From Thermococcus alcaliphilus (lineage in GTDB: Archaea > Methanobacteriota_B > Thermococci > Thermococcales > Thermococcaceae): DNA of 64,000 nt. Below the pieces are notes generated by a model. It was not told the DNA's origin. It searched no databases and was given only the letters and a program-made list of their open reading frames with translations. The position numbers were made by a program, and so were the translations under genes. Each line of letters starts with the position of its first letter. Positions within the stretch are counted from its first letter, which is position 1. This document shows, piece after piece, positions 1-64,000 of this stretch. The stretch is taken from contig NZ_JAMXLV010000023.1 in the NCBI RefSeq assembly GCF_024054535.1, positions 62,001 to 126,000 of the forward strand. The letters are read 5' to 3'.

Positions 1-83
1 TCTTTAGAGGTGCGTATTGTGCGAAAATTTTTTAAAGATTAAGTAATAGTAACATAATGTTATTATAAGTATGGGTGAGAGAG

Positions 84-842
84 ATGGCTCCAAAGAGCGA
101 ACGTGGAGTTGTGGGAAGTATTTTTCGCGAGAGCATACCTAACGGATCCATCTTAACCATAGTGTACGACGCTTACTCATCTGCATGGATGCTGAGCTTT
201 GCAATACTTAAAAAAGAACTTTGGAGGAGCTTTGGAATAATATCCAACTACAACTTTCCATTTCAAGGTTTGTGCAGGGCTGCAAAGCAGGTTGGCTTGG
301 ATATTGAGAAGGAGCTCTTAAATAGTAACCTTGCCGTTATAGATGTTTTTGGCTCGAAGTACAATGTTAGGTATGAAAAGAGAAACGTGTTCTACCTCGA
401 TTCCGTCTCGCCTGAGCTCATAAATCCAAAGATAGATTTGATATACGCAGAGAACATCAAGCCCATGATAAAAGGCAGGAGAGTTATAAGGCTTATCAAC
501 ACCCTTGATGGCGCTGCTTTAATGCTTGGGGAAATGGAAACACTTAAGCTGTTAAACCAAACAATTGCCCAAAGATCTAAGGACATGCCGGATTCAATTC
601 TCATATTACCGATAAATAAGGACGTTGTCTCGCAGAAATTTATCGGATGGGTTGCGGGAGTTAGCGACTACGTTATAATAGCCTCTACGAAGCTCGATGA
701 AAGCGTTGAGGAGAAGATGTACCTTGTGAAATCTCCGGAAGAGGGCTTCACTTCCACGGTTTATCACCTGTGGATTACCGAGGAGAAAAGCCCCGAAAGG
801 TTGAAAGTGAGAAAGATAGGAGACGGCAAGCCTCAGGAGTAG
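84..842 (+). CDS. Conserved hypothetical protein, RecA/KaiC-like fold suspected
   Basis: A 252-residue soluble protein. The start at the ATG at 84 is chosen because GGTGAG lies at 74-79. I see no membrane segment and no intact Walker A. The alternation of hydrophobic strands (for example SILTIVYDAY near the N terminus and DSILILPINKD near residue 175) resembles the degenerate RecA/KaiC-like proteins common in Thermococcales, and it loosely resembles the DUF257-type protein at 33.8-34.5 kb. That relation is inference from pattern only. It lies 65 nt upstream of a racemase on the same strand. No function can be assigned. Confidence 0.6.
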   Translation: MAPKSERGVVGSIFRESIPNGSILTIVYDAYSSAWMLSFAILKKELWRSFGIISNYNFPFQGLCRAAKQVGLDIEKELLNSNLAVIDVFGSKYNVRYEKRNVFYLDSVSPELINPKIDLIYAENIKPMIKGRRVIRLINTLDGAALMLGEMETLKLLNQTIAQRSKDMPDSILILPINKDVVSQKFIGWVAGVSDYVIIASTKLDESVEEKMYLVKSPEEGFTSTVYHLWITEEKSPERLKVRKIGDGKPQE

Positions 843-907
843 ATAGTGGAATTCTTTTTCACAAAAACCTTCATAAGCTTCTGCTCTATTTTTTGCTTGG
901 TGGTGCT

Positions 908-1585
908 ATGAAGAAGATTGGAATAATAGGTGGCACAAGTCCAGAATCTACCCTCTACTACTACAAAAAATACATTGAGATTTCAAGGGAGAAGTTCGAG
1001 CCCTATTTCTTTCCGGAGCTGATAATCTACTCCATAAACTTCAAGGACTTCAAAGACAACCCCGATGGATGGGAAGGCAGAAAGAGAATTCTGATAAATG
1101 CCGCAAAGGCTCTTGAAAAGGCAGGTGCAGAGGTTATTGGAATCTCTGCAAACACTCCACACATTGTTTTTCCAGAAGTTAAGAAAGAGATAAACGCTGA
1201 AATGGTAAGCATAATCGACGCAGTCGCTGAAGAAGCAAAAAGGAGAAACCTCAAGCGGCTCCTTCTCTTGGGAACAAAAACCACGATGACAATGCCCTTT
1301 TACAAAAACGCTTTGGAGGAGAAGGGATTTGAGGTAATCGTTCCGGGAGAAGAGGAAATCGAAGAAATCAACAGGATAATCTTTGAGGAGCTGATGTTTG
1401 AAAACTTCAGAAGCAAAGGATGGCTCATTGAGCTAATTGAAAAGTACGCAAAAGGCAAAAACATTGAAGGCGTTATACTCGGCTGCACTGAGCTTCCCCT
1501 TGCAATAAAGCCGGGGGATGTGAGTGTTGAAGTTTTGGATAGTGCTGAAATTCACATGAGGGCTTTGATAGAGGCTGCTCTCTGA
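908..1585 (+). CDS. Aspartate/glutamate racemase family protein, first catalytic Cys replaced by Ala
   Basis: A 225-residue member of the cofactor-independent Asp/Glu racemase family. It starts with KIGIIGGTSPEST and carries the second-half motif GCTELPL with the usual Cys. In the first half the family motif (P)CNTxH reads SANTPH, so the first of the two catalytic cysteines is Ala. Canonical enzymes use a Cys pair to shuttle the alpha proton, so this protein is either stereo- or substrate-altered or not a racemase. Compare the canonical paralogue at 59.7 kb, which keeps both Cys. The ATG at 908 is preferred over an upstream extension because it follows GGTGCT and gives the family's usual length. 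It is convergent with the eIF2B-like gene, 1 nt away. Confidence 0.85.
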   Translation: MKKIGIIGGTSPESTLYYYKKYIEISREKFEPYFFPELIIYSINFKDFKDNPDGWEGRKRILINAAKALEKAGAEVIGISANTPHIVFPEVKKEINAEMVSIIDAVAEEAKRRNLKRLLLLGTKTTMTMPFYKNALEEKGFEVIVPGEEEIEEINRIIFEELMFENFRSKGWLIELIEKYAKGKNIEGVILGCTELPLAIKPGDVSVEVLDSAEIHMRALIEAAL

Positions 1586-1586
1586 C

Positions 1587-2414
1587 TTAAATTTCTTTTG
1601 GCGGTACGAGAATGCCGAGTTCTGTGATTATTCCCCTTATGTATTTCCAAGGTGTTGCATCGAAAAGGTAGTTCCTTATTATTGTGTGGTTTCTCTTGAA
1701 CTTCCTCTCAGTAATCTTAACATCTTCAGCTTTTGCCTCTGGATGTATTTTAAAGCTCTCCGCCGCTACGTAGAAGGGAACTCCATTGTCATGGCAGGCA
1801 AGTGCAAGCAGGTAAGTTCCTGCTTTGTTAAAAACGTACCCGTCTTTGGTTATGTTGTCAGCTCCAACCAAGGCTAAAGTTGCTTTCTTTGCAAAAAGTC
1901 CTAGCTGAGCGTCTGTTATAACCTCAAAAGGTATCTCAAGTTCTTCAAGCTTTTTGGCAAGGAATAATCCTTCATAATCTGGTTCGCTCTCGGTTAAGAT
2001 TACCTTGAAGCTCTTCCCCTTCTCCTTGGCTTTCTTTAATATCTCAAAAACTGTCGAGGAATAAGAGTGAGTGATTATTACTTCATTCTGATCTATCAGC
2101 TCACTTCCAATGTTCCCGATTTCTCGCTTTGCCTCTTCACTCAGCTTTATGAACTCCTCTGCTTTTGCCTTAATGAACTCTGGATCTGCGGTTATTGGCA
2201 TGAACCTCACCAGATTGTATAGGGATGCCATGGTGGGGTTCACGTTGAGGATTTCAACTCCGAGTTCCTTGAGCTTTTCAACCAACTCTTCCCCTTCAAA
2301 CCTCTCCGCGAGCAGTATGTAAGCCTTAGCTCCCATTTTTGCCAGATATGACGCTCCATGGATTTTTTCTTCACTCATTTCTTTTAGGAGCTCTTCTATT
2401 TCTTCGGGAAGCAT
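1587..2414 (-). CDS. eIF2B alpha/beta/delta family protein (translation factor-like or sugar-phosphate isomerase-like)
   Basis: A 275-residue protein of the eIF2B alpha/beta/delta superfamily. Visible signatures are HSYSSTV (residues about 117-123), TESEPDYEG, GADNITKDG and NKAGTYLLAL followed by AAESFKIHP. These are the substrate-pocket motifs shared by eIF2B subunits, methylthioribose-1-phosphate isomerase and ribose-1,5-bisphosphate isomerase. A second family member, much closer to the isomerase, lies at the right edge of the window, so this one is more likely the aIF2B-like paralogue. The substrate is not decidable from sequence. The start ATG at 2414 follows GTGGTAC. It is divergent from the gene at 2537. 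Confidence 0.85.
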   Translation of the reverse strand: MLPEEIEELLKEMSEEKIHGASYLAKMGAKAYILLAERFEGEELVEKLKELGVEILNVNPTMASLYNLVRFMPITADPEFIKAKAEEFIKLSEEAKREIGNIGSELIDQNEVIITHSYSSTVFEILKKAKEKGKSFKVILTESEPDYEGLFLAKKLEELEIPFEVITDAQLGLFAKKATLALVGADNITKDGYVFNKAGTYLLALACHDNGVPFYVAAESFKIHPEAKAEDVKITERKFKRNHTIIRNYLFDATPWKYIRGIITELGILVPPKEI

Positions 2415-2536
2415 TGTACCACTCCACTTTCCTTTTTTCTTTAAGCTTTAAAAGATTTTTTCGCCTTTGCAACCCTTTTTAAATTTTTCCGAGAAGACTT
2501 ATTAATCCTAAGGTTGAGGTTCTAACGGTGGTGTGA

Positions 2537-3220
2537 ATGAAATACAGCGAGCTAAGTGACAGGGTGAAGGGAGTTTACTCAAGAATAAGGATGCTTGATG
2601 ATTACCATTGGGACATTTATGAAGACAAAATAGTGGGCTACCACAGAAAGAGCAGACTCCCAGTTAGGATAAAACTCGCGGAAAGTAAAGAAGAAGCTGA
2701 GAAATTAAGCGAAGAGAAAGAGGAGTATGGGATAGACATTGCAGTTCTTCCCGATAATGGAACTTTTTACATAAAGAACGGCACTTTCATACTTTCGGAT
2801 AGATTTTTAAAAGCTACGTTAATGGATATTCACGACCATATCGTCTGGGGAGGATTTAAAGTCGTCGAGAGGGATGGAAAGCTCGTTCAAGAAGATTTTT
2901 ACGAATATCTGGGCGGACTTTTAGTTAGGCATTTGAAGAACAACATGATGAACGGTCAGGATTACGTTTTCTGGCAGTTCTACAAGTGTGAAAAATGTGG
3001 AAAATACGTCGATATAGAGAGCGTCCCCGAACATCTAGCTAAACACGGGATTAGTGTTGCAGAAAAAGACAGCGAAGAGTACGAGATATTCGAGCTGAAC
3101 TTCCTTGAAGGAAAAGTATTCAACAAATTTGGAGAGGAAGTCCCACAAAGCAAGTTTGCCCCAGAATCACAGGCTTTCCTGAAGGAAATGCTTGGTGAGC
3201 CAAAAGCTCAAGAAGAGTGA
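2537..3220 (+). CDS. TBP-interacting protein TIP26-like, putative
   Basis: A 227-residue acidic protein of about 26 kDa. It has a mixed alpha/beta N-terminal part and a zinc-finger-like site [21 protein letters not shown] near residues 153-173 (CxxC followed by HxxxH). Size, opening ([15 protein letters not shown]) and this site agree with my memory of the Thermococcus TBP-interacting protein TIP26, which modulates TBP binding at promoters. That assignment rests on recall, not on an alignment. The ATG at 2537 follows GGTGGTGTG. It is a single gene with its own promoter region in the AT-rich gap at 2415-2536, divergent from the eIF2B-like gene. Confidence 0.55.
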
Positions 3221-3270
3221 ATCTTTTCTTTTCTCTTCTTAACTTGAAAATAAAGTTAATAGAAGAGGAA

Positions 3271-5145
3271 TCATCCTCTGAACCTCGGCCTCATGCTTAC
3301 AAGCAGCGGCAATGGCCTTGGTTTGTAGGGGAACCCTTCTGTTTTCTGCTTTATCTCTTTTATTAAGTCTTCAATGTGCATCTCATACTGTCCGCCTTCT
3401 CTTTTTCTGACGGTGATTACTCCCATTCTCTTTTCGTTTTCACCGACGACAACTATGTAGGGTATCCATTCTTTCTCTGCTTCCCTTATCTTTTTGTTAA
3501 GTCTTTCATTTCTATCGTCGACATCGGCTCTTATCTTTGCCCCTTCGAGCTTTCCAGCAACGTAGAGGGCATAATCGAGGTACTTATCGCTAACGGGGAT
3601 AACTCTAACCTGAATTGGACTTAGCCAGAGCGGATACATGGGCTTTTTGCCTTGCTTTATGAGCTTTGCTTGCTTTTCAAGTATAGCGTACATCACTCTC
3701 TCTATTGCCCCACTCGGCGAGCAGTGGAGGATTAGTGGATACTTTTCTTCCCCGTTCTCGTCGTAGTATGTTATTCCAAATCTTTGGGCGTTTTCCACAT
3801 CTATCTGCACCGTACTTAGGGCAGCAGCCTTGTCGAGGTTATCGACGAAGTTGAACTCGAACTTGAGGATGAAGTAGAAGAACCTTTGCTTCCACATCTC
3901 GATTAAGACGGGCTTTCCGATTATCCTTGCGAGCTCTACTATGAAGTCCTTGTTTTCATTCCAGAAGTCTTCTGTGAATCTTATTGCCACTTCATAATCT
4001 TCCGGAGTTAATCCAACTCCCTTGAGGACTTCCATACTGAGCTTATACTGCTTCTTGAACTCTTCCATTGCCTGCTGTAGGTCTTTAGCTACCGTGTGCA
4101 TATCGGGCATTGTAAATGCCCTAAGCCTTCTCAGGCCAGAGAGCTCACCGCGTTTTTCTCTTCTAAATGAATACCTCGTGAGTTCATACATTCTAAGCGG
4201 CAGGTGGCGATAGCTGATTGTGGCGTCCTTCTTTATGAGGAACTGACCAAAACAGGCTGCAAATCTGAGGAAGAACTTCTTATCACCGCTTTTTACTATG
4301 TACTGCCTTGCTGGAAATCTGTTGAGGTACTTCTCAAGGGCTGGGTGCTCGAAGTCATACATAATTGGCGTTTCAACTTCCATTGCTCCATATTCAATAA
4401 CCTTTTCCGTTACATAGTTCTCAAGAAGGGACTTTATGAGCCTTCCCTTTGGATAGTAGCGGAGGTTTCCAGGGTCGCTGCCTTCCTCATAGTCCACAAG
4501 CTCCTGTTCGAGCATTATCTTAACGTGAGGAGGTTCTTCCGTTGCGACTCTGCTCTTGCTTATCTCATAGTTTGCAAACTTTCTGAGGTTTTCATAGCCA
4601 GAGAAGTCAAACTTGTCCACCTCGATGAGCTCTCCCTCTGGTGTGAGGATGTACCAGTAGCTGACGAGCTCCTCTTCTTTCTTGAGGGCCTCTGGTACCT
4701 CTTCCTCCTTCTTTGCTTCACCCGGTATAATTGTCCTTGAAAGCTCCGCGAGGGGGTGACCCTTACAGCTGAGCTTGAATGCCTTGTAATAGCCAAAAGG
4801 TGCTCTCTTAACGTTGTAACCCTTCTCTTTAAGCTTTTCTTCGATCTCCTTGAGTATCTTTAATGCAATGTCTGGAGAACCAAGCTCGCTACTTAGATGG
4901 GCGAAGGGATAAACGAAAATGTTCTTTGTTTTTACCTGAGAAGCAACGTCCTCTATCTCTTTAACAGCCTTTTCAACAACTTCCTTCGGGTTTTGCTCAT
5001 CTACCTTCTCCACGCTTATAAAGGCAGCAAGAACCTCTTCAAGCCTGCCTTTTTTCTGTTCTTCGCTTATCTCCTCGGGTTTTTTTAGGGCTTTATCCTT
5101 TACCTCATACTCGAGGTAGTCACTGTGTATCAGGAGCATTCTCAT
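3271..5145 (-). CDS. thrS: Threonyl-tRNA synthetase, archaeal type
   Basis: A 624-residue class II synthetase that charges tRNA-Thr. The N-terminal ~140 residues ([15 protein letters not shown]...) are the archaeal D-aminoacyl-tRNA deacylase-like editing domain, which removes mischarged Ser. The catalytic core follows, with motif 2-like [17 protein letters not shown] near residues 345-361 and a C-terminal anticodon-binding domain ([16 protein letters not shown] onward). Length matches the archaeal family. The start at 5145 is fixed by GAGGTGGTG just upstream. It is transcribed alone and divergently from csl4. No substitutions in key regions were noticed. Confidence 0.96.
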
Positions 5146-5267
5146 TTATATCACCACCTCATTCTACTTGGCAAAACTACATAAAAGTTGCCATCAACCT
5201 TTTTATAGCCTTTCCTCATCCATAAACTTAAAAGTTCAGAATAGCTAAGTTTAGTGGTGGTGAGTGG

Positions 5268-5867
5268 ATGGATAAAAAAGAAAAGAAAAGGGTAAAAGAT
5301 GGAGATATAGTTCTTCCAGGGGATTATCTTGGGGTTATCGAGGAGTTTCTTCCTGGTGAGGGTATAATAGAGGAGAATGGAGAGCTGTATGCGGCAAGAG
5401 CTGGAAGAGTAAGGATAAACCCCGAAAAGATTGAAATATCCGTGGAGCCATTAACAGATACTCCACCCCTCCCACAGGTGGGGGATGTTGTAATAGCGAG
5501 GGTTATTGAAGTAAAACCACAAGCCGCCATAGTTCAGCTGCTTAGAATTGAGGGTAGAAAGGGGTACAGAGAGATAGCAACGTCAAAACTTGCTGGAATA
5601 CATATCTCTCAAGTTAGGGATGGATATGTGGAGTCAATGAGCAACGAGTTCAAAATCGGAGACATTGTTAGGGCGAGGGTATTAACGAATGAGAAGAGCC
5701 CTATACAGCTCACCACAAAGGGTTCTGATTTGGGAGTAGTCTATGCCCTCTGTTCTTCATGCAGGACTCCTCTAGTGAGGAGGGGAAACGTGCTCATATG
5801 TCCAAAATGCGGGAGAACAGAGACAAGAAAGCTTTCAACATACTATAGAAAGCTGAAGCTGGAGTAA
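5268..5867 (+). CDS. csl4: Exosome complex RNA-binding protein Csl4
   Basis: A 199-residue cap subunit of the archaeal exosome, which docks RNA on the Rrp41/Rrp42 ring. It has an N-terminal barrel (GDIVLPGDYLGVIEEF), a central S1 domain (VGDVVIARVIEVKPQAAIVQL, about residues 72-150) and a C-terminal zinc ribbon with CSSC and CPKC near residues 165-182. The gene begins a cluster csl4 - DUF2067 - rpo11 - RNase III-like in which spacing is 10 nt or overlapping, so it is probably co-transcribed. The start ATG follows GGTGGTGAG. Confidence 0.93.
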   Translation: MDKKEKKRVKDGDIVLPGDYLGVIEEFLPGEGIIEENGELYAARAGRVRINPEKIEISVEPLTDTPPLPQVGDVVIARVIEVKPQAAIVQLLRIEGRKGYREIATSKLAGIHISQVRDGYVESMSNEFKIGDIVRARVLTNEKSPIQLTTKGSDLGVVYALCSSCRTPLVRRGNVLICPKCGRTETRKLSTYYRKLKLE

Positions 5868-5877
5868 GGTGTAGAAA

Positions 5878-6507
5878 ATGAAAGCCAAGAAGGTTATGGT
5901 TATTCACGTTAAAGATGACATTGAAAAGGAGGAACTCATGAAAGAGCTGCAGAAACTCGAACTTCCCGCCTTTATTTACGTTCATGGCAAATTAAACTCC
6001 CTTAAAATAAACATCCAAGGAACCAAGGACGAGATAAGAGAAGCCATGCAGAAGGTCAGGGACATTCATCAGAGGGTACGCTCTCGCTTGTATCCAGACA
6101 GGAGGGGATTTTACCAATACAATATTGATGATATCTTCAGAGAAGCTGGAACTAGTGTTTCGGTTCCTATTCTTTTAAAGACCCTTGAGCTTCTTGGGGA
6201 AAAGGCTGAGCTTAGGGACAATAGACTTATAAGCTCCCTTCCGTGGAATGAGATTGTAGAACTAACTAAAAAACTCGGGGAAGCATTAAGCGAGGTAGCT
6301 TTACAGACCACAAGGCAAATAAGGGAAGTTGTGCTGCCTGTAGCTATAGCTTTTGAACTTGAGCCGGAGGAGGTTTTGGATATAGCCCTTGAACTGGGGG
6401 TTGCGGAGTATAAGGAGGATAAATTTAAATATGAACTCATCAAGAATAAGGAGCAAGCCCTGGAGATAATGTTGAAAAAACTAACAGGTGAGGAAAATGA
6501 AGATTGA
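5878..6507 (+). CDS. DUF2067 family protein
   Basis: A 209-residue protein that I recognise as the archaeal DUF2067 family by sequence pattern and by its usual place between csl4 and rpo11. The N-terminal ~65 residues alternate strands and helices ([17 protein letters not shown]). A basic patch ([17 protein letters not shown]) and a helical C-terminal half follow. There are no catalytic motifs. Its position in an RNA-processing and transcription operon suggests an RNA-related role, which is inference. Its 3' end overlaps the start of rpo11 by 11 nt, indicating translational coupling. Confidence 0.8.
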
Positions 6508-6784
6508 AGTCATAAAGCGTGAAGAGAACCTGCTCGAATTTTATCTTGTGGGGGAAGATCACACATTTGCAAACTTACTCAATGAAGTGCTTCATGAAAA
6601 CAAACACGTCACATTTGCTGCATACACCATAGAGCACCCAGTTCTCATGGCAAGAAAGCCGAGGTTCAGAGTTGCCACCGATGGAAAAATAACCCCCGAA
6701 AAGGCTTTAGAAGAAGCTGCTCAGAAGATCTTTGATAGGGCAAAAGAGGTCCTTGAGGCTTGGGAGAAGGCGATAAAGGAGTAA
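6497..6784 (+). CDS. rpo11: DNA-directed RNA polymerase subunit L (Rpo11)
   Basis: A 95-residue subunit equivalent to eukaryotic Rpb11 and the alpha N-terminal dimerisation fold. It pairs with Rpo3 in RNA polymerase assembly. The family signature [18 protein letters not shown] lies at residues about 21-38, and IEHPVL follows. The ATG at 6497 is preferred over the GTG at 6488 because the AGGTGAGG ribosome binding site (6486-6493) overlaps that GTG. It overlaps the end of the DUF2067 gene. Confidence 0.96.
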
Positions 6785-6813
6785 CCTCCTTTTTAATTTT
6801 GAGAGGGTAAAGA

Positions 6814-7200
6814 ATGGAGTATTCCATGGACTTTAACGATAAGAATCTCTCAAAGTTTGGGGATTCGCTTGTTAATTTTATCTTTTCTCTCGCCTTAAGT
6901 GAGTACCTTGGCTATCCCAGTGCTGGGAGAGTACCCAATGCATCACTGAGCATTGCCCTTGAGAAGGCCAAGCTCTTAAGTTATGTGCCACCAAGAACAG
7001 ACAAACACGGAAGAGGTGATATTGCCGAGGCAATTTTAGCCTACGCTTGGCTTGAGAAGAAAATAACCATAGATGAAGCTGTATCAATTCTCAAGCGGAA
7101 TTTTACTCCAGATGTTCTCCACCCTTCTAGAAAGAAAGAAGTGATTGGCAATGCTTTTGGAGAGCTTTTAAAGATAATAAAAGAGAGACTAGGGCTTTAA
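6814..7200 (+). CDS. Small ribonuclease III family protein
   Basis: A 128-residue protein containing only an RNase III catalytic-like domain. Motif 1 is LSKFGDSLVNFIFSLALSEYL (about residues 11-31), and the second acidic motif is HGRGDIAEAILAYAWLE (about residues 67-83). There is no double-stranded RNA-binding domain, as in bacterial Mini-III. It therefore probably acts as a dimer on structured RNA; the substrate is unknown. It follows rpo11 by 29 nt and is probably in the same operon. A second Met five codons in is an alternative start. It is convergent with, and overlaps by 4 nt, the next gene. Confidence 0.78.
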   Translation: MEYSMDFNDKNLSKFGDSLVNFIFSLALSEYLGYPSAGRVPNASLSIALEKAKLLSYVPPRTDKHGRGDIAEAILAYAWLEKKITIDEAVSILKRNFTPDVLHPSRKKEVIGNAFGELLKIIKERLGL

Positions 7201-8003
7201 ATGCTGGTGAGGATTTCTATCAATCCCCTCTTTGAGGGAAGCTTTGCGAAAGTGTCGGGATCTTTGACTTTGAGCAATAACGGCACATCACCGAAAAGCT
7301 TTAGCACTTTTCCGAAGGGGATTTTTCCTTCTCCAGGCATCAGGTGAAGGTCTCCAACGCCGTATGCCAGGGCATCCTCTGGCTCTACCTGTGGGAAGAG
7401 CTTTCCGAAGTTATCGTGAATCATAAGGATTATCGTCTTATCTGTACCGAGCTTTACATCTTCCAAGAATCTGCTTTCGTCTCCTTGAGCACTTAAAAAA
7501 GCATGCCCTAAATCAAGGGCAAAGCCTACGTTTTCTCTATTAACGCTTTCAACAACATAGAGAGTGTCTTTAACGCTGTAGGTGTTTTCGAGGGCAATCT
7601 TAATTCCAAAGTTCTCTGCCATTTCAGCCAGCTGTTGAAGGGCTTCTATCTCTAGATCAAGCCTTCCAGTGCGGCCGCTTTGCATGACCACTATCTTTGA
7701 GCCGAGCTTTATTGCTACATCCATTATTGCTTTGGCTACCTTGAAATGTCTGGTGTAGTATACGCTGTCTCTCAAATTCACTGAGGTGGGCATTCTAATT
7801 GTGTAGTTTATTCCAACTCCCCTTAGAGCATTTTCTATTGAGCGCAAGTTCTTTTCTATTACCTGTCCGTTTTTTATTAAGCCAAGTGTATGGGGGAATA
7901 TCTGGACAAAATCATAATCTTTAATCTTCAGCTCTGCCAAAACTGAGGGCAGACCCTTCCCTTTGTTCACAAAATGGGGATAAACACTTACTCCTATCTC
8001 CAT
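7197..8003 (-). CDS. Xylose isomerase-like TIM barrel protein (sugar-phosphate isomerase / endonuclease IV superfamily)
   Basis: A 268-residue TIM barrel of the AP endonuclease 2 superfamily. Barrel-strand motifs include DFVQIFPHTLG, KIVVMQSGRTG, IALENTYS (metal-ligand Glu) and FALDLGHAF (Asp and His ligands). It ends with LHLMPGEGKIPFGKVL, typical of the superfamily. It could be a sugar isomerase/epimerase or a divergent endonuclease IV. The incomplete match to endonuclease IV metal sites makes the first more likely. It is a single gene; the ATG at 8003 follows GGTGTAAG. Confidence 0.75.
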   Translation of the reverse strand: MEIGVSVYPHFVNKGKGLPSVLAELKIKDYDFVQIFPHTLGLIKNGQVIEKNLRSIENALRGVGINYTIRMPTSVNLRDSVYYTRHFKVAKAIMDVAIKLGSKIVVMQSGRTGRLDLEIEALQQLAEMAENFGIKIALENTYSVKDTLYVVESVNRENVGFALDLGHAFLSAQGDESRFLEDVKLGTDKTIILMIHDNFGKLFPQVEPEDALAYGVGDLHLMPGEGKIPFGKVLKLFGDVPLLLKVKDPDTFAKLPSKRGLIEILTSI

Positions 8004-8090
8004 GTCTTACACCTTTTTCTGCTTTTGCTAGAGATTATGGAAACACCAAATTTAAAAGTTTCCAAAGCCATTTCACTTTAGGTGATTCTG

Positions 8091-9095
8091 ATGGAGAGAG
8101 AAATATGGAAGTATCTCAGCTTTATCCTCACGCTCCTTCTAGCGTTAGCAACGGTTGCGGGAGTTCTTCTTTATACTCAAAACGCTGAACTGCAGAGAGC
8201 TCTTCAAGAGAAGAATTTTACGGTGGTTTACAACGAAACGGTAAAGGAGGTAGAGAGCAACGCCACGTTAGCCCTTCAAGCAAAAATAGAAGAGTTGCAA
8301 AGGGAAATTGAATATCTCAAAAGCCAGATGAGAGGAAATGTGAGCGAAGAAACCAATGTAACCGTGGCAATACTTCCCATTATGGGCCCAATTGATGAAA
8401 CCACCGCTTTGGATGTAATTTCCAAAATTAGAGAGATAAGAAAAGATGACAACATCAAAGGGGTTGTTCTGTGGATTGAAAGTCCCGGAGGTTATGTAGG
8501 GCCGGTTATAACCATTTACAAAGAGCTGAAAAAACTATCGTATGAAAAGCCGATAGTTGCTTATACCGGAGGCATGGCTGCTTCAGGAGGTTATTTCCTT
8601 GCGTGTGCCGCTGATAAGATAATAGCCGATCCCCTTGCCGAGGTTGGGAGCATTGGCGTTCTTTACGTCCACTATAACCTGGAGCAAAACTACGCTCAAA
8701 ACGGCATCAAGGTGAATGTGTTCAAGACGGGTAAATACAAAGACATGGGTGCGGAGTGGAGAGACCTCACGGATGAGGAAAGAGAGATGATAAAGAGGAC
8801 AATAAATACATACTTTGAGTATTTCCTCCAAGTTGTTAGCGAGGGAAGAAAGCTCGACATGAACACGACGAAGAAATACGGTGACGGAAGGGTGTGGTTT
8901 GCAAGCGATGTTAAGGGCACTCTGATTGACGACACCGGTGACCTGGACTATGCAATAAAAATCCTTGAAGGCATTATCGGCGTAAAGAGTGCAAATGTTG
9001 TGCTTTATGATGCCCAAAAGACAGACTTTGGTATTTATGAGAGCTCTTCACTCTATATGCCTCCCAATTACATCGCCTCCTATATACGGAGGTGA
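8091..9095 (+). CDS. sppA: Signal peptide peptidase SppA (S49 family)
   Basis: A 334-residue membrane-anchored serine protease that degrades signal peptides left after secretion. One N-terminal membrane segment (residues about 8-28) is followed by a coiled-coil-like stretch (AKIEELQREIEYLKSQ) and the catalytic domain. The nucleophile Ser lies in GGMAASGGYFLA (about residue 165), and the general-base Lys in TGKYKDMG about 52 residues later, the spacing of the S49 Ser/Lys dyad. Start ATG 8091 is chosen over GTG 8082 because GGTGAT at 8081-8086 is the ribosome binding site. Its stop overlaps the ribosome binding site of the next gene. Confidence 0.93.
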   Translation: MEREIWKYLSFILTLLLALATVAGVLLYTQNAELQRALQEKNFTVVYNETVKEVESNATLALQAKIEELQREIEYLKSQMRGNVSEETNVTVAILPIMGPIDETTALDVISKIREIRKDDNIKGVVLWIESPGGYVGPVITIYKELKKLSYEKPIVAYTGGMAASGGYFLACAADKIIADPLAEVGSIGVLYVHYNLEQNYAQNGIKVNVFKTGKYKDMGAEWRDLTDEEREMIKRTINTYFEYFLQVVSEGRKLDMNTTKKYGDGRVWFASDVKGTLIDDTGDLDYAIKILEGIIGVKSANVVLYDAQKTDFGIYESSSLYMPPNYIASYIRR

Positions 9096-9100
9096 TGCGG

Positions 9101-9571
9101 ATGCAGTGTGAAGAGCACCTTGAGGTGTTTGAGAACGGCTTTGAAGACGGAAAATTTAACCTGAGAATTGAATACTACGGGGGAGATGCGAGAAAAGTTT
9201 TGCTGTCTATCATCTATGAGCTTTATCAGCCTATATATGGCAGCGAATACGTGTATCCCTTTGAATGTGCCAAGGAGTTTTGGAGAATCTTTATGGATTA
9301 CAGTGAAGTTGTTCCAGAAGAGCTTAGATTGAGCAAGCCCAAGTTCATTAACCAGGCTTTGATTGATAGGGCGGAGAGTCTACTAAAGGAGATAGAGGCT
9401 CCAGAGGATGTGAAAGGCCTTATTGACATCAAGAGTGCAGAGATATACAAGCTAAAGGATGGGCTTTTGATCGTTGGGAAAAATTTCTTGCTTGATGAAG
9501 CTAGAAAAACCCTGTTTGTATTTAACAAACCACAGGCTAAGGATTTAATCCTCAAATACCTTAGGAGATGA
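9101..9571 (+). CDS. Conserved hypothetical protein
   Basis: A 156-residue soluble alpha/beta protein, acidic, without membrane segments or recognised catalytic motifs. The start at 9101 follows GGAGGTGATG (9089-9098), which overlaps the sppA stop. It sits in a tight row with sppA and the AI-2E-type membrane protein (4 nt gap), so it is probably co-transcribed with them. A link to membrane quality control would be a guess from context only. Confidence 0.7.
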   Translation: MQCEEHLEVFENGFEDGKFNLRIEYYGGDARKVLLSIIYELYQPIYGSEYVYPFECAKEFWRIFMDYSEVVPEELRLSKPKFINQALIDRAESLLKEIEAPEDVKGLIDIKSAEIYKLKDGLLIVGKNFLLDEARKTLFVFNKPQAKDLILKYLRR

Positions 9572-9575
9572 TTGC

Positions 9576-10565
9576 ATGAAGACTGAGCACATCGTCTGGA
9601 TTGCCGTCTCTCTTATAATTCTTTTCATTGTATGGAAAACCGTGGAACCTCTTATTACCCCGATAATTTTTGCCTTAACGGTCGCATACATTCTTCATCC
9701 CCTCCATGAAAGGCTTGCAAAGAAGCTTGATACAAAAAAGTCTGCCATATTGCTATCGGCTTTGATGACCTTGCTGTTGATTGGGTTTATATTTGGCATA
9801 GTGTTATGGTTTAGGGATGTGACCAGATCGTTGGTAATCTACATAAACGAAGCACTCAACTGGTTTTTGTCCTTAAACCTTCCCCCAGATATAGGACAAT
9901 CGGCTGCGATTTTGATTGAAAGGGTTTCGGAGAAGATGAGCGAATACCTTCTCAACTACACCTTATCCATACCCAAGTTACTTCTTCAAGCCGTTGTTTT
10001 CATAGCAGTCTTTTATGGAATACTCGTCCACTCCAGGGCTTTGTCTGAAGAGCTTTACGCATTACTGCCCGAGGAGAGGAGAGATTTGGGTGTGGAGCTA
10101 ATAGAAAAGGGAAAAGAGACGTTAAATGCTATTTTGAGGACTTGGCTTATGCTGAGCATCTTTAAAGGCTTTCTGCTAACCTTGGGCTTTTATGTCTTTG
10201 GAGTGACGAACCTTAGTGGGGCAATCGCAGCTGGAATATTCTGTATTATCCTTGAGCTCCTACCCGTTATCGGAGGCTGGATAGTGTGGATAGCTGGGGC
10301 AATATACCTATTTACTCAAGGAAATATCTTTGCGGGAATTATGCTCTCAGTATATGGTGTAATTTTGATCTCTCCTGGTCCAGACATCACAATTAGGCCA
10401 AAACTTGTTGCGGAAGGTGCAAAAATAAATCCTGCCCTTGCGCTGGTGGGAATATTTGGTGGAATAATGGGCTTTGGGATAAAAGGACTGATAATTGGGC
10501 CGGTAGCTCTGGGCTTGCTTTCAACACTGCTAGAAGAGTGGAAAGAACAAAAACGGGAAGGCTAA
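9576..10565 (+). CDS. AI-2E family transporter (PerM-like permease)
   Basis: A 329-residue integral membrane protein. It has an N-terminal pair of membrane segments, a soluble region (about residues 85-150) and a C-terminal bundle with five or so segments including the family's Gly/Pro-rich LLPVIGGWIVWIAGAIYLF and the late GIMGFGIKGLIIGPVALGL. Family members include bacterial AI-2 exporter TqsA, PerM permeases and sodium/proton antiporters, so the substrate cannot be told. It is third gene of the sppA row. It overlaps the convergent DUF4870 gene by 4 nt. Confidence 0.85.
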   Translation: MKTEHIVWIAVSLIILFIVWKTVEPLITPIIFALTVAYILHPLHERLAKKLDTKKSAILLSALMTLLLIGFIFGIVLWFRDVTRSLVIYINEALNWFLSLNLPPDIGQSAAILIERVSEKMSEYLLNYTLSIPKLLLQAVVFIAVFYGILVHSRALSEELYALLPEERRDLGVELIEKGKETLNAILRTWLMLSIFKGFLLTLGFYVFGVTNLSGAIAAGIFCIILELLPVIGGWIVWIAGAIYLFTQGNIFAGIMLSVYGVILISPGPDITIRPKLVAEGAKINPALALVGIFGGIMGFGIKGLIIGPVALGLLSTLLEEWKEQKREG

Positions 10566-10909
10566 ATATTAAAGCTCTTTACTTGCTTTTCCGCTATTTC
10601 TCCCACTATTGGGAACTTGTAGTATTCGCCTTGGTAGGCTTTTACCATGCCGAGTATCCACAGTATAAGCCCAATCAGTGTTACCAGTGAGCCCAGTATC
10701 CAGCCAAAAAACGGAATGGCTCCAAATATTATGTCAATTACTGTTATCGCAAGGAACGTAATTGTTGACTGCATTGCATGAAATCTCACAAAATCGCTCT
10801 CCTTTTCAAGCAGGAGAAAGAGTATCCCCGTCAGCCATCCAAGAAGATATGCAAGAGCCCCTTCCACATTTTCATCAAGTCCAAGTGATGTTTTCTTTTC
10901 TTCTTCCAT
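10562..10909 (-). CDS. DUF4870 / Tic20-like small membrane protein
   Basis: A 115-residue protein with three or four membrane segments and the DUF4870 pattern: GALAYLLGWLTGILFLLLE, then FVRFHAMQST (the conserved RFHAxQS) and a C-terminal YKFPIVGEIAEK. The function of this family is unknown. The ATG at 10909 follows AAAGGAGGACATGAA. It is monocistronic and convergent with the AI-2E gene. Confidence 0.85.
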   Translation of the reverse strand: MEEEKKTSLGLDENVEGALAYLLGWLTGILFLLLEKESDFVRFHAMQSTITFLAITVIDIIFGAIPFFGWILGSLVTLIGLILWILGMVKAYQGEYYKFPIVGEIAEKQVKSFNI

Positions 10910-11061
10910 TTCATGTCCTCCTTTGAAATTATTCCAGTAGTATTTTGTATTTTGTCCTTAAATACTTTGCTTTTTTATATGTAATAATAGCACCCTTAAA
11001 AGAGCATACTAGAACCATTTCTCTTTGATGTTCAAACTTTTCTGGAGTTTTAGACCCACCA

Positions 11062-11114
11062 AATCTTTTTAAGGCAGTCTATATATCTCATAAACGAAAT
11101 TAGGTTTACCTAAT
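11062..11114 (+). promoter_or_regulatory. feo promoter with DtxR-like palindromic operator
   Basis: A TATA-like CTTTTTAAG at 11064-11072 is followed about 25 nt later by the perfect palindrome ATTAGGT-TT-ACCTAAT (11099-11114, 7-bp arms, 2-nt spacer). It covers the expected transcription start and abuts the feoA ribosome binding site. The half-site TTAGGT resembles DtxR/IdeR-family boxes. A repressor bound here would block initiation, consistent with iron-dependent repression of ferrous iron uptake. The identity of the repressor is inference. Confidence 0.7.
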
Positions 11115-11124
11115 GGTGATGCTC

Positions 11125-11355
11125 ATGTATGTGCGGTTAACTCAGATGCGCGAGGGAGAGAAAGGTATTGTGGTTGACATCCAAGGGGGGCATAGGGCTA
11201 GGCAGAGGCTCTTGGGGATGGGAATAGCCCCCGGAACAAAGATTTTTGTGGTCAAATCAGGCAACCCGGGGCCTTATATAATCGCTATTGGAAATACCCG
11301 CATAGCTCTGGGAAAAGGTGTGGCAGAGAAGATCATAGTTAGGAGGGAGCTTTGA
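11125..11355 (+). CDS. feoA: Ferrous iron transport protein A
   Basis: A 76-residue SH3-like FeoA protein that assists FeoB in ferrous iron uptake. Family features are LTQMREGEKG, the RQRLLGMGIAPGT core and a closing ALGKGVAEKIIV. Start ATG 11125 lies 4 nt after GGTGAT (11115-11120); three in-frame upstream start codons lie inside the palindromic operator and the ribosome binding site. Its TGA overlaps the feoB ATG (ATGA), so translation is coupled. Confidence 0.93.
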   Translation: MYVRLTQMREGEKGIVVDIQGGHRARQRLLGMGIAPGTKIFVVKSGNPGPYIIAIGNTRIALGKGVAEKIIVRREL

Positions 11356-13400
11356 TGAGCTCTTGTTGCAGTGTTGAAAAAGTTCCCGAAGAAAGGAAAC
11401 ATGGTCTAAAAGTCGTTGCATTAGCGGGCAATCCAAATGTAGGGAAAACTACGATCTTCAATGCCCTAACTGGTCTTAGACAGCATGTGGGGAACTGGCC
11501 TGGAGTAACGGTTGAAAAGAAAGAAGGGATAATGAAATACCGCGAAAAGGAGTTTTTGGTAGTAGATCTCCCGGGGACGTATTCTCTTACCGCAAATTCT
11601 ATAGACGAACTCATTGCGAGAAATTTTATTCTCAGTGGGAATGCGGATGTTATTGTGGATATAGTCGATGCCTCCTGTCTTATGAGGAACCTCTTTTTGA
11701 CGATGGAGATATTCGAGATGGGGGTCAAAAACGTTGTCATTGCCTTAAATAAGATCGATATCGCAAGAAAAAGGGGAGTTCGCTTTGATGTTAAGAAAAT
11801 GGAAAAGGTTCTTGGGGTTCCGGTAGTTCCAACAAATGCCAAAGAGGGTGAGGGACTGGAAGAATTGAAAAGAACTATAGTCAACATGGCTGAGGGGAGA
11901 ATAACTGCAAATCCCATAACCCCCGTGTACGAGGAACCGATAGAAAGGGAGATAGAGCACATCTCCAACCTTTTGAGAGAAACTCCGTTGGAGGAGATGT
12001 ACAACATTAGATGGCTGGCAATAAAGCTCCTCACCAGAGACCAAGAGGTAATAAAGCTCGTTTTGAACTACCTCGGCCCGGGAAAAATGGATGAAATACT
12101 TAAGCATATAAGCGAGCTGGAGGTTTACTATAAGCGCTCCCTTGACATTGTAATAGCAAATCAAAAGTACGAGTTTATAGATCGGCTTATGCATCAATTC
12201 GTCACTCACTTTGGAGAGGTCAAAGAAACTTTCAGCGACCAGATAGATAGAATTCTCACTCACCCAGTTTACGGACTCTTGGGGCTTTTGGGAGTATTCT
12301 ACGTTCTGTTCAAGTTTGTGTTCACAATAGGCACTCCCATGCAGGAGTTCCTGGACAATGCTTTTGCGTCATTTGGTGAATTTGTTGCGCCATTTATAGG
12401 TAATGAAACTGCGAGGGGTCTTATTGTTGATGGGATCATAGGCGGTGTTGGCTCAGTGTTAAGCTTTTTCCCATTGGTGTTCTTGCTGTTTATTGCAATG
12501 TCAATTCTTGAAGACAGCGGGTATATGGCTAGAGCGGCTGTCGTCATGGAAAGGATAATGAGAAAGTTTGGTCTTCCAGGAAAGAGCTTTATCCCGATGG
12601 TTTTGGCATTTGGATGCAACGTTCCAGCTATAATGGCAACAAGAACGTTAGAAGATGAAAGGGACAGAATATTAACCATGCTAATAAATCCACTCGTACC
12701 CTGCAGTGCAAGGATGGTCGTTATAACTTTCCTAGCCGGGGCATTCTTTAGCGACCATAAAGCCCTTGTAGCAGTGGGCATATATGCAATTTCCCTCTTT
12801 CTCGCTCTACTTTCGGCTCTAATCCTTGGGAAATTTGTTGTTAAAGGAGAGGAGAGCCCGTTCGTAATAGAACTTCCCGAGTATTCTCTTCCGTCATGGA
12901 AAGTCGCGGTAGTGCATTCATGGGAGAGAAGCAAGGAATTTCTAAGGAAAGCTGGTACAGTAATTTTACTTGGCTCTGTGGCAATATGGTATCTAAGCAC
13001 TTATCCTGAACCCATAGGTAGCGGTTTGAGTTATGCAGAAAAGCTTGGAAAAGTTTTTGAGCCTTTTACACTGCTTATGGGTCTTGACTGGAAAGCTGCG
13101 GTAAGTTTGATCTTTGGGATAATAGCCAAGGAGAATGTTATTGCAACATATGGCATAATATACGGTATAGGAGAAAGCGAAGAGGCTCTCATATCGCTGA
13201 TGCAGAGTGCTATGACTCCCCTACAGGCATTTGTCTTAGCATTGGTAACCACTTTATATATTCCCTGTATAGCCACAATAGGGGCAATAAGAGCCGAAGG
13301 AGGGAATAAGTGGGCTTTGGTAGCCTCTCTCTACAACCTTTTGCTTGCGAGCTTAGTTGGCATACTCGTTTACAACATTGGTCTCTTGCTTGGGTTTTGA
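11355..13400 (+). CDS. feoB: Ferrous iron transporter FeoB (GTPase-permease)
   Basis: A 681-residue fusion of an N-terminal G-protein domain and a polytopic permease that imports Fe2+. The GTPase motifs are GNPNVGKTT (G1, residues about 22-30), DLPGTYSL (G3) and NKID (G4). A helical insertion domain follows, then about eight or more membrane segments including the two Gate motifs (FGCNVPAIMATRTL and TLYIPCIATIGAIRAEGG). The short N-terminal SSCCSVEK adds two Cys not general to the family. AGGAGGG upstream gives the start. It is the central gene of the feoABC operon. Confidence 0.96.
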   Translation: MSSCCSVEKVPEERKHGLKVVALAGNPNVGKTTIFNALTGLRQHVGNWPGVTVEKKEGIMKYREKEFLVVDLPGTYSLTANSIDELIARNFILSGNADVIVDIVDASCLMRNLFLTMEIFEMGVKNVVIALNKIDIARKRGVRFDVKKMEKVLGVPVVPTNAKEGEGLEELKRTIVNMAEGRITANPITPVYEEPIEREIEHISNLLRETPLEEMYNIRWLAIKLLTRDQEVIKLVLNYLGPGKMDEILKHISELEVYYKRSLDIVIANQKYEFIDRLMHQFVTHFGEVKETFSDQIDRILTHPVYGLLGLLGVFYVLFKFVFTIGTPMQEFLDNAFASFGEFVAPFIGNETARGLIVDGIIGGVGSVLSFFPLVFLLFIAMSILEDSGYMARAAVVMERIMRKFGLPGKSFIPMVLAFGCNVPAIMATRTLEDERDRILTMLINPLVPCSARMVVITFLAGAFFSDHKALVAVGIYAISLFLALLSALILGKFVVKGEESPFVIELPEYSLPSWKVAVVHSWERSKEFLRKAGTVILLGSVAIWYLSTYPEPIGSGLSYAEKLGKVFEPFTLLMGLDWKAAVSLIFGIIAKENVIATYGIIYGIGESEEALISLMQSAMTPLQAFVLALVTTLYIPCIATIGAIRAEGGNKWALVASLYNLLLASLVGILVYNIGLLLGF

Positions 13401-13412
13401 TGGGTGAAGCAG

Positions 13413-13670
13413 ATGGGGAAACTCGATGATGTGCTGGAACTGATAAAGAATGGAGCAAGAACACCCAAAGAAATAGCTGAGAGGCTAGATCTTACGGTTG
13501 ATGAGGTTGAAGGGATCATAAAAATCCTAGAAAGCCTGGGCTACGTGGAAAAAGTCGAGATGGGCTCTTCGTGCCAGAGCTGTCCTCTAAAGAAAATTTG
13601 TCCGGGCAGTTGTGTCGTGTTTAAAGGCACTCTCTATGAGCTCAAGAAGGATGACAAGAAGAATACATAG
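13413..13670 (+). CDS. FeoC-like winged-helix protein with Cys cluster
   Basis: An 85-residue protein directly after feoB. Residues about 1-45 form a winged helix-turn-helix (ARTPKEIAERLDLTVDEVEGII). A cysteine cluster follows, CQSCPLKKICPGSC (CxxC, then C and C), which could bind an Fe-S cluster or a metal. This architecture matches FeoC-type accessory or regulatory proteins of FeoB, though archaeal members are divergent. Start ATG 13413 follows GGGTGA at 13402-13407; a GTG at 13404 is the alternative. It ends the operon. Confidence 0.8.
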   Translation: MGKLDDVLELIKNGARTPKEIAERLDLTVDEVEGIIKILESLGYVEKVEMGSSCQSCPLKKICPGSCVVFKGTLYELKKDDKKNT

Positions 13671-13751
13671 GCTGAAAATCTGTTCATTGAGGGAATATTT
13701 AATCCACGTAAAATATTTAAGGCGAGAGCCTAATGTATTATTGGTGATACT

Positions 13752-14993
13752 ATGAAAGCGGTTATTCTTGCTGGTGGTTTTGGAACAAGATTAAGGCCAC
13801 TCTCTTCAACTAGACCAAAGCCCATGATCCCGGTTCTTGGCAAGCCAAATCTTCAGTACATACTCGAAAACTTGGAGAAGATAAAGGAGATCGACGAGGT
13901 TATCCTTTCAGTACACTACATGAGAGGAGAAATTAGGGAATTTATAGAGGACAAGATGAGCGATTATCCAAAGGATATTAGGTTTGTCAATGATCCAATG
14001 CCCTTAGAAACAGGAGGAGCCCTTAAGAACATTGAAGAGTTTGTAGGTGAGGAGTTCCTAGTTATTTACGGAGACGTCTTTACTAACTTCAACTTTGAGG
14101 AGCTCATAAAAGCACACAGAGAAAACGAGGGGCTTGTAACGGTAGCACTTACAAAGGTCTATGATCCAGAGAAATACGGTGTCGTCGTTACAGACGAAGA
14201 AGGAAAGATAATTGATTTTGAAGAAAAGCCTCTAAAGCCTAAGAGCAACATAGTAGATGCTGGAATTTACATGGTCAACAAAGAAGTTTTGAAAGAGATA
14301 CCCAAAGGAAAAGAGACATACTTTGAGAGGGAAGTCCTCCCAAGACTTGTAAGCCAGGGACAGGTTTATGGATACATGATGCCAAGAGAAAACTACTGGG
14401 TCGACTTGGGAACCCCAGAAGATTTATTCTATGCTCACCAAGTTGCGCTAGATGAGATAGCTAAAAACAATGGCTATTATACAGTAAAAGAAGGAGCTGA
14501 AGTGCCAGAGGACGTTGAGATACAAGGTCCGGTGTACATTGACAGAGGTGTCAAAATAGGACATGGAGTCAAAATCAAGGCCTACACTTACATAGGACCA
14601 AACACTATTATAGAGGACAAGGCATACCTCAAGAGGTCAATACTCCTGGGACACGATATAATAAGGGAGAGAAGTGAGCTGAAGGACTCAATTCTTGGAG
14701 AAGGTGTCGTAGTTGGCAGAAATGTTATCCTAAAAGAGAACGCAGTAATTGGAGACTACGCAAGAATTCACGACAATCTCGTAATATACGGTGCGAAAGT
14801 ACTCCCATGGAAGAAAGTTGAAGAGTACGAGGCGTATCTAAAGATAAAGCTTGACCCGACTAAGGTAAGGCCAGAACTTACTCCAGAAAGGTGTCCTCTC
14901 GGATTACCGGAGTGTATATACTCAAAGTTCAAGGCAATAGCAGCAGAAAAGCCACCATGTGATGAGTGTATAGAAAACCAATGGCTCTTCTGA
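13752..14993 (+). CDS. Sugar-1-phosphate nucleotidyltransferase with left-handed beta-helix domain
   Basis: A 413-residue enzyme of the GlmU/mannose-1-phosphate guanylyltransferase type, making an NDP-sugar for glycan or glycolipid synthesis. The nucleotidyl domain opens with LAGGFGTRLRPLSSTRPKPM (nucleotide-binding loop and Lys) and has GDVFTN and the VDLGTPEDL closing motif near residue 220. A beta-helix of hexapeptide repeats follows (about residues 255-345). The last ~45 residues are unusual: a Cys-rich tail with RCPLGLPEC and PPCDEC that could hold a metal. The sugar specificity is not evident. It has its own promoter in 13671-13751. Confidence 0.88.
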   Translation: MKAVILAGGFGTRLRPLSSTRPKPMIPVLGKPNLQYILENLEKIKEIDEVILSVHYMRGEIREFIEDKMSDYPKDIRFVNDPMPLETGGALKNIEEFVGEEFLVIYGDVFTNFNFEELIKAHRENEGLVTVALTKVYDPEKYGVVVTDEEGKIIDFEEKPLKPKSNIVDAGIYMVNKEVLKEIPKGKETYFEREVLPRLVSQGQVYGYMMPRENYWVDLGTPEDLFYAHQVALDEIAKNNGYYTVKEGAEVPEDVEIQGPVYIDRGVKIGHGVKIKAYTYIGPNTIIEDKAYLKRSILLGHDIIRERSELKDSILGEGVVVGRNVILKENAVIGDYARIHDNLVIYGAKVLPWKKVEEYEAYLKIKLDPTKVRPELTPERCPLGLPECIYSKFKAIAAEKPPCDECIENQWLF

Positions 14994-15008
14994 CCCCTTA
15001 TTCTTTAT

Positions 15009-15806
15009 TTAATGCAGTCTTGGGTTGTACTCGAAGATTATCTTTCCATCTTTGAAAACTCGCACTATCCCACTCTCTGAGACCGTTATTGCTATCGCTT
15101 TAGTAACTTTTGAAATTCCTGCTGCTGCCAGGTGTCTACTCCCTAATCCGGAGGGAATGTTCACACTTACTTTCTTAAAATCAATATCCAAATACCTTCC
15201 TGCGCATAATACTCTACCCGACTTGCTTATAACAAAAGCTCCATCTAAAAAGGCAAATTCCTTTATGATCTCTTTACTCCCCTTATCAAAGATGTTTATC
15301 TTGTATCCCTTAAAGGGATTTGGCACCATCTGATGGGAATGCTTGATAACGTTTTGTGTATCTCCTATTACGAATATTGTCCCTATTGGCTTTCCTTCTC
15401 TGCCCTCAAGGCTAAGCTCTATGGCAAGCTCAAGAACTTCTTGGAAAATGTGTTCAATTTGGGAGAAAAACTCATCTTCGACCTCTACTGCTTTTTTAGC
15501 TTTTCTAATGCCCAACGTGGATGGGGTCACGTATATGAACGTTTCCCCCTCTTTGATTATTCCCTCAGCTATCATAAAGCTCGAAGCTAAATTTACGAGA
15601 TTTTTGGTTCCCATTGAGAGGGGAAGGGGAAGGGTTTTAAGGTTATGTTGTTTGCTTGTTTCTCTCCCCACTAGAAGGATTGGTATGTTCACTTTGAGAG
15701 GCTTTTTTAGTTCTATGCCAATGACAACTAAGGCTTTAATGTCCAAGAGCCTTGTGAGCTCCAGGGCTTTTTTGAGAAGAACCTCTGCGTAGTCATTTCC
15801 CTTCAT
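15009..15806 (-). CDS. dacZ: Diadenylate cyclase DacZ (c-di-AMP synthase)
   Basis: A 265-residue archaeal diadenylate cyclase that condenses two ATP into cyclic di-AMP, a second messenger for osmotic and potassium balance. The N-terminal half is a small regulatory-like domain. The C-terminal DAC domain carries the paired catalytic signatures DGAFVI (near residue 185) and GLGSRHLAAAGIS (near residue 222). Start ATG 15806 follows AGGTGTGAAG on the minus strand; the longer open frame to 15887 lacks a ribosome binding site. It is divergent from ubiX across a 133-nt promoter region. Confidence 0.9.
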   Translation of the reverse strand: MKGNDYAEVLLKKALELTRLLDIKALVVIGIELKKPLKVNIPILLVGRETSKQHNLKTLPLPLSMGTKNLVNLASSFMIAEGIIKEGETFIYVTPSTLGIRKAKKAVEVEDEFFSQIEHIFQEVLELAIELSLEGREGKPIGTIFVIGDTQNVIKHSHQMVPNPFKGYKINIFDKGSKEIIKEFAFLDGAFVISKSGRVLCAGRYLDIDFKKVSVNIPSGLGSRHLAAAGISKVTKAIAITVSESGIVRVFKDGKIIFEYNPRLH

Positions 15807-15939
15807 CTTCACACCTGAGTGTAAATATGGGCAACTTAACCTTATAAACATTGTTTCGAAAAGCAATGCATCCGTTATGAAATTCACACAAAGTATTTTA
15901 AGTACCTAAATGTAAAAGTACTCAAAACGGTGAAGAGTT

Positions 15940-16473
15940 ATGAGAATTGTGGTTGCTATTACTGGGGCGAGTGGAGTTATTTATGGGATTCGATTAGTTG
16001 AGGTTCTAAAAGAGTTGGGGCATGAGGTTGTTAGCGTTGCTTCGGAGACGGCTTTGAAGGTTATAAAATATGAAGTGGGAGTTGACTTTAAGCCTGATTT
16101 CAGAGAGAATGATCTCTTTGCACCAATAGCCTCTGGTTCTTATGGGTTTGATGCCCTTGTTGTGGCTCCGTGTTCAATGAAAACACTGAGTGCTATAGCT
16201 AATGGGTATGCTGATAACCTTATTACGAGGGCTGCAGATGTTGCTCTAAAAGAACGAAGGAAGGTAGTATTGCTGATAAGAGAGACCCCTTTAAACTTGG
16301 TGCATATCCAAAACATGTTAAAGGTTACCCAAGCAGGGGCTATTGTTATGCCAGCATCTCCAGGTTATTACCATAAGCCTAAAAATTTAGACGACATCGT
16401 TAATTTTATAATTGGAAAAATTCTAGATATTCTCAGCATACCCCATAATTTGTACAGGCGATGGGGTGAGTAG
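15940..16473 (+). CDS. ubiX: Flavin prenyltransferase UbiX
   Basis: A 177-residue flavoprotein that prenylates FMN to make the cofactor of UbiD-type decarboxylases. Family motifs are [16 protein letters not shown] (Rossmann start), [30 protein letters not shown] in the middle and PASPGYYH near the C terminus. Length is usual. No UbiD partner lies in the window. An Lrp-type regulator starts 2 nt after its stop and the two are probably co-transcribed. Confidence 0.95.
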
Positions 16474-16474
16474 G

Positions 16475-16957
16475 ATGATATATTTGGATGATTTAGATAG
16501 AGCGATTTTAAAGGTGCTCAAGGAAGATGCTCGGGTAACAATTTCCGAGATTAGTGAGAGGCTGGGTAAGCCAGAGTCCACCATACACTTCAGAATAAAG
16601 AAGCTCATTGAGAGGGGAGTTATAGAAAAATACACGATAGTCCTAGGTGAAGTCGCAAGGCCTAAGGAGGTTGCCTTTATAGTCTTAGGAATAGAAAAAC
16701 CAGTTATAGAAGAGTTCCTAGGCAGATACCTCGAGTATGTATCAAAAAACTTGGCAAATCTCCCCAATGTCCTCTTGGTGGCAAAAACTGAGGATGAGAG
16801 GATAGTGGCTCTCGTTGGAGCAGAAACAAAAAAGGAGTTGAATGAGTTCATTGAGGAAAATATAAAAAGCATACCGAGCGTACGGGAGATTGTAGTTTAT
16901 CCAATAGAAGAGTTCAAGAAGGGAGAGGAAATTAAGGGATTGCTTCTAGGGATTTAG
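16475..16957 (+). CDS. Lrp/AsnC family transcriptional regulator
   Basis: A 160-residue regulator. Residues about 5-60 are the family's helix-turn-helix (LDDLDRAILKVLKEDARVTISEISERLG, then STIHFRIKKLIERGVI). The C-terminal half is a RAM-like alpha/beta domain that would dimerise and bind an effector such as an amino acid. The ATG at 16475 is chosen over the GTG at 16466 because GGGGTGAG lies between them. It sits between ubiX and the CYTH gene (gap 1 nt), so all three likely share a transcript. Its targets are unknown. Confidence 0.9.
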   Translation: MIYLDDLDRAILKVLKEDARVTISEISERLGKPESTIHFRIKKLIERGVIEKYTIVLGEVARPKEVAFIVLGIEKPVIEEFLGRYLEYVSKNLANLPNVLLVAKTEDERIVALVGAETKKELNEFIEENIKSIPSVREIVVYPIEEFKKGEEIKGLLLGI

Positions 16958-16958
16958 G

Positions 16959-17468
16959 ATGGAAGTTGAAGTGAAATTCAAAGTCCTCTTCGATGAAATA
17001 AAGGAGAAGATAGAGAGACTAGGGGCTGAACTGGTTAGAGAGGAAGTTCAGGAGGATCTCTATTTTGATATTCCTCTCCCCAACCTTCTTCGCATTAGGC
17101 GTATTGTAAATACAGGTGAAGTAATCTTGGGATACAAGGAGATCAAAGACCAAAGAAACGAGGAGTTTGATGAAATAGAGGTAGAAGTGAAGGATTTTGA
17201 CAAAACTAGGGAGATTTTAAAGCGTTTAGGATTTAAAGAGGATATATGGGTTAAGAAACACCGGCATGTATACAGGCTTGGCAACGTTACTTTTGAGCTA
17301 AACCGGGTCGAGGGGCTTGGGGATTTTCTGGATATAGAGGTCATAAGCGATAACGTGGAAGATGCTAAAAAGGAGATATGGAAAGTTGCGAGGAGACTTG
17401 GACTAAAGGAGGAAGATGTCGAGCCAAGGCTTTACCAGGAGCTTATAAAAGAAAAAGGATCTACCTAG
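16959..17468 (+). CDS. CYTH domain protein (class IV adenylate cyclase-like)
   Basis: A 169-residue triphosphate-tunnel enzyme. The defining ExExK signature is the very N terminus (EVEVKFK), followed by strand pairs with the basic residues that line the tunnel (LLRIRRI, LGYKEIKD, KKHRHVYRL) and acidic metal ligands in EFDEIEVEV and FLDIEVI. Archaeal members include thiamine triphosphatase-like and CyaB-like proteins. Whether this one makes cAMP or hydrolyses a triphosphate is not shown. It starts 1 nt after the Lrp gene and overlaps the convergent ychF gene by 8 nt. Confidence 0.88.
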   Translation: MEVEVKFKVLFDEIKEKIERLGAELVREEVQEDLYFDIPLPNLLRIRRIVNTGEVILGYKEIKDQRNEEFDEIEVEVKDFDKTREILKRLGFKEDIWVKKHRHVYRLGNVTFELNRVEGLGDFLDIEVISDNVEDAKKEIWKVARRLGLKEEDVEPRLYQELIKEKGST

Positions 17469-18654
17469 CGGTGGCAACTATCTTTATGATGTCGTTGAAC
17501 TGAAGCTCGTAGTCTTCTCCCACCCTTCTGTGGGTTTTGGCATTGATGGCATAAAGGAAGGTCCTTCCCAAATCGGTGTGCACTTTAAACGCAAGGTCTC
17601 TCGGCGTTGAGCCCTTCTTCATTAAGAACACATGCGGCAGAACGTTTCCAAATTGATCTGTTAGCTTGTGCTCATCCTCCACGGGATAAACTGGAATTAG
17701 CTGAAGGAGCTCAAAAACTGCTCTGTTTATCACCTCTTGAACTCCTGTTGAGCCAAATCTGTTGAGCACTTTTTCTCTAATTAGCTCCAACCCGTGCTTT
17801 TGCTTTTCGTTCAAAGGCTTTAAGACCTTGAAATCCCCCGATCCTGGAATGTAGTCAATGTAGCCTGCTTTAGCAGCTTTTCTGAGTGTTAGCTCGGCAG
17901 CGGCTGATGTCGGCACTACGATGTATCCCCTTTTCTCACCTTCTCTTATTAATCGCTTTATCTGCTCATCATCGGCAGCGTCGGCTTTGTTTGCGGCTAT
18001 GATTATGGGCTTGTTTATCTTCCTGAGCTCTCGCACAAAGTTAAACAACTCCTCATCGCTCCATTTCGTTGGATCATCGCTTAAATTTACCCTGTGCATA
18101 GCATCGAGTACGTCATCTTCGCTAACCCCAATTCCAGTAAGCTGCTCAGCTATTGCCTTAGAAAGCTTTAAACCCTGCATTTTTATTCTCTTGGCGAACT
18201 TCTCCCAGTTTTTTCTTAGAATTCCATATATCCAGTAGTCTATTTCTTTCTCCAAAAATTCTATATCCTCGACGGGATCATGGTAATCAGTTGGTTGTCC
18301 TTCGGCATCGGTTTTTCCAGTTGCATCAACCACATGTATTAAAGCGGATGCCATCCTTAAGTCGTCTAAGAACTTGTTCCCCAAACCCCTTCCTTCATGA
18401 GCTCCGGGCACTAATCCAGCAACGTCTATCATCTTTATTGGAATTAGGGCAATTCCGTCTTTGTACTGGTAGTTCTGTGGATTTGGGGTGCAGTTGAGCT
18501 CTTTGCATGGATGCTCCGCGGTTGCGTAGCTAACTCCTATGTTGGCTTCTATTGTTGTGAAAGGATAATTCGCTATTTGCACATCTACAAGCGTGGCAGC
18601 GGCGAAAAACGTGGACTTCCCCACGTTTGGTTTTCCTACAACCCCAATTTCCAT
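17461..18654 (-). CDS. ychF: YchF/OLA1-like GTPase/ATPase
   Basis: A 397-residue TRAFAC-class P-loop protein of the Obg-related YchF family. G1 is GKPNVGKSTFF (residues about 6-16), G3 DVAGLVPGAHEGRGLG, and the G4 position reads NKAD. A helical insertion and a C-terminal TGS domain (PHVFLMKKGSTPRDLAFKVH onward) follow. Family members bind ribosomes and often prefer ATP. Start ATG 18654 follows GAGGTGAT. The M29-type peptidase gene ends just upstream on the same strand, so the pair may be one operon. Confidence 0.94.
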   Translation of the reverse strand: MEIGVVGKPNVGKSTFFAAATLVDVQIANYPFTTIEANIGVSYATAEHPCKELNCTPNPQNYQYKDGIALIPIKMIDVAGLVPGAHEGRGLGNKFLDDLRMASALIHVVDATGKTDAEGQPTDYHDPVEDIEFLEKEIDYWIYGILRKNWEKFAKRIKMQGLKLSKAIAEQLTGIGVSEDDVLDAMHRVNLSDDPTKWSDEELFNFVRELRKINKPIIIAANKADAADDEQIKRLIREGEKRGYIVVPTSAAAELTLRKAAKAGYIDYIPGSGDFKVLKPLNEKQKHGLELIREKVLNRFGSTGVQEVINRAVFELLQLIPVYPVEDEHKLTDQFGNVLPHVFLMKKGSTPRDLAFKVHTDLGRTFLYAINAKTHRRVGEDYELQFNDIIKIVATAR

Positions 18655-18663
18655 GCTATCACC

Positions 18664-19716
18664 TCAGAGTATTGTGAATTCTCCCTTTTTCATAATGATC
18701 TCTCCGTCAACCTCTACACTTGGATACCAAACCAGACAGTCGTAATGGTTCAAAGCTGGAGCATCGTTGTCGTAATTTGCTCCTATGGCTATGTGTATTG
18801 TCTTTCTGATCTTCTCATCTTCTAGAAGCTTCCCCGACATCTGGGCTTTGGGGTTAAGACCTATACCGAGTTCCCCAAGATGCCAGGCGTTTTTTGCGTA
18901 TTCCTCCTTTCCCATTTCAAGCGCCATTTTTTCGGCTTTTCTTATTGCCTCCTCAAGCTTCCTTGCATCTTCTCCTCCTTCAATCTTTGTGACAAAGCCG
19001 TTCTTAACATAAACCTTAACCGGCTCTTTTGGAATAATGCTCTCTCCTCCAAGGCTTAAGGTGCCATCGAAAACAATTACACCCTCACTTTTGCCAACTG
19101 CCGGAGAGATAAAAACTTCCCCTGCGGGAAGATTTCCGCCTTTTCCGGGCTTTCTAAAGTCTCCATCGTCTTTTAGTGGCCTTCTGCCTTCAATGTTTAT
19201 CCACAGGTCTGTTCCCTTTTCGCTTGTTATGTGAACCTCTTTCCCTCTTTTCAGAACCTCAGCCAGTATCTCCGCCTCTTCCCTAAGTTTTTCATAATCT
19301 ATTGGAACACTGCGGAGGTACATTTCCTTAGTTATCCCGGGACTCCAGAAGGCTCTTATCCTTTTGTCTCCCCTCAGCAGTTTCTCAAAAATATGGGTGT
19401 ATTTTTTATTGTCCCTTCCGATATATCCAATATTAATACCGTAAGGATCTTTTCCAAGCTTTTTTTCACTTATGGATACCACAATATCCGGCTCTGATTT
19501 TATGGCCTCTATAACGGCTCTCTCTGCATAGTCTAGAGTTCCTTTTGGGCTCTGCACTATTATTGCTGGCTTTGCCTCGAACTCCCTGGCAGCTTCAAAG
19601 AGGCTCAAAGATATTTCAAGAGGCTCTCCAGGGTTGGTTATTATTAAAATTTCTTCTCCCTTTTCAACTCCTAAGACCTGCTCCATGACCGTTCTTGATA
19701 CATCGATTAGCTTCAT
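18664..19716 (-). CDS. M29-like metallo-aminopeptidase
   Basis: A 350-residue cytosolic aminopeptidase of the thermophilic M29-type family. Putative metal ligands are the Glu of LPAGEVFISP (near residue 200), the ELGIGLNP region near 285, HIAIGANYD near 311 and a closing NHYDCLVWYP with His and Asp. The N-terminal half is an alpha/beta domain (ILIITNPGEPLEISL). It would trim peptides from protein turnover. Start ATG 19716 follows GAGGGTGAAA. It lies 9 nt upstream of ychF, suggesting co-transcription. Confidence 0.85.
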   Translation of the reverse strand: MKLIDVSRTVMEQVLGVEKGEEILIITNPGEPLEISLSLFEAAREFEAKPAIIVQSPKGTLDYAERAVIEAIKSEPDIVVSISEKKLGKDPYGINIGYIGRDNKKYTHIFEKLLRGDKRIRAFWSPGITKEMYLRSVPIDYEKLREEAEILAEVLKRGKEVHITSEKGTDLWINIEGRRPLKDDGDFRKPGKGGNLPAGEVFISPAVGKSEGVIVFDGTLSLGGESIIPKEPVKVYVKNGFVTKIEGGEDARKLEEAIRKAEKMALEMGKEEYAKNAWHLGELGIGLNPKAQMSGKLLEDEKIRKTIHIAIGANYDNDAPALNHYDCLVWYPSVEVDGEIIMKKGEFTIL

Positions 19717-19844
19717 TTTTTCACCCTCACTCTCTTTTGCTTCTCCCCTTAATTAGACTTATGCTCAAGAAGGGAAAGAGTTATAAAGCAAGCTTCCCGT
19801 TATCACTGTGAACTCTATCTTTGATTATTTAGGAGGGAAGAAAA

Positions 19845-20075
19845 ATGGCGGAAAGACCACTCGATGTTATACACAAGTCACTTGATAAGGAAGTTTTGGT
19901 GATCCTCAAGAGAGGAGCCGAGTTTAGAGGAAGACTCATCGGTTATGATATCCACCTGAACGTTGTTCTGGCTGATGCCCAGCTTATTGAAGATGGTGAG
20001 CCAAAGAAGAATTATGGCAAGATCGTTATTAGAGGGGACAATGTGTTGGCTATCTCCCCGGTTGAGATAGAATGA
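19845..20075 (+). CDS. Sm-like RNA-binding protein (archaeal Lsm)
   Basis: A 76-residue Lsm protein that forms a heptameric RNA-binding ring. Sm1 is seen in the N-terminal half (VLVILKRGAEFRGRLIGYDIHLNVVL), and Sm2 in KIVIRGDNVLAISP. The length is the family's usual. A strong AGGAGG lies upstream. It is followed within 20 nt by rpl37e, the conserved archaeal lsm-rpl37e pair. Confidence 0.96.
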   Translation: MAERPLDVIHKSLDKEVLVILKRGAEFRGRLIGYDIHLNVVLADAQLIEDGEPKKNYGKIVIRGDNVLAISPVEIE

Positions 20076-20092
20076 GCGAGAGGTGAGGCTTC

Positions 20093-20281
20093 GTGGGAAG
20101 TGGAACAGCTCCTCATGGAAAAAGAAACAGAACTCCCACTCACATAAAGTGCAGAAGATGCGGGAGAAAAGCCTTCAACGTTAGAAAAGGCTACTGTGCA
20201 GCTTGCGGTTTTGGAAGAAGCAGGCGACTAAGGAAATACAGCTGGAGTCACAAGTGGAAGAAGGCAAAGAACGTCCTCTGA
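20093..20281 (+). CDS. rpl37e: 50S ribosomal protein L37e
   Basis: A 62-residue ribosomal protein with a zinc ribbon ([20 protein letters not shown], two CxxC pairs near residues 20-39) and a basic C terminus. The GTG at 20093 is the start, set by GAGGTGAGG at 20081-20089 and giving the expected N terminus [11 protein letters not shown]. It is co-transcribed with the upstream lsm gene; a T-rich stretch follows directly. Confidence 0.96.
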
Positions 20282-20297
20282 TTTTCTTTCTTTTTGG
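20282..20297 (+). terminator. Oligo-T terminator after lsm-rpl37e
   Basis: ATTTTCTTTCTTTTTGG follows the rpl37e stop at once. Runs of T in the coding strand end archaeal transcripts without a hairpin, so this is a plausible terminator before the next promoter (TAAATTATAAAAG at 20301-20313). Confidence 0.4.
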
Positions 20298-20335
20298 AGA
20301 TAAATTATAAAAGTACTGCATTCTTATCCTTTCTC

Positions 20336-21340
20336 ATGAGTGCTAAAGATGATATTTTGGAGTATCTTAGGGAAAAATCCCATGAAGGGGCACTTCAAAG
20401 TGAACTCTACGAACTCGGTTACTCCAGATCCACAATAGCCGAGGCCATTGAGAGCTTGGAATCTGAAAAAATGATTGTAAGAAGAGAGATAGGAAAAAAA
20501 GCCTATAGGATATGGCTTGTTGAAGAAGCACCATTTCCTATTAAGGGACTTCTCAGGCTTGGGGTGTTAAAGGCCGCTGAGTATCCCCATGCCCTTTTGA
20601 CAGCCAAAGATCTCGAAAAAAAGCACGATGTTAGGGTAATCGTTTACAGCAGCGCCTTGGAGCTTACGAATGCTTTAGCATTGGGCAAAGTTGATCTGGC
20701 ATGTTCCCCACTAGTGACCCAAGTACTTTTTGGACTTTTGACCAAGAGTTTGAAAATCGCTGCAGGCTGTGGTTTCGGAGGAAGCGGGCTTGTGGTTAGG
20801 AAAGAACTCAAAGAGGGGATAACCATAGGCTCGTCCGAGCTATCCACGATGGAAACGATGCTGAAGCTCTTTCTGGAAAAGCACGATCTCATTGGCAAGG
20901 TGAACGTGGTCTACTTCAAGAAGCCGGAGGAGATTATGAAATCATTTCTGGAAGGGGAGATCGATGGTCTGAGCATATGGGAGCCCTATCTGAGCAAGCT
21001 GGAGAAGAAAGGGTTTAAGGTGTATAGGTACACGGAAAAATTTGGGTTATTCCCCTGCTGTACTTTGGGGGTAAATCGAGAGTTTCTAAAAACTAACGGG
21101 GAGATCTTCAAAGAATTTATGGAATTGTACAAGGAGAACACCGAAAGGTTAGAAGAAAGGAAGGAAGAAGCTTTGGAGATAATGGTTAGCCTCTTTGGAT
21201 TTGGCAAAGAAGAAGCAAAAGCGGGGCTAAAAGGATTTGTTTTTAATTACAGATTGAGCGAAGAGCAGATAGAAGCAGCCCTGGAGCGTTTTGGTCTTAA
21301 GGTCTTCAACCTTGATTCCCTTCTAGCAAAAGATTTTTAA
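20336..21340 (+). CDS. Winged-helix protein fused to a periplasmic-binding-protein-like domain
   Basis: A 334-residue soluble protein. Residues about 1-65 are a winged helix (GALQSELYELGYSRSTIAEAIESL). Residues about 75-330 resemble the type II solute-binding fold of SsuA/TauA/ThiY-type proteins (LRLGVLKAAEYPHALLTAKDL, then LALGKVDLACSPLV and FLEGEIDGLSIWEPY). There is no signal peptide, so it is a cytosolic sensor rather than a transporter part. It is likely a ligand-responsive regulator, by analogy with bacterial LysR design but with an unrelated order of origin. The promoter TATA at 20301-20313 implies a nearly leaderless start at the ATG at 20336. The ligand is unknown. Confidence 0.75.
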   Translation: MSAKDDILEYLREKSHEGALQSELYELGYSRSTIAEAIESLESEKMIVRREIGKKAYRIWLVEEAPFPIKGLLRLGVLKAAEYPHALLTAKDLEKKHDVRVIVYSSALELTNALALGKVDLACSPLVTQVLFGLLTKSLKIAAGCGFGGSGLVVRKELKEGITIGSSELSTMETMLKLFLEKHDLIGKVNVVYFKKPEEIMKSFLEGEIDGLSIWEPYLSKLEKKGFKVYRYTEKFGLFPCCTLGVNREFLKTNGEIFKEFMELYKENTERLEERKEEALEIMVSLFGFGKEEAKAGLKGFVFNYRLSEEQIEAALERFGLKVFNLDSLLAKDF

Positions 21341-21400
21341 CCCCCTATGCTTCTTTTTATTCTGTCTCTAACCGTTAAGACAACAATCTAAGTGAGCACC

Positions 21401-22765
21401 ATGGACGGCGAACTAAGAAAAAAGCTATGGGCACTAGCATGGCCTGCTATCCTCGCTAATATAGGTCAAACACTGGTAAACCTAGTGGATATGATAATGG
21501 TAGGACAGCTCGGCTCTTTGGCCATAGCAAGCGTTGGCCTTGGAGGACAGTTTTCTTGGTTTATGATGCCACTCATGTTTGCAATCTCTACTGGAACTCT
21601 TGCACTGGTTGCCAGATTTGTTGGGGCTAAGGACATTGAGACCGCTGAGAAGGTGCTTGAGCAGAGCATATATCTGGCATTTATAATGAGCATTCCGGTG
21701 ATGCTGTTCGGTCTTTTCTTTGGAGATGATGCGTTGAGAATAATGGGTGCGAGTGAAGAGGTTGTGAGACTTGGGTACTCGTACATACGTGTCTTCTTTC
21801 TGTTTTATCCTGTAAATTTTATGGCATTTGCTGCTTTTAGTGCCCTTAGAGGTGCTGGAGATACAAAAACCCCAATGAAGCTGAGCCTCCTGACCAACGG
21901 GGCAAACGTTTTCTTAAACTACGGTTTAATATTCGGGCATTTTGGTCTTCCAAGACTTGAGGTCGTTGGAGCGGCGTTAGCTTCAGGCTTGTCAATTCTC
22001 ATTGCCTTTATAGTGGGGTTGGTTCTCTTTCTAAAGGGTTCTCTCGTTTTAAAGTTTAGACCATCGTTTAAACCTGAATTCGAAACCATAAAGAGAATCT
22101 TAAGAATAGGGATCCCTGCAACCATTGAGAGAATTATATTCAGCTTTTACAACTTCCTCTACATTAGTATAGTCACGCGTTTTGGTACCATAGCACTAGC
22201 AGCCCATCAAGTTGGACTTAGGGTGGAGAGCATTGCTTATATGCCAGCTTTTGGGTTTAACGTTGCTGCATCGGCTTTGGTTGGCCAGAGCCTTGGAGAA
22301 GGAAATCCAGAAAAGGCTGAAAAAGTAGTCTATGAGGCATTAAAAATGGTCTCTGTGTTTATGGGGGTCATGGCGATAATTTTGGTGGTCTTTCCCAAAT
22401 ACCTTGTCATGCCGTTTGTCACAAAGAGCGACCCGAACTATGCTGAAGTTCTTAGGCTCGCAAGCATTTATCTCATAATAGTGGGAATAAGTGAGATTCC
22501 CCTTGGATGGACTTTCGTCCTCAGCGGTGCCCTAAGAGGTGCTGGAGACACGAAGAGCCCGATGTACGTAACGGCAATAAGCAAGCTCTTGTTTAGAATA
22601 ATACCCTCCTACATTCTAGGTTTTGGAGTCTCCTTCTGGATAATCCACATTAGGGGGATGGGTGTTATTGCGGCATGGCTTGCGATGACCTTAGAGACGT
22701 TCACAACAGCGCTCTTCTTCTGGTGGATATTCAAGAGAGGAAAATGGAAGTACATAAAGGTTTAG
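21401..22765 (+). CDS. MATE family efflux transporter
   Basis: A 454-residue integral membrane protein with about twelve segments in two similar halves. Each half holds the family's GAGDTKTP/GAGDTKSP loop (near residues 150 and 388), a diagnostic MATE duplication. It would export cationic compounds in exchange for sodium or protons. The start is uncertain: the ATG at 21401 follows AAGTGAGC, while the GTG at 21392 is a three-codon-longer alternative. It is convergent with trm1, whose end is adjacent. Confidence 0.93.
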   Translation: MDGELRKKLWALAWPAILANIGQTLVNLVDMIMVGQLGSLAIASVGLGGQFSWFMMPLMFAISTGTLALVARFVGAKDIETAEKVLEQSIYLAFIMSIPVMLFGLFFGDDALRIMGASEEVVRLGYSYIRVFFLFYPVNFMAFAAFSALRGAGDTKTPMKLSLLTNGANVFLNYGLIFGHFGLPRLEVVGAALASGLSILIAFIVGLVLFLKGSLVLKFRPSFKPEFETIKRILRIGIPATIERIIFSFYNFLYISIVTRFGTIALAAHQVGLRVESIAYMPAFGFNVAASALVGQSLGEGNPEKAEKVVYEALKMVSVFMGVMAIILVVFPKYLVMPFVTKSDPNYAEVLRLASIYLIIVGISEIPLGWTFVLSGALRGAGDTKSPMYVTAISKLLFRIIPSYILGFGVSFWIIHIRGMGVIAAWLAMTLETFTTALFFWWIFKRGKWKYIKV

Positions 22766-23902
22766 CTACTGAAGGGCTTTTAATGCCTCCAGAACCTCTT
22801 CAAAAGGAGCGTCGGTTTTTATTGCCGTGGGAGAAAAGTGCGTTCTACTAACCCTATATCCCTTTTCTTGGAGCATAGCTGCTATATCTGAAAGCTTTCT
22901 CACCTCAAGGGAGTTTCTCCTTGCCAGAGCGTGGATATCGTAGAAAAAGGGCACATCGAGCTCTTCAACAACAACGTTCAAAAATTTGGAGACTTTCTTT
23001 TTCTCAGCCAGTTCGCCTTTATCCTCGGCGTTCATCTTTTCCACGATTTTCTGGTTCTTAAGGGGGCCAAGCCACAGCGGTCCGAAGGCATCCGGTTTAC
23101 TTGGCAGAAAAGCCCTCTCAACTTCAAACTTTCCCGTCTTTGTATCGAAGTAGAGATATCCAAGGTTTTTGAGGGCTTTATCTCCTTCCTTTGCACCATC
23201 TTTTAGCCTTAAGAACGCTCTGAAGTAGTGGTCTTTATAATAGGCAAAGAGAACTTCAATGCCAAGATCGTATTTTGCCGTATACCTGACAACAGTCCCA
23301 ATTAGAATCCTCAAACCGCTTTCGTGGCATAATTCTCCCCTTACTGGCTTTGCATTATACTTTCGCAGACATGCCTTTGGATGAGCTCCGCAAAGGGGAG
23401 CTGTGTCTGTTGCCGTCAGTGCAAGGACCCCTTTTCTCTTTACACTCCTAAGGGAAGAATCTAGGAACTCCATTGGAGAGCCAAAAGGATCGAGGTCAAG
23501 GAAGTCGAAGTACCTGAACTTTTCGGCCATTAAAAGGTTTGCATCTTTGTTTGTGGCTATTAACGTTTTTTTGTCCCTTAAAGTTGCGGATCTCTCATTA
23601 ATCTCTAGTTCTCCTTCAAAATTGAGCTTTAAATTCTCAATTATCAGCTTAAACGCCTCGGGATTTATATCGTTGAGCCAGATTTCATCCGCTTCGGTTT
23701 CCAAGGCGTATCTTATTCCCCTAATACCGGTGGCGGATAAAGCTTCCAAAACCCTCTCTGCTTTTACAACCTTTAGGAGAAGAACACTCAAGTCTCTGTT
23801 AAGTGCCATGACTGGATTATAAAATACGGGAGCGTCGTAAATACGCTCTGCTTTAGGCACAAGAATCTCAGCCTTTCCTTCCTTAATTTTGGTAAGCTCC
23901 AT
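22766..23902 (-). CDS. trm1: tRNA (guanine26-N2)-dimethyltransferase Trm1
   Basis: A 378-residue SAM-dependent enzyme that makes m2,2G26 in tRNA. The methyltransferase core has [16 protein letters not shown] (SAM loop, near residue 55), [15 protein letters not shown] (catalytic DPFG motif) and [18 protein letters not shown]. The C-terminal domain includes the archaeal/eukaryotic extension with [17 protein letters not shown]. Length is usual. Start ATG 23902 follows GGAGGCAACTTA. The L35Ae gene ends 31 nt upstream on the same strand and may share the transcript. Confidence 0.95.
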
Positions 23903-23933
23903 TAAGTTGCCTCCAAAAAAGAGGAAAGAGGGT

Positions 23934-24191
23934 TCACTTTATTTCAACATAATCTCCTAGGGCTTGGCCGGGCAAAGGTCTCTCGAACCTTACCTTTACT
24001 TCCCCTCTTGTGCCGTGGGTTCTTGTAATCTTGCCAACAAGGAGCTTTCCGCTTGGGCTCTTCCATATTACCTTCTTCCCTATTAGCCCTGATGCCTGCT
24101 CTCTGCTGTCAATTCCGATAGGTTTGATAATCATGTGGTTGTTGTGCTGGTTCTCTTTACTTCTCATGTAGCTCAATACGATGCCCTTCAT
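23934..24191 (-). CDS. rpl35ae: 50S ribosomal protein L35Ae
   Basis: An 85-residue protein with the L35Ae pattern: [20 protein letters not shown] at the N terminus, [23 protein letters not shown] and a closing [19 protein letters not shown]. Start ATG 24191 follows GGTGAT (24201-24196); the longer frame would start inside that site. Its promoter (TTTAAAAGTC, minus strand, around 24214-24226) lies between the gene and the insertion sequence, so it seems untouched by the insertion. Confidence 0.95.
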
Positions 24192-24248
24192 TATCATCAC
24201 CGGAACTCACTATGGAATGAGACTTTTAAATTTTTATGTTTCCGCCCA

Positions 24249-24265
24249 GGATACTGTTAGGATAA
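24249..24265 (+). repeat. IS left terminal inverted repeat
   Basis: GGATACTGTTAGGATAA, perfectly complementary to 25016-25032. Confidence 0.93.
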
Positions 24266-24321
24266 GCTGTGGGGTGTCAGGTTTAAGTTACTGGCAGTAC
24301 TTCAGAAAAAGAAGGGGGAAC

Positions 24322-25024
24322 ATGAAGTCTGAAACCATTATTTACTGGATGGTTTCAGTCTTAAAACCTTTTCGCCGAAACAGAATCCCACCAGAAAAGA
24401 AAATCAGGGCAATAAACCTGTACCTACACGGCCTAAGCTACAGACAAACCGCCAGAATCCTCGGAATCAGCCACACAACCGTCTGGGAAGCCGTTCAGAA
24501 AATAGCAGAAGCGGTTTACCACCCAAAAATCCTCGCAGTCAAAAAAACAGCGAAACTTCATCGCAGTTGACGAAACAGTAATAAAAATCAACGGGAGGAA
24601 AAGATTCCTCTGGGCGGCGATTGACGTTGAGAGCAAGGAGGTTTTGGCAGTCTGGATTACGACTGTTAGAAACTGGTGGGTTGCCAGGGATTTCATTCTG
24701 GTTGTTTTAAAGTCCTGTGAAGGGCAGCCTGTCTTTCTGGTTGACAGGGCGAGCTGGTATAAGTCTGCTTTTAAGAGTCTGGGGTTGGGTTATCTGCATG
24801 TGACTTTCGGGCCGAGGAATAGTGTTGAGCGCTGGTTTAGGACTGTTAAGGAAAGAACAAAGCGTTTCTGGAATAATTTCAGGAGTGAGGACTGGAGGAG
24901 GGTTCATAGGTTTGTTTTTCTGTTTGCCTTCTGGTATAATTTTGTCAGAATTCATTCTAGGTTTGGTAGGCCTCCGGGTGATGTTACTGAATGGCTTCAG
25001 GAGGTGATGCCCCAATTATCCTAA
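24322..25024 (+). pseudogene. IS transposase, DDE type, frameshifted
   Basis: The reading frame starts at 24322 (MKSETIIYW, after GGGGGAA) and carries a helix-turn-helix (LSYRQTARILGISHTTVWEAV). It stops at 24570. The rest continues one base later in another frame to 25024. The DDE acids are in AVDET, LVDRASWY and NSVERWFR, so the catalytic domain is split from the DNA-binding part. Deleting one A from the A7 run at 24541-24547 restores a continuous protein of about 233 residues. It is therefore a slippage mutation, a sequencing error, or possible transcriptional slippage. The shift is +1, unlike the usual -1 programmed shift of insertion sequences. Confidence 0.85.
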
Positions 25025-25032
25025 CAGTATCC
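25016..25032 (-). repeat. IS right terminal inverted repeat
   Basis: Reverse complement of the left repeat over all 17 bp. It begins 8 nt before the transposase stop, so the gene runs into the repeat. Confidence 0.93.
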
Positions 25033-25080
25033 AAAATCATTTATAAAAACACAGTTTATTATGTTTTAGGTGAAGTTTGA

Positions 25081-26274
25081 ATGTCAAGAAATCTTTATGA
25101 CTTAGAAAAACTGCTGAATGAGTGTAAAACCAACTCGTGCATAATGAACATTCTATTTGATGCCGGACTGCTTAAAATAGAGCAGTCTAAATTCTTTTAT
25201 AAAGATCCCGATCCGATCGAGCCTGTTTATTTAAAAAAAGTCGAAGGAATGCTAATTGGAACCGCAATTGGAGATGCACTCGGATCCTCTGTCGAAGGCA
25301 CGATCCCTAGAAATAGAATAGCAGAATTAAAAGGATATCCCCCACGAGCGCACATTACGGATGACACCCAGTTAACGTTCTGGACTCTTGAAGTATTTTT
25401 AAAGCATAATTGGTTAAATCCAAAAGCCTTAGCCGATCGCTATACAAAAGAGAGGATAATCGGGATAGGAAGAACTGTTAAATATTTCATCAAGAACTAC
25501 AAAGACCTTAAAGTCCCTTGGTATCTGGCAGGTGGGAAAAGCGCCGGAAACGGTGCTCTTATGAAGCTCTCTCCTGTCGTCATTCCTCACTTACTAGAAC
25601 CCTCTAAAGAATTATGGAGCGATGCAGTGATTACGACATATCTAATATACCAAGATAAGCTCGCAATTTCATCTGCAGTTGCATTCACTAACTTGTTATG
25701 GAAGCTTATGAAAATTAACCGACCACCAGAACCAGAATGGTGGCTAGAAGAGTATGTGAGAGTAGCTAGGGAACTAGAGGGGGATAATTCCCTATACAAG
25801 CCACGTAGTGGAAGGATTACCTATACAGGTTCCGCTTGGTATTTTATTGAGAAGATTTTAACAAAGGCTTTAAATGAAGGGTGGAGTCTGTATGATTTAA
25901 ATAAAACAGTTGGATCTGGCGCTTATTTGTTGGAAACAATTCCTATGGTGTTATATACTCTAATGTGCTATAGTGAAAATCCGTTTGAAGCTCTTGTAAA
26001 CGCTGTAACTTATAGTAAGGACAGTGACACAATTGGAGCGATAGTTGGTTACTTGCTAGGAGCACTTTATGGTGTGAGAGCATTTCCAAGGCATTTGCTA
26101 GAGCCGGCTATTAAAGGAGAACTATTGCCAACTACTTTTTTGGAATTAGTTCGGAAAACGGAGGATTATTTGCTCGCAAAAGAAAAGGAAGTATATGGCT
26201 CAAATGCAATTGTGACTACTGAAGATACTGTAGTATACCGACCACAAAAGTCCTTTCTAAAAACTCTCTTCTAA
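25081..26274 (+). CDS. ADP-ribosylglycohydrolase family protein
   Basis: A 397-residue protein. After an unusual ~50-residue N-terminal extension it has the ADP-ribosylglycohydrolase fold: KVEGMLIGTAIGDALGSSVEG (near residue 55), the metal-binding THDDT-like HITDDTQLT, SAGNGALMKLSPV and the C-terminal SKDSDTIGAIVGYLLGALYG. All-helical enzymes of this family bind two Mg2+ and remove ADP-ribose from proteins or DNA. Its own promoter (TTTATAAAAAC at about 25039-25049) begins just outside the insertion sequence. It lies in the accessory island, so a phage-defence or toxin-reversal role is possible but unproven. Confidence 0.88.
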   Translation: MSRNLYDLEKLLNECKTNSCIMNILFDAGLLKIEQSKFFYKDPDPIEPVYLKKVEGMLIGTAIGDALGSSVEGTIPRNRIAELKGYPPRAHITDDTQLTFWTLEVFLKHNWLNPKALADRYTKERIIGIGRTVKYFIKNYKDLKVPWYLAGGKSAGNGALMKLSPVVIPHLLEPSKELWSDAVITTYLIYQDKLAISSAVAFTNLLWKLMKINRPPEPEWWLEEYVRVARELEGDNSLYKPRSGRITYTGSAWYFIEKILTKALNEGWSLYDLNKTVGSGAYLLETIPMVLYTLMCYSENPFEALVNAVTYSKDSDTIGAIVGYLLGALYGVRAFPRHLLEPAIKGELLPTTFLELVRKTEDYLLAKEKEVYGSNAIVTTEDTVVYRPQKSFLKTLF

Positions 26275-26305
26275 AGAGCCACTAAGTTTCTGCTATTTTC
26301 AAGGT

Positions 26306-26935
26306 TTACCATGTTTTGTATACATAACCCACTTTTAAGCTATTTCCGTACACTATTAGTGAGACTGAGGATATCAAAGTTAGAAACCATCCATAACTCA
26401 TTTTGAGGGTATATACCCCTTCCATAAAGCCAATTTTTCCTAAAGGCACTCCAGTAATAATCGCAAATACTGGATAATCATATCCTATTATTTTTAACGT
26501 GTTATAAACTCCATACAAGTAGTACAAGCTCGTTAGGACGCCTAAAATTCCAAGTCCAATCAATATCTTTCTAGTCTTCCTCTTTTCGTACGGCTTGGTG
26601 AATCCTAAAATTAATCCAGTTAAAGCTAAAATAGCCGGGAGCATCGATAAGTAGAACACATTCGTTCCATAATTAAGTACAAATGCTCTTATAAATTGTT
26701 CCATGTTATCAGAGGGAACTTTCTTTCCTGAAAATCTTATTATGAGTTCTGAGAACGAGTAGCTTTCCCTCCAGCTACCTTCTATTGTATTTAGACTGTA
26801 AACCACTTTGTGAGTGTATATGTCGGTAGTTAGCAATCCTCCAGTGACCCTATCGATTATTGTTGACCAAGGCATCATGACTATGGAAAGGAGTAGTAAC
26901 CCACACAAAACTACCTGTCCAGTTCTATACCTCAT
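26306..26935 (-). CDS. Hypothetical integral membrane protein
   Basis: A 209-residue protein with about four hydrophobic segments: VVLCGLLLLSIVMM at the N terminus, VFYLSMLPAILALTGLILGF, ILIGLGILGVLTSLYYLYGVY and WFLTLISSVSLIVYGN. There is a likely extracytoplasmic loop of ~60 residues after the first. I recognise no family. The ATG at 26935 follows GGAGGGTGAT. It starts 25 nt after the stop of the large transglutaminase-like gene, so the two form an operon and may act together at the membrane. Confidence 0.65.
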   Translation of the reverse strand: MRYRTGQVVLCGLLLLSIVMMPWSTIIDRVTGGLLTTDIYTHKVVYSLNTIEGSWRESYSFSELIIRFSGKKVPSDNMEQFIRAFVLNYGTNVFYLSMLPAILALTGLILGFTKPYEKRKTRKILIGLGILGVLTSLYYLYGVYNTLKIIGYDYPVFAIITGVPLGKIGFMEGVYTLKMSYGWFLTLISSVSLIVYGNSLKVGYVYKTW

Positions 26936-26959
26936 TTCAATCACCCTCCAGCAGTTTGC

Positions 26960-29900
26960 TTATTTTTTGGCGAGATTTAGTATTATTTTTAGTGAATCCC
27001 CTTCCTGCTCTAATTTGACCCAAAATCTGTTGAACCTCTGCAAATCATATTTAAGCCTTAAATCGTCGGTAAAGGATGTAAATAAGTATTCTACAAATTG
27101 CTCATGGAATACTGGATTGTAGAAATCTGCATAATGAGGAAACTCCATTCTCCAAGTTACCCCGTCAGAGTATCCTACAGGCAAATATGATCTTTTATCA
27201 AGATTGGCAATATTGGTATCAAGAATCAAATTGTGGTAATGTTCCTTAAACATCCGTTTTAAATCTTCGGATATCTTGGTTATATCTACAAAGCTAAATT
27301 TGTAATCCCTTTGTTTAAAGTCCTCCGCTGAAAGAGTTTCAACTTTCTCAACTAAAACACCACTCCTATCCTTTTTGACCTCATAAATCGTGGCATTTGA
27401 AATGAACAACCTCTCGCCGAGAGTTTCCTGCCTATAAGTTGACAAATCGGTATAGTATGTCCCCAAATCCATTACTGGTGGGTGTTGGTCTAAAATAAAG
27501 TATTCTCCGTTGATTTTTATTGCAGTGGCTGTATGTCCTGTCTCAGAGTTTTCAAAGTTTATATCAAACACGTAAACTGGAGAATAACCCATTTCTAATA
27601 AGAGTGCAGTAGTTAAGATTGTATAATCACTGCAGACGCCTTTTCCCCTTTGAATAGTTTCATACGGAGTCTGGATCTCCGTGCCTTCCCCTCCAGTGAC
27701 TTCCTTTATTCTCCCATCTGGATATTTCCATATTATAGGAGCTGGGAGGGAAGCCTTGTAATAGTCATATTCTATGTTTTTGTCAAGCCATTCTAGGATA
27801 TTCCACGCGCTTTCCTGTATGGTCTCTCCCTTCAATTGATTGGCTAGGTTGGAGATTCTTGAAAGCTCTTCTTCAGTTAGAGCACATTTTAGAGCATCTT
27901 CAAAAATATACCTCCAATAACCATTAGAACAGTAAGATTCAGAAGTTATTGGGAGTGTTTGTGTATATGTCTGAGTTGGTATGTATGTTTGTGTTAAGGT
28001 GCTTGTGTAGGGAGTTTGGGAAAGTTCAAACACTTTTACATCGTCATAATATACTTTAACTCCTGCATGGTCGGAAATAAGAACTATTGCATTTATATTC
28101 TCAACATCGGGAGAATATGCTGTTACGTCTTTAGCAATAAGTTTTCCATTAAGGTACACTGAGAAAGTCTTAGTACTCCTATCTAAAATTACCTTAAGGT
28201 GATACCACGTTTTAGGCATCCACTTGGCAACAGGTGTGGAACCAACGATGACTTTTCCATTTGATTGGAAGTAAACTCCTGCATAGTACCTCCCCCAAGC
28301 GTCTAGTTCCTTATTCCAGAATAACACTCTTGCAACCATTTTTTGGTCATGTGTACCATACTCCTCGATGTAAATCTTAGTTTCAAAGCCTATAACCTCT
28401 GAAGAGGAGTAAAACATGCGTTCTGCAACTGCAGACCACCCTGATATACCCCATAGCTGGAGTGATTTGTCTCCAGAGAAGGAAACTGTATTGGTCACTA
28501 TTTGATACTCTCTTCCCTTGCCGGACCAGACGAGTCTCCATTTATCACCAGAGGGGAATTCACCAATAGGGTATTTTTCAAAATCCTCCAAAAATAATGT
28601 ATTTTCCGTTGGAATGTATGTAGGAGGAGTGCTTGTAGCTGTAGTTTGAGTATAACTACCAATGTTATCAAAACTTCCTTGCGAGTACAAATAGCCAACC
28701 AATATCAATAATAGTATTACAACCCCTACGGCTATATACTTCCCTTTGGACTTCTGTTTTTTCCTACCTGGCTTTTCTTGTCTCTTATTTGCTTGCCTGG
28801 AGAGCTTTGTAATATCCTCATTTATCTTTTGTTTTTCGTCTTTTTTAGGCAACGGTTCTCCTCTCTCGACAGCTGAATGTTTTATATTTGGGGATCTTAT
28901 GGAAGGTGTGCTCTTCGGAGTAGAAGTGCTCCCCAGGTATAGATCTTCTGGTATTATAATCCACCGCTCCCCATCTCTAATCTCAAATCTAATTGATGGT
29001 GAACGTGGGATTACTTTTTTGATTGTTGACGTCTCTATGTAGATCTCTTTGGGAGTGACATAAACACTACCCCAATCCTTAAGTCGCTTTTTGACATTTA
29101 TAATCACATTGTCGTACCGAGTATAATTTTTAGGAAACCATGTTCCTGAAACTCTAATTTCTTTAGGGGAGCTGGATTTCCCTATACCATATAAGCTTGT
29201 ATTTTTCCAATCATATTCCTGCCAGAACTTTTGAGTGTAAGGGTAACAGGGATGACCATCTTCTCTGTGCCACTCCTTGTCCAAGAAGTCTCTCAAATCT
29301 TTATGATTAATCCACAACTCTTGATATTTCTGAAATGTTAATACCAAAGAAGGTCTAATATGCTTTTCACAAAACCATTCTCCACAATATGGACATTGAT
29401 AAAGCTTTTTCTTACTCTTATCTCCATCATAAACAGCACACCTAGAGCAAACACCAAAATCTAGGGACTCCTCTTCTTTTAACTTACCTGGTTTTGTTTG
29501 ACTTTTTGGCATTTCTTGAGGCTTTTCCATTTGAAGAGGTTTACTCTTTTCTACGTCGAACATAAAATTTGAGAATACCTCTACTTTTCCGGTTAAATAC
29601 TTCTCAATTTTTTGTCCAAGGAGGATAAAGTTGGTTTTTATCTCTTCAGCTATGGGGAGCATCTCTCTTTGGTTATAGAGTCGGGTGTATACATATTTTA
29701 TAGCTCGCATATAATCGTATAGAATTTCTTCTGATACTTCGGATAAGTTCTTGTTATAGTACTTGTGCCACAATTCGTTTCTCCAGTCTTCCAAAAACTT
29801 CGCCATTACTTCGGGAGTAGTGTACTCCTTAACGTCAAGGCTCCAGTCCTTATAATGTACAACAGAATTATCATGGAGTGTTGCTATTATGGAATTCAAA

Positions 29901-29965
29901 ATAGGGTTGATGATTCTGGTAATGAGGTAGTGGAGGTCTTTAGAAGGTTGGGGTGGATTTTCCAC
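26960..29965 (-). CDS. Large membrane protein: AN1-like zinc finger, TM, LamG-like and transglutaminase-like domains
   Basis: About 1001 residues in an unusual order. A helical N-terminal region (1-140) comes first, then an AN1-like zinc finger CSRCAVYDG...CPYCGEWFCEKH (about 173-202). A Lys-rich segment precedes one membrane helix (about 409-427). Outside lie a concanavalin/LamG-like domain (about 455-650), a Thr-rich linker and a transglutaminase core with Cys in GKGVCSDYT (about 777), His in TGHTATAI (about 810) and Asp in FILDQHPP (about 825). The triad suggests an extracellular thiol peptidase or crosslinker, with a zinc finger inside. GTG 29965 is chosen after AGGTGG; GTG 29974 is the alternative. 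It is in an operon with the membrane protein downstream. Confidence 0.8.
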   Translation of the reverse strand: MENPPQPSKDLHYLITRIINPILNSIIATLHDNSVVHYKDWSLDVKEYTTPEVMAKFLEDWRNELWHKYYNKNLSEVSEEILYDYMRAIKYVYTRLYNQREMLPIAEEIKTNFILLGQKIEKYLTGKVEVFSNFMFDVEKSKPLQMEKPQEMPKSQTKPGKLKEEESLDFGVCSRCAVYDGDKSKKKLYQCPYCGEWFCEKHIRPSLVLTFQKYQELWINHKDLRDFLDKEWHREDGHPCYPYTQKFWQEYDWKNTSLYGIGKSSSPKEIRVSGTWFPKNYTRYDNVIINVKKRLKDWGSVYVTPKEIYIETSTIKKVIPRSPSIRFEIRDGERWIIIPEDLYLGSTSTPKSTPSIRSPNIKHSAVERGEPLPKKDEKQKINEDITKLSRQANKRQEKPGRKKQKSKGKYIAVGVVILLLILVGYLYSQGSFDNIGSYTQTTATSTPPTYIPTENTLFLEDFEKYPIGEFPSGDKWRLVWSGKGREYQIVTNTVSFSGDKSLQLWGISGWSAVAERMFYSSSEVIGFETKIYIEEYGTHDQKMVARVLFWNKELDAWGRYYAGVYFQSNGKVIVGSTPVAKWMPKTWYHLKVILDRSTKTFSVYLNGKLIAKDVTAYSPDVENINAIVLISDHAGVKVYYDDVKVFELSQTPYTSTLTQTYIPTQTYTQTLPITSESYCSNGYWRYIFEDALKCALTEEELSRISNLANQLKGETIQESAWNILEWLDKNIEYDYYKASLPAPIIWKYPDGRIKEVTGGEGTEIQTPYETIQRGKGVCSDYTILTTALLLEMGYSPVYVFDINFENSETGHTATAIKINGEYFILDQHPPVMDLGTYYTDLSTYRQETLGERLFISNATIYEVKKDRSGVLVEKVETLSAEDFKQRDYKFSFVDITKISEDLKRMFKEHYHNLILDTNIANLDKRSYLPVGYSDGVTWRMEFPHYADFYNPVFHEQFVEYLFTSFTDDLRLKYDLQRFNRFWVKLEQEGDSLKIILNLAKK

Positions 29966-30260
29966 AGTTTCCACCTATTATAGAAAAATATCTATGTCGA
30001 CGTATATTAAGTTTTTGGGAACTGATGACGAAATTTTCGAAAGAAGTTTGTGATTTTTGCGTAAGTTTTGATTAGTTAGATCCGATGATTGATCCAGCTT
30101 CTAGGTTCAAATGCAATGCAAGTTCCAAAAAGTTGATTATTGAAAGATTAAATATAATTTGGTGATTCCTGTGGATGTGAGGTCGACTTCTGGAGGAGTT
30201 TTGTTAAGGTTAACGTATAACCTTAGGCTCTCTTATTGCTGGTGAGAGTTAAAAATCATT

Positions 30261-30332
30261 TTTTCACCATTCTACTCGGTGATTCACCGTTATAGTGAAA
30301 ACTTCATCCGGTGATTAATCATAATTTTCACC
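30261..30332. repeat. Nested GGTGA/TCACC inverted repeats
   Basis: CGGTGA-T-TCACCG is a perfect 13-bp palindrome at 30277-30289. It sits inside outer arms TTTTCAC (30261-30267) and GTGAAAA (30295-30301). A further pair GGTGA (30310-30314) and TCACC (30328-30332) follows. Direct copies GTGAAAT and GGTGAAAT occur shortly after, near 30389-30403. The regular reuse of one pentamer in a noncoding stretch suggests a protein-binding array. Confidence 0.65.
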
Positions 30333-30358
30333 CTTTTAACCACTGTTTAATTGAGATA

Positions 30359-30384
30359 TGATCACGTGTCGGCACTTGTGATCA
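30359..30384. repeat. Inverted repeat TGATCAC-N12-GTGATCA
   Basis: Perfect 7-bp arms at 30359-30365 and 30378-30384, each containing the palindrome TGATCA. It lies within the repeat-rich noncoding block next to tRNA-Phe. It may be an operator or a recombination site; nothing decides. Confidence 0.6.
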
Positions 30385-30498
30385 CAGAGTGAAATGGTGA
30401 AATTACTAATTCGTTCAGGCTGAAGTGTGGTAGAACTGAGTGGCAAAAATCAAGTTTGAATAAGTTTTCGGCTGTTTAAACTGTCAGAAACGAAGAAG

Positions 30499-30575
30499 TG
30501 GTGGGGCGAGGGGGATTTGAACCCCCGACACCCGGATCTTCAGTCCGGCGCTCTCCCAGGCTGAGCTACCGCCCC
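30499..30575 (-). tRNA. tRNA-Phe (GAA)
   Basis: On the minus strand the gene reads 5' GGGGCGG with matching 3' TCGCCCC, discriminator A and encoded CCA (30499-30501). The D arm TAGCTCAGCCTGGGAGAGC, anticodon loop CTGAAGA (anticodon GAA) and T arm GGGGGTTCAAATCCCCC are canonical. There is no intron. The promoter TATA ATTTATAAAGC lies on the minus strand at about 30603-30613, 28 nt upstream. G37 of this tRNA is the substrate of the wybutosine pathway, whose Taw3 gene lies at 62.5 kb. Confidence 0.97.
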
Positions 30576-30657
30576 GCACTCAAACTATAGAAGGTTAAAC
30601 CCGCTTTATAAATCTTGCGGTGAGGTTAATCTTACCCTTTTATACTAAAATCGAAAA

Positions 30658-30700
30658 GTTTATAAAGGATTATCATTTTAATAACTATTGGTAACCAAAA
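30658..30700 (+). promoter_or_regulatory. Heat-shock promoter with Phr-type operator
   Basis: TATA box TTTATAAAG at 30658-30666 is followed by 30676-30700, which contains TTTA (30677-30680), TGGTAA (30689-30694) and AAAA (30697-30700). These three elements, placed around the transcription start, are those described for the archaeal heat-shock repressor Phr of Pyrococcus furiosus. The known Phr targets include hsp20 and the AAA+ ATPase, exactly the two genes downstream. Binding would block RNA polymerase until heat releases Phr. Confidence 0.72.
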
Positions 30701-30719
30701 GTGGTGGGAGGTGAGGGAA

Positions 30720-31229
30720 ATGGCAAGAAGATGGTGGAGAAGAGACATATGGGACCCCTTTGACATAATGAGAGAGATTCAGGAAGAGATCGATGAGATA
30801 TTCAATGAATTCTTCAGGGGTCCCAGACTCTGGAGCTACAGAAGATTCGGCGAGCCAAGGGAAGAGTTTGAAATGAAAAGCGAGGGCGTATGGAGAGAGC
30901 CATTCGTTGACATCTTTGACACCGGTGAAGAGTTCGTTATTACCGCTGAGCTTCCAGGAGTCAGAAAAGAGGACATCAAAGTAAGGGTAACCAGTGATAC
31001 AATCTACATCGAAGCCCAGGTCAAGAGAGAACAAGAACTTGAGAGAGAGGGCGCAGTAAGGATAGAGAGATACTACAGCGGCTACAGAAGGGTTATCAGA
31101 TTGCCAGAGGAAGTCATCCCAGAGAAGGCAAAGGCCAAGTACAACAATGGTGTCCTTGAGATAAGGGTTCCCAAGAAGCACCCGACAAAGAAGGAAGAAA
31201 AAGAAGGATTTGAGGTTAAGATTGAGTGA
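30720..31229 (+). CDS. hsp20: Small heat shock protein (Hsp20 family)
   Basis: A 169-residue alpha-crystallin-type chaperone that holds unfolding proteins. A basic, aromatic-rich N terminus (ARRWWRRDIWDPFDIM) is followed by the alpha-crystallin domain (about residues 60-150) with AELPGVRKEDIKVRV, NNGVLEIRVPK (the conserved GVL) and a C-terminal FEVKIE carrying the IxI-like tail. Start ATG 30720 follows GGGAGGTGAGGG. It lies directly behind a Phr-type operator and 78 nt before the Cdc48 ATPase. Confidence 0.96.
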   Translation: MARRWWRRDIWDPFDIMREIQEEIDEIFNEFFRGPRLWSYRRFGEPREEFEMKSEGVWREPFVDIFDTGEEFVITAELPGVRKEDIKVRVTSDTIYIEAQVKREQELEREGAVRIERYYSGYRRVIRLPEEVIPEKAKAKYNNGVLEIRVPKKHPTKKEEKEGFEVKIE

Positions 31230-31307
31230 TCTCTTTCGTTATTTTTTGAATTTTTGCTTAAATAAGTGATATCACGATCATCTGCTAAAAATATGGAGGT
31301 GGTGTAA

Positions 31308-33740
31308 ATGGCAGAAAAGAGAGAAATCAAGCTTAAAGTTGCTTCCGCTTACCAAAGGGATGTTGGTAGGGGGATTGTTAGGATTGATAGAAGTGCAATG
31401 AGAAAAATTGGCGTTCAACCTGGTGACATAGTGGAGATTATCGGTACCAAAAACACAGCCGCAGTGGTTTGGCCCGCATATCCAGAGGACGAGGGGCTTG
31501 ACATAATTAGAATGGACGGTACAATAAGAAAGAACGCCGGCGTTGGTCTTGGAGATGAGGTGACCATAAGAAAGGCAGAGGTCAAAGAAGCACAGAGAGT
31601 TGTTTTAGCTCCTACAGAACCCATTAGATTTGGTCAAGACTTTGTCGACTGGCTTCACTCAAGGCTAGTTGGTAGACCAGTGGTTAGGGGAGACTACATT
31701 AGAATAGGCGTTCTTGGACAAGAGCTTACTTTCGTTGTTACGGCAACTACACCTTCTGGAGTAGTGCAAATAACGGAGTTTACCGAGTTCACGATCTCAG
31801 AGAAGCCCGTAAAGGAGGTCGCAAAGACACCAGCCTTAGGAGTTACCTATGAAGACATTGGTGGTCTCAAGGATGTTATACAGAAAATCAGAGAAATGAT
31901 TGAGCTTCCACTCAAGCACCCAGAAGTCTTTGAAAAGCTCGGTATTGAGCCGCCTAAGGGTGTTTTGCTTTATGGTCCTCCGGGGACTGGTAAGACTCTC
32001 CTGGCCAAGGCTGTGGCTAATGAGGCTAATGCTCACTTCATAGCAATTAACGGTCCAGAAATCATGAGCAAGTACTACGGAGAAAGCGAAGAAAGACTCA
32101 GAGAAGTCTTTAAGGAGGCGGAAGAAAATGCTCCGAGCATAATCTTCATTGACGAGATTGACGCAATAGCTCCAAAGAGAGAAGAGGTTAGTGGAGAAGT
32201 CGAGAAGAGAGTTGTCGCTCAGTTGCTTACCCTAATGGACGGCTTAAAGAGCAGAGGCAAGGTAATAGTCATTGGTGCAACCAACAGGCCGGATGCAGTA
32301 GATCCAGCTCTTAGAAGGCCTGGTAGGTTTGATAGGGAGATTGAGGTTGGTGTTCCAGACAAGCAGGGAAGAAAGGAAATCCTCCAAATCCACACAAGAG
32401 GAATGCCAATTGAACCTGACTTCAGGAAAGGAGACGTTAAGAGAATCCTTGAGGAGCTTAAGCAGGACGATAGGTTCAGAGAATCTGCTGAGAGAGCCCT
32501 TAAGAAGATAGACAAAACTCCCGACAAGGATGAGGACATTAAGAGATTACTCAACGAGATTGACGAGAGGCTCTATGAAGAAGTTAGGCATCGTTTGATT
32601 GACCTTCTCCTTGAGGAGCTTGCTGAGAAGACCCATGGGTTCGTGGGGGCTGATTTAGCAGCATTAGCGAGAGAAGCGGCAATGGCTGCGTTAAGAAGAC
32701 TCATTGAGGAGGGCAAGATAGACTTCGAGGCAGAGAGCATTCCGAAGGAGGTACTTGAAGAGCTCAAGGTAACCAGAAGGGACTTCTATGAAGCTCTAAA
32801 GATGGTTGAGCCCTCAGCTCTAAGAGAAGTACTCTTAGAGGTTCCCAACGTTAGGTGGGAAGACATTGGAGGCCTTGAGAACGTTAAGCAAGAACTGAGG
32901 GAAGCAGTGGAGTGGCCCCTCAAGTATCCTGAGGCGTTTATGGCTATGGGAATCACTCCACCGAAGGGAATCCTCCTATATGGTCCCCCAGGAACTGGTA
33001 AGACCCTGCTAGCTAAGGCAGTGGCAACAGAGAGCGAGGCTAACTTCATTGGCATCAGAGGGCCAGAAGTTCTTAGCAAGTGGGTCGGTGAGAGCGAGAA
33101 GAACATAAGGGAGATCTTTAGGAAGGCAAGACAAGCTGCACCAACAGTGATATTCATTGACGAGATTGACGCAATAGCCCCAAGAAGAGGTACAGACGTT
33201 AATAGAGTTACAGATAGGCTTATTAACCAGCTGCTCACGGAGATGGATGGCATTGAAGAGAACAGCGGTGTTGTGGTCATTGCCGCTACAAACAGACCTG
33301 ACATCCTTGATCCAGCTTTACTCAGGCCGGGGCGCTTTGATAGGCTCATCTTAGTTCCAGCTCCGGATGAAAAGGCAAGGCTTGAGATCTTCAAAGTCCA
33401 CACAAGGAACGTTCCGCTGGCAGAGGACGTTAGCTTGGAGGAGCTAGCAAAGAGAACCGAAGGATACACAGGTGCTGACATTGAAGCAGTTGTGAGAGAG
33501 GCGGCATTAAATGCCATGAGAAGGGCGATAGCAGGAGGCATTATCAAGCCCGGTACAAGGGCAAGCGAGATTAGGCAGAAAGTCAAAGTTACAATGAAAG
33601 ACTTTGAGGAAGCGCTCAAGAAGGTCGGCCCAAGTGTTAGCAAGGAGACGATAGAGTACTACAAGAAAATAGAGGAAATGTTCAGCAAAGGCAGAGCTGA
33701 ATTAACTAGAGGGGAGAACAGAGACAGGGGAGTCCTCTGA
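31308..33740 (+). CDS. Cdc48/VAT AAA+ ATPase
   Basis: An 810-residue double-AAA ATPase, the archaeal p97/VAT homologue that unfolds proteins for the proteasome. The N domain (1-180) starts [21 protein letters not shown]1 has Walker [16 protein letters not shown] (about 222-236), Walker [15 protein letters not shown] and an extra charged insertion (about residues 355-425) after the ATRPD-type motif. D2 repeats [15 protein letters not shown] and [14 protein letters not shown] with arginine fingers after. No intein is present at either Walker A. Strong GGAGGTGGTG sets the start. It may be co-expressed with hsp20. Confidence 0.96.
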
Positions 33741-33774
33741 TCCCCTTTGATATTTTAATTTTCTGATTTTTAAT

Positions 33775-34470
33775 TCACGTTCTCAGTTCATCCTGCAGTT
33801 TTTGGGCATTCACTTTGATTTCTTGCCCGTACTCATCAAAATCAACGGATTTTTCTATCCTAAGGATTAGCTGCCCTTCTTTTAGTTCTAGCTTTAAAAC
33901 CCGAGGGAATATCTCCTCAAGCTTTAAAACTGTCTTTGGGTTAAGCACGGATGAATTTAGGAACACAATCCCCTTGCTAGCTTTGTCTCCCATCATACTA
34001 GCAAATCCTGCAAGCATTAAGGCATTAAGCTCCCAGATGTTATCTTCGTAGAGTTGCAACAGTGAATCTATCCCCACTATTAGCTTGACATATCTGCCGA
34101 GCTTTTCTTCGACTCTGCGGAGGGCATCCCGATAGTGTCGTATCCACACTGGAGCATCTTGAGAAATTTCAACTCTCTCTACTAGACTTGTAATCTTCCC
34201 AACGTGGCGCACTCCTCCTAGTTTAATCACCGGAATATCATCCAGTATGCTCGTATCAATCCCGGCACTTGCTAAATGCATTCTAAGGAGGTAGTACTTA
34301 TCAAGCACGTCTATAACTACAAACGGAACATCGCTTTCCTTCAGTTGGTTGATCATAACGTAAAAAAGTAGATGTGTGGGATCACTGGAACTGTGCTCCA
34401 CTATTACATATTCTCCCCATTTTAGGCTTTTCAAGTAATTCCATACAGAGGTCTCAAATTCTTCTTTCAT
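33775..34470 (-). CDS. DUF257-like protein of Thermococcales
   Basis: A 231-residue protein that I recognise as the Thermococcales-restricted DUF257 type, a degenerate KaiC/RecA-like fold: GEYVIVEHSSSDPTHLLFYVMINQL near the N terminus, PFVVIDVLDKYYLL, and KLIVGIDSLLQLYED. There is no Walker A. Function is unknown. Start ATG 34470 (TTG 34476 possible) follows GGTGG. The promoter (GCTTAAATA, minus strand, about 34606-34614) would give a ~110-nt leader containing a strong hairpin. Confidence 0.72.
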   Translation of the reverse strand: MKEEFETSVWNYLKSLKWGEYVIVEHSSSDPTHLLFYVMINQLKESDVPFVVIDVLDKYYLLRMHLASAGIDTSILDDIPVIKLGGVRHVGKITSLVERVEISQDAPVWIRHYRDALRRVEEKLGRYVKLIVGIDSLLQLYEDNIWELNALMLAGFASMMGDKASKGIVFLNSSVLNPKTVLKLEEIFPRVLKLELKEGQLILRIEKSVDFDEYGQEIKVNAQKLQDELRT

Positions 34471-34511
34471 ATTCAACCACCATACCTATTATTTGGATTC
34501 TTCATATTTTA

Positions 34512-34557
34512 GGGAAGCTGTGGAACCTCTAAGCTCCATAGAGTTCCATAACTTCCC
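34512..34557 (-). promoter_or_regulatory. Long hairpin in the leader of the DUF257-like gene
   Basis: GGGAAG (34512-34517) pairs with CTTCCC (34552-34557). Inside, TGGAACCTCTA (34521-34531) pairs with TAGAGTTCCA (34539-34548) with one bulged C. A 3x3 internal loop separates the stems and a 7-nt apical loop closes it. It is a 46-nt imperfect hairpin some 40 nt upstream of the start codon. It could be a cis-regulatory RNA or an operator. The rest of 34558-34861 shows nothing. Confidence 0.5.
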
Positions 34558-34861
34558 ACTAGTGTATCTAATCTATTTACTTGTTTCTAATTAATGAAAA
34601 ACTCCTATTTAAGCTTTTTTTATGAAATCGTTTTGTTTAGTTTCTGTTTGTTCAAAAGTCTCCAATTTCTCAAATTTGCTTCTTATCTAGGAGCCAATAT
34701 TGTTTTTGAGAGTTTATCAACGTTTATAGAAAGCTCTGCAAGGTGTTCACCAAAAATTCGAACTTAAAATCTACCTTTATTAATCAAGATTCTTTTTCAA
34801 AACATGCCAAACGGAATTGCTATTTGTAAGTTTAAACCTAAAAAGAAAAGTGAAGGAACAT

Positions 34862-35362
34862 TCACTTCAAAAGCTTTACAAATTCTCTCATCCATGCGTA
34901 TAAATCCCCGGGATGTCTTGAACTTACCCAGTTGCCATCAACGACAACTTCCTTGTCAATGTACTCTGCACCCGCGTTTATGAGGTCGTCTTTTATTGTG
35001 ACAACACACGTTCCTTTTCTTCCCTTTAAGACTCCTGCAGAGATTAGTATCTGCGGGCCGTGGCATATTGTCGCTACTGGCTTTCCAGCCTCGAACATCT
35101 TTTTAGCTATCTCAACGGCCTTTGGGTTTATCCTAACTATCTCTGGAGCTCTTCCACCGGGCAATACGAGTGCATCAAACTCATCTGGATCTACTTCGTC
35201 AAACAGCAGGTCAACCTTTACAGAGTAGCCGTGCTTTCCGGTTATGGTGTCCTTCTTGTTGCTTGCCACGTATACCTCATGTCCTTCCTCTTTTATGCGA
35301 TGGAGGGGATATATTAACTCCAAATCCTCAAATCCATCCGCACTTAAAAACAGCACTTTCAT
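34862..35362 (-). CDS. pfpI: Intracellular protease PfpI (DJ-1/PfpI family)
   Basis: A 166-residue protein, the length of Pyrococcus furiosus PfpI. Motifs are KVLFLSADGFEDLELIYP (catalytic Glu region), VLPGGRAPE, the nucleophile elbow ATICHGPQILISAGVL with Cys at about residue 100, and the C-terminal DGNWVSSRHPGDLYAWMREF. Family members form hexamers with peptidase or deglycase-type activity. Start ATG 35362 follows GGTGATTGCA; the longer open frame adds an unsupported extension. Confidence 0.95.
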   Translation of the reverse strand: MKVLFLSADGFEDLELIYPLHRIKEEGHEVYVASNKKDTITGKHGYSVKVDLLFDEVDPDEFDALVLPGGRAPEIVRINPKAVEIAKKMFEAGKPVATICHGPQILISAGVLKGRKGTCVVTIKDDLINAGAEYIDKEVVVDGNWVSSRHPGDLYAWMREFVKLLK

Positions 35363-35508
35363 TGCAATCACCAATATAACGTTAAGACCAAAACTTAATA
35401 AGGGTTTTTGGTCAAAGGTGTGCAATACCTTAAGCAAGGTTTAAAAAGGGCCTCTCCTAAAAAACTTCGCGTCCATGAGTAAGGGCGAGATTACTTGAGG
35501 TGAGAGAG

Positions 35509-35925
35509 ATGGAAAAGCGCTTACCTGGAAAGGTGAGAAGAGCTATAAGGGCTAAATATTACGATATTGAACCTAAAGCGTGGGTTGGTAAGAGAGGGTT
35601 AGATGATAGCGTCATTGACGAGATCAATACTCAGCTTAAGAAAGACGGGATATTAAAAGTTGAAATAAAAAAAGGTGCTTTAATATCAACCCAGATGGAC
35701 AGAAAAGCGATAGCAGAAAAAGTTGCGGAGCTTACAGATAGTGAACTTATTGACGTGAGGGGCAAAAGGTTTATATTGTTCCGTCCCAGAGAGGGATGGG
35801 AAAAGTATTTAAAGAAGCTCAAGCTTAAGGAACTCTCGAAAGAGAGACGGGAGGAAAAACCCGTTAAGAAAGTCAAGCTCGACATTGCTCAATTTAGGAA
35901 AAAGTTCAAGAAAGGGAGGGAGTGA
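35509..35925 (+). CDS. YhbY/CRM-domain RNA-binding protein
   Basis: A 138-residue protein. Residues about 1-90 are a CRM (YhbY) domain: GKVRRAIRAKYYDIEPKAWVGKRGLDD with the GxxG-like loop, then LIDVRGKRFILFRPR. The last 45 residues are a Lys-rich tail. Such proteins bind pre-ribosomal RNA. It sits 3 nt before rps19e, a conserved archaeal ribosome-biogenesis pairing. Start ATG 35509 follows GAGGTGAG; GTG 35500 is an unlikely alternative. Confidence 0.88.
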   Translation: MEKRLPGKVRRAIRAKYYDIEPKAWVGKRGLDDSVIDEINTQLKKDGILKVEIKKGALISTQMDRKAIAEKVAELTDSELIDVRGKRFILFRPREGWEKYLKKLKLKELSKERREEKPVKKVKLDIAQFRKKFKKGRE

Positions 35926-35928
35926 AGA

Positions 35929-36381
35929 ATGGCAACAGTTTATGACGTTCCCGGTGATTTACTCGTTGAGAGGGTAGCTCAAAAATTGAAAGAGATTCCC
36001 GAAATAAAGCCACCTGAGTGGGCACCCTTCGTTAAAACCGGCAGGCATAAGGAGAGACTCCCAGAGCAAGACGATTGGTGGTATTATAGAGTGGCTTCAG
36101 TCTTCAGAAAGATATACATTGACGGGCCAGTTGGTATTGAAAGGCTAAGGACTTGGTACGGTGGAAGGAAGAACAGAGGACACGCTCCAGAGCACTTCTA
36201 CAAGGGAAGCGGAAGCATAATTAGGAAAGCCCTTCAGCAGCTTGAAGCGGCAGGGTTTGTCACAAAGGTACCTGGAGAGGGAAGGGTAGTTACACCAAAG
36301 GGAAGGAGCTTCCTTGACAAGGCAGCTACAGAGCTCAAGAAGGAGCTCGAAGAGGTAATCCCAGAGCTTAAGAAGTACTGA
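35929..36381 (+). CDS. rps19e: 30S ribosomal protein S19e
   Basis: A 150-residue archaeal/eukaryotic-type ribosomal protein needed for 40S/30S maturation. It has [20 protein letters not shown], then [20 protein letters not shown] and [20 protein letters not shown] (winged-helix core), and QLEAAGFV. Co-transcribed with the CRM-domain gene. It is convergent with the ABC permease. Confidence 0.96.
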
Positions 36382-36480
36382 ATGTAAACTCTTATTTCCT
36401 TTTCTCTAAAATATCTCATTGGTGTCTGCTTGTTAGAGTTATATCGGTTCAAAGCTTTATAAAAATAAAAGTGAAAAGGC

Positions 36481-37275
36481 TTACTTCTCCAGTGCTCTTG
36501 TAAAGCCTCTCAGCCCAAGCAATAGGGCTATGAATGTCAAACTCGTAAGGTATGCTAGTGATGTGACAACTACGGATGAAGAAAGAGGGATTCTGTAAAT
36601 AAGGCTTCTAGTAATGTTTGATGTATGTGTCATCGGGTTTACTGAAACTACTAAACTGAGCAACTTGTTACCCTCGAATACCTCCTTTGGATAGAATACC
36701 GTGGAAAGGAACATCATGGGAAGCATTATTATTCCAGATATTGCCATTGGAAGGTTAGGGTTCCGCCCCTTAGACAACAGCCATATCATAAGGCTCGAAA
36801 GTATTACAACGAGGGTGGAATTGACCAAAAAACTTTTGATAAAGTTCAATGGTGTCAAAGAAACATCCTCTGAGACTATAACAACGAGAAGCGATAATGT
36901 TGCCATGGCAACAAATGCCCTTAAGCAAGCTCCTAAAATCTTAGCAATAAACAGAATTGACCTTGAAATCGGGAGTGTGAAAAGAGTTTCTAAGCCCCCA
37001 TAGAAACGATCTTGAATGAATGTTGTCGCTCCTCTGAACCCCTGATTTATACCCACTAAAGTTAATACTCCCGGGAACATAAATGCAAGGTATGAGATTT
37101 CCACCCCGCCAATGTTTATTCCTCCTATGAGCTTCTCCATTAGGGGGCCAAAAATTAGAACATATATTACTGGTTCAAACATTGTTCCCAGCCAGAATTC
37201 CAGGTCTATGCCAACCTTAGTTTCTCTTGACATGGCAACTCGAAAAGATGAAAGTAATTCACTGAGTTTCGCCAT
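36481..37275 (-). CDS. ABC-2 type permease of the putative RiPP exporter
   Basis: A 264-residue integral membrane protein with about six segments and the ABC-2 layout: an N-terminal amphipathic start (KLSELLSSFRVAMSRETK), a first segment at about residue 30, a GINIGGVEISYLAFMFPGV loop, RFYGGLETLFTLPISR (coupling region), and a last segment ALLLGL. Start ATG 37275 follows GGAGGTGAAG and overlaps the ATPase gene by 17 nt, indicating coupling. Fourth gene of the minus-strand operon with the Cys-rich peptide and radical SAM enzyme, so it likely exports the mature peptide or gives immunity. Confidence 0.85.
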   Translation of the reverse strand: MAKLSELLSSFRVAMSRETKVGIDLEFWLGTMFEPVIYVLIFGPLMEKLIGGINIGGVEISYLAFMFPGVLTLVGINQGFRGATTFIQDRFYGGLETLFTLPISRSILFIAKILGACLRAFVAMATLSLLVVIVSEDVSLTPLNFIKSFLVNSTLVVILSSLMIWLLSKGRNPNLPMAISGIIMLPMMFLSTVFYPKEVFEGNKLLSLVVSVNPMTHTSNITRSLIYRIPLSSSVVVTSLAYLTSLTFIALLLGLRGFTRALEK

Positions 37276-38230
37276 CCACTTCACCTCCAACGTCTATTAT
37301 ATTCAGGTAGACATCTTCAAAGTTCAGGGTAGTGGCAAATATTTCAATTACCTCCAGCTCTTGGGAGATTGTTGCTTGAAGAACCTCGTTTAGGGGGTTA
37401 TCCAAAGAGCTCAGCTGTACTTCAAAGGAATTTGCACTAATTGGGTTAACACCTTTAACATCCTCAAGCTCCATAAGGGTTCTCTTCAACCTTTCAAAAT
37501 CCCCTATTGGGTTCCTTGTGACTACCCTCAGAGTCTTTCCAAACCTTTCTTTTAGCTCTGAAGGGGCCCCTTGGGCAACTATCCTTCCGCGATTTATAAT
37601 TAACACCTCATCTGCTAGGTACTCCACTTCATACAGATCGTGACTTGTTAAAAGAACAGTCATCCCTTTTTCTTTAACCATCTCTTCAATCAGCTTCCAT
37701 GTTTCCCTCTTGCTTTTTGGATCAATCCCTGCTGTAGGTTCATCGAGAAATACCAGGGGAGTATTACTCAAAAGCACGCACGCCAGCTGGATTCTTCTTT
37801 TAAGTCCTGTACTTAGCTGAAATGGTTTTTTGTAGGCATGCTCTTTGAGGTTAAAGGTCTTGAGAGCATAATCACAGCGTTGTCTTGCTTCTCTTTTGCT
37901 AAGTCCTCTAAACCGGAAATAGTATATTATGTAGTCCCTAACCGATAGAGCCGGCGAAAGGTCCGGTTCTTGGGTCATGTAAGCTATTCTTTTTCTAACC
38001 TGGTTTGGATTCTCAATGACATCTATTCCATCCACCAGTATTCTTCCGCTGTCTGGCCGATAGATTGTGGCTATCATTCTTAAAGTGGTGGTTTTTCCCG
38101 CTCCGTTTGGCCCAAGTATTCCAAAAACACGACCTTTCTTGACTTTGAAACTGATATTGTCAACCGCCACGACTTCTCCATTAGAGCTGGGAAATTTTTT
38201 TGTTACATTCATTACTTCAACTATTCCCAT
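37259..38230 (-). CDS. ABC transporter ATP-binding protein
   Basis: A 323-residue ABC ATPase: Walker A GPNGAGKTT (about residues 39-47), Q-loop YMTQEPDLSP, a signature region reading QLSTGLKRRIQLA (in place of LSGGQ), and Walker B PLVFLDEPTAGID. The C-terminal ~90 residues form the extra domain common in drug-type exporters of the ABC-2 class. Start ATG 38230 follows AAGGAGGGTA and overlaps the end of the radical SAM gene by 14 nt. It works with the permease downstream. Confidence 0.93.
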   Translation of the reverse strand: MGIVEVMNVTKKFPSSNGEVVAVDNISFKVKKGRVFGILGPNGAGKTTTLRMIATIYRPDSGRILVDGIDVIENPNQVRKRIAYMTQEPDLSPALSVRDYIIYYFRFRGLSKREARQRCDYALKTFNLKEHAYKKPFQLSTGLKRRIQLACVLLSNTPLVFLDEPTAGIDPKSKRETWKLIEEMVKEKGMTVLLTSHDLYEVEYLADEVLIINRGRIVAQGAPSELKERFGKTLRVVTRNPIGDFERLKRTLMELEDVKGVNPISANSFEVQLSSLDNPLNEVLQATISQELEVIEIFATTLNFEDVYLNIIDVGGEVDGETQ

Positions 38231-39490
38231 TATTTACCCTCCTTTTAGACATTGGACATCTAGGATCGGGTTTTTTAATATCTCCTGCAATTGTGAGCAC
38301 TGTGGCTGGGCACTTGGCACATACAAAACCACAATAGGTACAAGGTTCATTTTTAGGCCACATTAGTCGGAATTCCCATAAAACTTCACTTTTATGCCAA
38401 ACTTCCACAAGACTATCCTCATATAGGTTCCCTGCAATATACTTGGAGGATCCATCTGCTATTTGAATAAGGGTGCATGGAGTTATATTCCCCTCAGCAT
38501 CTATTGTCACCTGGACAACTCCAGCAGAACACAGGTAATACGCCCTCTTTTTAGCAGGTTTTCTTAAAGCGGGTGGGAAATAGCCCAAATCATCACCAAA
38601 TTCTATACCCTTTATACCCGAACTTTCCCACCATTTGTAGACGTCCTCCCTCATCTTCACGAATTCTTCAGGTGAAGGGAACAAATTGACGCGAGATCTT
38701 GCATTACCAACAGGATATTCCATTTTAACAGCCCATGCTCTTATTGGTAAATCTCTAATTTGATTTAGCAGAGCAGGAATATAATGGTATGTGTCTAAAG
38801 AAACTGTTGTTTGAATTTGAGGTTTCCAGCCTAACTCTGCTAGTTTCTTGATATTCTCTATAATTTTTTCAAATATCCCCCTTCCTCTAATTTTTTCATG
38901 TATTTCTTTTGGTCCATCTATGCTTATAGTTACTAGGAAGCTCTTTTTCTTTTTGTTAGCGTATTTTTCAAGATACTGGGGGAGATTTGTTGTTCCATTT
39001 GTAACTATATGGGCATATATTTTACTTTTATGGATGATTTCCAGAATTTTCTCAAAATCTGGATGTAAAGTAGGCTCGCCTCCACCAATAGCGAGCTGAT
39101 AACATCCTAACTTCTCCATATCCCATATTAACTTTTGGATAACATCTACAGAGAGAGTTGTGGGATTCTCTCTGGTACCAACATAACAATGCCTGCATTT
39201 CAGATTACACCTATGTGTGATCTCAACAGCTATAGCACCTGGTGGGAAGAACTTGGGATTATTTGAATCATAGGGAAGGACAATCTTATGATCTATAAGG
39301 TCCTCTATAAACTTTTTTGTTCTTGGGTTTCTATAGATATTGGTTCTCTTCTGATAATTTTAATAAACATTTCTGTTCCTTCTTTGTCAAGCCCTAATTC
39401 CTTATCGGGCATATATATTATTGCTTTGTTATTTTTAAGCTCCCAGACTAATTGTGGATTTGGAAGAAACAATTTCCTTTTATCTTCCAA
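38217..39490 (-). pseudogene. PqqD-like (RRE) plus radical SAM/SPASM maturase, frameshifted at an A6 run
   Basis: Two frames form one enzyme. The first, from TTG 39490 (after GGGGGTGA), encodes a PqqD-like leader-recognition domain (LPNPQLVWELKNNKAIIYMP) and stops at 39305. The second, one frame off, has no start codon before its radical SAM motif CNLKCRHC (about 39190-39215), then GGGEPTLHP. Its SPASM-like cysteines are LCSAG, PCTL, EPCTYCGFVCAKC and DPRCPMSK. Adding one A to the A6 run at 39313-39318 gives a 424-residue fusion. It may be a true mutation, a sequencing error or slippage. It would modify the upstream Cys-rich peptide. Confidence 0.85.
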
Positions 39491-39549
39491 TAATTTCACC
39501 CCCTTAATGGAAAAAAGATGAACAAAAAGTATAAATCCAAAACAACAAA

Positions 39550-39672
39550 TCATGTCAATTTAATTACGGATTGGGTGCATACCATACAAAATGCACACAC
39601 AAATGGTAGTTCTTCTGTGTTGCCTTTGTATTCTGAATACTTTCGTTCCTTAAAATATATAATCCCTGCCAT
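39550..39672 (-). CDS. Putative RiPP precursor peptide, 40 aa, CxxCxxC core
   Basis: A small gene too short for usual calling. ATG 39672 lies 3 nt after GGGGGTGAT (39684-39676), one of the best ribosome binding sites in the window. The peptide starts MAGIIYFKERKYSEYKGN, a charged, Tyr-rich leader-like part. It ends EELPFVCAFCMVC-TQSVIKLT, with Cys at 26, 29 and 32. Regular Cys followed by a short tail with Thr, Ser and aliphatic acceptors is the layout of sactipeptide/ranthipeptide-type precursors. The PqqD-radical SAM gene begins 59 nt downstream on the same strand. Function is inferred from context. Confidence 0.78.
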   Translation of the reverse strand: MAGIIYFKERKYSEYKGNTEELPFVCAFCMVCTQSVIKLT

Positions 39673-39690
39673 GGCATCACCCCCAATATT

Positions 39691-39729
39691 AATTGATACT
39701 AATACTAATTAAAATTTAATATTTTTAAG
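39691..39729 (-). promoter_or_regulatory. Promoter of the RiPP-like operon
   Basis: On the minus strand, the TATA-like CTTAAAAATA (39729-39720) lies about 50 nt before the precursor ATG and would start RNA near 39697. Between them is a direct repeat TTAGTATTAGTATC (around 39706-39693), a possible operator at the transcription start. Confidence 0.5.
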
Positions 39730-39850
39730 TTTTTTTAAAACAATAAGTTTGCAATGATAAGTTAGCAACGTTAAGTACTACATCTAATTATTTGAAAAAT
39801 TACTTAATTATAAAATAATTATAACACAAGACCTAAGGAGAAATGTGGAG

Positions 39851-40133
39851 ATGAAACTGATAGGTATTTTTACTTTTTTAGTTTGTTCGTTTTAGGAAGT
39901 ACTTCAAGCATGGCATATCCCCCTCAGCTAAAACTACAAACGCATTGCCTGCAAATCTAGCTAATTCTGATTTTAGTAAGCTCACAAAGAGATTACTCTC
40001 AGGAAAACCGATTTATTTTCATGGAAAGGAAGCTCCAAAAAACGCTCAGAGATTCCAGAAATTGATCAAGATTGGTGTTCATAATAAAAATTTTAGAATA
40101 TGCCTGACGATAGGTTCTAACATTTTATATTGA
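39851..40133 (+). pseudogene. Degenerate small secreted protein gene, unrecognised
   Basis: ATG 39851, 10 nt after AAGGAG, starts MKLIGIFTFL and is soon shifted. The next frame continues LFVLGSTSSMAYPPQLK, together a convincing signal peptide with an SMA-type cleavage site. A second shift leads into an open frame TTNALPANLANSDFSKL... ending ICLTIGSNILY at 40133. So three frames in order read as one secreted protein of about 90 residues with two frameshifts. I recognise no family. It lies divergently beside the RiPP-like operon. Confidence 0.4.
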
Positions 40134-40244
40134 GATGCTCCAATTTGATACTCAAAACTCACGTTAGGGCATTTTATTTTTGCAATCTCTGCAATAACTT
40201 TTTAACTGCCATATCATAAATTCACTCGGCGGGGTGAGAGAAAA

Positions 40245-40583
40245 ATGGCTGAGGACATAGAGGAGATTAGAAAGAAAAAACTTTTGGAGCTTCAGAAGAG
40301 ACTTGCAGAGCAGCAGAAAGAGGAAGAAGAAAGGGTAAGGCAGGAGATGGAATTAGAAGCTCAGCTAAATGCTATAATGAAGCAAATTCTCACACCCGAG
40401 GCGAGGGAAAGGCTTGCGAGGGTTAAGCTTGTGAGGCCCGAGCTTGCGAGACAAGTAGAGTTGATTCTCGTTCAGTTATACCAAGCAGGCCAGATAACCG
40501 AGAGAATCACGGATGAAAAACTTAAAAAGATTTTGGCTCAAATAGATGCCAGAACGAGAAGAGAATTTAGGATTAAATGGTGA
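40245..40583 (+). CDS. PDCD5-family DNA-binding protein
   Basis: A 112-residue helical protein of the archaeal/eukaryotic PDCD5 (TFAR19) family. It has a Glu/Lys/Gln-rich N-terminal helix (KKLLELQKRLAEQQKEEEER) and the conserved core LTPEARERLARVKLVRPELARQVE, with a C-terminal ITDEKLKKILAQI. Its function in archaea is unclear; nucleic-acid or chaperonin binding has been proposed for the family. The next gene starts 7 nt after it, and TFB follows. Confidence 0.92.
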   Translation: MAEDIEEIRKKKLLELQKRLAEQQKEEEERVRQEMELEAQLNAIMKQILTPEARERLARVKLVRPELARQVELILVQLYQAGQITERITDEKLKKILAQIDARTRREFRIKW

Positions 40584-40590
40584 CAAAAAC

Positions 40591-40860
40591 GTGAAAATTA
40601 AAGACGTCATCAGGATACTAAATGAAAAGGGCGAGGTTAGTTTGGATATCTGGAAGCCATTATCGGCAAGAAAGAGTAGTGATGGAACCCTTGATATTCT
40701 TTACCGCAACCTTGTTGTTGGAAGTGAGAAAGATCCAGTTTTCCTTTGGGTGTATGTCAACGTCCTTGAAGACGATGTCAGAGTGCTTGAGAAGATCACC
40801 TTTAAAAAAGAGCATGTAAACTGGATAACAAATTCAATATCAAAGTTTGGAAAAACTTAA
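40591..40860 (+). CDS. Conserved hypothetical protein, 89 aa
   Basis: A small basic/acidic alpha/beta protein beginning VKIKDVIRILNEKGEVSLDIWKPL. The start is GTG 40591 with GGTGAC at 40579-40584. It lies between the PDCD5 and TFB genes, 7 nt after the former, so it is co-transcribed with PDCD5. No motif is recognised. Confidence 0.7.
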   Translation: MKIKDVIRILNEKGEVSLDIWKPLSARKSSDGTLDILYRNLVVGSEKDPVFLWVYVNVLEDDVRVLEKITFKKEHVNWITNSISKFGKT

Positions 40861-40908
40861 GATTTATATATGGGGATTGACAAGTTTACTGACCGTGGGG
40901 GTGTAATT

Positions 40909-41808
40909 GTGACTAAGCATAGGGTTTGCCCAGTTTGCGGTTCCGATAAGTTTGTTTATGACCCCGAAAGGGGAGAAGTAATCTGTGCAAATTGTGGTTT
41001 TGTAATTCAGGAGAACATGATTGATATGGGTCCCGAGTGGAGAGCATTTGATGCTTCTCAGAGGGAAAAGCGTTCTAGGACTGGCGCGCCCGAGAGCATT
41101 CTGCTGCACGATAAGGGCCTTTCGACGGATATTGGTTACGACAGGAATGTTAAGGGTTTGATGAGGGAGAAAATTTATCGTCTCAGGAAGTGGCAGAGCA
41201 GGTTAAGGGTTAGTGATGCCGCCGAGAGAAACCTTGCTTTTGCCTTGAGTGAGCTTGACAGACTTGGTGCGAGGTTAAACCTTCCAAAACACGTTGAGGA
41301 GGAAGCTGCAAGGCTTTACAGAGAGGCTGTTAGAAAGGGGCTTATTAGGGGAAGGTCGATTGAGAGCGTTATTGCGGCTTGTGTTTACGCTGCATGCAGG
41401 CTCTTGAAGATTCCGAGGACTCTTGATGAGATTGCCGATATTGCCAAGGTTGACAAGAAAGAAATTGGCAGGAGCTTCAGGTTCATTGCGAGGAATTTGA
41501 ACTTAACTCCCAAGAAGCTCTTCGTTAAGCCGACGGATTATGTGAACAAGTTTGCCGATGAGCTCGGCTTAAGTGAGAGGACGAGGAGAAGGGCTATAGA
41601 GCTCCTTGAGAAGGCTTACGAGATGGGCTTGACGAGTGGTAAAAGCCCTGCTGGCCTTGTTGCTGCCGCATTGTACATTGCCGGTCTCCTGGAGGGCGAG
41701 AAGAGGACTCAAAGGGAAGTCGCCGAAGTTGCAAGAGTAACAGAAGTCACAGTAAGAAACAGATACAAAGAAATGGTAGAAAAACTAGGGCTAAAGCTCC
41801 CGCTTTGA
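40909..41808 (+). CDS. tfb: Transcription initiation factor B (TFB)
   Basis: A 299-residue TFIIB homologue that joins TBP at promoters and recruits RNA polymerase. Its zinc ribbon is CPVCGSDK...CANCG (residues about 7-31). The B-reader/linker has GPEWRAFDASQREKRSRTGAPESI, and two cyclin-like repeats (about 110-200 and 205-299) end in TEVTVRNRYKEMVEKL. Start GTG 40909 is chosen because GGGGGTGT precedes it and gives the length of Pyrococcus TFB. The longer frame starts inside the TATA box (ATTTATATA, 40862-40870). Confidence 0.96.
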   Translation: MTKHRVCPVCGSDKFVYDPERGEVICANCGFVIQENMIDMGPEWRAFDASQREKRSRTGAPESILLHDKGLSTDIGYDRNVKGLMREKIYRLRKWQSRLRVSDAAERNLAFALSELDRLGARLNLPKHVEEEAARLYREAVRKGLIRGRSIESVIAACVYAACRLLKIPRTLDEIADIAKVDKKEIGRSFRFIARNLNLTPKKLFVKPTDYVNKFADELGLSERTRRRAIELLEKAYEMGLTSGKSPAGLVAAALYIAGLLEGEKRTQREVAEVARVTEVTVRNRYKEMVEKLGLKLPL

Positions 41809-41832
41809 GTATATTTTCTGGAAATCCGCTTT

Positions 41833-42855
41833 TCACTTTTTAAACCAGCTATCCAGCGTAAACTGTTTCCCGGCCTTTACTGCTTTTTTAAGCCTTTCTA
41901 AGCCGTTTTTAACTCTTTCTTCACTGAAATCATGCTCATCACAGAGAAACTTTAATATTCCTTCTTCATCGGGCATTTTCCATTCGAGCTTGTATTCGTC
42001 TGTTGTCGGCGGGTTTAGGAAGAACTCCTTTATTGCATAGAGATCAACGTCGCTCATTTTTTGGTACTTTGCCAGAGGATCTTTGGAGTATTTGACTATT
42101 TCAAGGGCCTTTTTTGGTCCAATCCCTTTTATGCCTCCAGGATTGTAGTCCGTTCCCACGAGAATTGCAAGTTCTATCAGCTTTTCCCTCGTTATCTTAA
42201 GCTCCTTTAACACCTCTTCAAGAACTATGAGCTCCGGTTTAACTTCCACGTAAATATCCTTCCCAGGAAGCTTTCTCTTTCCAGTTATGGTGAGGTTTCT
42301 CACTAGCCTTGGTGTTCCAAAGAGGAGCGAATCGTAGTCCTGGCTCGCCGAAGCCCAAACGTGCCCTTTAGATGCCATATAAGCTGCCTGCGCTTCACCT
42401 TCGCTGGGAGCCTGCACCCATGGGATGCCCATAAGCTCCAAAAGCTTCTTAGCATCCTCGATAAGCATCTCATTTACTTTGCTCGCCCGCTGTGCATATT
42501 TCTTTGCCTCTTCTAAGTCTCCCCTTGCTAGGGCTTCCTCCCATTTTTCCTGCGCTTCCTCCCTAGCCTCAGCTCTTTTTTCAAGCTCTTTTTTCTTGAA
42601 CTCTGGAGGCTTCCCATCGAATACATACGCAGGCTTTATTCCCGCTTCCATTAGGTTTATAGTCCTGTAAAAAAGCCCTGAAAGATGGGACGTTATTCTT
42701 CCCTTGGAATCCATTAAAGGAGTCCCATCTCGTTGCCTTATTGTTGAGAGAAACTGGTAAATAGCGTTAAATGCATCTATCGCAACTTTTCTCCCATTTA
42801 AATTTTCAAGCTCAAGCTCTTTTCTTGGTAAAAGCTCACCAATCTGGACTCCCAT
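41833..42855 (-). CDS. fen: Flap endonuclease FEN-1
   Basis: A 340-residue structure-specific nuclease for Okazaki-flap removal and repair. The N-terminal region ([33 protein letters not shown]) and internal region ([43 protein letters not shown]) carry the metal-binding acids and the H2TH motif. The C-terminal QFTLDSWF is a PCNA-binding PIP box. The ATG at 42855 overlaps the stop of psiE, so the two are translationally linked. Confidence 0.96.
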
Positions 42856-43274
42856 TACTCACCACCTATCCTAATGTATAGGTGACCAAGTATAAAAAGC
42901 AATCCACCGACGGCAAAGAGCTTTAAGGCATCGAGCTCCTTAAAATCCGAGGCAACGATGAGCTTTTGGACAAGTGCAACAATTCCAACCTCAAGAATGT
43001 GAGATATGCTCACGCGGTGCTGCCTTAAATAGATTATCAAGATTCTGTAGGTTTCTATTAGGATAATAGTCACTAGTATGTTCGCAATCAGAAGTTTTGG
43101 GTCGCTGACCTTGTAAGTTAGCTTAAAGTTGAGGTAGATGGAGTATAGGGTGAGGTATAGTATGAAGAACAGGAACACCATAACAACTGTATCAAAGGAA
43201 ATCTCTAAGGCTTTCCTGAAAAGTTTGTGAATTTGGGTATATTGGGCTGTTTTTTCATCTTCAATCCTCGTCAT
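42855..43274 (-). CDS. PsiE-like membrane protein
   Basis: A 139-residue protein with four membrane segments ([79 protein letters not shown]). It matches the phosphate-starvation-inducible PsiE family, whose role is unknown. There is no good ribosome binding site: a C/D-box RNA ends only a few bases before its ATG. It overlaps fen, which it precedes. Confidence 0.8.
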
Positions 43275-43335
43275 TTCTATCAGCCTACCGGTGTGTTCAT
43301 CACCCTCTCAGGGAGGGGAAGGGTCATCACCATTT
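43275..43335 (-). ncRNA. C/D-box guide sRNA
   Basis: On the minus strand the elements occur in correct order and spacing: C box GTGATGA (43330-43324), 12-nt guide, D' box CTGA (43311-43308), 4-nt spacer, C' box GTGATGA (43303-43297), 13-nt guide, D box CTGA (43283-43280). This is the compact double-guide layout of archaeal 2'-O-methylation RNAs. The guides (CCCTTCCCCTCC and ACACACCGGTAGG) predict targets GGAGGGGAAGGG and CCTACCGGTGTGT, methylated at the fifth base from each D/D' box. A TATA-like CTTTAAAGTC (about 43351-43361) lies 20-25 nt upstream. Confidence 0.85.
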
Positions 43336-43544
43336 TCTATTTTCTCTTTGTGACTTTAAAGCATTGCTCCTTTAGCATCTTTGGGTAGATACGACAACTG
43401 CAGGATGCATGATCATTCTTCAATTATCGTTCAAAACCATTGGTTCCTTTAACAAACGCCGATATCCAAGTCGTCAAATGAATAAGAGAAAAGTTATAAC
43501 TCCTCTTTCGCATTAACCTTTGTAAAGTTCATGAGGTGAAGGAA

Positions 43545-44933
43545 ATGAGCATAGAGGCACTTTTCAAACCAAAGAGCGTTGCCGTTATAGGCGCTTCTGG
43601 TAAGCCTGGGAAGATAGGATACGCTATCATGAAGAACCTTGTCGATTACGGCTACGAGGGCAAAATCTACGCAGTTAACGTTAAGGGTGGGGAGATAGAG
43701 ATCAGCGGAAGAAAGTTCCCAGTATACAAGAGCATCCTCGATGTCCCGGATGAAGTAGACATGGCAGTTATAGTTGTTCCAGCTAAGTTTGTCCCACAGG
43801 TTGTAGAGGAATGTGGAAAGAAGGGAGTAAAAGTACTTCCGATTATCAGCTCGGGTTTTGGAGAACTTGGTGAGGAAGGAAAGAAAGTTGAGCAGCAACT
43901 AGTTGAGACAGCCCACAAGTACGGAATGAGGATACTCGGTCCAAACATCTTCGGTGTTGTTTACACCCCAGCCAAGCTTAACGCAACCTTTGGTCCGACA
44001 GATGTAATGCCCGGAAAGCTTGCACTTGTCTCTCAAAGCGGTGCCCTCGGAATAGCCCTTATGGGATGGACAATACTTGAGAAGGTCGGTCTTTCGGCTG
44101 TTGTTAGCATTGGAAACAAGAGCGATCTTGACGATGCAGACATGCTTGAGTACTTTGAGACCGACGAAAACACGGGGGCAATCTTAATCTACATGGAAGG
44201 TGTGAAGGACGGAAGAAGATTCATGGAAGTCGCGAAGAGAGTTTCAATGAAGAAGCCGATTATAGTTATCAAAGCTGGAAGGAGCGAGAGGGGAGCCAAG
44301 GCTGCTGCATCTCATACGGGTTCACTTGCTGGTGCAGATAGCATTTATACAGCCGCATTCAAGCAGAGCGGTGTTTTAAGAGCATTAACAATTGGCGAGG
44401 CTTTCGACTGGGCAAGAACCCTTTCAAACCTTCCAGAGCCCGAGGGAGATAACGTTGTAATCCTCACAAACGGTGGTGGAATAGGCGTTATGGCCACTGA
44501 CGCTGCTGAGGAAGAAGGATTGAAGCTCTATGACAACCTTGAGGAGCTTAAGATCTTTGCAAACCACATGCCACCCTTTGGAAGCTATAAGAATCCAGTG
44601 GACTTAACGGGTATGGCCGGAGCTGAGGCCTACGAAGGTGCAGTTAGAGACGCATTAGCCCATCCAGAGATGCATGCCATAGCAGTCCTCTACTGCCAGA
44701 CAGCTGTTCTTGATCCAAGAGACCTCGCAAAGATAGTCATCAAGGAATATGAGGCAAGCGGAAGGAAGAAGCCAATAGTGGTTGCCATAGTCGGTGGCGT
44801 TGAGGCTAAAGAAGCAATTGACATGCTCAACGAGAACGGCATCCCAGCGTACCCAGAGCCCGAAAGGGCTATTAAGTCACTTGCGGCTTTATACAGATGG
44901 CACAACTGGAAAATGAAGCATAAGAAAGAGTGA
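43545..44933 (+). CDS. acdA: Acetate-CoA ligase (ADP-forming) alpha subunit
   Basis: A 462-residue alpha subunit of archaeal acetyl-CoA synthetase (ADP-forming), which makes ATP from acetyl-CoA at the end of sugar and peptide fermentation. The CoA-binding domain begins SVAVIGASGKPGKIGYAIM, a succinyl-CoA-ligase-like domain follows, and the phosphorylated His lies in AASHTGSLAGAD (about residue 257). Length equals that of the Pyrococcus furiosus subunit. Start ATG 43545 follows GAGGTGAAGG. The beta subunit is not in the window, as expected for Thermococcales. TATA at about 43490. Confidence 0.96.
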   Translation: MSIEALFKPKSVAVIGASGKPGKIGYAIMKNLVDYGYEGKIYAVNVKGGEIEISGRKFPVYKSILDVPDEVDMAVIVVPAKFVPQVVEECGKKGVKVLPIISSGFGELGEEGKKVEQQLVETAHKYGMRILGPNIFGVVYTPAKLNATFGPTDVMPGKLALVSQSGALGIALMGWTILEKVGLSAVVSIGNKSDLDDADMLEYFETDENTGAILIYMEGVKDGRRFMEVAKRVSMKKPIIVIKAGRSERGAKAAASHTGSLAGADSIYTAAFKQSGVLRALTIGEAFDWARTLSNLPEPEGDNVVILTNGGGIGVMATDAAEEEGLKLYDNLEELKIFANHMPPFGSYKNPVDLTGMAGAEAYEGAVRDALAHPEMHAIAVLYCQTAVLDPRDLAKIVIKEYEASGRKKPIVVAIVGGVEAKEAIDMLNENGIPAYPEPERAIKSLAALYRWHNWKMKHKKE

Positions 44934-44953
44934 TTTCCTTCTCTTCTTTTTCA
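44934..44953 (+). terminator. T-rich terminator after acdA
   Basis: TTTCCTTCTCTTCTTTTTCA follows the stop and lies in the short gap before the convergent reverse gyrase end. Typical archaeal oligo-T terminator. Confidence 0.4.
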
Positions 44954-44973
44954 TTAATTATGAAAAAGAGAGA

Positions 44974-47900
44974 TTAGGCAATGTACTTTCTTATCTCCTC
45001 GTACATATCGTTCAGCACTTCTTGGTAATCTACCTTGTTTTCCTCCACAAGATCCATGAGCTCTTCCAGCTGTCTGGTTCTTTCCTCACTCACAAGCTCC
45101 TTGTATTTTGTGATTAGGTAGTGGTAAACCTTCGTGCCTAGTTCTGTTGGCACTAACTTCTTCCTTCCCTTCGTTTCGATAACGTAGTGCCTGTCTAAGA
45201 GAGTTTTGACTATCTTTGCATACGTAGAAGGCCTACCGATTTTGCGCTCCTTCATTAGGGCAATTATGTCTCCTTGAGTAAACAGGGGTACTTTTGGAGC
45301 CCTCCATTTCTTGATGTCCTTAACCTTAATCCTCTGTCCTTTTTCAAGTTTGGGAAGCTGTCTTAGTGGAGGGTTCCTAAGTCTTGTCCATCCATCGAAG
45401 AGTATCTCCACGTAACCTTCTATTTCCGCTTTTGCTACCTTTGCATCAATAACTGCCTTTTCATAAAGTATTTTTGCCGCTTTCATTTGGGAGGTCATAA
45501 AGCGCTTGAATATCATATCATAGAGCCTGAAGTGGTCTCTCGTTAGACCCCTTGCAAGGGTTATTATTCCATCCCTCAGCAACTGCATGAGTCTTCCAGT
45601 GTCTATGGGTCTTGTAGGTCTTATACACTCGTGTGCTCCCTCTTCACCCCACTTCCTCGGAGCAAAGTAATCTTCACCGACCTCTTCGGTAATGTATTCC
45701 TTGGCAACTTCAATACCAACGTTGCTCACATGGGTGGAATCTGTTCTTATGTAAGTTACTAGACCGAGTTCGAAGAGGTCTTGGGCGAGTCTCATAGTGT
45801 AGTCGGTTGAAAATCCTAGGAATCTTGAGGCATCCTGGAGCATTGTATCGGTGGTATACGGTGGGAGGGGATTTAGGTCTCTCTCTTCCAGCTGGACTTC
45901 TTCCACGATAACTTCTTGAACTTCTTCCTTAACTCCCTCCAGTGTCACTTCCAAGTCGTTTTCGAGTGTCAGCCTCATGAAATCGGTTTCACTTTCCACG
46001 AATTCTCTGTATCTCTCTATGACCCAGCCTAGAACGGGGGTTTGGACTCTTCCAGCTGAAAGGTAAGTGTTCTCAAAAACCTCCCAGAGCTTCTGGCTAA
46101 GCTCAAATCCTATCCACCTGTCTTCTATTCTCCTCACAAGCTGGGCATTTACCCTTGCCTCGTTTACGTCTCTTGCCTCTTTAAGGGCCTTTAGAATAGC
46201 GGGCCTCGTAACCTCATGGAACTCTATCCTCTTTATGGTTGGAGTATACGGAGAGAGGACGTTTCTTATGTCCCATGCAATCTTTTCACCCTCAACATCG
46301 GGATCCGTTCCAATCAGTATTTCATCAACTTCCTGAGCAATTTCCCTCATTGCAATCACATTTTCGAGGGCATCCCTCACGTCTCTTGAACCACATCTGG
46401 GACATACTCCTTTCTTTTCCCAGTCCACAAATTGATGCCCGCACTCTCTACAGCGCTTTAAGGTATCGTAAACCGGGATAAAGTAGAGCTTTCCGTCGTT
46501 TTCCTTTATTAAAACTCCATGGTAACCTTCGTTTGTAACGAGATCGAACATATGCCCTCCGCTTGCCAGTATGGTGAGCATTAGTTCTCCTATGCTTACT
46601 TCATACGCTACCAAATCACCAATACGCCTCTTGCTTGGCTGTCCAAAGAAACTCGCAATAGTTCTGGCTTTGTTTGGCGATTCTACTATCATAAGGGCAG
46701 ATTTTACAAGGTCTTTTGTCTTCTCTGCTATTTTACCCTCCATGATGAGCCTGACTTTCTCCCTATCAGCGTCAATCTCTTTCAGCAACTCCTCCAAATT
46801 GAGCTCATTGAAGGGCTTCATATCAAACTCCGCAAAGCGCCAGCGCATCTGCCTCTTCAAGCCATTGAAAACCTTCTCATTGTCCACTATCACAACGCTG
46901 AGTCCCTTTGTAATACCTCCAGCAAAAAGTCTCGAAGTTCTTCCTGTGGCCTGTATGTACGTCCTCACGTCGGGAATCTCTATGTACCACTTTCCCTCCT
47001 CTTTCTTGAGGCTCACAAAAGGATCTTCTTCTATTCTTTTTAGGACTTCGGGCTTCTTTAATACGTTTCTAAGGAACTCAACGGCTTCCTTAAAAACTTC
47101 AAGAACGTGATTTGAGAACCCTTCTAGGGGTAGCCCTTCTGCTAGTGCTTCCTCTATTTTTAAGATTTCAAACTGCGGGATATTTCTTATGAGCCTCCTT
47201 AGCCTAGCGTACAGCTTTTCGGCGTTTCTCCTATCCTCATTTTCAAGGAATTCCATGACCTCACTCATCAGTCCTAAAACCCTGTATATAGTAGGCTGTT
47301 CGAGGTCTATACTGAACCGGAACTTTGGAACTCCAGTAAATATGGCATATCTTATTAGATGGGGCAGATCTAATCCTCTAACAATAGAGCCATAATATGT
47401 AGCAACCCCTATTAGGTAATCAACCTCTCCCTTCTCGAATCTTTCAAGCCCCTTTTTGTTCCTTGCCGAGACTAACTCCACCTTAAATCCTAAATCTTGC
47501 AGGTAATTCGTTAGTTTCTCTGCATACGCTATTCCCTGGTCAATTGGGACGAATATGAGTCCTCCCGAGCCTAAAGTTTTTAACAGCTCTTTGACGTGCT
47601 CCTCTATTGGCTTTTCGGGGAAGATATAGCTGTCCACGACGTTTCTCAACGCAGATCTGCCGCTTCCCACCTCGAAATCCAAAAGCTCACGGTAAAGCTT
47701 TATTCTATCTCCTCTAGCACTTCCAGTGGCGGAAGCTACGATTAGAACTCCAATTTTGTTTTCTCGCTTAAACTTTCTAATCTCCCTCTCAACTGTGTTT
47801 ATCTGCTTGTTCAGCTCTTTTAGCTTTTCATTTTTGTCCTTACTGTTACCGTTAAGGTATTTTGCCATCTGCTTTTTGAGTTTTATAATCTCCCAAGCCT

Positions 47901-48618
47901 TCTGAATGATCTCTTCGGTAAAACCGAGGAGAATAAGGGAGCGGTCTATGTTCTTTGAGGCTTTGAGGAATGCATCAACATCATCCACAAATATAAAATC
48001 GAACCTCTTATCCTTTAAGAGATCAAAATTCCTTGCTAAATACTGTGCAGAGGTTATAAGGATGTCAAAATCTCCATTCTGGATTTTTTGGAGCATTTCT
48101 TCCTTCTCTTTTTTCTTCATGTTCCCGTGGTAGTAAGCTAAGTTAACGCTTACCCCGGCTTTTTCTGCAAATGTCTGGACTCTCTTGATTGTTTGAATTA
48201 CCAGAGGTGTTGTCGGCAAAATTATATATGATTTCTTACCCTTTTTTGCATAGTAAATCGACATGAAAGCCCCAAAAACGCTTTTTCCCATTCCAGTAGG
48301 GGCGATTATAGAGAAGCTTTTTCCCCTCACTAAACGCTTAACCCAAGTTTTTTGGGCGCTCCAAAACGTGAAGCCGGTAGCTTTCTTGAAAAGCTCTTCA
48401 GCCTCATTCAACTTTTTCTCAAGAGAATATAGCTCTTCCCAGTGTTTTAAAGTTCCTCTGAGCTTTAGGGCATCCCTAATTCCTTTTATCAGATCAAAAT
48501 ATACTTCGGCTTTTATTTCCTCATCCAAGCAGACCTCACAAGGATGCTTCTTGTATAAACGTAAATCACTTATCCTGTCCTCACAGTTAGGACACATGCC
48601 CCTGTATATGGCCTTCAT
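44974..48618 (-). CDS. rgy: Reverse gyrase
   Basis: A 1214-residue enzyme that introduces positive supercoils with ATP, the hallmark of hyperthermophiles. It starts with a zinc finger (CPNCED...CEVC, about residues 9-30), then the helicase-like domain with Walker [12 protein letters not shown] and DDVD box. The latch region follows, then the topoisomerase IA domain from about residue 625 ([20 protein letters not shown]). A second zinc finger is CRECGHQF...CPRCGSRD, and the active Tyr is in TYIRTDSTH. No intein is present. Start ATG 48618 follows GGAAGGTGGT. The gene is intact. Confidence 0.97.
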
Positions 48619-48695
48619 ATTACCACCTTCCAATGCTCTTTTAGGGGATGCAAACTTTATAAGGCTTTTTTTGAAGGCCTTTTTCGGTGGAGCAT

Positions 48696-49067
48696 ATGAT
48701 AGTGGAAAAACTCAAACTCACTGCAGAGCTCAATGAACAAGAGTACAAAAAGGTAGGGGAGATAGTGGAAAAGCTGAGGGGGAAATTCCCAAACGTTATG
48801 GTGAGGCAGTACAAAACACAGAAAAAATTAACTTTTCTTGATGTAGAGCTTGCCGAGAGACTTAATTTTGACATAATTCTTGGGAAGAGAAAGGGCTATT
48901 TCGTCTCAGTTGAGATGGAGGGCACTAAGGCAAAATATGCCTTTCAAATAATGAAAGCCATTTTAGATGAAGCTGGGATTAGCTATAGCCTTACCCTCGA
49001 TGGGAATAAGGTATATGATTCTTTAAGGAGAAAGCTCAAAGAGAGCACCCTTCTAGAGTTTCTTTGA
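48696..49067 (+). CDS. Conserved hypothetical protein, 123 aa
   Basis: A small alpha/beta protein: [53 protein letters not shown], and a C-terminal helix [20 protein letters not shown] recognise no family. The start ATG 48696 follows GGTGG. It is divergent from reverse gyrase (77-nt gap with both promoters) and overlaps the convergent SWIM-domain gene by 32 nt at its 3' end. Confidence 0.65.
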
Positions 49068-49575
49068 CTTCCCTTCCCAGCTCTCCGGTTAAATTGTAGT
49101 CTGGGAAAAGCCTCTCGAATTCTTTAAAAATTTCCAATATTTGGAAACCTTTTTCTTTAGACGGAGTAAGGCTGAACAGCTTCAAGGCTTCTCTCAAGAG
49201 TCTGGCCACTTCACTACCGCTTTCATCGTTGTTTATTTGATATTGAAGCTCCTTTAAAATAATCTCCAGTCCCAATTCCGGATTCTCATGGAACAGATAT
49301 CTCTTTAAAGCTGCCTCTGGAAAAAACTCTGAGACTGGCTCATGGCTTTCTATGTAGAATCCCTCTTCAAAGACTATTATTGTGGCAGCGGCATGCTTGC
49401 AGTCTTTTCCCTGTGGACAGGTGCACCTGCTGGAGTTCTTTTCCAAGTCAACTTCCACATAATATGGATAAGTGCCCAAAACCTTGGAAAACAGCTTTTC
49501 TTTGTATTTTAAAACCCATAAAACCTTTCCTTTCTTGTAGTAGCTCTTACCCTTTTGCATTGTCTTCTTCTCCAT
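49036..49575 (-). CDS. SWIM zinc-finger domain protein
   Basis: A 179-residue protein. The N-terminal ~75 residues are a SWIM domain with the zinc motif RCTCPQGKDCKHAAATII (CxC...CxH), preceded by YYVEVDLEKNSS. The rest is helical (ILKELQYQINNDESGSEVARLLREAL). SWIM proteins bind nucleic acids or partners such as recombination factors; the archaeal role is unknown. It is transcribed divergently from infB. Overlaps the convergent gene by 32 nt. Confidence 0.8.
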   Translation of the reverse strand: MEKKTMQKGKSYYKKGKVLWVLKYKEKLFSKVLGTYPYYVEVDLEKNSSRCTCPQGKDCKHAAATIIVFEEGFYIESHEPVSEFFPEAALKRYLFHENPELGLEIILKELQYQINNDESGSEVARLLREALKLFSLTPSKEKGFQILEIFKEFERLFPDYNLTGELGREVKETLEGCSL

Positions 49576-49692
49576 GATAACCACTAAATGTGGTAAGCAT
49601 GAGGATTTTTAAGATTAATCCCTAACCTTTAAAAAGCGGGCGTTTTAGTTAATCCCGTAACGCTCATCAAAAGTTTTGTGGAGTGTGAGAGT

Positions 49693-51486
49693 ATGAAAAA
49701 AATTAGACAGCCAATTATAGCGGTTCTTGGACACGTAGATCATGGTAAGACCACGATGCTTGATAGAATACGTAATACCCGCGTAGCTGAGAAAGAAGCG
49801 GGTGGAATTACTCAGCACATTGGTGCGACCGAGGTTCCTATTGAAGTGGTTAAACAACTCGCTGGACCCCTTTTAAGTTTGTGGAAAGGCGAAATTAAAC
49901 TTCCGGGATTGCTCTTTATAGACACTCCCGGCCACGAGGCTTTTACGAGCTTGAGAGCCAGAGGAGGCAGTTTAGCCGATTTGGCAATCCTTGTAGTTGA
50001 TATAAACGAGGGCTTCCAGCCCCAGACTATTGAGAGCATAGAGATCTTGAGAAAATACAGAACTCCCTTTGTTGTCGCTGCAAATAAAATTGACCGTATT
50101 AAAGGATGGAAAATCGTTGAAAACGAGCCTTTCTTGGTAAACATCAAAAAACAGGATCAAAGGGCAGTTCAGGAGCTTGAGACAAAGCTTTGGGAACTAA
50201 TAGGAAAATTTTATGAGCTTGGCTTCCAGGCCAATAGGTTCGATCGTGTTCAGGACTTCAGAAGGGAACTCGCCATAATTCCCGTTTCAGCCAAATATGG
50301 AATAGGCCTTCCAGAATTGCTTGTTCTTATAGCGGGTTTGGCTCAGAAATATCTCGAAGAGAAGCTGAAGATAGAGGTTGAAGGTCCCGCGAGAGGAACT
50401 ATTTTGGAAGTTAGGGAGGAAGTAGGCTTTGGGACAACAATAGACGTGATAATTTATGATGGAACCCTCAGAAAAGACGATATAATAGTTGTGGGTGGCA
50501 AGGATAAGGCAATAGTCACAAAAATAAGGGCTCTCCTTAAGCCGAAGCCTCTTGACGAGATAAGAGATCCAAGATATCGCTTTGATCAGGTTGAGGAAGT
50601 TTCTGCAGCAGCTGGAATTAAGATAGCCGCCCCAAACTTAGAGGAAGCTCTCGCAGGTTCCCCGGTTATAGCGGCAAGAACTGAAGAGGAGATAAAGAGA
50701 GCAAAAAGAGAAATCCTTGAGCAGATAAAGAGCATAATTATAAGCACGGACAAAGTTGGCGTTATTGTAAAAGCCGACACAATAGGAAGTCTCGAAGCGC
50801 TAAGCAAAGAACTGCAGGAAAAGAATATTCCAATAAGAAAGGCAGACGTTGGAAACATAAGCAAAACGGATGTTATGGAGGCATTGAGCGTAAAGGAGGA
50901 GGAATCTCTCTACGGTGTTGTCATAGGTTTTAATGTGAAGGTCAATGAAGACGCAGAGGAAGTTGCAAAGGCCAAGAAGATCCCGATATTTGTCGGCAAC
51001 GTTATCTATAAAATCATAGAAGACTACGAGGCATGGGTGAAGGCTGAGGAAGAAAAGAAGAAAAAAGAACTTTTAGCTCAAACAAAGTTCCCAGGAGTAA
51101 TTAAGATATTCCCAGATGAACGCTACATCTTCAGGAGAAGCCACCCAGCAATAGTTGGAATAGAGGTTATTGAAGGTAGGATAAAGCCGGGATACCCACT
51201 GATGAAGCAAAATGGAGAGCGGGTTGGGGTTATAAAATCAATAAAATCCAAAGAAGACTTCCTGCAGGAAGCAAAGAAGGGAGATCAGGTTGCTATAGCC
51301 ATTGAGGGTGCAATAGTCGGAAGGCACATCCATCCTGGGGAGATACTTTACGTCGATATAAGCAGGGATGATGCAATAAGACTCGTGAAGGAGCTCAGGG
51401 ATATGTTGGATGAGACCGACATAAGGGCACTAAAGGAAACAGCAAAAGTGAAGGCCCAAAAGGATCCATTTTGGAGTGCCCTATGA
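49693..51486 (+). CDS. infB: Translation initiation factor aIF5B (IF2 family)
   Basis: A 597-residue GTPase that joins ribosomal subunits. G1 is GHVDHGKTT (about residues 13-21), followed by DTPGHEAF (G3), NKIDRI (G4) and a beta-barrel domain II (GTILEVREEVGFGTTIDVII). The remaining domains include LKPKPLDEIRD and a C-terminal DMLDETDIRALKETAKVKAQKDPFW. The G1 site, which holds an intein in several Thermococcales, is uninterrupted here. Start ATG 49693. The PP-loop gene follows 30 nt later. Confidence 0.96.
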   Translation: MKKIRQPIIAVLGHVDHGKTTMLDRIRNTRVAEKEAGGITQHIGATEVPIEVVKQLAGPLLSLWKGEIKLPGLLFIDTPGHEAFTSLRARGGSLADLAILVVDINEGFQPQTIESIEILRKYRTPFVVAANKIDRIKGWKIVENEPFLVNIKKQDQRAVQELETKLWELIGKFYELGFQANRFDRVQDFRRELAIIPVSAKYGIGLPELLVLIAGLAQKYLEEKLKIEVEGPARGTILEVREEVGFGTTIDVIIYDGTLRKDDIIVVGGKDKAIVTKIRALLKPKPLDEIRDPRYRFDQVEEVSAAAGIKIAAPNLEEALAGSPVIAARTEEEIKRAKREILEQIKSIIISTDKVGVIVKADTIGSLEALSKELQEKNIPIRKADVGNISKTDVMEALSVKEEESLYGVVIGFNVKVNEDAEEVAKAKKIPIFVGNVIYKIIEDYEAWVKAEEEKKKKELLAQTKFPGVIKIFPDERYIFRRSHPAIVGIEVIEGRIKPGYPLMKQNGERVGVIKSIKSKEDFLQEAKKGDQVAIAIEGAIVGRHIHPGEILYVDISRDDAIRLVKELRDMLDETDIRALKETAKVKAQKDPFWSAL

Positions 51487-51516
51487 TTTTAACTTTTTTA
51501 ACCGCTGGTGAACCCT

Positions 51517-52128
51517 ATGGAGGTTTATCACCTCTACAGCGGAGGGAAAGATTCTTCGCTTGCGGCTTATATTTTGAGAAAGATTGGATACGAGGTAAAA
51601 CTTATTACTATTAACTTTGGAGTCCTCGACAGCTGGAAATATGCTAAGGAAACAGCTGAGGCTCTTGGCTTTCCCCATGAGGTAATCTTCCTTGACAGGG
51701 AAATTCTTGTGGAAGCGGCTGAGATGTGCATAAGGGACTCTCATCCTAGCAATGCAATTCAGTTTATTCACGAAAAAGCTCTAGAAGAAGTTGCAAAGCT
51801 TAGGCATGTGGAGAGAATAAGCGACGGAACAAGAAGAGATGATAGAGTGCCCTTCCTTGATCAGAGAAAAACGAGAAGTCTTGAAGATAGATTTAACGTT
51901 CAGTACATAAGACCTCTTCTCGGTTTGGGTTATAGGACGATACGGGAACTTACGGAGAAGCTTTTCGTCGTGGAGCTTAAAGAGAGCGAAAAGCTCGAGA
52001 AATCCGACTATGAAGTAGAGCTGAGATATCTTTTAAGGGAAAAAGGGGTAGATCCTCTCACAATTTTTCCGAAAAAGCATCTGCAGTCGAGGGTATTGGG
52101 GTGGAAAAAAGAAAAGGGTCACTTGTGA
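51517..52128 (+). CDS. PP-loop ATP pyrophosphatase family protein
   Basis: A 203-residue protein of the N-type ATP pyrophosphatase superfamily. The PP-loop SGGKDSSLAAYIL (residues about 7-19) binds ATP, and LITINFGVLDSWKYAKETA and ISDGTRRDDRVP follow. Family members activate tRNA bases, acids or amides by adenylation. The target is not evident; it could be a tRNA-modifying or a sulfur-transfer enzyme. ATG 51517 follows GGTGAAC. It overlaps the convergent glutamyl-tRNA synthetase gene by 10 nt. Confidence 0.75.
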   Translation: MEVYHLYSGGKDSSLAAYILRKIGYEVKLITINFGVLDSWKYAKETAEALGFPHEVIFLDREILVEAAEMCIRDSHPSNAIQFIHEKALEEVAKLRHVERISDGTRRDDRVPFLDQRKTRSLEDRFNVQYIRPLLGLGYRTIRELTEKLFVVELKESEKLEKSDYEVELRYLLREKGVDPLTIFPKKHLQSRVLGWKKEKGHL

Positions 52129-53840
52129 GCAAATATCGCTATCACTTTGTCTCCCTCAACTTTGTCCACCCTTACGAAACCAAAGCGTTCAAACTGCACG
52201 ATATCGTCGACCTTTAAGTCCGCATCCCTCTCAAGTAGCCCCTTCCTCACGATAAGTTCATCTCCTTCTGGGACGAGAACTTCACACGGCTTGCCCTCGG
52301 GAACCCAGTGGATCATCCTCCACCTGTGCTCCCTAGCTTTCTCATATTCAACGCTGTCGAACTCCGCTATGATTTTTTCTTCGCTAACTTCGACTATTCT
52401 GACGTTGAATAAATCCTTGAGCCTAATGTATTCGTTGCTCTTCAAGAGCTCAAGGTCGTCCTTTGAGACATAGATAGGCTTTCCGGGGGTGAACTTGAGT
52501 TTCCTAACCCCTCTCTCTGGATAATCTGGATGGAGTGGTATCTCCGCTGTAAACTCTTCTTCATAACCTCTAATTTCCATTGGAATTGGATCAGCAACGA
52601 AGAAGTATCTGTTCGCTATTGGTTCGATTATCCTTCTGTTTATTGCAGCTAGGTTGTCCCAGCTTATTGTGGTGTCGCTCTTCTTGAGCCCGACCTCGAT
52701 TATAAGCTCCCTAATAGCCTCCGGCTGAATGCCTCTCCTCCTCAACGCCCTAATTGTCCCAAGTCTTGGGTCGTCCCATCCGAGATACTTACCCTCTTCA
52801 ATACCTTTTCTTGTCTTGGACTTGCTTAGAATTACCCCTTCGATGGAGAGCCTTCCATGATGAACTGTTTCCGGATATTCCCATCCAAAGTATTCGTAGA
52901 TGTATCTTTGCCTTGTCTCGTTTTCGGCGTGTTCTTGCCCTCTGAAGATGTGTGTAACACCAAGCTCATGATCGTCTATAGCGGAGGCAAAGTTGTAGAG
53001 AGGCCATACGCGATACTTGTTTCCGGTTCTTGGGTGATTGGGGTTATCAATTATCCTAAGGGCAGGCCAGTCCCTAACTGCAGGGTTTGGGTGATTTAGG
53101 TCGGTTTTAATTCTAACGACAGCTTCACCCTCTTTGTACTCTCCGCTGAGCATCTTTTTCCACTCTCTTAGCTGAACTTCTGGAGGAAGGTCTCTGTGGG
53201 GACAGGCTTTTCCTTCGTCTCTGAGCCTTCTGAAGTGTTCTGGGTCACAGGTGCAGACGTAAGCTTTCCCCATCTCAAGAAGCTTCTCTGCATAGGAATA
53301 ATAAATCTCCAACCTGTCGCTTGCGTGGTGAATCTCATCTATTTGAAAGCCAAGCCACTTCAAATCTTCAATAATCCATTCATAGAATATGGGCTCAGGT
53401 CTCTTGACCTTTGGATCGGTGTCATCAAACCTTAGAATAAACTTTCCATCATAAAGCCTTGCATATTCGTGGCTTAAGATAGCTGCCCTCGCGTTTCCAA
53501 GGTGAAAAGCCCCATCCGGGTTTGGTGCAAACCTCGTGACCACTTTTCCCTTTTCTGCCTTTGGCAGTGGTGGGAGGCCTTTCTTCTCTTCTTTTTTCTC
53601 CTTCTTCTCCTCAAAGAACTCTGGATAAATCTCTCTAAGTTTTACTTCTTGCTCCTCCTTGCTCATGGCGTTGACTTCCTGAACAACATCATTGACAAGG
53701 GGAATTATCTCCCTCGCCCTTGGCCTCAGCTCTGGGTTCTCGCCAAGTATTTTCCCTATGACAGCCTTTGGATTTGCTTTTCCATCGTGTTGAATCGCAT
53801 TGATGAGCGCATATTTGAGTATTGTTTCCCTTAACTCCAT
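52119..53840 (-). CDS. gltX: Glutamyl-tRNA synthetase, archaeal type
   Basis: A 573-residue class I synthetase. An N-terminal archaeal extension (1-95) includes a Lys/Glu-rich segment and is followed by the HIGH-type motif PNPDGAFHLGNARAA (about residues 105-119). The KMSKS-type loop is ILSKSKTRKGI (about 345-355), and a beta-barrel anticodon domain of the GlnRS type fills the C terminus. It supplies Glu-tRNA-Glu, and in archaea also Glu-tRNA-Gln for amidation. Start ATG 53840 follows CTGGTGAAG. It is divergent from ndk. Confidence 0.96.
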   Translation of the reverse strand: MELRETILKYALINAIQHDGKANPKAVIGKILGENPELRPRAREIIPLVNDVVQEVNAMSKEEQEVKLREIYPEFFEEKKEKKEEKKGLPPLPKAEKGKVVTRFAPNPDGAFHLGNARAAILSHEYARLYDGKFILRFDDTDPKVKRPEPIFYEWIIEDLKWLGFQIDEIHHASDRLEIYYSYAEKLLEMGKAYVCTCDPEHFRRLRDEGKACPHRDLPPEVQLREWKKMLSGEYKEGEAVVRIKTDLNHPNPAVRDWPALRIIDNPNHPRTGNKYRVWPLYNFASAIDDHELGVTHIFRGQEHAENETRQRYIYEYFGWEYPETVHHGRLSIEGVILSKSKTRKGIEEGKYLGWDDPRLGTIRALRRRGIQPEAIRELIIEVGLKKSDTTISWDNLAAINRRIIEPIANRYFFVADPIPMEIRGYEEEFTAEIPLHPDYPERGVRKLKFTPGKPIYVSKDDLELLKSNEYIRLKDLFNVRIVEVSEEKIIAEFDSVEYEKAREHRWRMIHWVPEGKPCEVLVPEGDELIVRKGLLERDADLKVDDIVQFERFGFVRVDKVEGDKVIAIFAHK

Positions 53841-53939
53841 TTTCTTCACCAGAGAAAAAAAGGCAGAGATGAGTTATAAACCTTGTGCGGGATTGAAAAC
53901 AATTTTAAATCTTCAAACTTATTCTTCTCGGTGTTGCCG

Positions 53940-54461
53940 ATGAACAAGACGGAAAGGACTCTTGTGATTATAAAGCCCGATGCCGTTGTTAGGGGCCTTA
54001 TAGGTGAAATTATAAGCAGATTCGAGAAGAGAGGCCTTAAAATAATCGGGATGAAGATGATCCACATTGATAGAGAATTAGCGGAGAAGCACTATGAGGA
54101 ACACAAGGGGAAGCCCTTCTTTGAGCCTCTGATAGACTATATTACCAAAGCGCCAAGTGTAGTAATGGTTCTCGAAGGCAGGTATGCCATAAGCGTCGTT
54201 AGGAAAATGTGCGGTGCAACTGACCCCAAGGATGCAGAGCCGGGAACCATAAGGGGCGACTACGGTCTTGATGTTGGAGATGCGATTTACAACGTTATTC
54301 ACGCCTCAGACAGCGAGGAAACCGCAAAAAGGGAAATAGCACTCTACTTCAAAGAGGACGAGCTCTTTGAGTACTGCAAGGCTGCTGAGTGGTTCTACCA
54401 CTCCCACTGGGACAAGGAGAAAGGGGAGTACTTAGACTCCACAGATTGCTTGAAGCTTTGA
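53940..54461 (+). CDS. ndk: Nucleoside diphosphate kinase
   Basis: A 173-residue kinase that balances NTP pools by a phospho-His mechanism. It starts [15 protein letters not shown], has the [24 protein letters not shown] motif with the active His (about residue 122), and a C-terminal extension of about 20 residues longer than bacterial forms ([24 protein letters not shown]). The ATG at 53940 follows GGTGTTGCC. Confidence 0.96.
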
Positions 54462-54515
54462 TGCTTTTCCAAATTGTTAAAAACCTCTACCTCTAATCTT
54501 TTTTAGGTGCTGTGG

Positions 54516-55775
54516 ATGTGCGATATTCTCGTTGCAACTCCCAAAGCTACTAAAGAAAAGGTTATGCTTTTTGCGAAAAACAGCGATAGAGATCCAAACG
54601 AGGCTCAGGTTCTCGAGGTCATCCCAAGGCAAAAACATGAGGAAGAGGCTGTTAAGCTGACCTATGTTGAATTTCCTCAAGTTAAAGAGAGCTATGCAGT
54701 AATTCTCTCACGTCCTTGGTGGATCTGGGGCGCGGAGATGGGAGTTAACGAATTTGGTTTAGCTATAGGTAATACTGCAGTTTTCACCAAGGAGAAGATT
54801 CCAGATAAAGGCATCTTGGGAATGGACATGATAAGGCTCGCCCTTGAAAGAACAAAAACCTCTAAAGAGGCTCTTCATTTCATAATTGATATAATCGAGA
54901 GCTATGGGCAGGGAGGAAATGGTAGCTACGAGCACAAAATGCTTTACAGCAACTCATTCATAATTGCGGATCCAAAAGAGACGTGGGTCTTGGAGAGTGC
55001 TGGCAAACACTGGGTTGCAAAGAGAATTGAGGATGTATACTCTATTTCAAATGCTCTCACGATAGAGGATGACTGGGACTTAGCTTCAGAGAGCGTCGAG
55101 AGGCTTGCCAAGAAATCAAACTTCAGCTTTGCCAAGCATTTCTCTGACAGATTCTACACTCATTTTGCCCATGGAAGGGAGAGGAGAGCCTTCACATATC
55201 GGAAACTCAAAGAAAGAGAAGGCGAAATAACTCTCGAGTACATGATGGAAATCCTGAGGTCTCACAGCTTCGAGCCGTATTCCCCAGAAAAAGGCTCCAT
55301 GAGGGATATATGCATGCACTATGGCGGTTTAACAAGGCCCTCTCAAACCGCCTCATCCCAAATCTCGGAGCTTGGCAAGGATATACACTGGTTTACCGGG
55401 ACTTCGCTTCCATGTTTGAGCATTTTCAAGCCGATATCTTTTGAAGGTGGGATTCCGGAGTCAGAGATGCCCACGAACCGCTATAATCCCAAAAACTACT
55501 GGTGGAGGATTGAAAAGTTACACAGGTTGTTCCAGACCAACTATCAAAATTATATTAGAGAATTCTCAAAGGAAAGGGATGAGCTGCAGATAGAGATAAT
55601 AAGAAGAACGAGGGAACTTAAAGAGAACGAAAGCCTTGCAGAACTTACAAAATGGGCCTTTGAAAGAGAAAAAGAGCTTGTGGAAAAATGGGAGAAGCTT
55701 ATTGTTCCCGGCAAGTTCCCCTTTTTGTATGGGATAAGATGGAGGAAGGTGAACCAAAAGGCTGGCTTGAGATAA
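54516..55775 (+). CDS. C69 family dipeptidase-like Ntn hydrolase
   Basis: A 419-residue protein of the C69 (formerly U34) peptidase family. Its N terminus MCDILVATPKAT would yield Cys2 as the N-terminal nucleophile, the class's hallmark, and NSDRDPNEAQ and SRPWWIWGAEMGVNEFGLAIGNTAVF follow. Several hundred residues of the alpha-beta-beta-alpha fold and a long helical C terminus (EFSKERDELQIEIIRRTRELKENE) complete it. It likely cleaves dipeptides or a related amide. The start ATG 54516 follows AGGTGCTG. It lies 54 nt after ndk. Confidence 0.85.
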   Translation: MCDILVATPKATKEKVMLFAKNSDRDPNEAQVLEVIPRQKHEEEAVKLTYVEFPQVKESYAVILSRPWWIWGAEMGVNEFGLAIGNTAVFTKEKIPDKGILGMDMIRLALERTKTSKEALHFIIDIIESYGQGGNGSYEHKMLYSNSFIIADPKETWVLESAGKHWVAKRIEDVYSISNALTIEDDWDLASESVERLAKKSNFSFAKHFSDRFYTHFAHGRERRAFTYRKLKEREGEITLEYMMEILRSHSFEPYSPEKGSMRDICMHYGGLTRPSQTASSQISELGKDIHWFTGTSLPCLSIFKPISFEGGIPESEMPTNRYNPKNYWWRIEKLHRLFQTNYQNYIREFSKERDELQIEIIRRTRELKENESLAELTKWAFEREKELVEKWEKLIVPGKFPFLYGIRWRKVNQKAGLR

Positions 55776-55815
55776 GTTTTTTAACTTCTCTCCATTTACG
55801 TTTTTGGTGTTAAAA

Positions 55816-56283
55816 GTGAACGGTCTGCTTGAGGTGTTTTTACTCTCACTCCTTCCAACCTTTGAGGGGAGGTATGCCATAGTTTATGGTATTGGTAGGG
55901 GTTACTCTCTCTCCGGCACTTTAATCATGGCATCGCTTGGAGTGCTGCTTCTCTCCTTAACTTTGCCACTCCTTCTGCCTCTGATAGACTGGGTAATGCT
56001 TAAACTTGAAGATACCCCTCTAGGGAAGTTTGCGGAGCTCTATTTGAAATATGTCGAGAGAGCTAGAAAGAAAGCTCACCCCTATGTTGAGAAGTGGGGG
56101 TTCTTAGGCCTCATTGTTTTTGTTGCTATACCCCTTCCAGGAACTGGCGTATGGACGGGAAGCTTAGCGGCTTACATATTTGGAATGGAAAAAAGAAAAA
56201 CAATCCCTGCGCTGATAATTGGAGGGCTTTTGAGCATTTTGATAACTCTCATACCAAGCTTAGGTCTGGTAAAAATAATTTAA
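55816..56283 (+). CDS. Small multidrug-export-type membrane protein (COG2426)
   Basis: A 155-residue membrane protein with three or four segments. The family signature is LLPTFEGRYAIVYGIGRGY at the N terminus and VFVAIPLPGTGVWTGSLAAYIFGM in the second half. Annotated in databases as a putative small multidrug export protein, although transport has not been generally shown. Start GTG 55816 follows GGTGT; alternative upstream TTG/GTG starts lack spacing. It is convergent with the pmbA gene. Confidence 0.8.
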   Translation: MNGLLEVFLLSLLPTFEGRYAIVYGIGRGYSLSGTLIMASLGVLLLSLTLPLLLPLIDWVMLKLEDTPLGKFAELYLKYVERARKKAHPYVEKWGFLGLIVFVAIPLPGTGVWTGSLAAYIFGMEKRKTIPALIIGGLLSILITLIPSLGLVKII

Positions 56284-56307
56284 ATAAAGAAATTTGCCAA
56301 ATAAGAA

Positions 56308-57633
56308 TCACTTCGTAGCCTTTGTTATTCCCACATCTTTTACGAGAACGTAGGGAGTAAACACAGGAGTAGCTACTTCCCACCAGTGGATGTGGTAGAG
56401 GTCTTTTCCCAATGCTGCAATGCTCTCAAGTATGTGTTGGAAGTTGTCGCTTACCCTTATGTTTCTTATGGGCTTTACTATTTCGCCGTTCTCAATTAAA
56501 AACGCCCCGTCCCTTGGAATTGTTGAGAAATCCCCAGTAACATAGTTTTGGAACCTTGTGTACCATACGTTGGTTATGTAGATTCCACGCTTAACCTCGC
56601 TGAAGAGCTCCTCCTTTGAATAATCACCGGGCTCTACATAGACGTTCCAAGCTTCAGGCATCAATAAACCTGCGTTTGCTGTGGTTTCCCTCTTATATTT
56701 CCTTGCAAAGCTTGTGTTGAGAAGGTAAGTGTTCAGAGTTCCGTTCTCAATGATTGTGGTTTCCCTTGTAGGAACACCCTCATCGTCAAATTTCCTTGTG
56801 CCATAGGCGTTTGGCATGTTTCCAACGTCCTTGATTGTTACGATATCGTTTGCAACCTTCTGTCCGAGTTTGCCAACCAAGAAGCTGAACCCAGCCTCTA
56901 CGGCAAAAGCTGAAGCCATGAAGCTCATGTAGCTCATTAGGTTGGCGAATGCTAGCGGGTCGAATATTACATCAAAAGTCCCAGCTTCGCCTTGAACCGG
57001 ATTGACGGCCATCTTTGCAATTTCCCCAGCTTTTCTTCCCGCGCTTTCTGGGTCAAACTTTTTGAGAACCCTTACCGAATTAGTCCCATGCCCGCTCTCT
57101 TCATCGCCTATAAATGCCCTTATGCTTATCTCTATTCCCGTTCCCTCGTCAAAAGCCTCGACGCCGTTGCTCGTTGTTAGGTAGAGCTTATTGTGATCTG
57201 TGTAAAGGACACCTGCGGTTCTCTTTGCCCCCTCCTCAAGGGCAGCGTTTATTGCAGCCTCAACATATTCGTTTGGCTCATCAAGCCCAACTATTGCCTT
57301 ATCAAAGGTCTCTGGAATGTCTTTGTACTCAAAAGGCCCCTCGGCTATTCCGTAGTAGTCCTCTTTGGGAGCGAGGTTTTTAACGCTCTTCATCAACATC
57401 TGAAGGGTTTTTTCTATCGTCTTCTCATCCAGAGCTGTTAAAGTTGTTGAGGCCAATCTCTTCTGGTACTCAACGAAAAGGTTTACCTTTTGCGTATGCC
57501 AGTTCTTTGCAACCGTTATTTCGTTGTTGGCAAACCTCACTTGTCTTCTGTTTTGCTCGTAAGCCAATACAACAACATCGCCAAAGCCGAGCTCTTTCGC
57601 CTTTTTCAGGATTAGTTCGTTAATCTCGAACAT
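56308..57633 (-). CDS. pmbA: TldE/PmbA family protein
   Basis: A 441-residue partner of TldD that lacks the zinc-binding His pair. It matches the family in FEINELILKKAKELGFGDVVV, then VDEPNEYVEAAINAAL-like helices, and the C-terminal MPEAWNVYVEPGDYSKEELF and FLIENGEIVKPIRNIRVSDNF motifs shared with TldD. In bacteria the TldD/E heterodimer degrades unfolded peptides and matures some RiPPs. The ATG at 57633 follows GAGGAGGTGA. It starts 5 nt after tldD ends. Confidence 0.92.
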   Translation of the reverse strand: MFEINELILKKAKELGFGDVVVLAYEQNRRQVRFANNEITVAKNWHTQKVNLFVEYQKRLASTTLTALDEKTIEKTLQMLMKSVKNLAPKEDYYGIAEGPFEYKDIPETFDKAIVGLDEPNEYVEAAINAALEEGAKRTAGVLYTDHNKLYLTTSNGVEAFDEGTGIEISIRAFIGDEESGHGTNSVRVLKKFDPESAGRKAGEIAKMAVNPVQGEAGTFDVIFDPLAFANLMSYMSFMASAFAVEAGFSFLVGKLGQKVANDIVTIKDVGNMPNAYGTRKFDDEGVPTRETTIIENGTLNTYLLNTSFARKYKRETTANAGLLMPEAWNVYVEPGDYSKEELFSEVKRGIYITNVWYTRFQNYVTGDFSTIPRDGAFLIENGEIVKPIRNIRVSDNFQHILESIAALGKDLYHIHWWEVATPVFTPYVLVKDVGITKATK

Positions 57634-57638
57634 CTTTT

Positions 57639-59057
57639 TCACCTCCTCAGCACGACATCCCTAAGTCTCGCATGGGCTCCTCCCATCCATACCGGGACTC
57701 CCTGTCCTGGTTCACCTTTTCCACATGTGCCCGGATAAAATTCCACTTCCTTTCCAACGGCATCGACGCTGCTCCACAGTCCTTTGGTGGTTATCTCAAG
57801 AATTGGTCTCCTTACGGGGTGCTTTATCTCGCCGTTCTCGATTAGGTAAGCCTCTCTACCAATGTACCTCTGCTGGTATCTCCTATCGTCTATGTTCCAC
57901 TCGTTGAAGCTCACCATGTAGACGCCGAGTTTAACGTCCTCAATAAGCTCCTCGAAGGAATAATCACCTGGAGCCAAGTAAGTGTTTGCCATTCTCACTA
58001 TCGGCTCGCGGTTGTAGTTAATTGCCCTCGCAGCTGCGTTTGATTTCATTCCAAGATAAGCGGCGTATTCCCTGTTCATGAGAAACTCGTTTATTATACC
58101 TTCCCTAATAAGGTACCTTGGTCTTGCTTTGACACCTTCGTCATCGTATAAGTAGAAACCCCAGCTGTTTGGAATCGTTGGGTCCTCTATAACAGTTACG
58201 GCTTCACTTCCAATTCTCTCTCCAAGCATTTCCGGCTTCACAAAGCTCTCTCCAGCTTGGGCTGCCTCTCTTCCCATTATTCTGTCGAGCTCATAGGGGT
58301 GCCCAACGCTTTCGTGAACTGCTATACCAGCAACTTCTGGGCTTATGACAACATCGACTTTTCCTTCCGGTGGCTTTTGTCCTTCCTTTATTAGCTTTTG
58401 AAGGGCTTTGACGTCTTTAACAGCCCACTCCCATGGTTTATCCTTCTCAATAAGCTCAAGCCCACCGGAAAATGCCCTCTGGATGAAGGGAGCCTGCTCC
58501 ATCTGCCCCTCTTCAAAAACAACAAGGTTGTATGTTACGGAAACCCTTGGGATAAGGCTCTCAACAAGTGCTCCCTCGTTGTTCATGAAAATCTTGTGCC
58601 ACATGAAGTCCCCATACCTCAAAAAGCGCATTGGTACGTTTACGCCAGTCTCTTTTACCCTCTCCTCGATGAGCTTAAGGTACTCCATCTTTTCTTCAGC
58701 ACTAACGTCTCTGAAGTCCTTCTTCATTTTCACTTCGTAGAAAACCTGGTGGAAGTCTTCCTCACTGAACTGTATGGGCTTATTTCTTAGTTTTGCCGCA
58801 GCTTTTGCGAGCTTTACAGCTTTTTTAACAGCCTCTTCCACGCTTTCCTTTGTTAAGACGTTTGTAGAAGCAAATCCCATCCCGCCGTTCACAAGAACTC
58901 TAATACCTATACCTCTATCGGCTAATATTCCAAGCCCTTCTGGGTTGCCGTTTTTCATGACTATCTCCGTTCCATTCTTTTCCTCAAACCTTGCTTCTGC
59001 ATAACTTGCACCCAGCTCCTGGGCTTTTTCAACGGCAAATTCAACAAGCTCATGCAT
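57639..59057 (-). CDS. tldD: TldD metalloprotease
   Basis: A 472-residue metalloprotease. The zinc motif HESVGHPYELDRIMG (HExxxH, about residue 241) lies mid-protein, with a N-terminal helical/beta domain (ELVEFAVEKAQELGASYAEARFEE) and the C-terminal PGTCGKGEPGQGVPVWMGGA. The TldD/PmbA pair forms a closed hetero-dimer chamber that trims peptides. The ATG at 59057 follows GAGGTGAT. Bacterial homologues process RiPPs, but this locus is 18 kb from the RiPP-like operon, so a link is only speculation. Confidence 0.94.
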   Translation of the reverse strand: MHELVEFAVEKAQELGASYAEARFEEKNGTEIVMKNGNPEGLGILADRGIGIRVLVNGGMGFASTNVLTKESVEEAVKKAVKLAKAAAKLRNKPIQFSEEDFHQVFYEVKMKKDFRDVSAEEKMEYLKLIEERVKETGVNVPMRFLRYGDFMWHKIFMNNEGALVESLIPRVSVTYNLVVFEEGQMEQAPFIQRAFSGGLELIEKDKPWEWAVKDVKALQKLIKEGQKPPEGKVDVVISPEVAGIAVHESVGHPYELDRIMGREAAQAGESFVKPEMLGERIGSEAVTVIEDPTIPNSWGFYLYDDEGVKARPRYLIREGIINEFLMNREYAAYLGMKSNAAARAINYNREPIVRMANTYLAPGDYSFEELIEDVKLGVYMVSFNEWNIDDRRYQQRYIGREAYLIENGEIKHPVRRPILEITTKGLWSSVDAVGKEVEFYPGTCGKGEPGQGVPVWMGGAHARLRDVVLRR

Positions 59058-59182
59058 GTACATCACCTCTAGTTAATGCATATAAAAGTGCTCCCTTGAA
59101 GTATAAAATCGTTTCGATGTGCATTGAAGCGAATTGAGAAAAACTGATAAACATTGAACTACAATCTTACTCGGGTGATAGT

Positions 59183-59698
59183 ATGTCAATTACGACCAAA
59201 ACCGGAGATAAAGGAACAACGGGAATTTTCACTGGAGAGAGAATAGCTAAGTTCTCTCCGATAATAGAGGCCAACGGCACCATCGATGAGCTGAGCTCCT
59301 TTTTAGGGGAGGCAAAGCACTATCTCGATGAAGAATTGAAGGAAACTCTCGAGAAGATCCAGGTTGAGCTCTATTCGCTCATGGCTGAGATTGCAAGCAA
59401 AGGAGAGTACAAAAAAGTTGGAGAAGAGGAAATAAAGCATTTGGAGGAGCTCATTGAAAAGTTTGAGAGCGAAGTAAAGCTCGAAGGATTCGTTGTTCCT
59501 GGTTCAACAATAGCAAGTGCAAAGCTTGACATCTGCAGAACAGTTGCTAGAAGAGCCGAGAGGAGAGTTTCCAAGGTGGTTTTGGAATATGGGATTGGCA
59601 AAGATGTTTTGAAGTATCTCAACCGCCTGAGTGATCTGCTCTTTATAATGGCTCGTTATGTTGAGCTTAAAGAGGGAAAGATCAAGTACGTAAAGTGA
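59183..59698 (+). CDS. ATP:cob(I)alamin adenosyltransferase, PduO type
   Basis: A 171-residue trimer-forming enzyme that makes adenosylcobalamin. Motifs are [20 protein letters not shown] (residues about 4-23), [17 protein letters not shown] and [11 protein letters not shown] (about residue 120), which line the ATP pocket. The ATG at 59183 follows GGTGATAGT. It is in a tight two-gene row with the aspartate racemase gene (5 nt between), and is divergent from tldD. Confidence 0.95.
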
Positions 59699-59703
59699 TT
59701 GAT

Positions 59704-60390
59704 ATGGAGAAGGTCATAGGGATTTTAGGCGGGATGGGCCCTCTTGCCACTGTGGATCTCTTTAAGAGAATAGTACTCAAAACTCCCGCAAAGAAGGATC
59801 AAGACCATCCAAGAATAATTATCTACAACAACCCTAAGATTCCCGATCGAACTGATTATATTCTCGGAAAAGGCGAAAATCCACTTCCAGAACTCATTGA
59901 CAGCGCAAAAAAACTTGAGAAGTGGGGGGCAGATTTTATAATCATGCCCTGCAATACCGCTCATTACTTTGCGGATGAGATTCAAAAGGCCATCAAGATA
60001 CCGCTGATAAACATGATAGAGGAGACCGCATCTTATGTAGAAGCCTTGGGCGTGAAAAGGGTAGGCATCCTTGCAACGACGGGCACGATAGTGAGTGGAA
60101 TTTATCAAAAAGCCCTCGAAAAGAGAGGAATTGAAGCGCTCATTCCCTCTGGAGGGGATCAGGAAAAAGTCATGAAAGCTATCTATGAAGGAGTAAAGGC
60201 CGGGGATATAGAACTCGGAAGAAAACTGCTTCTCGAGGTCGCAAAAAAACTTGAAAAGGATGTTGAAGCTATAATAGCTGGATGTACGGAAGTAAGTGTA
60301 GCTTTAAAGCCGGAAGATCTAAGCGTTCCCCTCGTAGATCCCATGGATATACTGGCTGAAAAGGCCGTGAAACTTGCCCTTGGTTTATAA
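59704..60390 (+). CDS. Aspartate racemase
   Basis: A 228-residue cofactor-independent racemase, L- to D-aspartate in family members of Pyrococcus. It keeps both catalytic cysteines, in MPCNTAHYF (about residue 83) and [10 protein letters not shown] (about residue 195), unlike the variant at 0.9 kb. It opens [17 protein letters not shown]. Follows the adenosyltransferase gene by 5 nt. It overlaps the convergent corA gene by 6 nt. Confidence 0.95.
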
Positions 60391-61371
60391 CCATCCTTTC
60401 TTTTTGAAATAATAGAGCATTCCGAGGGCTATTATGAGCATAGCCAGAAGTGTGGCCGGATAGCCATAGTACCAGTTGAGCTCGGGCATGTTGTAGGGGG
60501 AGACATGTGTATTGAAGTTCATTCCATATATACCTGTTATGAATGTTAGGGGTATGAAGATCGTAGATACTACTGTGAGAATCCTTATGATGTCGTTTGT
60601 TTTCATGGAGAGGGTGGAGTAGTAGATATCGATCAAACCATTGGCCATTTCTCGGTGGTTTTCAATAATATCGAGGATTTCCATAACGTGTTCATGGAGT
60701 TCTTCCAGGTATTTCTGCGTTTCTTCACCGAAGAATTCTTTTCCCTCCAACCTTAGCCGTCTAAAGATCTCCAACAGAGGAAATATTGTTCTCCTCACAA
60801 ACAGTATCCTTCTCCTAATTCCGTGTATCTTTCGAAGCACTTCTTTGTCTCCGTCTTTTAGGACTTTGGTTTCTATGACCTCCATTTGCGAGCTGATGTT
60901 TTCTAGAATTGGAACGTAGTTTTCAACTATTGCATCGAGAAGTGCAAAGAGTAGGTAATCCGCGCCTTTTTTTCTAAAAATTCCTTCTCCGTGCCTTATG
61001 CTTTCCCTAATTGTGTTAAACACATCGCCAGGCCGTTCCTGCATTGTTATGACGAAGTTATCTTTTAGAAAAACCGCGGTTCTCTCTTTTTTCAGGCCCC
61101 CCTTCAGCTCGTAGACCTGATGAAGTAAAACAAAAATATGGTCTTTTAGAATGGAAACCCTTGCCCGGGTCTTTGCTCTAAGAATTGACTTAATAGCAAC
61201 TTCATGAAAGTTGAAGATTTCTTTAAGCTCTTGGAGATAAGCAATTCCGTCTATGTTTACCCAAACTACCTTGTAATCTTTGTATTTGAGGACATCTTTG
61301 ACCGTTTTGACCCTCTTTTCCTCAAATTTGTCTTCTGAATATGCAAAGACTGTTATCTTTGCCTCATCCAT
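60385..61371 (-). CDS. corA: CorA-type magnesium/cobalt transporter
   Basis: A 328-residue pentameric channel subunit. A cytoplasmic N-terminal domain (about 1-270) is followed by two C-terminal membrane segments with the signature GMN in [15 protein letters not shown], and a basic cytoplasmic tail KKKGW. The start ATG 61371 follows GTGGTGTTC. The next gene on the strand (DUF302) lies 155 nt upstream, so corA has its own promoter. Confidence 0.94.
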
Positions 61372-61526
61372 TATGAACACCACGACGAAAGCCACTAATT
61401 TGGATTTCGCTATAATGGTAATTATAGTTTTCTCTCTTCAGAATCATTGGGTAAGCATTTAGTTTAGCCCAAGTAAGCTCTAAAAACCTGGCATAAAAAT
61501 TTTCAAAGAAAAAGAGAATTTGACCT

Positions 61527-61910
61527 TTACATTCCGGTAGTTGTCCTGAATCCAATCTCCTTAAGAGTTTCAATAACCTTCTTGAAGGGCTCCTCCATGA
61601 CCTCTTCGTCCCAGTACTCTTCTGGAACTCCTAGAACGGCATGAACTTTTCCATCATTCTCGTAGAGAAGCAAGTGACAGGGGGCAACGACGCCGATGTT
61701 TTTGTTCCTCCGGTAGAGGTCGTAGAACACTTTTGGATTGCAGAGGCCGAGAGTCTTGTACTTTGGCATTTCAATACCAAGCTTGTTCCTGACGACTTCG
61801 GTGAAGTTCTGCTCCCAAACAATTCCAAAACCGGCTTTTGGCATGGCTTCCTTGACTTTTGCCTCAGCTTCCTCAAAGTTACCCTCAAACACGAACCTCT
61901 CCTCGATCAT
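61527..61910 (-). CDS. DUF302 family protein
   Basis: A 127-residue protein of the DUF302 type, an alpha/beta dimer of unknown function: FVFEGNFEEAEAKVKEAMPKAGFGIVWEQNF, then YKTLGLCNPKVFYDLYRRNKNIGVVAPCHLLLYENDGKV with two Cys. ATG 61910 follows GGGGTGTT. It is a single gene. Confidence 0.88.
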   Translation of the reverse strand: MIEERFVFEGNFEEAEAKVKEAMPKAGFGIVWEQNFTEVVRNKLGIEMPKYKTLGLCNPKVFYDLYRRNKNIGVVAPCHLLLYENDGKVHAVLGVPEEYWDEEVMEEPFKKVIETLKEIGFRTTTGM

Positions 61911-62111
61911 TTTACTAACACCCCTTGGTTTTAGCACATTTGTTATTCAAACTGAGGGACAATAAAAAACAGCAATTGCGAACTTTATAACTTTTTTGGG
62001 TAAGCCTTGTACTTTTATCCCAATTAATGCGTGAAAAATTCTTCAAAATAATAACATTTAGGTGCAAATAATTATGTCAATGTCGGGTTTGAGGCTACTA
62101 CACTCGCAAAG

Positions 62112-62274
62112 ATGGGTATTTACACGGGTGATGTACAGAAGCGTTCAAGGAAGCGGAATGTGACGGTGACAGTTCGGGCTGATTTGGTGGAGTTTGCAAA
62201 GAAGGAAGGCATTAACATGTCGAGGTTGCTGGAAGAAGTTTTAAAAGCGTTTTATTCTGGGAGAAGGGTGATTC
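62112..62274 (+). pseudogene. Ribbon-helix-helix fragment running into tRNA-His, possible integrase N-terminal remnant
   Basis: The open frame begins at GTG/ATG around 62112 (GIYTGDVQKRSRKRN) and has a ribbon-helix-helix pattern VTVTVRADLVEFAKKEGINMSRLLEEVL. After about 54 codons it enters the 3' end of tRNA-His in antisense, coding GPGPGFEPG, and continues to a stop at 62441. The tRNA-derived part cannot be a conserved protein part. A gene cut at a tRNA 3' end in this orientation is what an SSV-type integrase leaves (int(N)). Alternatively it is a CcdA-like antitoxin relic. No int(C) is in the window. Confidence 0.45.
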
Positions 62275-62352
62275 TGGGGCCGGGGCCGGGATTTGAACCC
62301 GGGCTAGGGGATCCACAGTCCCCTGTGCTAACCAGGCTACACCACCCCGGCC
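62275..62352 (-). tRNA. tRNA-His (GTG)
   Basis: On the minus strand it reads 5' G-1 then GCCGGGG, paired with 3' CCCCGGC, discriminator C (C73) and encoded CCA (62277-62275). The encoded G-1 opposite C73 is the histidine identity pair. Anticodon loop CTGTGGA (anticodon GTG), T arm CCGGGTTCAAATCCCGG. No intron. The promoter TATA GTTTATAAA, minus strand, lies at 62380-62388, 28 nt upstream. Confidence 0.96.
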
Positions 62353-62493
62353 ATGTCCACTTTAGCTATCTGGGATATCTTTATAAACTTTTCGCCAAAA
62401 TATGCTCAAAAAGTGCTAAGAATGGATTAATGACCAATTAGCCGTCTTAGAAAAAGTTTACTGGGGAGAATTGTCTTCAGAGGTGAGCTGGAG

Positions 62494-64000
<1,507 letters not shown>

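Follow-up and report, generated by a model that had tools for sequence, protein, structure and literature searches.

What does the cluster of genes on the minus strand at positions 36481-39672 of the window produce, and is it able to produce it? The window is the whole stretch of 64,000 nucleotides analysed here, and it comes from a Thermococcus alcaliphilus genome (G000; Thermococcaceae) of 1.89 Mb in 25 contigs. A sequence-only reading had described the cluster as a working compact RiPP pathway consisting of precursor, maturase and ABC exporter. That observation is partly confirmed: the cassette exists, but the enzyme at its centre is broken, a point which the sequence-only reading missed. 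The best explanation, to which we assign a probability of about 0.6, is a degenerate two-peptide, radical SAM-modified RiPP cassette, in which the ABC pair is responsible for export and immunity, and in which the maturase was disabled recently in the window. Judged from sequence, the product of such a cassette is probably antimicrobial.

Three of the genes have open frames exactly where they had been placed. These are the 40-amino-acid precursor peptide of the CxxCxxC type (MAGIIYFKERKYSEYKGNTEELPFVCAFCMVCTQSVIKLT; 39550-39672, minus strand), which is identified by its open frame, a profile match and alignment; the ABC transporter ATPase (37259-38230, minus), intact according to its open frame and family models; and the ABC-2 type permease (36481-37275, minus), intact according to its open frame and Pfam. 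A candidate archaeal TATA element (CTTAAAAATA; 39720-39729, minus), as read from the sequence, is located about 48 nt upstream of the precursor, and similar A/T-rich elements are also present upstream of the precursors in loci L016 and L017. The overlaps of 14 nt between maturase and ATPase and of 17 nt between ATPase and permease are as described, although they make up two overlapping junctions and not the three that had been counted. The maturase, which had been presented as a single gene at 39490-38217, cannot be read in that way: the interval has 1274 nt, which is not a multiple of three, and its straight translation contains 29 stops. It is divided into an N-terminal PqqD-like fragment with a TTG start and a TAG end (39305-39490, minus), delimited by open frame, ortholog alignment and profile alignment, and a radical SAM/SPASM part (38217-39314, minus), which is recognized by frame and Pfam and lies in a frame different from that of the N-domain. 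The point where the two frames part is a run of six A (T on the plus strand), read directly from the sequence at 39313-39318 (minus).

The meaning of this division depends on how intact cassettes look. Among 94 Thermococcaceae genomes, the window's genome included (115 in the phylum set), the maturase is found in three, the window's genome, G004 (presumably Pyrococcus abyssi GE5) and G015, so that orthologous cassettes are present in two of the 93 others and every comparison of the maturase is one of three sequences only. In G004 and G015 the maturase is intact, in one frame, and preceded by two paralogous precursor genes, one encoding a CxxCxxC and the other a CxxxCxxC peptide; in the window only the CxxCxxC type is present. 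Precursor(s), maturase, ATPase and permease follow in the same order in three genera. The precursor is thus conserved next to homologous maturases, and the interpretation of the gene family as RiPP genes, whose proposed check was a search for precisely this neighbourhood, is upheld.

The relationship between the precursors is clear. A profile built from the four peptides of G004 and G015, with the window left out, gives an E-value of 1.4e-13 for the window peptide; among the window's 1,767 stop-to-stop frames, none of the others scores better than 0.12. When the five peptides are aligned, M1, A2, Y6, Y15, G17, P23 and F24 are common to all of them together with three Cys; the conserved leader reads MA[KR][IV]EY[VI], and the Cys triad is located near the C-terminus, followed by about 8-14 residues. 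A profile of all five peptides gives no further strong match among the 94 Thermococcaceae genomes, and therefore the second precursor is absent from the entire window genome. As to a remnant, the stretch from 39550 to 39491 resembles the 3' end of the G004 gene only at about p=0.05 against shuffled sequences; the second precursor may have been deleted or may never have been present. Against solved structures, the precursor profile retrieves only weak zinc-finger and thioredoxin look-alikes. The cassette contains no gene for a leader peptidase.

The interruption of the maturase was considered from several sides. The N-domain frame ends at the stop at 39305, and the CNLKCRHC motif belongs to another frame. 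That second frame, the radical SAM frame, opens only after a stop at 39362-39360 and contains no ATG, GTG or TTG between this stop and the motif; no usual internal start would therefore give a product that includes the radical SAM cluster. On the one hand, a run of six A is a usual place for an indel error, the genome is a draft of 25 contigs, and the downstream part bears no sign of decay, all of which would fit an assembly or sequencing error that hides a working maturase and a one-peptide pathway. On the other hand, none of the 74 homopolymers of at least six in 57 coding sequences (54.7 kb; a list picked from intact open reading frames, though covering almost the whole window) is broken, and in an alignment of 44.8 kb of coding sequence with the close relative G077 two single-base differences shift the frame, each time with the open copy on the side of the window. 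Considering these two results, a sequencing error is conceivable but unlikely, and the additional absence of the second precursor also speaks against it. The two differences are located at window positions 9368 and 60164, where the G077 copies appear to be frame-shifted or mis-sequenced.

Recoding, in which slippage during translation or transcription of the A-run would give some full-length maturase, suits the site itself and the unaccelerated change of the downstream part; however, in G004 and G015 the maturase is encoded in a single frame with no A-run at the corresponding place, so there is no conserved recoding, and we regard this explanation as improbable. The radical SAM part has accumulated 21 lineage-unique changes in the window and 21 in G004, and the dN/dS of the maturase is about 0.05-0.07, a rough value with synonymous sites near saturation, which indicates strong purifying selection. 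Since the radical SAM part has changed no faster than in an intact lineage, the break is young. The window copy was thus in all likelihood disabled recently, the loss of function being visible at the sequence level. It follows that the window strain probably makes no modified product, although it may still be protected by the transporter. The claim of a working compact pathway in the window is accordingly given up, as the maturase is split between two frames and the other precursor of the intact cassettes is absent. A cluster that looks attractive can turn out to be a recent wreck, and only a check of the reading frame reveals it.

What kind of enzyme was lost? The CNLKCRHC motif and the SPASM cysteines are present as had been described, and both domains score above the Pfam cut-offs (Radical_SAM E=1e-28, SPASM E=9e-9). 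The radical SAM motif CX3CX2C reads CNLKCRHC in the window and CNLKCEHC or CNLQCEHC in the orthologs, and the radical SAM/SPASM part is 79% identical to that of G004 and 70% to that of G015. Compared with the canonical SPASM motif, CX9-15GX4C - gap - CX2CX5CX3C - gap - C (PMC6231123), the first half, CX12GX4C, has the canonical spacing, whereas the second Cys block is CX2CX3CX2C in three of three orthologs and departs from it. The leader-binding-like domain of the sequence-only reading is moderately supported. The N-domain is matched neither by Pfam PqqD nor by NCBIfam, its profile alone aligns poorly and without significance to PqqD domains, and a fold search with a low-confidence model of the truncated domain gave no meaningful match. 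However, the full-length profile aligns to PqqD-radical SAM fusions of the same phylum at E=4e-49, with an alignment that runs through N-domain residues 19-70, and the same model (pLDDT 73, low confidence) has the order beta-beta-beta-alpha expected of PqqD-type domains. By sequence, the N-domain is likely to be PqqD-like.

No NCBIfam equivalog model reaches its cut-off for the maturase. The sactipeptide models AlbA (84.6 bits, cut-off 850) and StsB (86.4 bits, cut-off 625) stay below it, and the maturase is not assigned to the sactipeptides; the ranthipeptide model PapB likewise scores 73-86 bits against a cut-off of 340. The closest sequence in the PDB is an anaerobic sulfatase-maturating enzyme (E=7e-16), with SuiB, SkfB, PqqE and CteB also among the matches, and AhbD (97 bits, cut-off 500), W_rSAM (85, cut-off 380) and NirJ (83, cut-off 515) are among the weak NCBIfam matches. 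These matches could be taken to mean that the enzyme matures a sulfatase, a heme or a tungsten enzyme and that the small open frame beside it is there by chance. Such identities were rejected, as the NCBIfam scores are far below the cut-offs and no sulfatase, heme or tungsten-enzyme gene was seen beside the three cassettes; moreover, the small open frame is co-conserved and duplicated. A role outside RiPP biosynthesis is extremely improbable.

The cassette occupies different genomic sites in its three hosts. The stretch 36412-40176 of the window is absent from G077 (by comparison with G077 and same-genus genomes), in which the flanks are 97-99% identical to the window and an unrelated gene of 550 amino acids takes the site (L113, 10060-11712). 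In seven genomes of the same genus the S19e and PDCD5-type genes are adjacent, with a gap of 73-83 bp. This site (window 36382-40244) looks like an insertion hot spot that holds the cassette, the 550-amino-acid gene, or nothing. In G004 the cassette is located elsewhere, adjoining truA, and in the seven remaining genomes of the Pyrococcus genus (G004 and G008 aside) the flanking gene of 158 amino acids stands directly beside truA. The G015 cassette comes after fragments that resemble the window's transposase. The window ATPase is 66% identical to that of G004 and 57% to that of G015, and for the permease the values are 68% and 65%. The patchy distribution at different sites implies horizontal transfer, repeated loss, or both. 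Protein and alignment scans of a wider contig collection, from which close genomes are seemingly excluded since G004 was missed too, gave no relatives, and distant relatives outside the phylum may exist. A scan of viral contigs gave two distant radical SAM matches only, and plasmids and phages gave no match.

Two further segments of the window differ from G077. About 6.2 kb (24246-30484), containing transposase pieces, an ADP-ribosylglycohydrolase-like gene and an open frame of 1004 amino acids, is absent from G077, where the sequence is contiguous, and it ends 14 bp from the 3' end of tRNA-Phe. At 18690-19653 most of the open frame of 350 amino acids at 18664-19716 is missing from G077, and the flanks join almost exactly there.

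Whether the product is a weapon can be approached through the genomes that hold the transporter without the precursors and the maturase. The matching transporter genes are intact in three such genomes, G008, G093 and G002. In G008, the sister of G004, a truA-side promoter region 83% identical to that of G004 leads straight into the transporter, whose ATPase is 86% and permease 92% identical to those of G004. The dN/dS values of these two genes in G008, which also take in the time before the loss, are 0.10 and 0.07, compared with 0.06 and 0.04 for two neighbouring genes. The stand-alone copies in G093 and G002 are closest to the G015 transporter (82-91% identical). A pump that is kept without the peptide genes fits a pump that gives immunity, and hence a harmful product. 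The proposal that the ABC pair confers immunity thereby gains independent support, and, apart from the argument of the sequence-only reading, the transporter-only loci are what argues most strongly for an antimicrobial product. Alternatively, the RiPP product could be a signal, a metal binder or a cofactor, with the ABC pair a plain exporter or importer. The antimicrobial activity is deduced from sequence, the Cys triads CxxCxxC and CxxxCxxC could bind metal, and transporter-only genomes could use the pump for uptake of, or response to, a peptide made by others. Yet a lone transporter in three genomes, each 82-92% identical to the version of one producer, fits immunity better, and dispensable conflict genes typically show such a patchy distribution over different sites; a role other than antimicrobial is therefore held to be rather unlikely. 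Next to the stand-alone transporters of both G093 and G002 lies, on the opposite strand, a gene for a transporter-like protein of about 395 amino acids (L141 in G093, 4009-5202, minus; L142 in G002, 3794-4978, minus), and a similar protein is encoded beside PqqD-radical SAM genes in L089 (G047).

In an intact antimicrobial cassette, two short paralogous peptides would be bound by the N-terminal PqqD-like domain of the maturase, and the radical SAM/SPASM part would modify them, most likely by crosslinks using the Cys residues, as its domain content suggests. The ABC/ABC-2 pair would export the product and, in line with the evolutionary evidence, also protect the cells. This arrangement resembles subtilosin (Sbo/Alb), the sporulation killing factor (Skf) and thurincin H, in which ABC genes adjoin a short Cys-rich precursor and the maturase combines an RRE, a radical SAM domain and a C-terminal Fe-S domain in one protein; here the likely PqqD-like N-domain would take the place of the RRE. 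In type I sactipeptides the hairpins are nested, with donors ahead of acceptors (PMC8172795), whereas in the present cassette the Cys triad is near the C-terminus. It also differs from the named sactipeptide systems in having no peptidase gene, a variant SPASM spacing and a maturase for which no NCBIfam model is reached. Two different precursors in one cassette are known from thuricin CD, a two-component sactibiotic (TrnA/TrnB with TrnC/TrnD; PMC12093266); however, thuricin CD depends on a complex of two radical SAM enzymes, and here a single maturase gene serves both precursors. Taken together, it is tentatively suggested that Pyrococcus and Thermococcus make a two-peptide, crosslinked, heat-stable antimicrobial, with a topology (Cys near the C-terminus) unlike that of known sactipeptides, and that their strains comprise producers, recently disabled former producers such as the window strain, and immune non-producers with the transporter alone.

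Knowledge of peptide warfare among hyperthermophilic archaea is scant. The main text of a genome-mining study of 3,451 archaeal genomes predicts radical SAM RiPP clusters of the ranthipeptide and sactipeptide classes to be widespread, and mentions neither Thermococcales nor Pyrococcus (PMC12144867). In the open-access main texts searched, no described member from the Thermococcales was found, and this is weak evidence of novelty. The genomes compared here offer a testable system: G004, probably a cultured model; its transporter-only sister G008; G015 as a second genome of the producer type; and the window strain as a natural maturase mutant. Such a system would show whether radical SAM RiPPs are weapons or signals at high temperature, and it could supply a heat-stable maturase.

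The RiPP explanation is also favoured by a second, unrelated cassette with the same four-gene layout in other members of the family (L086 in G078, 2691-6110, and L087 in G047, 2501-5780; both minus). It consists of a precursor of 37 amino acids (MEQTKPVYDMSLKVGGGIVEPYDKWCAQCLINIPLPF, ending in WCAQCLINIPLPF), a PqqD-radical SAM protein, an ABC ATPase and an ABC-2 permease. Its precursor is dissimilar in sequence to that of the window, and its maturase, which Pfam recognizes as carrying PqqD, is about 25-27% identical. Decayed copies of this second cassette were also seen, as truncated maturases in G076 (L102 and L103), a precursor match with an internal stop in G093 (L131) and a fragment in G080 (L132). 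A third RiPP-like type is present in G060 (L090, 456-4243, plus), where a peptide with two repeats ending in GPICAPEAHW is accompanied by a pair of radical SAM genes, a PqqD protein that stands on its own and an MFS-like transporter, and similar genes are located in G080 (L018, near 4862-8347, plus). Finally, PqqD-radical SAM fusions of about 463 amino acids, followed by an MFS-like transporter gene, are found in G016 (L084), G064 (L085) and G038 (L088) at a conserved place adjoining a phosphorylase-like gene.

Follow-up and report, generated by a model that had tools for sequence, protein, structure and literature searches.

The stretch of DNA analyzed here (the window) comprises 64,000 nucleotides of a Thermococcus alcaliphilus contig. 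A cassette on its minus strand, located between rpS19e and a PDCD5-type gene, consists of a short open reading frame (ORF) followed by genes for a radical SAM/SPASM maturase, an ABC transporter ATPase and an ABC-2 permease (Table 1). No protease gene is present in the cassette.

Table 1. Position of the cassette components and flanking genes in the window
Feature	Position	Strand	Basis or remark
rpS19e	35929-36381		family by Pfam
Segment absent at this site in congeners (inserted cassette)	36412-40176		comparison of the rpS19e-PDCD5 gap with G080, G074 and G076
ABC-2 permease	36481-37275	-	ATG start; TTG start at 37290 possible; orthologs in seven genomes
ABC transporter ATPase (DrrA-like)	37259-38230	-	gene also adjoins the maturase in G004 and G015
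Radical SAM/SPASM maturase, stop-to-stop open frame, 380 codons	38217-39359	-	Pfam Radical_SAM and SPASM; orthologs
RRE-like N-terminal part of the maturase	39305-39490	-	TTG start; frame differs from that of the radical SAM part; fused in G004 and G015
A6 run	39313-39318	-	one-base change of the maturase frame compared with the fused orthologs
Putative precursor peptide gene (type A, CX2CX2C), 40 aa	39550-39672	-	ORF; homologues in G004 and G015; unique Shine-Dalgarno sequence
Shine-Dalgarno sequence of the precursor, GGGGGTGAT	39676-39684	-	3 nt before the ATG
TTAGTATTAGTAT repeat	39696-39708	-	upstream of the precursor; function not supported
PDCD5-type DNA-binding protein gene	40245-40583		family by Pfam

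The short ORF encodes the peptide MAGIIYFKERKYSEYKGNTEELPFVCAFCMVCTQSVIKLT, in which Cys residues occupy positions 26, 29 and 32 and the last of them is followed by a tail of 8 residues. An earlier note made from the window alone had described a Cys-rich 40-residue peptide with a near-perfect ribosome-binding site, and the reading frame, the Cys positions and the location of the Shine-Dalgarno sequence all bear this out. A length of 40 codons is not below the limit of every gene caller. Short ORFs are common in the window and this one could in principle be fortuitous. However, among the 736 starts of 30-60-codon ORFs in the window, only that of the precursor is preceded by a complete Shine-Dalgarno sequence, allowing one G for A; five starts score at least 8/9, and only the precursor's is clear of overlap with a long ORF. 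Homologues are present in other genera, with the Cys residues, position and operon order conserved. The two homologous loci, a profile built from five peptides (see below) and the unique Shine-Dalgarno sequence led us to reject a chance ORF, the probability of which is negligible, and the ORF is confirmed as a real, conserved peptide gene. The TTAGTATTAGTAT repeat upstream is present in one copy in the window against 0.1 expected by chance. The same note had suggested that it may be an operator; this role was rejected, since the repeat was absent when looked for at both homologous loci (G004 and G015).

When 94 genomes of the family were searched in six frames, precursor homologues came up in two other genera, in G004 (E=4.6e-9) and G015 (E=1.8e-6), with conserved Cys residues and an alignable leader. 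Each of these genomes carries two precursor copies in tandem, and the window genome has one. Weaker matches elsewhere in the 94 genomes (E about 0.04-0.08) lie away from the maturase and most contain stops. The profile was built from the window peptide and the two peptides each of G004 and G015; when run on 115 genomes of the phylum it matched exactly three, the window genome, G004 and G015. In the alignment of the five peptides M1, A2, Y6, Y15, G17, P23, F24 and three Cys are invariant: all five keep PF-x-C together with the three Cys, and the middle of the leader is variable. Two types of peptide could be distinguished. Type A has the Cys spacing CX2CX2C and is present in all three genomes; type B has CX3CX2C and was found only in G004 and G015, the window genome being without it. 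Conservation statistics are thin because only three carriers are known.

A short ORF at the head of an operon might also act through its translation, as a leader controlling the genes downstream and giving no peptide product. We consider this very unlikely: the amino acids are conserved across genera with more synonymous change (dN 0.42 against dS 1.23 between the window and G004, a rough ratio with dS near saturation), and the gene has been duplicated into a second type in two genomes.

The product of the adjacent gene scores above the Pfam cut-offs of both Radical_SAM and SPASM and retains the CX3CX2C motif and the SPASM Cys residues. Its orthologs are 78% (G004) and 69% (G015) identical, and other full-length maturase matches in the family are at about 33% or lower. 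Precursor homologues were found only where the maturase ortholog exists, and the two coincide in three of three genomes. The earlier note had tied the Cys-rich peptide to the radical SAM gene and had made its proposal depend on a homologue with conserved Cys in genomes having that gene; every genome of the family with a maturase ortholog has such homologues, and the peptide indeed resembles a RiPP precursor linked to the neighbouring maturase. A short precursor beside a radical SAM/SPASM maturase, the two conserved together, is one feature expected of a radical SAM RiPP cassette in the broad sense, and this arrangement is seen in all three genomes.

NCBIfam maturase models (AlbA, StsB, PapB, mycofactocin and others) scored no higher than about 109-116 bits, where their cut-offs are several hundred. 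Membership in any named NCBIfam maturase family was rejected, as every score was under the curated cut-off, and the enzyme is placed outside the named families because the scores are so far below. The PDB profile matches were mainly to peptide- or protein-modifying SPASM enzymes, with anSME, SuiB, SkfB, PqqE and CteB as the closest solved structures. PADLOC returned only generic viperin-like radical SAM matches, and a single-sequence AlphaFold model was of low confidence (pLDDT 52) and was set aside. A first scan of GTDB r220 contigs for relatives returned none, and a second gave only distant short-segment radical SAM matches with no precursor nearby. Viral contigs yielded two distant radical SAM matches and nothing else, and plasmids no match to the precursor.

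The maturases of G004 and G015 have an N-terminal extension of about 80 residues, fused in frame. RRE profile and fold searches of this extension gave no significant match; it is called RRE-like here from its position, its length and a predicted secondary structure that starts b-b-b-a. In the window assembly a shift of one base at the A6 run divides the maturase gene between two frames, and the radical SAM frame contains no ATG, GTG or TTG ahead of CX3CX2C. The maturase of the source strain may be inactive because the assembled gene is frameshifted. This observation could be explained by the cassette being a pseudogene relic, with the maturase inactivated by the frameshift and the precursor and transporter simply left behind. 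The lack of precursor B in the window would agree with this, as would the decay of the cassette in relatives (G088, with the permease tail only, and G008, without biosynthesis genes; see below). On the other hand, unique changes number 23 in the window maturase and 21 in the intact maturase of G004 (Tajima chi-square 0.09), so by this comparison the window maturase is evolving no faster, and its motif Cys residues are kept; any loss would have happened only recently. Slippage or a miscalled base at the A6 run would look no different. The similar rate and the kept motif Cys therefore suggest that the shift is recent, is a base-calling error or is bypassed in expression. Few frameshifting indels inside ORFs were seen in an alignment of about 50 kb between the window and its close relative G077, so such errors are not widespread in the assembly. 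Overall, a relic in the source strain is quite possible, falling somewhat short of an even chance, and would be compatible with the gene being a RiPP precursor.

The order precursor(s), maturase, ABC ATPase, ABC-2 permease is the same in all three genomes, which belong to three genera and have differing genes next to the cassette; in G004 and G015 the maturase with the RRE-like N-terminus lies within this order. The rpS19e-PDCD5 gap is only 71-78 bp in three congeners (G080, G074 and G076), which represent the empty site. In G077 the flanks are about 97% identical to the window and enclose an unrelated insert of 1.67 kb. In G088, a member of another genus, a permease tail (82.5% identity over 120 aa) is joined to rpS19e as in the window, and by this comparison is what remains of the cassette at this position. 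With the cassette, the G077 insert, the G088 remnant and three empty examples, the site (36382-40244 of the window) looks like an integration hotspot.

Other differences from G077 were noted in the window. A segment of 6.2 kb (24245-30485) missing from that genome contains pieces of a transposase-like gene, an ADP-ribosylglycohydrolase gene (25081-26274) and a gene for a 1004-aa protein with a DUF553 transglutaminase-like domain (26960-29974). The G077 alignment also lacks about 965 bp (18689-19654), and its two sides overlap by 11 bp where they join. Because the segment lies inside a 350-aa ORF, it may have been deleted in G077 between short repeats.

Close orthologs of the permease were found in seven genomes: three with the full cassette, three (G008, G093 and G002) with ATPase and permease and neither precursor nor maturase, and G088 with the remnant. 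The transporter pair of G008, a relative of one of the carriers, adjoins truA, which is the site of the G004 cassette. The DNA of these two genomes matches through the transporter genes and through the upstream region including the Shine-Dalgarno sequence of precursor A, and in G008 the precursors and maturase are missing, leaving the promoter region and Shine-Dalgarno sequence of precursor A directly ahead of the ATPase. The same difference could have arisen by insertion in G004 rather than deletion in G008, but this is less economical, as the operon order is common to G000 and G015. An immunity role would predict just such a pattern, in which the biosynthesis genes are lost and the promoter and transporter stay. 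Retention of an immunity gene by non-producers is expected of an archaeocin with self-immunity, and G008, G093 and G002 would correspond to such non-producers if the transporter does confer immunity. The fit of the transporter to this role thus favours an antagonistic peptide, although we regard antagonism to relatives as an evenly balanced question.

Taken together, the ORF is probably a RiPP precursor and the first gene of a cassette composed of precursor(s), radical SAM maturase, ABC ATPase and permease. The other explanation of a Cys-rich peptide next to a radical SAM gene is a small metal- or Fe-S-binding peptide without cross-links, for instance one that supplies electrons to the radical SAM enzyme, or a metallophore carried by the transporter. 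CX2CX2C and CX3CX2C are spacings of ferredoxin and radical SAM cluster ligands, the peptides match them, and three Cys with a short tail are all that is available in the window peptide. However, the strongly conserved non-Cys part (MA, Y, Y-G, PF) resembles a recognition leader, and a pair of tandem variants that differ in Cys spacing, next to a SPASM enzyme, is usual for RiPP precursors. Moreover, the transporter is retained where the peptide is missing. A metal-binding peptide appears improbable on these grounds.

For a RiPP precursor, the RRE-like domain at the N-terminus of the maturase would bind the leader (MA...Y........Y.G.....PF), and the radical SAM/SPASM enzyme would modify the Cys core, most plausibly by thioether links. 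A host protease would presumably remove the leader; we propose one from the host because the cassette has none. The DrrAB-like ABC transporter would then export the product and protect the producer, and since the exporter would shield the producer, the product would probably act against relatives.

The core starts after PF, and none of the five cores contains an acidic residue. Three positions after the last Cys all five peptides have a small residue (S, A or G), which is S35 in the window. Pairing of a Cys with a small residue at i+3 fits the last Cys in five of five peptides and the first Cys in type B, and the other Cys do not fit. In thurincin H the rings are Cys4-Ser28, Cys7-Thr25, Cys10-Thr22 and Cys13-Asn19, the innermost at +6 (PMC8172795). 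When this geometry was applied, the window peptide offered one acceptor position for three donors; positions for three nested rings are lacking in the window peptide, in G004 A and in both B peptides, and only the G015 A tail fits. The sactipeptide hairpin suggested earlier for the window peptide could thus not be upheld: a nested (type I) layout was rejected for this peptide, as three nested rings cannot be held by an 8-residue tail. A PapB-type ranthipeptide is also disfavoured, because no Asp or Glu acceptor is present in any of the five cores. Our best guess, a tentative one, is a link from Cys to i+3 at least at the last Cys, which in the window would join it to S35.

The cassette shares features with several known systems. 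Like thurincin H (thnA/thnB, type I) it combines 40-aa precursors in several copies and with a Cys at every third residue with an ABC transporter and a radical SAM enzyme that has an added N-terminal domain, PqqD-like in thurincin H (PMC8172795) and RRE-like here. It differs in being archaeal and without a protease, in a maturase of no named NCBIfam family, and in a window peptide with three Cys instead of four and one acceptor position instead of three. The rings of streptosactin (GggA/GggB, type II), Cys25-Ser28 and Cys31-Gly34, are unnested and run from Cys to i+3 (PMC8172795). The i+3 spacing onto Ser or Gly is similar here, with S, A or G after the last Cys; unlike in streptosactin, the first two Cys of type A have Cys at +3, the links are predicted only, and the cassette includes a transporter, with no protease or Rgg-type regulator seen in it. 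The two differing precursors side by side in G004 and G015 recall the two-component sactibiotic thuricin CD, which has two maturases (PMC12093266) against one here; the window has a single precursor. Ranthipeptides/SCIFF (PapB, CteB) also have a SPASM maturase with an N-terminal extension, and CteB and SuiB are among the PDB profile matches, but the five cores lack Asp and Glu, have three Cys against about six, and the maturase scores under the PapB cut-off.

Another putative RiPP cluster was noticed in the same genus, in G077 (L055, G077:C1:1545000-1560000, at 7784-10456), with a 30-aa ORF MKYEKPKIEELTKIVRACSGGGCCNGPSVT and genes for a 102-aa PqqD-like protein, a 355-aa radical SAM protein and an MFS-like transporter. 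At L052 (4890-7347, G080) and L053 (672-4243, G060) a PqqD-like gene lies between two radical SAM genes and is accompanied by an MFS-like transporter; the first radical SAM gene of L052 is in pieces, and no precursor was seen at either locus.

To our knowledge, little is known about antagonistic peptides of hyperthermophilic archaea. In the open-access literature searched, which was not covered exhaustively, we found no radical-SAM thioether peptide characterised from Thermococcaceae and no description of this cassette. We regard it as a new radical SAM peptide cassette of hyperthermophilic archaea, equipped with a probable immunity transporter. More speculatively, the cassette could define a novel RiPP family restricted to hyperthermophilic Thermococcaceae. 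Its product would be a thioether-linked archaeocin in which unnested rings join Cys to i+3; a single maturase would act on one or two precursors, and non-producers would keep the DrrAB-like immunity pump as resistance. The cassette is compact and testable: G004 and G015 carry intact versions, natural transporter-only strains can serve as controls, and the empty site is available for comparison. Should the maturase be active close to the temperature at which its host grows, it would offer a heat-stable enzyme for modifying peptides, with practical uses.
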